IMG/VR virus record: IMGVR_UViG_3300020172_003019
Location: 1 to 33,363 of that record
Reading direction: 5' to 3' (one strand)
Source of the DNA: a virus
DNA length: 33,363 nucleotides
The notes beneath the pieces were generated by a model. The model was not told the DNA's origin. It was given only the letters and a program-made list of their open reading frames with translations, and ran no database searches. Of the stretch, positions 1 to 33,363 are shown piece after piece (positions within the stretch are counted from its first letter, which is position 1; every line of letters begins with the position of its first letter). Made by a program: the position numbers and the translations under genes.

Positions 1-105
1 AGTTTGAAAGTATTGGAATTCTATAACAGTGAGACAATCTATGTATCCAATAGATCATTAAAGTCCATAAGAAAAAATAAAAAAGACCTTCTAAAATTAT
101 CATGA
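1..105 (+). CDS. 3' end of an upstream gene (partial)
   Basis: Frame 1 is open from the window edge to a TGA at 103-105, giving 34 codons that end in a Lys/Arg-rich tail (residues ...SLKSIRKNKKDLLKLS). The reading frame runs in the same direction as the next gene and stops just before a probable promoter region, as expected for the end of a gene whose body lies outside the window. The fragment is too short to assign a function. The alternative is that it is simply a chance open stretch in AT-rich DNA. Confidence 0.45.
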   Translation, partial: SLKVLEFYNSETIYVSNRSLKSIRKNKKDLLKLS

Positions 106-132
106 TAATATTTATACCCACGCAGTAATGCT

Positions 133-138
133 TAAATA
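133..138 (+). promoter_or_regulatory. T4-late-like promoter box (TAAATA)
   Basis: TTAAATATT lies 8 nt upstream of the ATG at 147, with no Shine-Dalgarno between. The same TAAATA box stands at the same close distance from other starts in this window (13035, 15352, 18756 and, on the minus strand, 20277). T4-type late promoters (TATAAATA) are read by a gp55-like sigma, with the transcript starting about 6 nt after the box. Assignment is by motif and position only. Confidence 0.4.
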
Positions 139-146
139 TTTGTCCT

Positions 147-1328
147 ATGGATCATCTCAAATATCCCAAACTTCTTTCAAAATATGGTTGCTGGATTGTC
201 AATGGCCGAGGGTTTCTTAGAAAATTCGAAGCCTTTAAATATGCCTCAACTTTGAAGACCGATGAAATTTTCTTTTACTATCATAATCATATCTGGGAAA
301 ATTTTGATAGATCTCTGTTAGGAAAAATTCCTTTACCAGATCTTTACAAACAACGAGCCCAACAACTGAGAGATCGATATTCGCATTTAGTTTTACACTT
401 CAGCGGAGGATCGGACAGTTACAATATACTACATACTTTTTTAAAACATAAAATAAAATTAGACGAAATAGTAGTTAAATGGCCTAAAATTTTATCCGAC
501 AAAAAATTTTATACACCTAATGTCAACGACACTTCTGCTAGAAATGCTCTAAGCGAATGGGACTATGCCATCGAGCCTGTTTTAAAAAGGATATCAAACT
601 CTAATCCAGAGATCAAGATTACCATAGTTGATTATGCAGAGAACCTCATGTCTAAAAAAATCATAGGAACTATGGATAAAAAATTAGATCACGATAATTA
701 TTTCTATTCTAATTATACTCCGGCAGTCTTTTTTATGTCTGCAAATATAGATAAATTCGACGCTAGATATAAACCAGAAAATACTGCTCACATTTTCGGA
801 ATAGAAAAACCAGTTCTATCAGAAAATTCCGATGGAATATATTTTCATTTTTTAGATCATGCTATGGATATGTTGATCGTAAATCCAGAGTTAGGAACTA
901 AAGAACCGTTTTATTGGACTGCAGATTTTCCTATCCTACCTATGGAACAGGCATATCAAACTGCTTTAAATATCGCCGTTGACAAAAAATTTAAAAATTG
1001 TCTTATCAATAAAGATGATCAAAATTCAGCATTGAGAGTAAATCGACTTTTAAAATTGCAGAATAAACTTTTCAAGGATATTCTGTATCGAGATTCTTGG
1101 AACCCCTCAACTTTCCAAGTAGGAAAACCAAATGTGGATCGCAGTGATTGGTATTATTGGATGTATGAAATGTCTGATTTCGCAGAGGCTAGAGATGCCT
1201 ATAGCTCAACAGTTAAAAGTATTCAAAGCGATATAGACACTTCTTTGCTTCTAGACAAAACAAATTACAATGCAGGACTAAGAAAATTAAAAACTAAAGG
1301 ATTTAAGATTCTAGATTTCGTTCAATAA
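147..1328 (+). CDS. PP-loop ATPase protein, asparagine synthase-like
   Basis: A 393-residue protein with a clear PP-loop (N-type ATP pyrophosphatase) signature, HFSGGSDSYN, at residues 84-93. This loop binds ATP in asparagine synthetase C-domains, QueC, TilS and relatives, which adenylate a substrate before amide or thio transfer. No N-terminal glutaminase domain (Cys2 with its motifs) is visible, so it is not a complete asparagine synthetase. An ammonia-using or partner-dependent enzyme, or a divergent modification enzyme, is more likely. The C-terminal 150 residues are Trp/Tyr/Lys rich and unassigned. The start has no Shine-Dalgarno but follows a TAAATA box. The enolase-superfamily gene follows after 10 bp, so the two are probably co-transcribed. 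Substrate unknown. Confidence 0.65.
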   Translation: MDHLKYPKLLSKYGCWIVNGRGFLRKFEAFKYASTLKTDEIFFYYHNHIWENFDRSLLGKIPLPDLYKQRAQQLRDRYSHLVLHFSGGSDSYNILHTFLKHKIKLDEIVVKWPKILSDKKFYTPNVNDTSARNALSEWDYAIEPVLKRISNSNPEIKITIVDYAENLMSKKIIGTMDKKLDHDNYFYSNYTPAVFFMSANIDKFDARYKPENTAHIFGIEKPVLSENSDGIYFHFLDHAMDMLIVNPELGTKEPFYWTADFPILPMEQAYQTALNIAVDKKFKNCLINKDDQNSALRVNRLLKLQNKLFKDILYRDSWNPSTFQVGKPNVDRSDWYYWMYEMSDFAEARDAYSSTVKSIQSDIDTSLLLDKTNYNAGLRKLKTKGFKILDFVQ

Positions 1329-1338
1329 ACTACATTAA

Positions 1339-2385
1339 ATGTCTTTAAAAATTACCAACCTCGAAACGATTGTTTTAAAAATTCCGCTAAAGAAGCCTAT
1401 GTTTCTTTCTGGTAGGTGCATAAGTCATGCTGAAAATATAATAGTCAAAATTGAATCAGATGGACTGGTTGGTTGGGGTGAATCTGCATCAGCTCCCAGA
1501 ATGACTGGCGATACAGTTTCTGGAATGGCTGAAATCATCAATCGTTGGTTTCGAAGCGTTATCATCAATCAAGAAATTTCAGATTATAAAAAAATCATCT
1601 CTAGCATAGATAAAATGTTCTATGGCAATACTGGTGCCAAATTTGCAGTGTATTCGGCTGTACTAGATTTATATTGTAGAGCTAATAATATTTCACTACA
1701 TCAACTATTAGGAAAAAAAATCAGAAATGATCTTAAAAGTTTAAGAATATTAGCTAACGACACTATAGACAGTGATCTTAAAGAAGCTGAAGATTGTTAC
1801 CTGTCCGGTACTAGATTTTTTAAAGTCAAAATAGGCAAACACGACATCAACGATGAGATTTTACTGATACATCGTCTAAGAGAAATAATACATGATTCTA
1901 ATCTATGCGTTGATTCAAACAGCGGCATTTCTACAGAATCTTTTCAAACATTTGTTCAAGAAACTTCTAGAGATAATATAATCTATATTGAAGACTGTAA
2001 TTCTCTCGATCTGGGTATAAGTGTATGTCTAGATCAGGACATTTTTTCCTGCAAAGATATTCGCGAAATGATGAGTCTGGGCACCGGTCAAGGAGTAAAT
2101 TTAAAACTGATAAAATTCAGTGATCCCTTCAAGGTAATCGAAGCTGCAAACTTGGCAAATGATCTAGGGTTAAATGTAAACCTATCAGGAAAGATCGCAG
2201 AGACTGGAATTGCTAGTTCAGTTCTTTTGAATTGTGCGGCCGTGGTTCCAAATCTGAATTGGGGTTTAAGTACTACTAATCAATATCTACTTCAAGACAT
2301 TATCAAAAAAACAGACTCATCAAACTTCGAGCCTGTAATTGTAGATGAATATCTAGTAAAACAATTTAGGTATATCGATGTATAG
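1339..2385 (+). CDS. Enolase-superfamily protein (muconate cycloisomerase / dipeptide epimerase-like)
   Basis: A 348-residue protein with the two-domain layout of the MLE/mandelate-racemase branch of the enolase superfamily. The N-terminal capping domain covers about residues 1-120 and carries the GWGESA turn (45-50). The barrel carries the FKVKIG KxK motif (K162/K164), metal ligand D192 (VDSNSG), E218 (YIEDC), an Asp in LDQD (232-234) where most relatives have DES, and the distal lysine in VNLKLIK (K256). These enzymes abstract an alpha proton from carboxylates, in epimerisation, cycloisomerisation or dehydration. The LDQD variant of the third metal site is unusual and could affect activity. 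It follows the PP-loop gene by 10 bp and ends overlapping, tail to tail, with the 2OG oxygenase gene. Specificity cannot be read. Such enzymes are rarely reported in phages. Confidence 0.75.
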   Translation: MSLKITNLETIVLKIPLKKPMFLSGRCISHAENIIVKIESDGLVGWGESASAPRMTGDTVSGMAEIINRWFRSVIINQEISDYKKIISSIDKMFYGNTGAKFAVYSAVLDLYCRANNISLHQLLGKKIRNDLKSLRILANDTIDSDLKEAEDCYLSGTRFFKVKIGKHDINDEILLIHRLREIIHDSNLCVDSNSGISTESFQTFVQETSRDNIIYIEDCNSLDLGISVCLDQDIFSCKDIREMMSLGTGQGVNLKLIKFSDPFKVIEAANLANDLGLNVNLSGKIAETGIASSVLLNCAAVVPNLNWGLSTTNQYLLQDIIKKTDSSNFEPVIVDEYLVKQFRYIDV

Positions 2386-3139
2386 TATCTGCGGTGCAGT
2401 CTTTTAGAATTTTATCAGTCTCGTCTGTACGAACTGCTGTTATAATCATTACCACTCTAGGCTTATAACTCATATTTGCAGTACAGTGAGGAATATTTAA
2501 CGTGTCAAAAATATGTACATCACCGGCACGCCACTGTGTTAGAACAGAATTACCATAAACCATTATCTGTCCCGGTTCATAATCTTCTAAAAATATTACC
2601 ATTCTAGACATTTTATGCGGGGCTAACGGATTCCTGTGCCAAAGTTTATCCACATGCCAAGTAAACAGCTGACCTGGCATTTGTACATGGACTCTGGTTC
2701 TTAGTCTTTTAAATTTCCAATATTCACCCATTTTTTGAAGGGCAGGAATATTACACATGTCTGGCTCGGGAACCATTTGAACAAAATCATTTTTTACTCC
2801 GCTTTGTTCTAGATCGTAATCTTCTTGATCCTGGAGGGGACTCACTCCTCCCGGAAAGCCTGGATGCGCTCCTTTTTTTGATAGTTCGGTCCAACCTACT
2901 TCTTTAGATTTTTCAATCAGCCAAGGAATGATTTTTGGTATCTCTGGATCTAATTCAAATCTTCCTAACTGATGATACCAATCTCCTTCTTCTTCTTTTT
3001 TCCATTTATCAAAATGATAACTGCTGAAATTTTCTTTGATATATTCTAAATTGCTTTGATATTTTTCAGCTCCCTGATATTGAAAATCAGCAGGTAGAGA
3101 ATGATACTTAGCTCTTGATTCGTAAATTTTTGGATCCAT
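2366..3139 (-). CDS. 2OG-Fe(II) oxygenase
   Basis: A 257-residue protein with the double-stranded beta-helix signature of 2-oxoglutarate/Fe(II) dioxygenases. The iron facial triad is H162-V-D164 (FTWHVD) and H218 (NIPHC). R228 (YKPRVV), ten residues after the distal His, would bind the 2OG carboxylate. The layout resembles aspartyl/asparaginyl-hydroxylase-like and phytanoyl-type enzymes that act on proteins or small molecules. The substrate is unknown. Its ATG overlaps the stop of the 62-aa gene (TAATG), so it is translationally coupled as the last gene of the minus-strand porin-TctC operon. Its 3' end overlaps the + strand enolase-superfamily gene by 20 bp. Confidence 0.8.
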   Translation of the reverse strand: MDPKIYESRAKYHSLPADFQYQGAEKYQSNLEYIKENFSSYHFDKWKKEEEGDWYHQLGRFELDPEIPKIIPWLIEKSKEVGWTELSKKGAHPGFPGGVSPLQDQEDYDLEQSGVKNDFVQMVPEPDMCNIPALQKMGEYWKFKRLRTRVHVQMPGQLFTWHVDKLWHRNPLAPHKMSRMVIFLEDYEPGQIMVYGNSVLTQWRAGDVHIFDTLNIPHCTANMSYKPRVVMIITAVRTDETDKILKDCTADTIHRYT

Positions 3140-3327
3140 TATTTTTCCTCTGTTTCATAGGCTATAACAATGAGCCAATCCACAAAGTCTGTGTCGTCCT
3201 CATCTAATACACCATTTTTTCCATCGTAGCAGTATAGGACTTTACATCTAGGACGCTTGGCATCCAAGGGAGGTAAAACTCCCTCTTTCCACGGTCTGGT
3301 TTTCATTCCTGGGATTTCAGTCTTCAT
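3139..3327 (-). CDS. 62-aa conserved-type small protein of the porin operon
   Basis: A 62-residue soluble protein with no signal peptide or membrane segment. It has a basic, proline-containing N-terminal half (PWKEGVLPPLDAKRPRCKV) and an acidic centre (LDEDDTDFVDWL). It begins 3 bp after the TctC stop and ends overlapping the start of the 2OG oxygenase, so it sits in a translationally coupled minus-strand operon. The tight coupling supports it as a real gene. It may assist the oxygenase, but no family was recognised. Confidence 0.65.
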   Translation of the reverse strand: MKTEIPGMKTRPWKEGVLPPLDAKRPRCKVLYCYDGKNGVLDEDDTDFVDWLIVIAYETEEK

Positions 3328-3330
3328 GTA

Positions 3331-4263
3331 TTATTTAATGTCTACATTAAACTTTTTAATCATCGTACCTTGATGTTTAATCACAGAAACGATTTGATCT
3401 GCATTTTTAACATCCTTACCAAAATATGCTTTCTTGAATACTTCTTCAGTTTCTTTATCGTTCAACCATTCTTCCAATAGTTGATACCATATTCTCGAGA
3501 TTTTTTTATCCGTGTCTGGGGGTAAACCTATAAAAAATATTTCATCATGCGTCCACGATGGAATTCTAGATTTCAAATCGATCACATCAGTTGGCAATCC
3601 AGATTTGCCCGATGTCGGCATGAAACCAAAAACTACTTTAACTTTGCCCGATTCTAACCACGGCATGGCTGTGGCCAAAGGTACTAATGCCAAAGGCAAG
3701 TGTCGTCCTGCAACATCTCTGCTAGAATCTGTAGAAGTTTTGTAAGGAATCAGTAAAGGTTTAAACGTTCCGGTCCTAGAAGAAAGTTGGTGAAGATTCA
3801 AAACAGTAGCTACTGAATGCCAACCTATCTTTATATCTGGATCTGAATTCTGTAATGCGCTGATAAAATTTTCATATTTTTCATACTTACTGTCAGAAAA
3901 AGTTATCATTACTTGACCAGTACCGCCAGTAGATATTATTGGATCAATCACCTTCTTACCTAATCTCTGTTCAGCCAATAACGAGTTACTAGTCGAATTT
4001 ATCATCAACACAGAGCCATCTTTATTTGATGATATCAGTTCATTGGCAGCTAATGTGCTGTTGCCTCCGGGTTTAAAAATAGGATTTAAATTTATTCCTT
4101 TTTTCGAAAGCCACTGTGTCAGATGTCTTATCTGTACATCTGAAATTCCGCCAGGTCCGTACGGAACTATAATACTAACATCTTTTGGCAATTTGTTGGC
4201 AGTGTCTGCCTTTGTAGAAAAAGCAGACACTCCTAAAAATAAAATCAACAGCAGTTTTAACAT
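3331..4263 (-). CDS. Tripartite tricarboxylate transporter receptor (TctC/Bug family)
   Basis: A 310-residue periplasmic solute-binding protein of the TctC/Bug family. Residues 1 to about 19 form a signal peptide (KLLLILFLGVSAFS core, cleavage probably near A19). The mature protein opens with SIIVPYGPGGISDVQIR, the family signature around the ligand carboxylate-binding loop. Length is close to the family norm (about 320). Bug receptors bind dicarboxylates, tricarboxylates, amino acids or related acids and hand them to TctA/TctB permeases, and they are greatly expanded in Burkholderiales. No TctA/TctB gene is present, so it would have to work with host permeases or act as a sensor or scavenger. 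It lies 8 bp downstream of the porin gene on the same strand. A host-derived auxiliary gene is the best explanation. Confidence 0.85.
   Translation of the reverse strand: MLKLLLILFLGVSAFSTKADTANKLPKDVSIIVPYGPGGISDVQIRHLTQWLSKKGINLNPIFKPGGNSTLAANELISSNKDGSVLMINSTSNSLLAEQRLGKKVIDPIISTGGTGQVMITFSDSKYEKYENFISALQNSDPDIKIGWHSVATVLNLHQLSSRTGTFKPLLIPYKTSTDSSRDVAGRHLPLALVPLATAMPWLESGKVKVVFGFMPTSGKSGLPTDVIDLKSRIPSWTHDEIFFIGLPPDTDKKISRIWYQLLEEWLNDKETEEVFKKAYFGKDVKNADQIVSVIKHQGTMIKKFNVDIK
4201..4231. repeat. 9-bp inverted repeat inside the TctC signal-peptide coding region
   Basis: AGTGTCTGC at 4201-4209 is exactly complementary to GCAGACACT at 4223-4231, with a 13-nt spacer. In the minus-strand mRNA this folds into a 9-bp hairpin about 30 nt after the tctC start codon. 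It could slow ribosomes or limit degradation between the porin and tctC. It may also be chance. Confidence 0.4.
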
Positions 4264-4271
4264 AACATCAA

Positions 4272-5291
4272 TTAGAATGTATGGCTAATTCCTAGTCCTA
4301 ATGAACTGGTATTCAAGCCAGCAGTTGCCGGAGCAGAAGTAGCGTTGAACATAGCCATTGATGAATTGGTCTGATTATAGACTTTGGTATAGGCACCATA
4401 CAATGTAGTGCGTTTACTTAAATTTTTAGTAACTGCTAATGTAACACCGTTGCCTTTGTTGTCAGTAGTGCTGGAACCATTTGAGCTGTGCGCATATACG
4501 ACATGTGCAGCATACTGTTGCTGCAACGGTACCCTTACTGAGGTTACCCATGTCGAACTAGTCACATCAGTAGTGGTCGAATTATCACCCCTTGCATATG
4601 CGGTACCAACTGACAAAATAGAAAAATCATAGGCTAATCCTGCAGTTGTGGTCTCACGTGCTGCCACACCTACACCTTGATTTTTCTGATGGCCTACTCC
4701 TGCCTTTAGTTTGCCTACTTCATATCTTAGAGCCACTCCATTTTGATCCGCTTCGGCATCCGTGGTTGCTCCTACATTATTAGTAGCATGACCTACTATA
4801 AGTTGAAATCCTCGATAAACTGGACTGTCATATCTGACCACGTTTTTTTGATCAGTGCCCAATTCAACACTGGTACCGTTAGTTGGATGCATACCAAAGT
4901 TTCCAGATTGTGATACAAATAGATCCATCTCTCCTACCAAAGCCACATCAGTTCGTCCCATTCTAATAGATCCCACGGGAGATTTGATACCAACGTATGC
5001 GTCTCTATTAAAAATTTCATTGGTAGTTACTGTAGTAGATCCCATAGAACCTGTAGCAGGATTTAATTGACCTTCCACTTGAAAAAAGGCACTTAGTCCG
5101 CCTCCGAGGTCTTCTGTTCCTCGAAATCCCAAACGACTCGTGCTGTATTGACTGTCGGCTGCTCTAGTAAAACTAGTAGTTCCGTTATTATAAGATTGGA
5201 TACTGGTATCGATAACACCGTATACTGAAACCTGAGAGTAGGCCGTAGAAATTCCAAAAAGACATAGTAATGGTAAAAGTTTTAGTTTCAT
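4272..5291 (-). CDS. Outer-membrane porin, Burkholderiales type
   Basis: A 339-residue general porin. Residues 1 to about 19 are a signal peptide (LLPLLCLFGISTAYS) followed by QVSVYGVIDTSIQSY, the classic start of beta-proteobacterial 16-strand porins. RLGFRGTEDLGGGLSAFFQVEGQ (about 53-75) and the RDAYVGIKSPVGSIRMGR segment are family hallmarks. The chain ends in GLGISHTF, with the terminal Phe recognised by the BAM machinery. The protein looks complete and uninterrupted. A Shine-Dalgarno (AAGGAAA) precedes the ATG. A possible -10 (TATAGT, complement of 5320-5325) lies upstream, but its -35 is weak. It heads a minus-strand operon and would change outer-membrane permeability or receptor display during infection. 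The family call is firm; the role is inferred. Confidence 0.92.
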   Translation of the reverse strand: MKLKLLPLLCLFGISTAYSQVSVYGVIDTSIQSYNNGTTSFTRAADSQYSTSRLGFRGTEDLGGGLSAFFQVEGQLNPATGSMGSTTVTTNEIFNRDAYVGIKSPVGSIRMGRTDVALVGEMDLFVSQSGNFGMHPTNGTSVELGTDQKNVVRYDSPVYRGFQLIVGHATNNVGATTDAEADQNGVALRYEVGKLKAGVGHQKNQGVGVAARETTTAGLAYDFSILSVGTAYARGDNSTTTDVTSSTWVTSVRVPLQQQYAAHVVYAHSSNGSSTTDNKGNGVTLAVTKNLSKRTTLYGAYTKVYNQTNSSMAMFNATSAPATAGLNTSSLGLGISHTF

Positions 5292-5364
5292 TTGATTTCC
5301 TTAAAAATAAAATATCTATACTATATATCTAGCTAGAATTTTCCTAAAAAATTTTTTAAAATTA

Positions 5365-5393
5365 TTGCATTATGTATTTTTTTAGTATATAAT
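5365..5393 (+). promoter_or_regulatory. Sigma70-type promoter for the tRNA-like gene
   Basis: TTGCAT (5365-5370) and TATAAT (5388-5393) are separated by exactly 17 bp in AT-rich DNA. The expected start, 6-7 nt after the -10, falls on 5399-5400, the first base of the tRNA-like gene. The same TTGCAT-17-TATAAT arrangement recurs at 14513-14541. Confidence 0.75.
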
Positions 5394-5398
5394 AAGTT

Positions 5399-5509
5399 GT
5401 GGCCGTGAGCAAATTGGCAAAGCTCCCGCCGAGCCCATAGTTCGGAAAGGGGACGGGGCGCTGACATAGTTCGTAGCCTTTGTAGGTTCGAAACCTACCG
5501 GCCACACCA
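5399..5509 (+). tRNA. Aberrant tRNA-like gene with encoded CCA and oversized variable region
   Basis: A perfect 7-bp acceptor stem (GTGGCCG 5399-5405 with CGGCCAC 5499-5505) is followed by A and an encoded CCA (5507-5509). The T arm is canonical: GTAGG, loop TTCGAAA, CCTAC (5482-5498). The D arm has a short stem and the GG of the D loop, in the style of tRNA-Leu/Ser. A 5-bp stem (CCGAG 5429-5433 with TTCGG 5441-5445) closes a 7-nt loop CCCATAG, which would give anticodon CAT but with C instead of U at position 33. AAAGG (5446-5450) pairs with CCTTT (5477-5481) to form a variable arm with a 26-nt loop. Total length is 111 nt, and the D-to-anticodon linker is longer than normal. A 9-nt direct repeat (CATAGTTCG at 5436 and 5465) lies inside. 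Isotype is unclear. It could be a functional odd tRNA, an intron-bearing tRNA or a decayed one. Confidence 0.6.
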
Positions 5510-5552
5510 TTTACTACGCTAAGTATTAGACACATTTTATAAGGAAAACAAA

Positions 5553-5747
5553 ATGTCAAACACAGTAGAACAACTAAAAACTCAATTTGAAACATTTCTA
5601 GCAGAAGATGCTAAATTCACAGGTGGTAATTCAGCCGCAGGTACTCGTGCTCGTAAAGCTCTGCAAGAAGCTGCCAAACTGATCAAAGCACGCCGCAACG
5701 AAATCACAGCAGAAAAGAACGCCCGCAAAGAAGCCAAGGCCAAGTAA
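5553..5747 (+). CDS. Histone H1-like (Hc1-type) DNA-binding protein
   Basis: A 64-residue, Lys/Arg/Ala-rich helical protein. The segment GGNSAAGTRARKALQEAAKLIKARRNEI (about 24-51) matches the Hc1/histone-H1-like family pattern of a GN-AAGTR-RK-L motif followed by a basic helix. Such proteins coat and compact DNA. A phage copy could organise phage DNA or interfere with the host nucleoid. A Shine-Dalgarno (AAGGAAA) precedes the ATG. It lies 43 bp after the tRNA-like gene and is probably read from the same strong promoter. It stops 1 bp before the methyltransferase gene. Confidence 0.75.
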   Translation: MSNTVEQLKTQFETFLAEDAKFTGGNSAAGTRARKALQEAAKLIKARRNEITAEKNARKEAKAK

Positions 5748-5748
5748 T

Positions 5749-6309
5749 ATGAACTTCGATGCTTTTTCCAGCGGTCAAGTTCTCAGCAAGGTATGGTTAG
5801 CTGAGTCGCTGGAAAAAGTCGTAGAACTCAATCTGCTGGCTCAACCTAGGCAGATACTTTGCCTAGGTGGTTGGTATGGTCTAACAAACTTCATACTGCG
5901 AATTCGTAATCGAATTAAAATCAAAAATTTTCGTAGCCTAGATATTGATCCCGAAGTTGAAAAAATCGCTGATAAGATCAATAACTCTTGGGAATGGCAG
6001 GACTGGCAGTTCAAGAGTATAACTGGCGATGCCAACGACTTTCATTACACTATCGATGATTTTGACACTGTGATCAATACCAGTGTAGAACACATCGAGT
6101 CTCGAAAATGGTTTGAAAACATACCCAAAGACTGCTTGGTAGTATTGCAGAGCAACGATATGCCTCACGAAGATCACACAGAATGCCATAGCAATTTAGA
6201 CGAGTTTGTTAAAGAATTTAATCTATCTGAAACTTTCTTTACCGGAGAAAAGCTGTTTACCTATCCTGACTGGAGTTTCCGAAGATTTATGATCATAGGA
6301 ATCAAATAA
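5749..6309 (+). CDS. SAM-dependent methyltransferase (class I)
   Basis: A 186-residue Rossmann-fold methyltransferase. Motif I is QILCLGGWYG (35-44), with the acidic ribose-binding residues following in SLDIDPEVEKIADKIN (63-78). D94 in TGDAND fits motif III, and VINTSVEHIES (108-118) fits motif IV. The substrate (nucleic acid, protein or small molecule) cannot be told, because no target-recognition domain is present. It starts 1 bp after the H1-like gene stop and is followed after 1 bp by the next gene, so the three are co-translated. Confidence 0.75.
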   Translation: MNFDAFSSGQVLSKVWLAESLEKVVELNLLAQPRQILCLGGWYGLTNFILRIRNRIKIKNFRSLDIDPEVEKIADKINNSWEWQDWQFKSITGDANDFHYTIDDFDTVINTSVEHIESRKWFENIPKDCLVVLQSNDMPHEDHTECHSNLDEFVKEFNLSETFFTGEKLFTYPDWSFRRFMIIGIK

Positions 6310-6310
6310 A

Positions 6311-6781
6311 ATGGATGAAGAAAATATAGAAGACGGTAGCGGCACTGTTACTATCAATGTCAGCGATTGGTCTACGACGCAACCTTCGTATAGTGTGTCA
6401 AGTTTAAATAATTCTCTCGGTGGTATCTCTACGATATCATTGCCATCTGTAACTTACGGCTACCATCCTGGATCCACTGTGGGAGGTTATACGACCAGTT
6501 CAGGAACATCTTCGATATATTCGACCTACATTGCCAATGATTCCACAGTCAGTATTACCACTGAAGGGATTGATATGAAGCCTGGTAGTGATATCAAGAT
6601 AGGCGGCAAGAGTTTGAGCGAATCCATAGAGAAGATCGAGGAGCGGTTAGGTATACTTAAACCAAATCCAGAACTAGAAGAACGTTGGGATAAGTTAAAA
6701 GAACTGCGTAATCAATACATGGAACTAGAACGAGATCTTTTAGAAAAAGAAAAGATCATGAAGATTTTAAAAGAAACATAA
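6311..6781 (+). CDS. Phage protein with Ser/Thr/Gly-rich N-terminus and C-terminal coiled coil
   Basis: A 156-residue protein. Residues 1-95 are low-complexity and rich in Ser, Thr, Gly and Tyr. A short basic motif (GIDMKPGSDIKIGGKSL, about 86-102) leads into a heptad-patterned helix (about 105-155: ESIEKIEERLGIL, then ELEERWDKLKELRNQYMELERDL). This architecture resembles small structural or accessory proteins found near tail modules of T4-like aquatic phages. That likeness is from memory of the architecture, not a search. It sits 1 bp after the methyltransferase gene. Confidence 0.6.
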   Translation: MDEENIEDGSGTVTINVSDWSTTQPSYSVSSLNNSLGGISTISLPSVTYGYHPGSTVGGYTTSSGTSSIYSTYIANDSTVSITTEGIDMKPGSDIKIGGKSLSESIEKIEERLGILKPNPELEERWDKLKELRNQYMELERDLLEKEKIMKILKET

Positions 6782-6784
6782 CCA

Positions 6785-7339
6785 ATGATTCAAGTATTTG
6801 ATGATCTGATTCCAAAACATCTGCAGGATTATTTTGAGTTGATCACTCTAGGTCGAACTTCTGTGGATGACGAAGTTATGCATCCTATGATCGATTTTAA
6901 AGTCAAGTACGAATCAACAGCGTTAGAGGACGAAAGTAATCCTATCAGTTTTGTGCATGTCCTTAAATCAGATACACAGACCAGTTCGCATCTTGAAAAT
7001 TTTGGTCTTATACCGCAGATAGTCTGCGATCATTTTGATTGGATTCTCAAGGCAGTTATATTAGCAAGATTGTATCTGATACTGCCCTATGAAACAAAAT
7101 TAGAACATTATGCACCACACGTGGATTGCAATTTTCCTCATATGGTAGTACTATACTATCTAAACGACAGCGACGGAGATACTGTTTTTTTTGACAGCCA
7201 GGGAAATATTACCCAACGAGTTAGTCCTAAAAAAGGGAGAGTGCTGGTATTCGATGGCACACTTTATCATGGAGGAGGTATTCCTAAAAAATATCCTAGG
7301 TCTGTGGTAAACTTTGATATTATTATAAAGGAAAAATAA
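6785..7339 (+). CDS. 2OG-Fe(II) oxygenase, prolyl-4-hydroxylase-like
   Basis: A 184-residue dioxygenase with the prolyl 4-hydroxylase-type core. The iron ligands are H112 and D114 (APHVD) plus H162 (LYHGG), and R172 (PRSVVNFDI) binds 2OG ten residues later. The strand VVLYYLNDSDGDTVFFDS (121-138) is typical of P4H-like enzymes. Phages commonly carry one or more such enzymes, with protein or nucleic-acid targets largely unknown. Its stop overlaps the thyX start (TAATG). It is only distantly similar to the oxygenase at 2366-3139, so the two are not recent duplicates. Confidence 0.85.
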   Translation: MIQVFDDLIPKHLQDYFELITLGRTSVDDEVMHPMIDFKVKYESTALEDESNPISFVHVLKSDTQTSSHLENFGLIPQIVCDHFDWILKAVILARLYLILPYETKLEHYAPHVDCNFPHMVVLYYLNDSDGDTVFFDSQGNITQRVSPKKGRVLVFDGTLYHGGGIPKKYPRSVVNFDIIIKEK

Positions 7340-8007
7340 TGAATGTACGTTTGGTATCCTATTCACAACCAACATCAGAATTTGCAGATCTGGGCATCGC
7401 AGATGCGCAGGAACTCATTGCGTATTGCGCCCGTGTCAGCAATCCCGCAAACCAATTTAACACCGAGACATCAGACAAACTCATCCGATACCTGGTCCGA
7501 CACCAACACTGGAGCCCACTCGAAATGGTCTCAGCCTGCGTTGAAATCGAAACTACCAGAGACATCGCCCGACAGATCCTGCGACACAGAAGTTTCAGTT
7601 TCCAAGAGTTCAGTCAGCGATATGCTGACCCTACTCAAGACCTCTCGTTTGTGGTTAGAGAAGCACGACTTCAAGACCCAAAAAACAGACAGAACTCAGT
7701 CGAAACGGATGATCAACGCCTACAACGAGATTGGGAATATCAGCAACAGCAGGTCATTGACTATGCAAGAAGTGCCTACCAATGGGCTATCGCTAAAGGC
7801 ATAGCCAAAGAACAGGCCCGAGCTGTTCTACCAGAAGGACTTATAGAAAGTCGCTTGTATATGAATGGAACACTACGCTCATGGATACACTTTATTGAGC
7901 TGCGTTCAGCTAACGGTACACAGAAAGAACACCAGCTGGTAGCGTTGGCCTGTGCCAAGGCAATTTCGGCGATATTTCCTATGGCTGATAGTCTGATCCA
8001 AAATTGA
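7339..8007 (+). CDS. thyX: Flavin-dependent thymidylate synthase ThyX
   Basis: A 222-residue protein with the diagnostic ThyX motif RHRSFSFQEFSQRY (82-95, RHR-x7-S), which binds dUMP and FAD. A second conserved block, ESRLYMNGTLRSWIHFIELR, with the QKEHQLVALAC helix, contains the substrate-activating arginine region. ThyX converts dUMP to dTMP using methylene-tetrahydrofolate and NAD(P)H, supplying thymidylate for phage replication. Length and motifs are complete. The start overlaps the stop of the oxygenase, with AAAGGAAAAA as ribosome-binding site. Confidence 0.96.
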   Translation: MNVRLVSYSQPTSEFADLGIADAQELIAYCARVSNPANQFNTETSDKLIRYLVRHQHWSPLEMVSACVEIETTRDIARQILRHRSFSFQEFSQRYADPTQDLSFVVREARLQDPKNRQNSVETDDQRLQRDWEYQQQQVIDYARSAYQWAIAKGIAKEQARAVLPEGLIESRLYMNGTLRSWIHFIELRSANGTQKEHQLVALACAKAISAIFPMADSLIQN

Positions 8008-8013
8008 GGGGTC

Positions 8014-8042
8014 TTGACAGGTTTTCTAAAAGATCGTATAAT
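8014..8042 (+). promoter_or_regulatory. Consensus sigma70 promoter TTGACA-17-TATAAT
   Basis: TTGACA (8014-8019) and TATAAT (8037-8042) match the sigma70 consensus perfectly with the optimal 17-bp spacing, 7 bp after thyX ends. The predicted start near 8049 leaves about a 30-nt leader carrying GAAGGAATT before the ATG at 8080. It probably drives the block of unknown genes from 8080 onward early in infection. Confidence 0.88.
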
Positions 8043-8079
8043 TAAAGTGTTCGACTACAGAGTCTGAGAAGGAATTATA

Positions 8080-8895
8080 ATGAGAGATTATTGGACATGC
8101 TCTCCATTTGCCGATTGGATCCGAGGTACTACTAAAATAAAGTGCGGTACTGGAAAAGAATGGGCAGAGTGGGAAAAGGCTGCTAAAGCCAAATATCCGA
8201 TCCGTTGGTGGATCGCTGAAGAAGGTTTGGATAAAATTCAAAATGTTTGGTGCTGGATTCCAGAAAGGTTAAACGATATACGCTACTATATCAACAATCG
8301 TTGGGTTACCCGTAGTCATGCTCTTACAGCCCATCCTCGGGACATTGCTCCCGGCCAATGGCATGATGTGGGAAATCGTTTTCTTCCCTGCCTTTTTAAT
8401 GAACTTGTGGAGTTTGTCGAGATAGAACAGGCATGGCATTACTGTGTCTGGAGCGATGAAGATAAGAAAAAATATAGTTACCCGTGGTGGCGCAGATGGT
8501 ATCGCAATTGGCGTTGTCCTGAAGCAGGCATTGCTTATCTAGAATGGGCAATGACTCTAACCAACGAAGAGTTTTTGGAAGATGGTGAGAAGCATCTGGC
8601 TGAGCCTACCTATCAGGCCAAGGCTGCTAGAGAAATACTAGAACTATATCGTTGGTGGAAAGATGTTTATCCAAAACGTCCAGACGTTCATGATGCCAGC
8701 GGATGGACATCCTACTGCAATCTACGTCGTGAAAAAGGTTATCATCTCCTCGATATGGAAGATAAAACCGCAGAAGAAGCCGAAATGTGCAAGACTGCTC
8801 TTGACAAGAGCCGTGAGTTGGAAGCACAATACGAACAAGAAGATGAAGAAATGATGATTCGTTTAATCAAAGTACGTCAGAGCCTCTGGACATAA
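8080..8895 (+). CDS. Tryptophan-rich protein of unknown function
   Basis: A 271-residue soluble protein very rich in Trp and Tyr: KYPIRWWIAEE (48-58), YPWWRRWYRNWRCPEAG and ELYRWWKDVYP. It ends in an acidic helix (about 225-262) full of Glu and Asp. No signal peptide, membrane segment or catalytic motif was recognised. It is the first gene behind the consensus promoter at 8014-8042 and has a good Shine-Dalgarno (AAGGA), so strong early expression is likely. No function is assigned. Confidence 0.7.
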   Translation: MRDYWTCSPFADWIRGTTKIKCGTGKEWAEWEKAAKAKYPIRWWIAEEGLDKIQNVWCWIPERLNDIRYYINNRWVTRSHALTAHPRDIAPGQWHDVGNRFLPCLFNELVEFVEIEQAWHYCVWSDEDKKKYSYPWWRRWYRNWRCPEAGIAYLEWAMTLTNEEFLEDGEKHLAEPTYQAKAAREILELYRWWKDVYPKRPDVHDASGWTSYCNLRREKGYHLLDMEDKTAEEAEMCKTALDKSRELEAQYEQEDEEMMIRLIKVRQSLWT

Positions 8896-8897
8896 TC

Positions 8898-9092
8898 GTG
8901 ACTCCATTTAGACACTGGATACATCATCTTTGGGTCGAGAACTGTGAAGAGCGGCTGCTGTATCACGATGGTGATAGGCTCACTGAACGAGAATATTTTC
9001 AAAAGTTTAAATGGTGGTTACGAAGAGAATACAGACATCAAATAATAAAAGAAAGAGACGAAAATGAACGCCGAAAAAAATACAAATACTGA
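8898..9092 (+). CDS. Small basic Trp/Arg-rich protein
   Basis: A 64-residue protein from a GTG start placed 2 bp after the previous stop. It is rich in Arg, Trp, Glu and Lys (FRHWIHHLWVENCEERL, KFKWWLRREYRHQ) with a highly charged C-terminal helix. It overlaps the next ATG by 29 bp. Position in a tightly packed operon is the main support. An internal start or a non-coding stretch cannot be excluded. Confidence 0.5.
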   Translation: MTPFRHWIHHLWVENCEERLLYHDGDRLTEREYFQKFKWWLRREYRHQIIKERDENERRKKYKY

Positions 9093-9309
9093 TTTAGATA
9101 ATCTCTATCAAGATTATTGGGTCATACATTCTTCTATGATTGACAAAGGACACTCACCTATTGAGATCGCAGCCATTCTTGTCGCACAATCTATGAGCAT
9201 TTATAAAACAGTGTTAGACGACAGCGAATATAATAAGATGATTGACAGTATTTCTAATAGCCGAGATAAAGTAAAAGAATTAAAACCAGAACAGGGACAT
9301 TACCATTGA
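9064..9309 (+). CDS. 81-aa helical protein of unknown function
   Basis: An 81-residue acidic, predicted all-helical protein. It has a hydrophobic central helix (SPIEIAAILVAQSMSIYKTVL, about 32-52) that looks like a packing or dimerisation helix rather than a membrane span. It starts inside the end of the preceding gene (AAAGAGACGAAAATG gives a purine-rich ribosome site), and its TGA overlaps a TTG start of the next gene. Family not recognised. Confidence 0.65.
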   Translation: MNAEKNTNTDLDNLYQDYWVIHSSMIDKGHSPIEIAAILVAQSMSIYKTVLDDSEYNKMIDSISNSRDKVKELKPEQGHYH

Positions 9310-9773
9310 AAGTAGAAACTCCAGCAGAAGGCATCATGAAGACCGGCGAATACGGTGATTCAAAGTTTTATAAAGTAGTCTGCGGTTGCGGTCAACCCGA
9401 CCACGACATCGACTTTGAAGTTGAAGCAGCCGACACCGGAGTAAATGTCAATGCCTACGTCATAGTTAAATCTAATTATTGGTCAGAATCAGTAAAAAAA
9501 CGCTACGACATCGATACTATCTGGGTGCAGGAATGGGATTGGTTTTGGAAAGATCTGTTCAATGGGTTTGTTCGTCGTGTTAAAATGACCTGGGAGATAT
9601 GGACTCGAGGGTACGTCAGAACTGAAACCACTATCACTATGTCCGAACAACAGGCATTGAATTATTCAGAGACCATTAAATCAGCTATCAATGATGTAAA
9701 AACATTTCGAAGTAAAAGTAATTCAAACCAAAAGGCAACATCTAAAATTGCAAACGAAGGAGAATATGTATGA
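9306..9773 (+). CDS. 155-aa conserved-type phage protein with CGCG / tryptophan motifs
   Basis: A 155-residue protein. The N-terminal part has KTGEYGDSKFYKVVCGCGQPDHDIDFEVEA (about 12-41), possibly a zinc knuckle with only C29, C31 and H35 as candidate ligands. A Trp-rich block, IWVQEWDWFWKDLF, follows at about 71-84, and then amphipathic helices. Two starts are possible. TTG at 9306 overlaps the upstream stop. ATG at 9336, behind AGAAGG, would remove 10 residues. Its 3' end overlaps the next ATG by 4 bp. Function unknown. Confidence 0.65.
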   Translation: MKVETPAEGIMKTGEYGDSKFYKVVCGCGQPDHDIDFEVEAADTGVNVNAYVIVKSNYWSESVKKRYDIDTIWVQEWDWFWKDLFNGFVRRVKMTWEIWTRGYVRTETTITMSEQQALNYSETIKSAINDVKTFRSKSNSNQKATSKIANEGEYV

Positions 9774-11029
9774 CAACCACTAATCCTAAAGGCTCTTGGC
9801 CTTTTTCGCCAGGCGATGCGCCGGAGCCAACTGCCGAAGAATTAGAAGCACAGAAGATAGCCGAACAACAAAAACTCATTGAAGTTTTAAAGTTCACTCC
9901 TAGAACCTACAAGATCAGCATGTGGGGCTACGGTGGAGAAAAGGTCATGGGCACAGTAGATCCCAAGGTCTGGGACTACTGCATGGAGCACTCAGTAGAC
10001 CTGCAAGAAATAGCCTGGAGCGATGAAGACACTGTTCAAGAAGAAATGGGCTTGGATCTAGATCAGTTGCCGTTTACGCCCGGACAGTGGTATGAGACAG
10101 ATAATATGGCACACATCAATGGAGTGAGTCGAAGCGCCGGAACCATACAGATCGAAGATGAAAACGGCGATACAATTTTCCAAAAAAGTTTTGATGACTG
10201 CGATGGTGGCGATGCAAGTCCAGCCTGGAGCTGTCAAGACGAAATTTGGGTTGGCATGCGCAAAAAAGGCGAAGTAGTGTTTATTGGTAGTTCAAACGAG
10301 AAAGGCACCTTCTTTGAGGGAGAGTTTGAACTACGAGCACCGTTTGATATTGAAAAACTAGAACTCTACTATGACGAAGTAGACGGTGAAGAAATAATCA
10401 ACTCAGTGATGTACGACGGAGAAGAGATCGACAACAACGGTGGCAGTACCGACGGAAAAAGTTCGGACATGATCATGGTTCGCCTTATCGACGACGAAGG
10501 AAATTTTGAACGCTATGAGCCCGAAGAAAAGGATTGGGGACATCCTCCAATTGGTACAAGTCCGAGCGAATGGGAAAAGTCTGAAACTTTTAAGTTTAAA
10601 AAAGTCAAACCTACAATAGAAGGTTGGTATAGCTGTGTTTGGAAAAGTTACGGAACAACATATGGCACAGCATATTGGAATGGCACAGAGTTTGGTGAAT
10701 GGGAACACGGCAAGTTTAAATCAATCGCTGGGGTGGAAACCTGGAGCGGGTACAATTGGGACACAAGCTCATGGGTCAATCAACCTCCCGAGCCCGTGGA
10801 TGCTATCTGTGATAACAAAGAATGCGGTTGGGTAGGTATGCGTAGCGATATGCGTGAAGATGATGATTACAATAGTCACTGCCCAGAATGTGATGGCACA
10901 GAGTTTTCATGGGTTGACTATGATCCAAATACCAAAGAAGGTCGTGCTAATCGTAAAAAATATTGTAAAGAATGGGATCCAGAAGTGTCTATGAATAGAA
11001 TTGTCAAGTCGTATGAAGAATCCCAGTAA
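9770..11029 (+). CDS. Large acidic protein with C-terminal zinc ribbon
   Basis: A 419-residue, strongly acidic protein. Residues 1-45 are Pro/Glu/Gln-rich. The middle contains several predicted beta segments with repeated DENG/DEEG turns (for example EDENGDTIF, DDEGNFERY). A Trp/Gly/Tyr-rich module follows (about 287-335). Near the C-terminus, C347-x4-C352 and C371-x2-C374 form a probable zinc ribbon. The ATG has an excellent Shine-Dalgarno (AAGGAGA). The last 17 bp overlap the next gene. A zinc ribbon in an acidic protein could mean a nucleic-acid mimic or a transcription-interfering factor, but this is speculation. Confidence 0.65.
   Translation: MTTTNPKGSWPFSPGDAPEPTAEELEAQKIAEQQKLIEVLKFTPRTYKISMWGYGGEKVMGTVDPKVWDYCMEHSVDLQEIAWSDEDTVQEEMGLDLDQLPFTPGQWYETDNMAHINGVSRSAGTIQIEDENGDTIFQKSFDDCDGGDASPAWSCQDEIWVGMRKKGEVVFIGSSNEKGTFFEGEFELRAPFDIEKLELYYDEVDGEEIINSVMYDGEEIDNNGGSTDGKSSDMIMVRLIDDEGNFERYEPEEKDWGHPPIGTSPSEWEKSETFKFKKVKPTIEGWYSCVWKSYGTTYGTAYWNGTEFGEWEHGKFKSIAGVETWSGYNWDTSSWVNQPPEPVDAICDNKECGWVGMRSDMREDDDYNSHCPECDGTEFSWVDYDPNTKEGRANRKKYCKEWDPEVSMNRIVKSYEESQ
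9788..9806 (+). terminator. Terminator-like hairpin in the first codons of the acidic zinc-ribbon gene
   Basis: AAAGGC (9788-9793), loop TCTTG and GCCTTT (9799-9804), followed by TT, make a 6-bp stem running into five T's. It lies only 18 nt after an ATG, so it would act as an attenuator or translational brake, not as an end-of-operon terminator. The stem is short, so confidence is low. Confidence 0.3.
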
Positions 11030-11567
11030 GAGTCCTGACCGACATAGCTTCCAAAAGGACAGCTATGTTAAACGCCAAGAAGAAGATGGTAAACTGGTCA
11101 GCAAAGCATACTTAGATATGTTTGATAACATCCTCGAACAGCACAATACAAAATTTAACGATCCCGAAACTCATAAGAACAACTTAGAATGGGATCTTCT
11201 AACTACTGATTGGATTCTAGAGAAAGTTCGTGGCGATGATTCCTACGCTCAGCATCTATATGCGTCTATGTGTAATAACGGATTCATTAAATTAGATGTG
11301 ATTCCTATCCTTAAACAACAAGAATGGTCATGTTCTTGGAGATACTCCGGCGGCATAATATCAGACATGCGACAACAAGGCGACTATATAGATTGGTATT
11401 GTTCGGGCATTCGAAATGATTATCAGGACGAAGATGCTGGAAAATTATGGGATCAGCGTAAATATGTTCCTGAAGGTTGTATCACCGACGAGATCCGGAA
11501 TGATCTCCAGCGTCTTGGCTGGGCAATAGCGCCTGGTGGAGATTGGGAAAAATTTAACGGAGACTAA
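11013..11567 (+). CDS. 184-aa protein of unknown function
   Basis: A soluble protein of 184 residues from the ATG at 11013. A TTG four codons upstream is less likely. The N-terminus is basic (KNPSKSPDRHSFQKDSYVKRQEEDGK) and the rest is acidic and Trp-containing (QQEWSCSWRYSGGIISDMRQQGDYIDWYCSGI, about 101-132). No motif was recognised. It overlaps the previous gene by 17 bp and is followed after 10 bp by the next ATG, consistent with one operon from the 8014 promoter. Confidence 0.65.
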   Translation: MKNPSKSPDRHSFQKDSYVKRQEEDGKLVSKAYLDMFDNILEQHNTKFNDPETHKNNLEWDLLTTDWILEKVRGDDSYAQHLYASMCNNGFIKLDVIPILKQQEWSCSWRYSGGIISDMRQQGDYIDWYCSGIRNDYQDEDAGKLWDQRKYVPEGCITDEIRNDLQRLGWAIAPGGDWEKFNGD

Positions 11568-11577
11568 TAACCCCAAA

Positions 11578-11793
11578 ATGAGCTGGGAACTTTACGAAGT
11601 ATGGCATAACGACGAGGGCCACGAAGAACTCGTCGACACTACTAAAAGCCTTAAAGAGGCCAAACAGTTAGCCGAAAAAACCTTAGAAGAATTAGGCGGA
11701 GAAATTTTTATACTTTTAGAAACTCGAGACGGCGATATGGATGAAGTAGAACGGTTGACCATTGATGATAATGGTGCTATAATAACATTATAA
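11578..11793 (+). CDS. 71-aa acidic alpha/beta protein
   Basis: From the ATG at 11578 the product is 71 residues: MSWELYEVWHNDEGHEELVD, then an amphipathic helix (SLKEAKQLAEKTLEELGG), then strands ending in DDNGAIITL. This beta-alpha-beta pattern is common in small phage proteins. A GTG start at 11536 inside the preceding gene would add 14 residues but is less likely. A promoter for the next gene is embedded in its last codons (11755-11783). Confidence 0.65.
   Translation: MSWELYEVWHNDEGHEELVDTTKSLKEAKQLAEKTLEELGGEIFILLETRDGDMDEVERLTIDDNGAIITL
11755..11783 (+). promoter_or_regulatory. Sigma70-type promoter TTGACC-17-TATAAT inside the preceding gene
   Basis: TTGACC (11755-11760) and TATAAT (11778-11783) are 17 bp apart. 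They lie in the last codons of the 71-aa gene and would start transcription near 11790, just before the Shine-Dalgarno of the 11816 gene. Confidence 0.65.
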
Positions 11794-11815
11794 ACTTACA
11801 CCATAGGAGCAGATG

Positions 11816-13006
11816 ATGGCCAAAGCCGCAACCAAAACTCGTGTTACTAAAAAACAAGTAGCAGAACACCGTTCCAAATCTGTTAAAGATCTGAGTCCAA
11901 AATGGGACGGACACGAAGCTTGGAATACTGATCAATTTCATCGTCATTTCCGTTTATCTATGGATTATTATCGTTTGGAATTCAATGGGCGAGACCTTAA
12001 ACCTAAGGTCATTGGTTGGATGAGCTCCAGTGGGTATACTAAGGATCAAATCACAGCATTCAAAGATACCAAAGATTTTCGCTGTAATTCTACTATGGGA
12101 TCTATCGCGGCCAATCTACTCAAAGGCATGCCTCCAATACGTACCGACTTCAATGACGGCCGAAATACCGCACAGTGGTTAGGAGAACAGATCTCCAAAA
12201 TCATCGAGGATGGCAAAAATGATGCTGAACCTGAAGTCGTAGAAGAAGACAAACCTGCAGTTCCTCAGATCACTATTCAAGATCGACTCCGCGAAGCTTC
12301 TTACAAAATGACCGAAGAAATCGAAGATACATTAGAAAACTTTAGCCAAGATCCGGAAGCATTTGATCCCAAAGCATTTAAAATCCTAAATTTGCTCAAA
12401 GGCAAGCAAGCCAAGGCTGCTCATGCTAGAATTATCCGAGATATATATCAGCGACAGCACGACGAATATCTAGAAGTACTTGAAGGAAAGTGCGATCAAC
12501 TCAAAGAAGGCTACAGCCATTTGAGCAAAGCACATATCAAAAAAATCTCGGCATTTTATAACGAAATACTTTCAGCCTGCGGTATGCTGATGCAGGAAGC
12601 CAAGATCAATAAAAAACCCCGTGCTAAAAAATCAGTTCCTGCGGAAAAACTCGTGGCTAAATTGAAATATTCCAAAACCAACGAGCCACTAAAATTAGTG
12701 TCTATCAACCCTACAGACATTATTGGTGCTAAAGAACTGTGGATTTTCAACATCAAGACCCGTAAATTAGGCAAATATGTCGCAGGAGAATTCTCTGATC
12801 TAGGAGTCAAAGGCACATCAATTACCGGGTTTGATGAGTATAAATCTGTACAAAAGACTCTGCGTAAGCCTGAAGAGCAGTTAAAAGAGTTCAAAGCGGC
12901 TGGTAAAGTACAACTTCGTAAGTTCCTTGATGACATTAAAGCAGTAGATATCAAGCTCAACGGACGTATCAACGAAGATACTATTCTGCTAAAAGTACAA
13001 TCATAG
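11816..13006 (+). CDS. 396-aa Lys-rich phage protein of unknown function
   Basis: A basic N-terminus (AKAATKTRVTKKQVAEHRSKSVKDL) is followed by a segment with WDGHEAWNTDQFHRHFRLSMDYYRLEF. Residues about 160-270 form long charged helices, probably coiled coil. The C-terminal part (about 275-396) is an alpha/beta segment (KLVSINPTDIIGAKELWIFNIKTRKLGKYVA). ATG at 11816 is preferred over 11813 because AGGAG (11805-11809) is then 6 nt away. It has its own sigma70-type promoter. The size and composition suggest a structural or DNA-associated early protein; no family is certain. Confidence 0.65.
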   Translation: MAKAATKTRVTKKQVAEHRSKSVKDLSPKWDGHEAWNTDQFHRHFRLSMDYYRLEFNGRDLKPKVIGWMSSSGYTKDQITAFKDTKDFRCNSTMGSIAANLLKGMPPIRTDFNDGRNTAQWLGEQISKIIEDGKNDAEPEVVEEDKPAVPQITIQDRLREASYKMTEEIEDTLENFSQDPEAFDPKAFKILNLLKGKQAKAAHARIIRDIYQRQHDEYLEVLEGKCDQLKEGYSHLSKAHIKKISAFYNEILSACGMLMQEAKINKKPRAKKSVPAEKLVAKLKYSKTNEPLKLVSINPTDIIGAKELWIFNIKTRKLGKYVAGEFSDLGVKGTSITGFDEYKSVQKTLRKPEEQLKEFKAAGKVQLRKFLDDIKAVDIKLNGRINEDTILLKVQS

Positions 13007-13023
13007 ATTCTGTTAGCGAGTGA

Positions 13024-13029
13024 TAAATA
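13024..13029 (+). promoter_or_regulatory. T4-late-like promoter box (GATAAATA)
   Basis: GATAAATATT with TAAATA at 13024-13029, only 5 nt before the ATG at 13035. It agrees at six of eight bases or better with the T4 late consensus TATAAATA. The downstream gene is fibre-like, as expected for a late promoter. A transcript starting about 6 nt past the box would be leaderless. Confidence 0.55.
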
Positions 13030-13034
13030 TTGGT

Positions 13035-13910
13035 ATGAACAATGCCAATTTAGATCAATCCCTAACAGACCTCAATCAGATCATCAAAGATCTAGCTGAT
13101 GCAGCTCATCGACCTGTAGCCCAAGAAATAACACAATTTCTTGAATTTCGTGCTAAAAAAGGCACTGATAATTATGGTAAAGGCGTAATCTGGAGCGGTC
13201 AAGGATACACCAAACAGTTTGTTTACAACAGCCATCCTGATAGATTCTTCTCATCAGAAAGTATCGATCTTGATAATAAAAAAACATTTTCTATCGGCGG
13301 AGTGCCTGTTTTAAGTGAAATCGAGTTAGGCAACACTGTTACAAAAAGCAGCCTTCAGTCTGTAGGAAGACTCAGAGGATTGATCGTAGACGGTTCTGTT
13401 AGTATCAATCAGTATCTATTCTATAACGCAGCCTGTGATCGTCTGGGGCTCGGAACAGAAGCGCCTAACGCAGGATTCAGTGTCGCAGAAATGGGCATAG
13501 AAGTAATGCTAGGTACCACTGGCAATATGCAGGGAATGGTAGGTACTTTTGCTTCTACAGACTTTAATATAGTCACAGACAACACGCCTAGAATCACTGT
13601 CTCTGCCAGCGGTAATATACAATTAGGAAATCTCAATAGAAATCCTGTTCAAGTATCTATCAACGGAAAACTTGCCGTGGGTGTAACTAACCCTGATCCT
13701 GCTGTGGATTTACATGTGGCAGGCCCAATACGATTTGGAAATCGTCTGCATAGCTACGCTTCTGAACCTCCTAGAGAAGGCAATCATAATGTCTCCGACA
13801 TCATCTGGAATACCAATCCTACTGTAGGAAGAAACGTAGGTTGGATCTGCCTACGTGCAGGAAACCCAGGCAGCTGGTATCCATTCGGCGAGATCAAAGA
13901 AAGAGGATAA
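13035..13910 (+). CDS. Virion/tail-fibre-like structural protein
   Basis: A 291-residue protein. Residues 1-40 are helical (LDQSLTDLNQIIKDLADAAHRPVAQEITQFLEFRAKKG) and probably form an oligomerising stalk. The remainder is beta-rich with repeating short strands and Gly/Asn turns, including KLAVGVTNPDPAVDLHVAGPIRFG (about 212-235), a motif seen in fibre and tail-spike proteins. The C-terminus ends WICLRAGNPGSWYPFGEIKERG. ATG at 13035 is chosen because it follows the late-promoter box. A GTG at 13020 would place the box inside the coding region. A small fibre or baseplate-attached protein is likely. Confidence 0.6.
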   Translation: MNNANLDQSLTDLNQIIKDLADAAHRPVAQEITQFLEFRAKKGTDNYGKGVIWSGQGYTKQFVYNSHPDRFFSSESIDLDNKKTFSIGGVPVLSEIELGNTVTKSSLQSVGRLRGLIVDGSVSINQYLFYNAACDRLGLGTEAPNAGFSVAEMGIEVMLGTTGNMQGMVGTFASTDFNIVTDNTPRITVSASGNIQLGNLNRNPVQVSINGKLAVGVTNPDPAVDLHVAGPIRFGNRLHSYASEPPREGNHNVSDIIWNTNPTVGRNVGWICLRAGNPGSWYPFGEIKERG

Positions 13911-13911
13911 C

Positions 13912-14583
13912 ATGGGCTTAAAAGCCCTAGTCATCGGCAACGGCGAAAGTCGTAAAAGCCTTGATATTTCTCTACTAAAAAATACTCACACATTGATCGG
14001 CTGCAATGCCGTGCATAGAGATCTTATTGTAGATCATTTAATCTGCTGTGACCAAAGAATGGTGAGAGAAGCTTTAGAAAATCCCAATACAGACTCTACT
14101 ACAATCTATGTAAGAAATCACTGGCATCATTATTTCCGTAAGATAGAAAAAAATAAAAATGTAAAACTATTACCCGAATTACCCTATCAGAGTAAACACC
14201 GTCCCGATAATCCAGAACATTGGGGCAGTGGCCCGTATGCAGTTCTTTTAGCAGCCAGTCTTGGATTTAAATCTATAGATATCGTTGGGATAGATCTCTA
14301 CGGAAGGCAGGGTCTTGTCAATAATATTTACAGAGATACTGACAACTATTCCAGTTCTGCATCAAAGGCCGTAGATCCTTCATATTGGAGATATCAGATC
14401 GAACGAGTATTTCATTATTATCCTGACACCGAGTTCAATATTATCAATTTCAAAGAATGGCAGTGCCCCGAAGAATGGCGAAAAAAGAATGTCCGCATTT
14501 CAACATTTGATGTTGCATTTACGTTAAATATATCTTATAATAGTTCATCAGCGGTCTTTCATGGCATTCAACCCGCTTTATAA
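13912..14583 (+). CDS. Rossmann-like DUF115/Maf-type protein
   Basis: A 223-residue protein from the ATG 1 bp after the fibre-like gene. It opens with LKALVIGNGESRKSLDIS (3-20), then TLIGCNAVHRDLIVDHLICCDQRMV (about 28-52) and a later ASLGFKSIDIVGIDLYG (about 115-131). Together these match the pattern of DUF115/6-hydroxymethylpterin-pyrophosphokinase-like and motility-accessory-factor glycosyltransferase proteins, which have a Rossmann-like fold. Proximity to a queD-like pterin enzyme and to sugar genes fits either a pterin or a glycosylation role. The assignment is by motif memory and is tentative. Confidence 0.5.
   Translation: MGLKALVIGNGESRKSLDISLLKNTHTLIGCNAVHRDLIVDHLICCDQRMVREALENPNTDSTTIYVRNHWHHYFRKIEKNKNVKLLPELPYQSKHRPDNPEHWGSGPYAVLLAASLGFKSIDIVGIDLYGRQGLVNNIYRDTDNYSSSASKAVDPSYWRYQIERVFHYYPDTEFNIINFKEWQCPEEWRKKNVRISTFDVAFTLNISYNSSSAVFHGIQPAL
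14513..14541 (+). promoter_or_regulatory. Sigma70-type promoter TTGCAT-17-TATAAT
   Basis: TTGCAT (14513-14518) and TATAAT (14536-14541) at 17-bp spacing duplicate the arrangement in front of the tRNA-like gene. The start near 14548 lies inside the 3' end of the preceding gene and leaves an 80-nt leader before the queD-like ATG at 14632. Confidence 0.7.
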
Positions 14584-14631
14584 ATTCTGCATGTCATCAA
14601 ACTTACTCGCTTTATGCATAGGAGGCAAGAG

Positions 14632-15156
14632 ATGGCGAAATATCTTTCAACAAAAACCTACGGCAACGACAGAGGTCTGTCATGCTGTTTCAGACAGTGG
14701 CGCTCAACTCACAGTCATTGTTCACTGCTACATGGTTATTCCATTGGCATCAAACTAATCTTTGAATCAGAAACATTAGATGACCGTAATTGGGTTATGG
14801 ACTTTGGTGGCTTAAAGGCTTTCAAAGAATGGTCAGAATGGCAATTCGATCATACACTCTGCGTAGGAGCAGACGACCCTCATTTAGAACTTTTTAAACA
14901 AATGTCCAAGCTGGGCAAACAGGCCGATGGTGGCATTTGTGACCTACGTATCGTAGAAGCTGTGGGCTGTGAAAAGTTTGCTGAACTAGCGTATCGTACA
15001 ATGAACGAAATACTCAATTCTTATCAAACAGGCGATAGCTGGACACATCCTGATGGTCGTATATTTGAAGCACGATATCCTGTTGGGCGAAGTGTTCGTC
15101 TTCGTTCAGTAGAAGTATTTGAACATGCAGGCAACTCAGCCACATACGAAGGATGA
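14632..15156 (+). CDS. QueD-like 6-pyruvoyl/6-carboxy-tetrahydropterin synthase
   Basis: A 174-residue member of the 6-pyruvoyltetrahydropterin synthase/QueD family, which makes 6-carboxytetrahydropterin on the path to preQ0/queuosine and 7-deazaguanine DNA modifications. Seen motifs are CFRQWRSTHSHC (19-30) with the catalytic-type Cys30 and His27/29, LHGY (33-36), VMDFGGLK (55-62), FDHTL (72-76) and a C-terminal EVFEHAG (161-167). The usual LHGH zinc ligand pair is LHGY here, so the third zinc ligand is altered. A variant QueD subgroup is likely. The ATG at 14632 is set by an AGGAGG Shine-Dalgarno (14620-14625). An upstream ATG at 14614 would place the Shine-Dalgarno inside the gene. Confidence 0.75.
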   Translation: MAKYLSTKTYGNDRGLSCCFRQWRSTHSHCSLLHGYSIGIKLIFESETLDDRNWVMDFGGLKAFKEWSEWQFDHTLCVGADDPHLELFKQMSKLGKQADGGICDLRIVEAVGCEKFAELAYRTMNEILNSYQTGDSWTHPDGRIFEARYPVGRSVRLRSVEVFEHAGNSATYEG

Positions 15157-15344
15157 ATAGTTTTGAACGTATATGGGCTCGGGCAACTGGGCATCTAATG
15201 GGGCAGACGGACGAAGATCGTCCGAATGTTCCTATTCTTACTATACGTGAAGCAAGAATTGCATTATTTCTTAAAACATTTTGGGTAATAATTCATGTGA
15301 TCACTTGTTTGTTTATTATTGTAAACGTAATTAGACACTGGTAA
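15153..15344 (+). CDS. Small single-span membrane protein
   Basis: A 63-residue protein with a charged N-terminal half (SFERIWARATGHLMGQTDEDRP) and one hydrophobic segment near the C-terminus (about 37-61: IALFLKTFWVIIHVITCLFIIVNVI). It is expected to insert in the inner membrane. It overlaps the queD-like stop by 4 bp (ATGA). Its own TAA is part of the TAAATA box ahead of kdsA. It could be an infection-modulating or superinfection-exclusion peptide, but function is unknown. Confidence 0.65.
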   Translation: MNSFERIWARATGHLMGQTDEDRPNVPILTIREARIALFLKTFWVIIHVITCLFIIVNVIRHW

Positions 15345-15347
15345 ATA
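15342..15347 (+). promoter_or_regulatory. T4-late-like promoter box (GGTAAATA)
   Basis: GGTAAATATT with TAAATA at 15342-15347, 4 nt before the GTG start of kdsA. There is no Shine-Dalgarno. An in-frame TAA at 15328 and the absence of other start codons fix the kdsA start here. This implies either a leaderless late transcript or weak read-through translation. Confidence 0.45.
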
Positions 15348-15351
15348 TTCT

Positions 15352-16185
15352 GTGAAATCACTTTCTATCAATCGAATCGTTGCCGGCAACGATAATAAAA
15401 TCTTTATTATAGCCGGACCCTGCCAAATTGAAAGTCAGAGTCACGCCGAATTCTTAGCAGGTAGTATAAAAGAAATCTGCGACGAATTAGATATCGATCT
15501 AGTTTACAAAAGCAGTTTTGACAAAGCTAATAGATCTAGCATCTCTACTAAACGAGGAATAGGTATTGACGAAGGACTTAAAATTTTAAATTCAATCAAA
15601 CATGAATTTGGAATTCCCGTTCTAACCGATATTCATGAATCATATCAAGCACAATTAGTTGCAGATGCTGGCATTGATGTAATCCAAATACCAGCGTTTC
15701 TATGTAGACAAACTGATTTATTATTGGCAGCTGGAGCCACAGGATGTGTAATAAATGTCAAGAAGGGGCAGTTTCTTGCTCCGCAGGATATGCGTAATGT
15801 TGCAGCAAAGATTGCTTCAACGGGTAATGAACGAATTATGTTATGCGAAAGAGGATATACTCATGGATATAATAATCTTGTTGTTGATATGCGTAGCCTA
15901 CCCATTATGGCAAGCACCGGGTATCCAGTGGTCTTTGATGCCACTCATTCTGTCCAACAGCCTGGAGGAATGGGGGAACGATCCGGTGGTGACCGAACTA
16001 TGGTCCCATACTTGGCGAGGGCGGCTGTAGCCACAGGATGTATTGCTGGTGTGTTTATGGAAACTCACGAAGATCCTGATTCTGCTCCCAGCGATGGACC
16101 TAATATGGTTCACTTAGACAAATTAAAAAATATATTAGAAGAATTGGTGGCCATAGATGAAGTTGTCAAAAGAAGGTCTAACTAA
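15352..16185 (+). CDS. kdsA: 3-deoxy-D-manno-octulosonate 8-phosphate synthase
   Basis: A full-length, 277-residue KdsA that condenses phosphoenolpyruvate with arabinose 5-phosphate to give KDO-8-phosphate, the first step to the KDO of the LPS inner core. All family motifs are present: AGPCQIES (21-28), YKSSFDKANRSS (52-63), IPAFLCRQTDLL (113-124), KKGQFLAP (137-144), CERGYTHGYNNLVVDMRSL (165-183) and DATHSVQQPGG (196-206). Cys24, with H199, E237 and D248, marks the metal-dependent class (Aquifex-type), not the E. coli metal-free class, which has Asn at the Cys position. It begins with GTG and overlaps the glycosyltransferase gene by 29 bp. Confidence 0.96.
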   Translation: MKSLSINRIVAGNDNKIFIIAGPCQIESQSHAEFLAGSIKEICDELDIDLVYKSSFDKANRSSISTKRGIGIDEGLKILNSIKHEFGIPVLTDIHESYQAQLVADAGIDVIQIPAFLCRQTDLLLAAGATGCVINVKKGQFLAPQDMRNVAAKIASTGNERIMLCERGYTHGYNNLVVDMRSLPIMASTGYPVVFDATHSVQQPGGMGERSGGDRTMVPYLARAAVATGCIAGVFMETHEDPDSAPSDGPNMVHLDKLKNILEELVAIDEVVKRRSN

Positions 16186-16978
16186 AGAACAGTGGCAGCA
16201 TTATAAAAGATTTGGACATCTTCCGGATGATGTGCCTGTACCGGCTCCTATAATTCAAGAGCCTAAAATAGAATACAATGGGCCTCCTATTTCTGTGCTA
16301 TGTGTGAGATTTGGAACCAAATACGGTCGCGACTATGTGGAAAAACTCCGCAATATGGTTTCGAGACATCTAACTATTCCCTATGAATTCTATTGCCTAA
16401 CCGATGATCAGCATCCCATCGACGGAGTGAAGAGTCTTGTGTATCCTAATCAGGGATACGTTAAAGGTTGGTGGCACAAGGTACACATGTTCGATCCCGA
16501 TTTAAAATTACCGGGTAGGATATTGTATATGGATCTCGATGTAATTATTCACGACAATATCAATAAATTAGTTTTAGATCAGGGACAAGAGTTTTTAGGA
16601 ATCAGAGATTTCAACAGAAAATTCAATCCTAAATGGAATATTCTCAACAGTTCTGTCATGACTTGGCCAGCTGGTCTGCATCCAGATATCTACACTGTGT
16701 TCAAAAATGATCAGAGTCGAGCTCAGAGATTACACGGTGATCAAGATTGGATCTGGCAAGTAGCCAAAACAAGGATTAAATTTTTTCCAGAAATTTGGAT
16801 ACAGAGCTACAAATGGGAAATTCGAAATCGGTCCGAACTGACTATGGGTGGCGGCCGTAGATTTTTTAAAACAGCAAGAGATGTAACTATTCCGAAAGGC
16901 TGTTCAATCTGTGTGTTTCACGGTGATCCAAATCCACATGATATAACGGATCCATATGTAGTTGACAACTGGCAATAA
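16157..16978 (+). CDS. Glycosyltransferase with DxD motif
   Basis: A 273-residue protein. SVLCVRFGTKYGRDYVEKLRNMVSRHL (about 46-72) starts a GT-A-type nucleotide-sugar fold, and RILYMDLDVIIHDNI (121-135) supplies the DxD metal/nucleotide-sugar motif (D126, D128). LNSSVMTWPAG and HGDQDWIW further on resemble GT8/GT32-like acceptor regions. It overlaps kdsA by 29 bp, so its translation is coupled to KDO synthesis. Together they suggest remodelling of host LPS, for example to block superinfection. The residues 1-43 preceding the fold are unusual and Pro-rich. Confidence 0.8.
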   Translation: MKLSKEGLTKEQWQHYKRFGHLPDDVPVPAPIIQEPKIEYNGPPISVLCVRFGTKYGRDYVEKLRNMVSRHLTIPYEFYCLTDDQHPIDGVKSLVYPNQGYVKGWWHKVHMFDPDLKLPGRILYMDLDVIIHDNINKLVLDQGQEFLGIRDFNRKFNPKWNILNSSVMTWPAGLHPDIYTVFKNDQSRAQRLHGDQDWIWQVAKTRIKFFPEIWIQSYKWEIRNRSELTMGGGRRFFKTARDVTIPKGCSICVFHGDPNPHDITDPYVVDNWQ

Positions 16979-16990
16979 CGATGTTATACT
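16962..16990 (+). promoter_or_regulatory. Sigma70-type promoter TTGACA-17-TATACT
   Basis: TTGACA (16962-16967) and TATACT (16985-16990), 17 bp apart, overlap the end of the glycosyltransferase gene. The start site would be at about 16997, coinciding with the ATG of the next gene, so the mRNA would be leaderless or nearly so. Confidence 0.75.
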
Positions 16991-16996
16991 TACAGT

Positions 16997-17236
16997 ATGA
17001 CATTTATTACACACCAAAGTCAAATTCGTACAATCAAACAAGATGATCCTAGGTTTCATATTGTTGATAAGTTTGTTCAAGCACCGCGAGCAGGATTTGA
17101 AATCAATCAACGTATTCCCTACGAATATAAATTGATTTTAACAGAATGTCTCGATCGTGGCTGGATTAAACCCGTAGCGTATATGACTGAACGAGAACTT
17201 CTTATTTCAGGATTATCTAATGAAAATTCAATTTGA
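16997..17236 (+). CDS. 79-aa protein of unknown function
   Basis: A 79-residue protein (TFITHQSQIRTIKQDDPRFHIVDKFVQAPRAGFEINQRIPYEYKLILTECLDRGWIKPVAYMTERELL...). It is mixed alpha/beta with balanced charge and no recognisable domain. The ATG sits only 6 nt after a good -10 box and has no Shine-Dalgarno, so a leaderless transcript is implied. Its 3' end overlaps the next small gene by 17 bp. Confidence 0.6.
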   Translation: MTFITHQSQIRTIKQDDPRFHIVDKFVQAPRAGFEINQRIPYEYKLILTECLDRGWIKPVAYMTERELLISGLSNENSI

Positions 17237-17387
17237 TAAAGACACAATGCCCGACGAACTTTACAATGCACTTCTACAACACTTTGTAAACGAAGCAGTT
17301 GGGCTAGGCATAGAAGTCAACAAGTTTACCGAATTTAATAATTGGGTAGTCGAGTGTGAAGTAGATGTCAGGGAAGCTGTACACTAA
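17220..17387 (+). CDS. 55-aa small protein upstream of uvsE
   Basis: An ATG at 17220 opens 55 codons ending TAA at 17385-17387, immediately abutting the uvsE ATG at 17388. The product (KIQFDKDTMPDELYNALLQHFVNEAVGLGIEVNKFTEFNNWVVECEVDVREAVH) is acidic with a probable central helix. Its overlap with the previous gene and its abutment to uvsE indicate a coupled operon gene. No function is recognised. Confidence 0.65.
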   Translation: MKIQFDKDTMPDELYNALLQHFVNEAVGLGIEVNKFTEFNNWVVECEVDVREAVH

Positions 17388-18449
17388 ATGACCAAACGCA
17401 TAGGCTTTGCCTGTAAATGGATCGACGGTCCTTCACAGATCGACGGTATTAAACAAAAAGACAACTGCAAACAGTATAATACTGGCAGTACTACTGTAGC
17501 ATGGTTGAATCGGCAAACCAAACCTGTTGCTGAACAAAAACTCTGGGACCTAATGGTAGGTAACATTGAAGCTGTACGTAAACTAGTTGAAAAGGTAGGA
17601 ACCCTTGATGAGAATCTTAGAATGGTACGACTCAGCAGTGATATATTGCCTGTATATACTGAGCCTAATTGGAAGCGGTTTTGGAGGCAGCATGATGTCC
17701 GAGCCTATTGCGAAAGAAATTTTTCGACAGTGGGTGACTTGGCCCGTGAGAATCGTGTTCGGCTTAGTTTTCATCCCGGCCAGTTTACTGTGCTTGCTAG
17801 CGATAGTCCAGATATTGTCGATCGCTCAATAGAAGAATTTGAGTATCACGTAGACATGGCTCGCTGGATGGGCTATGGTCAGGCATTCCAAGACTTTAAG
17901 ATCAATGTGCATATCGCAGGTCGACAAGGCCCGAAAGGTATTATCAGCGCACTAAGCCGAATGACTCCCGAAGCTCGTAATACTCTTACAATCGAAAACG
18001 ACGAAATGACCTGGGGTATTGAAGATAGCATCGAACTTGTTGATCATTGTGCCTTGGTCTTAGACATTCATCATCATTGGATTAAAACTGGAGAATACAT
18101 TGAAACTACTGACGACCGTGTTAAAAGGATTATTGACAGTTGGCGTGGTGTTCGGCCTGTTATACATTATAGTGTATCACGGGAAGAGCATCTTATTGAC
18201 CATTCCGCAGACTCCCTTCCCTCCCTTCATGCGTTGATGGAAGGCGGTCACAAAAAAGCAAAACTCAGAGCACACTCAAACTTCTACTGGAATACAGCAG
18301 CGAATCAGTGGGCACTGAGTTTTTGGGATCAGTTCGATATTATGTGTGAGTCAAAGGCAAAGAACTTGGCTTCTTTCGCACTCTACGAACAGGCTAAAAA
18401 GATTACTTCTGAGCCGCTGGCTTGCGACCGCGAGTTGTCACTTTCTTAG
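17388..18449 (+). CDS. uvsE: UV damage endonuclease UvsE (UvdE)
   Basis: A 353-residue TIM-barrel endonuclease of the UVDE family, which nicks DNA 5' of cyclobutane dimers and 6-4 photoproducts. Hallmarks are RIGFACKWID near the N-terminus, YRLSSDILPVYTEP-like residues (MVRLSSDILPVYTEPNW, about 79-95), RLSFHPGQFTVLASD, NVHIAGRQGPKG, LTIENDEMTWG and LDIHHHW, which supply the metal-binding His and Glu residues. The length is about that of bacterial UvsE. It starts directly at the stop of the 55-aa gene, and its 3' end overlaps the convergent Ca-binding-repeat gene by 47 bp. It would help repair virion DNA damaged by sunlight. Confidence 0.93.
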   Translation: MTKRIGFACKWIDGPSQIDGIKQKDNCKQYNTGSTTVAWLNRQTKPVAEQKLWDLMVGNIEAVRKLVEKVGTLDENLRMVRLSSDILPVYTEPNWKRFWRQHDVRAYCERNFSTVGDLARENRVRLSFHPGQFTVLASDSPDIVDRSIEEFEYHVDMARWMGYGQAFQDFKINVHIAGRQGPKGIISALSRMTPEARNTLTIENDEMTWGIEDSIELVDHCALVLDIHHHWIKTGEYIETTDDRVKRIIDSWRGVRPVIHYSVSREEHLIDHSADSLPSLHALMEGGHKKAKLRAHSNFYWNTAANQWALSFWDQFDIMCESKAKNLASFALYEQAKKITSEPLACDRELSLS

Positions 18450-18714
18450 CAGCAGTTTTGGCTTTCGTAGCGGCCTTTTTAACTTCTGTTTTAGCTTTCT
18501 CAACAACTACCGCAGCGTCAGCAGCGTCGACCTTACCGTCTTTGTTGACATCTGCAGTTTCTTTAACTCCACAGACTACATTTTGAACAGCGGCCTTTAC
18601 ATCAGCAGAATCAATCTTGCCGTCTTTGTTGACATCGAGACCTTTAGAATTTCTATTAAAATAGATAAGAGCTCCAATTACAACTATAACAGCGATCGCT
18701 AATAAGATTTCCAT
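18403..18714 (-). CDS. Membrane-anchored protein with two EF-hand/dockerin-type repeats
   Basis: A 103-residue protein. A hydrophobic N-terminal anchor (1-20, EILLAIAVIVVIGALIYF) is followed by two near-identical Ca-binding repeats, DVNKDGKIDSADVKAA (27-42) and DVNKDGKVDAADAAVV (55-70). The Asp-Asn-Asp-Gly pattern is that of EF-hand/dockerin loops. A Lys/Ala/Thr-rich tail resembles H1-type basic tails. It probably sits in the inner membrane with the charged part on one side. A minus-strand TATAAATA box and an AAGGAG site precede the ATG, so it is likely a late gene. Function unknown. Confidence 0.8.
   Translation of the reverse strand: MEILLAIAVIVVIGALIYFNRNSKGLDVNKDGKIDSADVKAAVQNVVCGVKETADVNKDGKVDAADAAVVVEKAKTEVKKAATKAKTAAKKVTTRGRKPAAQK
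18536..18636. repeat. Two 17-bp direct repeats encoding the calcium-binding loops
   Basis: CCGTCTTTGTTGACATC occurs identically at 18536-18552 and 18620-18636, 84 bp (28 codons) apart, inside the repeat gene. Synonymous identity suggests a recent internal duplication. Confidence 0.7.
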
Positions 18715-18733
18715 ATTAAATCTCCTTGTAGGT

Positions 18734-18741
18734 TATTTATA
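18734..18741 (-). promoter_or_regulatory. T4 late promoter TATAAATA (minus strand)
   Basis: The plus strand reads TATTTATA, so the minus strand has the exact T4 late consensus TATAAATA. It lies 19 nt before the ATG of the Ca-binding-repeat gene, with an AAGGAG ribosome site in between. Confidence 0.65.
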
Positions 18742-18744
18742 CGG

Positions 18745-18750
18745 TAAATA
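18745..18750 (+). promoter_or_regulatory. T4-late-like promoter box ahead of sod
   Basis: GGTAAATATG carries TAAATA 5 nt before the ATG at 18756. It is divergent from the minus-strand TATAAATA, whose edge is only 3 bp away, so the two form a compact bidirectional late-promoter element. Confidence 0.55.
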
Positions 18751-18755
18751 TGCTT

Positions 18756-19310
18756 ATGCTACATTTTATTAAAAGTATAACCGAAAATACAGATCGACGT
18801 GAAATATATCAGGACAAGCTCAAATTTGACAAAAAAGAGCTAGAGCCCGTGATGAGCGAAGCTACAATCAAATATCATTATGATGGTTTGGCCGCAAAGT
18901 ATTCTGAACGATATAATAAAGGTGAAGGCGACGCTGATTTTAACTATGGTGGCGCTATGCTACACAATATATTCTTTTCTAATCTTACCCCGCCGAGAGC
19001 TGCCAATAAGCCCGAGGGACTCAGTAAATCTCTAATAGATGAAAAGTATGGAGATTTTGATAAGTTCAAAGAAGCGGTTGAAAAAGAATTTATGGCTGCA
19101 CAGGGTTCAAACTGGATTTATATGGATTATGATGGTAAACTACATACTATTCATAATCATGAATACCGTAAAGGTATGAAGATCGCACTACTGATAGATG
19201 CTTGGGAACATGCCTGGGCTCTAGACTATCAACAGGATAAAGCCAAATATCTCAGCAATATTTGGCGCATTATCAACTGGGAAGTTGTTGATATTAGATT
19301 AGGAGTATAA
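18756..19310 (+). CDS. Fe/Mn superoxide dismutase, atypical
   Basis: A 184-residue protein (from ATG 18756; ATG 18750 overlaps the promoter box) with the SOD Fe/Mn fold pattern. Probable metal ligands are H41 (IKYHYDG), H70 (GAMLHNIFF), D148 and H152 (DAWEHAWALDYQ), and Tyr34 of the family is kept as Y49. The usual second-sphere residues differ. The position of His30 is Leu45, that of Gln69 (Fe type) is Gly66, and the region of the Mn-type Gln has HNHE (133-136), so a His may hold the metal-bound water. It dismutates superoxide and would shield the iron-sulfur clusters built by the two following genes. It is followed after 1 bp by iscU. Confidence 0.87.
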   Translation: MLHFIKSITENTDRREIYQDKLKFDKKELEPVMSEATIKYHYDGLAAKYSERYNKGEGDADFNYGGAMLHNIFFSNLTPPRAANKPEGLSKSLIDEKYGDFDKFKEAVEKEFMAAQGSNWIYMDYDGKLHTIHNHEYRKGMKIALLIDAWEHAWALDYQQDKAKYLSNIWRIINWEVVDIRLGV

Positions 19311-19311
19311 C

Positions 19312-19695
19312 ATGTCATATTCAGAAAAAGTAATCGATCACTATGAAAATCCCAGAAACGTAGGCAGCTTCGATAAGAACGATCCTGCTGTCGGAACAGG
19401 ACTTGTTGGTGCTCCTGCATGCGGCGATGTTCTCAAATTACAGATCAAGGTCAATGAAAATGGTATTATTGAAGATGCTCGTTTTAAAACTTACGGTTGC
19501 GGTAGTGCAATCGCTAGCAGTTCGCTGGTTACTGAATGGGTTAAAGGTAAAACTCTTGACGAAGCTGCGTCAATTAAAAATACTGCGATCGCAGAAGAAC
19601 TAGCACTACCACCGGTCAAAATACACTGTAGCATATTAGCTGAAGATTCTATAAAGGCTGCCATAGATGATTACCGTAACAAGCACCGCGACTGA
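19312..19695 (+). CDS. iscU: Iron-sulfur cluster scaffold IscU
   Basis: A 127-residue, full-length IscU whose key residues fall at E. coli numbering: C37 and D39 (GAPACGDVLKLQI), C63 (TYGCGSAIASSS), and H105 and C106 in LPPVKIHCSILAEDS. The LPPVK HscA-recognition motif is at 99-103. All three cluster-binding cysteines are present, so it should assemble [2Fe-2S] clusters. No IscS is encoded in the window, so sulfur would come from the host desulfurase. A TAGGAG ribosome site lies at the end of sod, and the gene overlaps iscA by 29 bp. Confidence 0.95.
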   Translation: MSYSEKVIDHYENPRNVGSFDKNDPAVGTGLVGAPACGDVLKLQIKVNENGIIEDARFKTYGCGSAIASSSLVTEWVKGKTLDEAASIKNTAIAEELALPPVKIHCSILAEDSIKAAIDDYRNKHRD

Positions 19696-19993
19696 AAAAA
19701 TACGACAGCATCTAGCTCGTCGAGGTCAGGGCAAAGGAATTTCTATCGGAATCAAAACCACGGGCTGTTCGGGACTGGCTTATACTTTAGAATATCTAGA
19801 TGATATTTCTGATTTAGATCCCGGATATACCAAACTATTTGATGATTTCTGTGTGTATATCAACCAAAAACATCTAGCTTATTTTAAAGATCTAGAAATA
19901 GATTATGTAAAACAGGGTGTCAATGAAGGATTTGAATTCCGTAACTCTGCAGAGAAGGATCGCTGCGGTTGTGGAGAATCGTTTAGGATCTAA
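19667..19993 (+). CDS. iscA: Iron-sulfur cluster A-type carrier (IscA/HesB)
   Basis: A 108-residue A-type carrier with TGCSGLAYTLEY (C34) and the C-terminal CGCGESF (C100, C102), the three cysteines that hold the transferred cluster. It follows iscU with a 29-bp overlap and a purine-rich ribosome site (ATAAAGG), so expression is coupled. The pair would deliver clusters to apo-proteins such as phage or host Fe-S enzymes. IscA, ErpA and SufA cannot be told apart from sequence alone, so the symbol follows the IscU neighbour. Its end overlaps the convergent zinc-ribbon gene by 4 bp. Confidence 0.9.
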   Translation: MITVTSTATEKIRQHLARRGQGKGISIGIKTTGCSGLAYTLEYLDDISDLDPGYTKLFDDFCVYINQKHLAYFKDLEIDYVKQGVNEGFEFRNSAEKDRCGCGESFRI

Positions 19994-20277
19994 TACTTAC
20001 CTACAGGCCAATCAAGGCTAGCAGGCATATCCCATATTTTCTTACGCTCAACACCCTTTCTCTGAGCGAACTTTTTAGCATCACAGTTACCGCAGCAATG
20101 AAAATAATTATTGCTGAGACGCTTTCTGTCTATGTGTTTTAGATCTCTACGAAAAAGTTCATCGCAGCTGTCACAGCGGAATATTGCTTCTGTTTTCTTT
20201 CTGAAAAATTTATAAACACGACCTAGTTTACTAGGCCTTTCGTGTTCAGTGATTATAATTTCAGTCTTGAGAAACAT
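19990..20277 (-). CDS. Zinc-ribbon protein
   Basis: A 95-residue basic protein. CxxC pairs at C35/C38 (FRCDSCDELF) and C62/C65 (HCCGNCDAKKF) form a probable zinc ribbon, followed by a positively charged segment (AKKFAQRKGVERKKIWDMPASLDWP). This resembles small zinc-finger proteins of T4-like aquatic phages with a suspected nucleic-acid-binding role. A TAAATA box lies 4 nt before the ATG on the minus strand. Alternative: the zinc-ribbon part of a homing-nuclease-like family, but no catalytic motif is visible. Confidence 0.7.
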   Translation of the reverse strand: MFLKTEIIITEHERPSKLGRVYKFFRKKTEAIFRCDSCDELFRRDLKHIDRKRLSNNYFHCCGNCDAKKFAQRKGVERKKIWDMPASLDWPVGKY

Positions 20278-20321
20278 CTAGTATTTACATCCGGCTTATG
20301 TTTTTTTGGGCTAAATACTAG
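20278..20321. promoter_or_regulatory. Mirror-image divergent TAAATA promoter element
   Basis: CTAGTATTTA (20278-20287) and TAAATACTAG (20312-20321) are perfect 10-bp inverted copies, 24 bp apart. Each carries the TAAATA box reading outward, toward the zinc-ribbon gene on the minus strand and the giant fibre gene on the plus strand. Confidence 0.65.
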
Positions 20322-20337
20322 GACAGTACTATCCTAG
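20318..20337. repeat. 20-bp near-perfect palindrome before the giant fibre gene
   Basis: CTAGGACAGTACTATCCTAG is self-complementary except for one base pair. It occupies the predicted start of the late transcript, 8 nt before the fibre ATG. It could be an operator or a 5'-terminal mRNA hairpin. Confidence 0.6.
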
Positions 20338-20345
20338 GATAAATT

Positions 20346-23300
20346 ATGGCACGTAAAATCATTGATACAGGCGTCGTTGGCAACGATGGAACCGGCGACA
20401 GTATACGCGATTCCTTTCGCAAGGTAAACGACAATTTCCGCGAACTCTATAGTTCTTTAGGTCTCGGCGAAAGACTAACCTTTTTTGGTCTTGATGATGT
20501 AAAAAGAGACGAAAATTTCAAATGGACTGAGGAAACTATCGTTGGTCAAAATGATCCCGATACTGGTAATACTCCTCTCGTAACTCTCAACAATTTTGAA
20601 TCAGGAGTCACGCTTAAAAAGCTAGTAGAAGGTGAGGGCATTGCCCTAGATTTTACTACCAATCCTAACGAAATAGTTATTAGCTCAGAATTTGCTCAGG
20701 TTGTAGGAGATACCAGTCCTCAGCTAGGCGGAGATCTAAATGTTAGATCTGGAGGTATTACACATAAAATCCGAGGAATGTTTGCACAAGATGGAGTTAC
20801 TCCCGTCTTACCTACACTGGAAGACGAAGCCGTAAACAAAGCCTATGCGGATACTAAAGTTTCAAAAGCAGGAACTAACGCAATCAATCCAAGAACCGGC
20901 AATGTTGATCCTAGTTTTGGACAAATGACCGGGCCATTGATCTTAGCTAGAGATCCGGAACCCGACGATGACGAAATATACGACGGCCTTATAGCCGCTA
21001 CAAAAAGGTATGTAGATAACTCAGCATTCGGCAGTTCAGTAAACTTATATGTAGCTACTTCTGGAGAAGATTCTAGAAACGGTATAAGTCCAGAAATACA
21101 GGGTCGTGCTCTAGCCTATGCCTACAGAACTCTAGAAGGAGCACTAAAACGTGCAGAGGAAATAGTATTAGAATCCAGGATTGAACTAGGTCCTTACAAG
21201 AAAGTATTGACCTATAACAATGGTGCTAATCAATGTACCCTTGATGTTATCGACGAAGCACCGAGTTCGGGTAGTAATTTTGCCGGAACTGTATTGATGA
21301 GTGTTGATACCGCCACGATAAATCAACCAGGTGTAAACTATAATGTAGGAGACATCATAACAATCACCGGCGGAACATTTATTGAGCCTGCTAGATACCA
21401 GGTGCTTTCAACTGCTACAACACCTGGAGCTGTAGTAACTTTCAGACAGTTGAGTTCTGGAGTATACACTGCGCTGCCAGGCAGCACTAATGTGGCTACC
21501 ACTGATGACAGTGATTTCGGTGACGGCTGTACTTTTAATCTAACCTATAAAGTCAATAATGTAGAGGTTGATATTGGTGGATCAGGTTATGGTTTAGTAT
21601 CTGTACGCATTACTGGAGGTGGCGGAACAGGAGCATTCGGCACCGCTGATATTGTGGGCGGAGTTGTACAAAGTATTACCATAACTGATCAAGGAACTGG
21701 ATTTACATCTCTACCAGGTATCCAAGTTAGCCTTCCAAGATTTCTTGTAGAAACAGAAGGACAACGTACTGATTTCACAGGCGATGTTCTCACAGGAACT
21801 CCGGAAGCCATTAGAACAAGAGACATTAGAGAAGGACTGTTTCTTAGAGGAGAGACATCCGGAGCATTGGCTCAGATACTAGCACACAGCGGATCTCTAG
21901 ACAGCAGCGGGCGAGAAATATTTGATGTAGATATTAAATTCGGAAAATTTTTAGAACCTGGAGATATAGGATATCCCGAAGTCTTATCCTACGGTGATGT
22001 AGCTAAACCTGTACAGATAACAGTTCTAGTCGAAAGTGGAATCTACGAAGAAAATTTACCATTAAAAGTCCCACAGAACGTATCTATAGTAGGTGATGAA
22101 TTCCGTAGAGTTATTATTAGACCAAGACCTGGTGTGAGCTCTAGTCCTTGGGCGTTTTATAAATTCCGTAGAGATCTCACGATCGGTGAAGCTAACCTAG
22201 ATCAGATAACTATCGCAGATCGATTATTTGGATATCACTATCTAACAGATTCAGAAGATCCAGTTTATCCAATCATCAATAATAAAGGTTCTTACAGAGC
22301 CGCAGCACAATTATTATTCCTAAACAGATCATTCATACAGAAAGAAGTCATAGGATGGATTGATTATCAGATTTCAAACAACATCGCTCCTTTTGTAGGT
22401 GCCTTTAACTATAACAGAGATATCTGTGAAAGAGATGTTGGATTGATTTTAGATTCGATGATATTCGATTTAAAATACGGTGGATCAGACAGAACTATAT
22501 CAGCTGCCCTGAAGTATTATCAAAATGCCAGCGGATTGATAGCGATACAAAGTCAGCTCGATGAAACCAAGGCGGGTATTAGAAGATTGGCCACTCTGGC
22601 ACAATTAGTTATTAGAAATGTCGAAATCACTGAAATCTATCAAAATACATTCCCTCAAATCATAGATGGTGCGTACATAGCTGAAAGCGGAGTAGGCGGA
22701 ACTAGTTTTAATATATCGGCATTGACTCGAACCAATCCTGTAGTCATCACTACTAGCAGTCCCCATGGGTTATCCACTGGAGACAATATAATCATCGATG
22801 AACTGGGCGGAACTACACAGCTCAACGGTAACGATTACTATATTACTTTTATCAATGCCACTAGCTTTTCTCTTTATACAGACAGCGGACTTACTGAACC
22901 TGTAAACGGCACCGGTTTACCTATCTACACCGGGGGCGGTTATGCTGTCAACGACGGGGGAGTCATAGGCGCACTGACTAATGCTCTGATAGATGTTATC
23001 GATGAAAGCGGTCCTGGTTATGGCAGCGTGAACACTCCTAAAAATAACGATCAGATGGATGTGTTCTTGGCCAATGATGCTGTGCGTTGGCAGGCTATCA
23101 CTGTTCAAGGTCATGGAGGATTTTTTACTGTTCTAGATCCTCGAGGACAGATACTGGCCAAATCTCCTTATGCTCAGGAGTGCGCATCTTTTAGCAAAAG
23201 CTCTGGAAGACAGGGGTTTCATGGCGGTATGTTCATTGACGGATTTACTGGAAATATTCGATTTGAACTGCTGAGTAAAGAAATAATCAATGTCACAAAC

Positions 23301-26300
23301 ATAGTCAAAGGAAGAAGTTATACAATTAGAACTGTAGGATCTACAAATTATATAGCCCTAGGCTCTATAGATAATAATGTAGGCACAGTGTTTACCTATA
23401 ACACACTGGTAGTTCCTACTGGTAACGGTACCGTAGACGATAACAGCTTCTTGAGAGTTGGAAGCTTAGATAGATTTCCTCAATTACCTGCGTCTTTTAT
23501 CGTAGAAGATACGGTGTATCGTATCAACTATGTTAGAGATTTCACATTTAACGTCAACGGATCAACAGCATCTCTAATACTAGATGAGGCTACTCCTTGG
23601 ACACGAAGTGTATTTGCGTATAATGACGACATCTGCTATCGAGATGTAGGACTTATTATTGACTCAGTAGGATACGATATTGTTCTAGGAACTAACTTCA
23701 ATCACCGTAGAGCAGGTTTAACTTATAGACAGGCTAATGCAGCTGTGGTCATCAATGAACAATTAGATCTAACTGCTAGAGCCGTTAGTTATGCACACGA
23801 TCTAGCTTTTGCCGCACTGAGTCTATACTCTGGTGCTCAGTCTACCGTAGAAACCAGTCAAACTACCATAGACAACATTATCAGAAACGGAACCACATTC
23901 GCTCCTGCAGTACTATACAGTAATCCTCCCGGCCTAGCTGCAAACATCATAACTGCTAAAGTGTTATTACAGTCTAACATCAATTTTATTAAAGCAGAAA
24001 CTGTCGGGTATCTTCAGGCTACCTATCCTTCATTGAGTTTTAATTCAAATACCTGTGCTAGAGATGTACAATATATAATCGAGGCACTGATTTATGATTT
24101 GGTCTATGGTGGAAACAGTGCGACTAGATATGCTGGTATCGCCTACTATAATGGTGTTGGTGATGCAGTATCGTTGCAGATTCCTTCAGGTCAGCTAGCA
24201 GAAACGGCCGATGGTATTGACTATGCTAACTATCTAGCCCGTCAGGTAATCGTCAATGCAGCACCTGTTACAACCTATACCGCAGAAACACAGATCACTG
24301 GTTCGGCCAGTGATGGTGCCGCTCAGACTCTAATACAAAATTTACTAGACGAAGTCAGCGATATTATCACCAACGGTGTCTCTGCTGCTGCTGCAGAAGT
24401 TTTACCTAATCTAAATGCCTATGCTTATACTGCATCTTTAAAAACTGCCCGAACAGTTTTATTAGCTGAAAAGACTGATATCCAACAGGCCACTATAGAT
24501 TTTGTAGATGCAAATGCCAATATCTACGAAATACTGATGCCTGGTAATAGATCTATGTTGAGCAATGACTTTACACAGATCAACGATTTAGGTTATGGCG
24601 TAGTGGTTACAAACGGTGGTTTAGCTGAAGCGGTATCGATGTTTACATATTATAACCACATCTCTTACTATGCGATCAATGGTGGACAGATACGTTCAGT
24701 AGGTGGTTCTAGCGCACACGGAAATTATGCTTTGGTAGCAGAAGGTGCTGACCCTCTAGAAGTTCCTACTCCAATTACATTATACTACGATCTAAGTCAA
24801 GAGGCGCAGGTATATTTTCCTAGTTCAACCTATCAAAATACTGCTGGTGGCCTGATCATCTATGTCGACAATTGGACTTATGCTCCATTAAACTTATCCG
24901 AGATCGAAATAGATCACGGACTAGGTGGCCTATATAGATATCCAGTCTCGACTGCAGAAATTGGCGGTGATATTCCACCAGGTGTAGCCAAGCTCAGTCT
25001 ACAGAGTGCAGAAGGTGCAGGCGTAGACGGTCTGGCTCTACAGGTACCGGACAATACTCGAGTAACTATTAGACAGGGCACACAGACAGTGCTGACTGGC
25101 GATGTCGTAGATGTTGCAGTTCGACCATCTACTGGTATGATACTTCGAGAAAGTAACGATGTCTATCGTATCCTACAGTTTGAAGCTTACAATGATCCAG
25201 AAGGCGGCCGGGTCTGTACTATCAGTAACGGAAGCCCGGCAGTTATAACTAGAGCCTCGCATGGACTACAACCAAATTATCAAGTCAGTTTCCAAACCTC
25301 AGGAACATTACCTTCTGGTATAAACACCACAGATGTATATTTTGTTTTAGCTAACGGATTTACAGCTAATAGTTTCAGTATCTCACTGACCAAGGCCGGA
25401 ACAGCAATAGCCACTACTACCGCTGGCTCGGGCACACACGAATATGTTGTAGAAGGATTGGCTAGAACTACTCTTAGAGAATCCTACAACTATGTTGATG
25501 CTACTGTATGGCCTTCTCAACCTTTTGTGACTTCTGCCAGTACTTGTACAATCAGTATAGCTAATCCTGCCGTTGTGACTTTGGCCAGTCACGGATTCTT
25601 AGCCGACGATGTGATTAGATTTGGAACCACAGGTACTTTACCGACTGGAATCAATTCCACAACACATTATTTTGTCAAAACAGTTCTTAGCCCAAACACC
25701 TTCACAATAGTCGATGATGCTGCGCCTAATTCGCCTGTTCCTGCGGTAGAAATTGAAACCACTGGTACACAAAGTGGTGTTCAATCTGTAGGCAAGGTTA
25801 TTGGACGTGTTGGAGACAGTACCTTTGCAGTAGTGCCAGTCGGCGGCGAAGAGGAAGATCGTATCCTCAATACTAAATTTGTTTTTAAAGGTCGTGAATA
25901 CACAGTCACTTCGTATTCAGATGAAACAGTAACGCTATTGCCCTATGCATTGATGACAGTTTCCCCGGCACTGCTTGATAGCGTGGTATATTTTTCAACA
26001 CCGCCTACACTCAAAGCAGCAGTTCTCAAAGACGAGCCAGGTACACTGACCATACGTATCGCGCTGGTCCGTGTTACTGCACATGATTTATTAGACATTG
26101 GAACCGGATCTTATGCCGATACCAACTATCCAAATGAAATTTTCGGACCTCCGGTAAATCCGTATAATCCGGGAAATGAAGTCGTTGAACGTGGTGTTGG
26201 TAGATGTTTCTATGTGACCACTGACCAGTTTGGTAACTTTAGTGTGGGACCATACTTCCGAGTTGACCAAGGAACTGGTACAGTTACATTTGCTGCGGCT

Positions 26301-27959
26301 ATTGCTCTAAGTAATCTAGATGGTATTGGTTTTAAACGAGGTGTTCCGATATCTGAATTTTCTGTAGATTCAAGTTTTTCAGACAATGCCACAGATACTG
26401 TACCAACTGAAAATGCTGTAAGAACTTATCTCGATCGTCGACTAGGAGTTAGCCATAACGGCGCTCCAATTATCGAACCAAGTTTGATTCCATCATTCTC
26501 CGGCGGCTTTATGAGCTTAGACGGACAATTGGCTATGAAGGCCAATATGAATCTAGATGATTTTAAGATTACTAATCTAGGAGACGCCGTTGATCCCGAA
26601 GATGCTATAAATCTAAGAAGTCTAACATTTAATAATTTCCAAGATGTCAGCCTTTCAAATGTTCGCAGTGCTGATATTTTAACTTTTACCGGTGCTGCTA
26701 ATTTCGCACAGAACTCTGCTGTAGTAGGCGACATCAGTTTTAATATTGACAGCACTGCTAATACTGTTGACGCACAGATCAACGCTGGCTCGATTATAAA
26801 CGCAGATGTCAATGCAGCAGCAGCTATCGCACAGAGTAAACTGTCAATGACCGCAGCAAGCACCAGAGCCAATGCCACTGGTATTGCACAAGCTGATCTA
26901 GGACTAGCCAGTTTTGATTCTGCACAGTTTGATGCTACCAACGGTTGGATCAGTGTAAAAAATAATGGTATAGTAGTAGGTAAAATTGAACAGATCGCAA
27001 CAAAAACTGTTCTAGGTAATTCTACATTAGTAACCAACAACGTTAGTGCTGTACCATTTACCACTGTAGTCAATGACGGCGGAGCGGTGAAGAAATCTCA
27101 ATACGCCGGCGGTACTGGTTTCCTTAGACGTATTGGGTTTGCTGCTACAGCAGATGCTGATTATTCCATCGTAGATATGACCGCTAGTTATACTGGTATT
27201 GGTGATAACAGTAAACTAGTTGTTCGAGACAGCAACGGAGACTTTGGTGCAAGATATGTTTCTGTAGAAAGACTGATAGTAGATACTAAAATTATATTAG
27301 ATACCACTACTATCGCTGGAGGTGGATATACTCAGGTACACGGATTCTCAGGACAGGTAGCACTGCTGTTAGGTGACGGTACTGCCGGTGGAACTAAGAT
27401 TTCTTTCTATGATAACGATGTACATACATTTAGAACTCACCCCGGAACAGTTCAGGTGTTGGCTCCAATACGCTGCGGATCTGTAGAGACTGTGGCGTTG
27501 ACTACGGGTGGTACTTCTACAGCAGGTACTATCACAGGTACCTGGAGTTTAGCTTCAGGTTCAAAGATGCAGGCAACCTATGCTGACCTAGCAGAATACT
27601 ACGAGGGCGACAAAGAGTACAGCGTCGGAACCGTAGTGGTATTTGGCGGTGAACGAGAAATTACCAGTTCTAATGTCAAGGCCGATCACAGAGTAGCTGG
27701 CGTTGTCAGCGATAATGCTGCCTATGTTATGAATACAGATTGTCCGGGAATCAAAACACTGATAGCTCTACAAGGACGTGTGCCCTGTCGAGTGGTTGGA
27801 AAAATCAGCAAAGGTGATTTATTGATTACATCATCTATAAGCGGTGTTGCTGTTAGTGCAGGAAGTGATGCTCGAGCAGGAACTATTATAGGTAAAGCAT
27901 TAGAAAATTACGATTCAGATCATATTGGCACTATTGAAGTTGCCGTGGGAAGAGCATAA
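20346..27959 (+). CDS. Giant tail-fibre/adhesin protein (2537 aa)
   Basis: A 2537-residue structural protein. Residues 1-40 (GNDGTGDSIRDSFRKVNDNFRELYSSLGLG) form the attachment module shared with the genes at 27959 and 32720. Repeated modules follow. Three copies of a C-RDV-(x)-I/L-YD-G element lie near residues 693, 1095 and 1237 (DICERDVGLILDSM, DICYRDVGLIIDSV, NTCARDVQYIIEAL). Three beta modules of type PAV-T-SHGL...F-TGTLP-GI...Y-V..NTF lie near 795, 1622 and 1735. YVATSGEDSRNGISPEIQGRALAYAYRTLEGALKRA (about 232-267) resembles fibre proteins of marine T4-like phages. The C-terminal 130 residues (ADLAEYYEGDKEYSVGTVVVFGGER...) resemble a fibre-tip or cleavage domain. It is probably the host-recognition fibre. 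Confidence 0.85.
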   Translation: MARKIIDTGVVGNDGTGDSIRDSFRKVNDNFRELYSSLGLGERLTFFGLDDVKRDENFKWTEETIVGQNDPDTGNTPLVTLNNFESGVTLKKLVEGEGIALDFTTNPNEIVISSEFAQVVGDTSPQLGGDLNVRSGGITHKIRGMFAQDGVTPVLPTLEDEAVNKAYADTKVSKAGTNAINPRTGNVDPSFGQMTGPLILARDPEPDDDEIYDGLIAATKRYVDNSAFGSSVNLYVATSGEDSRNGISPEIQGRALAYAYRTLEGALKRAEEIVLESRIELGPYKKVLTYNNGANQCTLDVIDEAPSSGSNFAGTVLMSVDTATINQPGVNYNVGDIITITGGTFIEPARYQVLSTATTPGAVVTFRQLSSGVYTALPGSTNVATTDDSDFGDGCTFNLTYKVNNVEVDIGGSGYGLVSVRITGGGGTGAFGTADIVGGVVQSITITDQGTGFTSLPGIQVSLPRFLVETEGQRTDFTGDVLTGTPEAIRTRDIREGLFLRGETSGALAQILAHSGSLDSSGREIFDVDIKFGKFLEPGDIGYPEVLSYGDVAKPVQITVLVESGIYEENLPLKVPQNVSIVGDEFRRVIIRPRPGVSSSPWAFYKFRRDLTIGEANLDQITIADRLFGYHYLTDSEDPVYPIINNKGSYRAAAQLLFLNRSFIQKEVIGWIDYQISNNIAPFVGAFNYNRDICERDVGLILDSMIFDLKYGGSDRTISAALKYYQNASGLIAIQSQLDETKAGIRRLATLAQLVIRNVEITEIYQNTFPQIIDGAYIAESGVGGTSFNISALTRTNPVVITTSSPHGLSTGDNIIIDELGGTTQLNGNDYYITFINATSFSLYTDSGLTEPVNGTGLPIYTGGGYAVNDGGVIGALTNALIDVIDESGPGYGSVNTPKNNDQMDVFLANDAVRWQAITVQGHGGFFTVLDPRGQILAKSPYAQECASFSKSSGRQGFHGGMFIDGFTGNIRFELLSKEIINVTNIVKGRSYTIRTVGSTNYIALGSIDNNVGTVFTYNTLVVPTGNGTVDDNSFLRVGSLDRFPQLPASFIVEDTVYRINYVRDFTFNVNGSTASLILDEATPWTRSVFAYNDDICYRDVGLIIDSVGYDIVLGTNFNHRRAGLTYRQANAAVVINEQLDLTARAVSYAHDLAFAALSLYSGAQSTVETSQTTIDNIIRNGTTFAPAVLYSNPPGLAANIITAKVLLQSNINFIKAETVGYLQATYPSLSFNSNTCARDVQYIIEALIYDLVYGGNSATRYAGIAYYNGVGDAVSLQIPSGQLAETADGIDYANYLARQVIVNAAPVTTYTAETQITGSASDGAAQTLIQNLLDEVSDIITNGVSAAAAEVLPNLNAYAYTASLKTARTVLLAEKTDIQQATIDFVDANANIYEILMPGNRSMLSNDFTQINDLGYGVVVTNGGLAEAVSMFTYYNHISYYAINGGQIRSVGGSSAHGNYALVAEGADPLEVPTPITLYYDLSQEAQVYFPSSTYQNTAGGLIIYVDNWTYAPLNLSEIEIDHGLGGLYRYPVSTAEIGGDIPPGVAKLSLQSAEGAGVDGLALQVPDNTRVTIRQGTQTVLTGDVVDVAVRPSTGMILRESNDVYRILQFEAYNDPEGGRVCTISNGSPAVITRASHGLQPNYQVSFQTSGTLPSGINTTDVYFVLANGFTANSFSISLTKAGTAIATTTAGSGTHEYVVEGLARTTLRESYNYVDATVWPSQPFVTSASTCTISIANPAVVTLASHGFLADDVIRFGTTGTLPTGINSTTHYFVKTVLSPNTFTIVDDAAPNSPVPAVEIETTGTQSGVQSVGKVIGRVGDSTFAVVPVGGEEEDRILNTKFVFKGREYTVTSYSDETVTLLPYALMTVSPALLDSVVYFSTPPTLKAAVLKDEPGTLTIRIALVRVTAHDLLDIGTGSYADTNYPNEIFGPPVNPYNPGNEVVERGVGRCFYVTTDQFGNFSVGPYFRVDQGTGTVTFAAAIALSNLDGIGFKRGVPISEFSVDSSFSDNATDTVPTENAVRTYLDRRLGVSHNGAPIIEPSLIPSFSGGFMSLDGQLAMKANMNLDDFKITNLGDAVDPEDAINLRSLTFNNFQDVSLSNVRSADILTFTGAANFAQNSAVVGDISFNIDSTANTVDAQINAGSIINADVNAAAAIAQSKLSMTAASTRANATGIAQADLGLASFDSAQFDATNGWISVKNNGIVVGKIEQIATKTVLGNSTLVTNNVSAVPFTTVVNDGGAVKKSQYAGGTGFLRRIGFAATADADYSIVDMTASYTGIGDNSKLVVRDSNGDFGARYVSVERLIVDTKIILDTTTIAGGGYTQVHGFSGQVALLLGDGTAGGTKISFYDNDVHTFRTHPGTVQVLAPIRCGSVETVALTTGGTSTAGTITGTWSLASGSKMQATYADLAEYYEGDKEYSVGTVVVFGGEREITSSNVKADHRVAGVVSDNAAYVMNTDCPGIKTLIALQGRVPCRVVGKISKGDLLITSSISGVAVSAGSDARAGTIIGKALENYDSDHIGTIEVAVGRA

Positions 27960-30016
27960 TGGCAAAGAAAACTATCAGTTCAAACTCGCCTCCAATCATA
28001 TGGAGCACCGTTGATCAAGCATTCAACGATATCAACGACAACTTCAATGAAATATATGCTGCCATAGGAGGCACCGGAGTTGAATTCACTGATCTAGGTA
28101 CTGACCTAATTCCTAGATACACAGAGCAATACGATCTAGGATCTGCAGCCAAGCGATGGAAAGATCTCTATCTCAGCGGTTCAAGTCTCTATCTAGGTAA
28201 CGCTGTGATCACTGCTTCTGGAACTGCTCTAAATCTTCCAGCAGGATCAACAATAGGTGGCAGTGTACTAGACAACGAATATTTTAGAGAGATCGCGGTT
28301 TCTGGGCAGAGTAATATCGTAGCTGATGCCGGCGGCAACGACGTGTTGACTATTGCCTCAGGCAATGCAGGTATTACATTGACCACAAATGCTGCTACTG
28401 ATACATTGACTATCACTAACAGCGGTGTTGTTGATATTACTGCAGGAAATGCTGGTATTAGTATACTAGGAACTACCACTAAATCAATTACTAACGCCGG
28501 AGTTATCGATGTCAGTGCCGGGGCTGGTATAACAATTACCGGAACTAAAACAAACTATTCTATCGCTGTCAGTGGCGTCATCAGTGTTGTTACTGATCCT
28601 GGATCTGGAATTACTTTAGATACCAGTGTTGCTAATACTGTTCGCGTAACTAATTCTGCCCCAAATATCGTTCAGAATACTTTCCGATATGTAACAGTCA
28701 GCGGAGATCCTACAATCATTGATTCTGGTACTGGCTCAGCAACTTTGGTTTTTGGCACAGGAAGCGGAATAAGTTTAACACCTAACTCAACTGCCAAGTC
28801 TGTGACTATAAACAATACCGGAGTTACATCTCTGGCAGGTAATACAGGAATCAGCGTGAGTAATTCCACTGGATCTGTAAATCTTACCAATACCGGTGTC
28901 ACATCATTGACTGCTGGGGACGGAATGTCAGTTAGTGCAGCTACTGGCGGCGTAACTATCACAAACACTAGATATGGATTTCAAAATATTTCTGTAGCTG
29001 GTCAGGGTGCTGTACAGGCAGATAATGTCACAGATACTTTAGTATTAGTAGCAGGCAATAATGTTACTCTTACTACAAATCCTACAAATGACAGTATCAC
29101 AATCAATGCCATAGTTCCAGAAGAAAATCTAGGATTATCATTTGCTGTTGTAGATACCGGTAGCACCATCGTAGATATTCCGGCAGGTCAAACTCTAACA
29201 TTTATAGCAGGAACTAATGTTACACTAGATGCTAATCCTGTTGCAGGATCTATTACTATCAATTCTATCGGTAGCGGTGGTGGAGGTGTAGGTGGAGGGG
29301 GAGACTTTGAGCTTTATGTAGCTGCAGATGATTCGACGCTGAGACCCATATTCACTGGAGAGGTCATAGAATTTCTAGGCACAGATGGAATAACTACGAC
29401 CAGCGACAACGAAGGTCGTATTACCATCAAAGGCAGCACTTCAAATATCTACGGAAGTTTAAGCATCAATGACAGCACTGGTAATATTGTTATATCAACA
29501 TCTGGCACTATTCTTATACAAGGAGCTTCTAACTCTCCGGTAACACTAGGTGGTGGCACCAGTGGAGATATTATTTTCAGCAGTGGAACACAGGGCATAG
29601 ACTATGGTGATTTAGATAACAAACCTACAAGTCTATTAGCCAGCAGAGCAGCACTCGCAGGAACTACTGCTAGTCTAGCCAATGCCGCCACAGGTAACCT
29701 ACAGATCACAGGCTATAAGGGTTACATGCTTTATAAGATACAGACCAGTGCAGCAGCTTGGGTTAGGATTTACACAGACGCTGCTAGCCGTTCAGCTGAT
29801 TCAGCAAGAGCAGAAGGCACAGATCCTACACCAGGATCTGGAGTGATAGCTGAAGTTATAACCACTGGTGCGCAGACAATTTTAATTAGTCCAGGAGCGA
29901 TAGGTTTCAACAACGAGTCATCACCGACCACGGCCATAGAGCTAGCGGTCACTAACAAGTCCGGTGGAACTACTACGATCACTGTGACATTGACCGCTGT
30001 TAAACTAGAAGGCTAA
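27959..30016 (+). CDS. Tail-fibre protein with collagen-free beta repeats (685 aa)
   Basis: A 685-residue fibre-type protein. The N-terminal module (STVDQAFNDINDNFNEIYAAIGG) is paralogous to those of the neighbouring fibre genes. It is followed by RYTEQYDLGSAAKRWKDLYLSGSSLYLGNAVI, a common fibre stalk segment. Residues about 110-430 are tandem short beta repeats built around TNTGVTSLTAGDG-like units. A glycine-rich hinge (SIGSGGGGVGGGGD, near 437-450) precedes the distal part. The C-terminal 120 residues (TGNLQITGYKGYMLYKIQTSAAAWVRIYTDAASRSADSA...) look like a globular receptor-binding tip. Its ATG overlaps the stop of the giant fibre (TAATG). Confidence 0.85.
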   Translation: MAKKTISSNSPPIIWSTVDQAFNDINDNFNEIYAAIGGTGVEFTDLGTDLIPRYTEQYDLGSAAKRWKDLYLSGSSLYLGNAVITASGTALNLPAGSTIGGSVLDNEYFREIAVSGQSNIVADAGGNDVLTIASGNAGITLTTNAATDTLTITNSGVVDITAGNAGISILGTTTKSITNAGVIDVSAGAGITITGTKTNYSIAVSGVISVVTDPGSGITLDTSVANTVRVTNSAPNIVQNTFRYVTVSGDPTIIDSGTGSATLVFGTGSGISLTPNSTAKSVTINNTGVTSLAGNTGISVSNSTGSVNLTNTGVTSLTAGDGMSVSAATGGVTITNTRYGFQNISVAGQGAVQADNVTDTLVLVAGNNVTLTTNPTNDSITINAIVPEENLGLSFAVVDTGSTIVDIPAGQTLTFIAGTNVTLDANPVAGSITINSIGSGGGGVGGGGDFELYVAADDSTLRPIFTGEVIEFLGTDGITTTSDNEGRITIKGSTSNIYGSLSINDSTGNIVISTSGTILIQGASNSPVTLGGGTSGDIIFSSGTQGIDYGDLDNKPTSLLASRAALAGTTASLANAATGNLQITGYKGYMLYKIQTSAAAWVRIYTDAASRSADSARAEGTDPTPGSGVIAEVITTGAQTILISPGAIGFNNESSPTTAIELAVTNKSGGTTTITVTLTAVKLEG

Positions 30017-30017
30017 C

Positions 30018-32708
30018 ATGTCATTATTAGACTACATCAGAACCAAACAATATATTGTCGTGGCACACAGCTATGATGACCTCGACGATATCTATGATGA
30101 ATTAGAATCAGCAGGAAAAAGCCCTCCTGGATTAGAATTGATCAGAGCTGTAGAGTGTGTGAGTCGAAGACCCGGTAGTCGTGGAACTATCTATAGGCTA
30201 ACTGCCTGGGAAGCTGGACAACTGTCTTCTGACCCAAGAATTAAAACCATAGAGTTAGTACCGAAAGAGCTAGGTATCGAAGCCGGAACTAATGTAACTC
30301 AGACTAGTTCTAACTGGGACAAATCAAATTCAAACTCCACTAACATGAAAAATTGGGCTCTGCTGAGATGCACTGAAGCTTCACAGAGAGCTGGGTGGAG
30401 TGGTACAGGATTTGAAGGAACAGGTAGCGGCACAGCTTCGCAAACTGCTACAATTAGTCTGGCTCAGACAGGAAAACATGTAGACGTAGTTATTGTCGAT
30501 GGCGATGGCCTAGTATGGAATCATCCAGAATTTCGTGCTAACGCTGACGGTACTGGTTCAACTAGAACTGTTCAATACAATTGGTTTCAGCACGATCCAG
30601 TGGTCAAGGGATCAGCTTCGGGGACATACACCTACAGCAATACCAGCGATCATGCCACACACGTAGCAGGCACTGTAGCAGGTAATACGCAAGGATGGGC
30701 CAGAGACGCTAATATCTATAATATCTATTACTATGCTGGTGCCGTAGGAGACAGTAACTTTCCCTATGTCATCGATTATGTTAGAGAATTCCATAGAAAC
30801 AAATCTATAAATCCTGCCACAGGTAGACGTAATCCCACTATCTGCAACAACAGTTGGGGCATGAGTATTTTTCCAGCCGAATGGAGTTTTTCGGATATCA
30901 CTGCAGTGACCTACAGAGGAACGAGAAATACTCCGTTTGCCAATCCGCCCACTACCTACAGTGGAGCCAGTGGTGTCTACAGTTCCAATGCCTTGCTGGC
31001 TAACTTTACCGGTAATCCGGAAAATATAGCGCAGAGAATTTCTACCACCGGAGGAACCGGTCCTAGTGCTACAGCATCATTTACTTCGGTTCCAGCATCG
31101 TGGACTCAGTCTGGTTCATATCAGGCTTATATTTTTGGAATAGTGCCTCCGGCGGCCTCATACACAGTGCTGGTCCAAGGACCAGGTACAGTGAGTCTTA
31201 GAAACAACACAGCATCAGGAGGTAATACTGGTACGGTTACATTGTCATCGAGCATCACTATCACTAGTCCTAGCGGAGTCAACGTTACCTACTCAGATGG
31301 TCCGGAAACTGGGTTGGAAGTTGAAACAGACATACAACAGACCTACGTGATGGCCAACAATGAAGTCTATACTATAAATTACATCACTAATCTCAATACT
31401 TCTGCAAGCGATGCACCTCTAACAACCTTTGCCATGTATTGCACTATAGAGACTTCAGGAGGAACTAGTCCCACTGCCACCGTCACAGATCTAGGAATAC
31501 AAAGCATAGGTTCTACCACAGGTCTTACATCTAGCACTACACCCACTGTAGGCAACAACGATGACGGTTATTGGACACTGAACTTGCCTTTCAATGTCAC
31601 TTATCTAGGTACGAATCACAGCACATTATATTTTGGTACTAATACCTATCTGACATTTGGCGGTGGATCGACGATCTATTACGGTATTGATGCTGATACT
31701 CCTAACTTTCCTAAGATAATGGTTGGTTCTGACGACAACTCAGTACAGCGAATCTATTATGGTACTGAAGGATCGGCTCCTAATAGAACTTACCGAGTGA
31801 TCATAGAAGGCAACGGATCTGTCATTGGTACATTAGGTAATCCCGGAATGCGGTATCAATACACATTCTATGAAGCTACTCCTACGCAGATAGACCTAGT
31901 CATAGGGCAAAACAATAGGAAAACGGTCACTGGACAGGCGTTTACCACAGGACAGTTAAACACCTGGGGATTTATATCAGGACAAAGAATACCTGTGCGT
32001 GTGGCCGCATTAGATGCAGACATCGAAGACGCCATCGATGAAGGAATTATATTCGTAGGTGCTGCCGGTAACGGTCGATGGAAACACGATGTCCCTGGTG
32101 GCACTGACTGGAACAATACTTTCGAAATGGGTACAAGATATCCAGGAAGTGTGTCTAGTCCTTATTATTATATGCGAGGAACCAGCCCTACTGCTAATGA
32201 TAATACTTCTAGTGGGACCTACGATATTCCAAATATCTGCGTAGGCGCTGTAGATAGTATACAGATAGATCAGAAAGTTCTTTTCAGTGACTGCGGTCCA
32301 GGTGTAGACATATGGGCTCCAGGAACTGCGATTATCAGTGCCTTGCCAGGTTATGCCAGCAGCACTCCGGATCCCAGAAGCGGAAGTCATTATATAGGAA
32401 AATACAACGGTACCAGCATGGCCAGCCCGCAGATCTGCGGAGTTATTGCCTGCGCTTTAGAAATCTATCCTAACATGACACAGACCGATGCCAAGGCCTA
32501 TGTGATCAATTATGCTAAACAAAATCAGTTGACTGCCAGTGGTAGTACTCCCACAGACGGACAAAATCTGCAGGGAGCACCTAATCTATTTCTGTTCTAT
32601 TATAAAGAAAGACAGGACACAGGTAATACCTATCCTAAGATCAACTATAAAATAAGACCCGCCACTGGAGCAGTATACCCTAGACCTAGAATAAAAAGGA
32701 CCTTATAA
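30018..32708 (+). CDS. Virion-associated subtilisin-like (S8) serine protease with large insertion
   Basis: An 896-residue S8 protease. The triad is D161 (VDVVIVDGDGL), H212 (SDHATHVAGTVAG) and S800 (YNGTSMASPQ), with an oxyanion Asn in CNNSWG (about 277-278). In classical subtilisins the Asn-to-Ser distance is about 65 residues. Here it exceeds 500, because a beta-rich insertion (about 300-640) with PPC-like and NIDO-like stretches is present (GPGTVSLRNNTASGG, YYGTEGSAPNRTYRVIIEG). There is no classical signal peptide. Residues 1-100 may serve as a propeptide or attachment segment. It sits between fibre genes, so it may mature fibres or degrade host surface proteins. Confidence 0.9.
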   Translation: MSLLDYIRTKQYIVVAHSYDDLDDIYDELESAGKSPPGLELIRAVECVSRRPGSRGTIYRLTAWEAGQLSSDPRIKTIELVPKELGIEAGTNVTQTSSNWDKSNSNSTNMKNWALLRCTEASQRAGWSGTGFEGTGSGTASQTATISLAQTGKHVDVVIVDGDGLVWNHPEFRANADGTGSTRTVQYNWFQHDPVVKGSASGTYTYSNTSDHATHVAGTVAGNTQGWARDANIYNIYYYAGAVGDSNFPYVIDYVREFHRNKSINPATGRRNPTICNNSWGMSIFPAEWSFSDITAVTYRGTRNTPFANPPTTYSGASGVYSSNALLANFTGNPENIAQRISTTGGTGPSATASFTSVPASWTQSGSYQAYIFGIVPPAASYTVLVQGPGTVSLRNNTASGGNTGTVTLSSSITITSPSGVNVTYSDGPETGLEVETDIQQTYVMANNEVYTINYITNLNTSASDAPLTTFAMYCTIETSGGTSPTATVTDLGIQSIGSTTGLTSSTTPTVGNNDDGYWTLNLPFNVTYLGTNHSTLYFGTNTYLTFGGGSTIYYGIDADTPNFPKIMVGSDDNSVQRIYYGTEGSAPNRTYRVIIEGNGSVIGTLGNPGMRYQYTFYEATPTQIDLVIGQNNRKTVTGQAFTTGQLNTWGFISGQRIPVRVAALDADIEDAIDEGIIFVGAAGNGRWKHDVPGGTDWNNTFEMGTRYPGSVSSPYYYMRGTSPTANDNTSSGTYDIPNICVGAVDSIQIDQKVLFSDCGPGVDIWAPGTAIISALPGYASSTPDPRSGSHYIGKYNGTSMASPQICGVIACALEIYPNMTQTDAKAYVINYAKQNQLTASGSTPTDGQNLQGAPNLFLFYYKERQDTGNTYPKINYKIRPATGAVYPRPRIKRTL

Positions 32709-32719
32709 CGGAGCAAGAT

Positions 32720-33363
32720 ATGTCAAAACAAACAATCAACATAGGCACAGCGGCCAATGCCAAAAATGGAGACAGCCTTAGAGCTGCGTTTAATAAGGTT
32801 AATCAAAACTTCACAGAACTGTACACAGCACTGGGACTGGCAGACACAACACTGAATCTAGGTGCGTTTACATTTACTGGTAGTACTATGAGTACTGATG
32901 ACAGTACTAACATTGTTATCGATAAGCCCATAACTGTCAATGGTGAAATAGTCGTAGACGGAGACATTACTCCTAAAACCAATCTAGGTGCTAGTCTTGG
33001 TACTCCTGCTCGTCAATTCAAAAGTTTGTATGTCAGTAACAATACTATTTTTATTGGTGGCACAGCAGTAGGAGTAGATGCTAATGGTGCGTTGACCACA
33101 GGAGGCACAGTGGTTGGCAGCACACCGGCCTGGGCCAATATCACAGGCAAGCCCACATTTGCCACCGTGGCCACCACAGGTGCCTATGCTGACCTGACTG
33201 GCAAGCCAACTATACCAACACTTGTTAGTCAACTGGCTAACGACAGTGGTTTTTTGACTTCGGTCGGTAACATCAGCAATATACAAAGTGAATCAGATGT
33301 TAGCATACAAGTCAACCTTACAGACTCTACTACACGCATTTGGCGTTTTGGTGAAGATGGTGA
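32720..33363 (+). CDS. Tail-fibre protein, 5' portion (runs off the window)
   Basis: An ATG with GGAG spaced 6 nt away opens a frame that is still open at the window end (214 codons seen). It begins SKQTINIGTAANAKNGDSLRAAFNKVNQNFTELYTALGL, a third copy of the shared N-terminal module. Then come PKTNLGASLGTPARQFKSLYVSNNTIFIGGTAVGVDANGAL and a segment containing PAWANITGKPTFATVATTGAYADLTGKPT, a repeat pair typical of phage fibre shafts. It follows the protease by 11 bp. Full length and C-terminal tip are not known. Confidence 0.8.
   Translation, partial: MSKQTINIGTAANAKNGDSLRAAFNKVNQNFTELYTALGLADTTLNLGAFTFTGSTMSTDDSTNIVIDKPITVNGEIVVDGDITPKTNLGASLGTPARQFKSLYVSNNTIFIGGTAVGVDANGALTTGGTVVGSTPAWANITGKPTFATVATTGAYADLTGKPTIPTLVSQLANDSGFLTSVGNISNIQSESDVSIQVNLTDSTTRIWRFGEDG

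Follow-up and report, generated by a model that had tools for sequence, protein, structure and literature searches.

Viral contigs from oxygen-minimum zones carry a glnK-amtB-ompL cassette, in which a transporter is combined with a porin (PMC8115048), and cyanophages encode the periplasmic PstS, which serves nutrient uptake as a binding protein (PMC6359870). The gene tctA has been found on SUP05 phage contigs, where it was reported together with 2OG-FeII oxygenases (PMC4164917), and a T4-like norB/nirK contig carries tricarboxylate-transport genes (PMC8115048). In the accessible text of both papers, these reports on tripartite tricarboxylate transporter (TTT) genes consist of a tctA domain match or a general annotation, and no unit of receptor, porin, and oxygenase is described (PMC4164917, PMC8115048); the accessible parts of the literature joining tricarboxylate transport, AMGs, and viruses do not describe such a unit either. 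Neither a porin nor a TTT was found in the lake-phage paper of Kavagutti (2019), and PMC6145348 was discarded as a precedent for TctA because "TctA" is there merely part of a primer sequence.

The locus described here resembles the glnK-amtB-ompL cassette as a case of a virus-borne outer-membrane porin beside a gene serving uptake across the inner membrane, but differs from it, in a comparison by description only and as far as the accessible text goes, by possessing a putative carboxylate receptor of the Bug type, a betaproteobacterial-type porin, and an oxygenase instead of an ammonium channel and a Bacteroidetes-type OmpL (PMC8115048). With cyanophage PstS it shares the phage-encoded binding protein, whereas PstS is an ABC-type phosphate receptor for which the accessible part of the source describes no porin partner (PMC6359870). 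A phage-encoded Bug fold also occurs in the PBP2_Bug_TTT proteins of "uncultured Caudovirales phage" in BFVD, which have 14–17% identity to the receptor studied here. An earlier note on this DNA had regarded an outer-membrane pore paired with a periplasmic binding protein as non-standard phage cargo. This is true of cultured phages, but has to be qualified in view of the viral glnK-amtB-ompL and tctA genes and the phage PBP2_Bug_TTT proteins on record. Porin-plus-transporter cargo is already known in viruses, and the combination of a porin with a Bug receptor, a 62-aa protein, and an oxygenase is a new form of such cargo.

Gene order and phage context

The analysed stretch of DNA (the window) comprises 33,363 nt of IMG/VR record IMGVR_UViG_3300020172_003019. 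The genes under study are located on its minus strand, and the following features were distinguished:

4272..5291, minus strand: outer-membrane porin, Porin_4 / Omp32-like, 339 aa (Pfam, Omp32 profile, phage relatives)
3331..4263, minus strand: TctC/Bug-type periplasmic solute receptor, 310 aa (Bug27 profile, Foldseek, signature motif)
3139..3327, minus strand: conserved 62-aa protein without signal peptide (alignment of six phage copies)
2366..3139, minus strand: 2OG-Fe(II) oxygenase-like protein, 257 aa (H162-x-D164 ... H218 ... R228)
1339..2385, plus strand: mandelate racemase/muconate cycloisomerase-type enzyme, convergent neighbour (Pfam MR_MLE_N 1.2e-14, MR_MLE_C 6.7e-13)
5317..5329, minus strand: A/T-rich element GATATATAGTATA upstream of the porin gene, possible promoter
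6785-7339: second 2OG-oxygenase-like gene in the window

The four intact, tightly packed genes that the earlier note had read on one strand were all recovered as open reading frames at these positions. The porin and receptor genes are separated by 8 bp and the receptor and 62-aa genes by 3 bp, and the stop of the 62-aa gene overlaps the start of the oxygenase gene. The racemase-type gene, which shares 20 bp with the oxygenase gene, is present at the matching place in three related contigs (G001, G003, and G407). The element GATATATAGTATA is largely conserved across the four porin-carrying phages, and approximate copies of it occur in the window at no more than chance level. An Rfam search with window positions 1-9000 yielded no match.

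IMG/VR contig 3300032226_000905 (L001/G001, 86,275 bp) shares with window positions 1-15288 one block of 98% identity and the same gene order. The two doubtful junctions, at 5291-5399 and at 2385, both lie inside this block and are real, and a chimeric assembly is ruled out by the collinear contig that spans them. G001 encodes a T4-type DNA polymerase (phrog_262, 2e-198) and a clamp loader (phrog_168, 1.7e-77), and the window itself encodes a 2537-aa tail-fibre-like protein; on the strength of these genes, the cargo is assigned to a T4-like tailed phage. The host is likely a Gram-negative bacterium and, judging from the porin and Bug families, probably a betaproteobacterium; the DNA presumably stems from freshwater.

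Affiliation and origin of the porin and the receptor

The porin matches Pfam family PF13609 (Porin_4) with 3.2e-41, and its profile identified Omp32 as best solved match (1.5e-21 over residues 19-339, the whole length). Together with its signal-like N-terminus and C-terminal Phe, this agrees with the complete porin announced in the earlier note, and by homology the protein is assigned to the betaproteobacterial general porin type (Porin_4 / Omp32-like) with a predicted pore. It has full-length homology and the terminal Phe in common with Delftia acidovorans Omp32 and the Porin_4 porins, but is only distantly related to them. The porin is carried by the window, G001, G002, and G003, and the copies of the latter two are 90% identical to that of the window on the amino acid level.

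Against PF03401 the receptor of the window reaches 23.1 bits (6e-5) and thus falls under the curated cut-off of 27, which is a score threshold and not a biological feature; the orthologue in contig L023 passes with 30.2 bits. A profile of the phage receptor copies matched the solved Bug27 (7e-10), and Foldseek searches with a model of the receptor (pLDDT 74) retrieved 2dvz (2.7e-17) and Bug27 (3.0e-17) with a TM of about 0.65, and further TphC, BugD, and MatC. The first loop of Bug proteins bears the signature P-F-x-A-G-G-x-x-D, in which P, G, G, and D are very conserved; receptor residues 34-42 read PYGPGGISD, with Y and P at the F and A positions of the signature. Motif and modelled two-domain Bug fold are present, so that the intact TctC/Bug receptor of the earlier note stands despite the sub-threshold Pfam score, and sequence and model together identify it as a divergent TctC/Bug protein. 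Fold, signature loop, and profile match are shared with Bug27, TphC, MatC, and BugD of the TTT family, from which the receptor differs by its own deep phage clade, an identity of 15–20% in structural alignments, and its position below the Pfam cut-off. Betaproteobacteria possess a huge family of Bug receptors, most of which are unassigned. Carboxylates are its usual ligands (PMC5812351), but the low TctC score and the distance from any bacterial Bug found suggest that the ligand of the phage receptor may be unusual.

Bacterial relatives of the porin are far off, with about 29% identity in two examples. The best matches in 399 Burkholderiales genomes were 2e-34 for the porin and 9e-21 for the receptor, the best bacterial TctA among 300 genomes was 52–53% identical to the phage protein, and a wider phylum sample contained nothing closer for receptor or TctA. 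In quick trees, the phage porins (SH-aLRT 99) and five of the phage receptors (support 96) each formed one clade with long branches. This placement in phage-only clades with distant bacterial relatives contradicts the possibility, raised by the earlier note, that both genes are recently decayed host sequence. As the bacterial relatives are so far off, neither porin nor receptor is a recent pick-up from a host: distance and trees rule this out within the genomes sampled, and the capture, if it was from hosts, was by these measures an old one. Every gene of the unit is under purifying selection (dN/dS 0.10 for the porin and 0.16 for the receptor), which indicates that the presence of the genes is more than chance. 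Records of cultured phages contained no relative of the window-type receptor, no oxygenase, and no small barrel of the kind described below; TctA, Bug, and porin matches in these records were left out, as they belonged to unannotated fecal contigs or bacterial-looking records.

Linkage of the genes in related phages

Most of the phage contigs compared are fragments, and short exact patterns served to scan the collections, so that absences carry little weight. Identity to the receptor of the window amounts to 61% in G003, about 51–56% in L022/L023 and G407, and 35% in G406; for the oxygenase, the more distant phage contigs show 57–97%. Genes for receptor, 62-aa protein, and oxygenase are adjacent in this order in the window, G001, G003, G407, and L022/L023, whereas L050/G406, whose surrounding genes are otherwise nearly all unrelated, has the order 62-aa protein, oxygenase, receptor. 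In L052/G408, the pair of 62-aa and oxygenase genes lies 2.6 kb from a Bug receptor gene of another, classical type, with a small barrel gene in between. In the phage copies, the 62-aa gene is always located directly upstream of the oxygenase gene, and separate scans for the two proteins led to exactly the same seven contigs. This co-occurrence and the adjacency across relatives make the three genes look like a functional, co-inherited unit.

The porin, which the earlier note had coupled to the receptor, is not a fixed part of this unit. In G003 the two genes are 12 kb apart, and L022/L023, G406, G407, and G408 are without porin and instead encode a protein of 183–187 aa, in L022/L023 and G407 with the same ThyX gene close by. 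Its signal-like N-terminus and terminal Phe suggest that it is a small outer-membrane barrel; a PDB profile search found no solved relative. Contigs L126 and L131 also have members of this family close to other Bug genes, and several barrel-carrying contigs have no Bug gene within the available stretch. Receptor-bearing phages thus usually appear to carry some outer-membrane-type protein, the kind and distance of which vary.

The identification of the 257-aa protein as a 2OG-Fe(II) oxygenase is probable. It had no Pfam match at 0.001 and only weak ones at 0.05–0.09 (Asp_Arg_Hydrox / 2OG-FeII_Oxy_3), but the HxD...H...R residues (H162/D164/H218/R228) are invariant across six homologues, and a low-confidence model (mean pLDDT 59) matches double-stranded beta-helix proteins, namely cupins and 2OG enzymes including AspH and proline hydroxylases. 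Neither the oxygenase nor the 62-aa protein gave a match in PDB profile searches, and the oxygenase was not found in the 399 Burkholderiales genomes, a weak result of a search without a positive control among these genomes. The earlier note's suggestion that the oxygenase is the end-user of imported 2OG found no direct support: every 2OG oxygenase consumes 2OG, and other 2OG-oxygenase-like genes exist on these phages, one of them in the window. The oxygenase gene remains linked to those of the receptor and the 62-aa protein, and this is its conserved feature.

No TctA was found in the window or the 86-kb G001, both of which are fragments, and neither showed the TctA plus TctB of a complete tripartite tricarboxylate transporter. 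In G003, a full TctA (Pfam 1e-134) is located behind a half-size TctB of 66 aa and accompanied by a second divergent receptor, and G002 contains the start of the same TctA. A TctA profile scan matched 46 viral contigs, some of them possibly host DNA. Four of eight such contigs tested (315,778, 50,842, 142,045, and 168,158 bp) contained a T4-type DNA polymerase (E < 1e-190); a full TctA is present in the T4-like contigs of 315, 142, and 168 kb, the largest of which encodes a half-size TctB, TctA, AhpC, AhpD, and a Bug receptor. The pairing of a porin with TTT genes also recurs in unrelated phages. In a separate porin lineage (L166/L169), which includes the 127-kb contig G643, a porin only 28% identical to that of the window has a full-size TctB and a TctA at a distance of about 2.7 kb; G643 additionally encodes two tandem TctC genes.

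Possible functions of the cargo

It is above all the recurrence of a porin with TTT genes in unrelated phages that speaks for a role in uptake. In this interpretation, which is favoured with some reservation, the T4-like phage cargo lets the infected cell import a carboxylated solute by supplying a pore and a receptor for the host TctAB. The porin would add a diffusion path through the outer membrane, and the Bug receptor would be exported to the periplasm, catch the acid there between its two domains by means of the P-Y-x-P-G-G-x-x-D loop, and pass it on to an inner-membrane TctA/TctB, supplied by the host here and by the phage in relatives. Docking to host TctAB is plausible, as many Bug receptors have no TctAB of their own and are termed orphans (PMC5812351). 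The 62-aa protein and the oxygenase would most likely be cytoplasmic and act on the compound taken up or on a target dependent on it. Of the earlier note's proposal of a host envelope re-equipped for organic-acid uptake, the uptake itself remains the best reading, since related phages themselves carry TctA/TctB, whereas the pairing is not a fixed one and the end-user role is not supported as stated.

A broader interpretation, put forward tentatively, is that T4-like phages possess an exchangeable kit for envelope uptake that provides a complete import route for an organic acid. It would consist of an outer-membrane barrel, a Bug receptor, a TctA accompanied by a shortened TctB, and an acid-processing cytoplasmic oxygenase, and would have been assembled independently in several lineages and reduced here to pore, receptor, and oxygenase.

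The porin may also act independently of the receptor. Outer-membrane barrels commonly serve as phage receptors, and the Lc porin of phage PA-2 is said to replace or mask host porins and to block superinfection. For the masking of phage receptors considered in the earlier note, the present evidence points neither way. That the porin chiefly serves such a surface exchange, with the receptor cassette as a separate unit adjacent by chance in this branch, is rather unlikely: the 12-kb distance in G003 and the small barrel in the other phages show that porin and receptor are separable, but a barrel is again paired with TTT genes in unrelated phages with so different a porin. The 34 differences between the porins of window and G003 are scattered and not clustered in particular stretches, which together with the low dN/dS also speaks against surface exchange, although neither is a strong test.

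Alternatively, the receptor could be a signalling or scavenging protein, just as some Bug proteins are regarded as sensors and not as parts of transporters, and the oxygenase and the 62-aa protein could be the effective part, for example as a hydroxylase of host proteins or amino acids. This appears improbable, as several phages that are related or analogous carry TctA/TctB, which favours transport, and the AspH and proline hydroxylase matches that point to such a reaction derive from a low-confidence model; it would, however, fit the receptor, 62-aa protein, and oxygenase being the most conserved linkage, the oxygenase being the best conserved member (97% between window and G003 versus 61% for the receptor), and the signalling role suggested for over-represented receptors (PMC5812351). 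Finally, recently captured host genes or a chimeric assembly, functionless in the phage, can be dismissed as highly improbable, because the typically betaproteobacterial porin and Bug families and the quick change of such cargo islands are outweighed by the independent collinear contig, the long-branched phage-only clades, the distance of the best bacterial homologs, and purifying selection.

If the uptake interpretation is correct, these phages would remodel two layers of the host envelope and thereby make the infected cell take up one particular organic acid, which would parallel, on the carbon side, the uptake of phosphate by cyanophage PstS. The receptor is a testable molecule from which the solute would be directly readable, and a phage-selected member of the Bug family with a dedicated neighbouring enzyme could reveal which solute limits phage production.

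Transporter and peroxidase genes

Genes for TctB and TctA, inner-membrane parts of the tripartite tricarboxylate transporter, are present on L003, a porin-bearing relative, and on the viral contig L135. Only the N-terminal half of TctB was matched on each:

L003 15270-15470, short phage TctB, 66 aa
L135 7828-8010, short phage TctB, 61 aa

A full-length TctA lies directly after the short TctB in both contigs. L166, a separate lineage with its own porin and TctA, carries a full TctB.

A recurrent AhpC/AhpD-type peroxidase pair adjoins the small barrel (a putative outer-membrane protein) or the Bug receptor in three contigs:

L135 12699-13744, assigned by Pfam
L052 6754-7799, assigned by resemblance
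L126 6919-9136, assigned by resemblance

RNA genes and a tRNA-like element

A tRNA-like element is located between the porin and the histone-like gene, and further RNA genes were found on the phage contig L101, which also has an FAD-monooxygenase-like gene, a Bug receptor and a VOC-like cluster:

Window 5400-5510 (+), tRNA-like element
L101 9671-10178, tmRNA-like gene, accompanied by eight tRNA genes on the contig

In the window element, the T-arm reads GTAGGTTCGAAACCTAC, the acceptor-like ends TGTGGTCG/CGACCACA and the anticodon-like loop CCCATAG; the extra region is long. It is kept by six phages in the conservation comparison, and is called by neither ARAGORN nor Rfam.

Further genes of the window

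147-1328, protein with SGGxDS PP-loop-like motifs
5553-5747, histone H1-like Hc1 protein (Pfam, 1.5e-14)
6785-7339, second 2OG-Fe(II) oxygenase-like gene
15352-16978, DAHP/KDO-8-phosphate-synthase-like enzyme, then glycosyltransferase

The SGGxDS family (about 300-400 aa), which has no match in Pfam, occurs in multiple copies within the cargo islands of the window and of the phage contigs L001, L003 and L023, the latter three containing many such genes. The Hc1 gene is retained in the porin-bearing relatives. Since the Pfam match of the oxygenase-like gene is 2OG-FeII_Oxy_3, the label of the PHROG that it also matches (‘DNA endonuclease V’, 7.8e-25) may be wrong. The synthase-like and glycosyltransferase genes possibly represent surface-sugar cargo.
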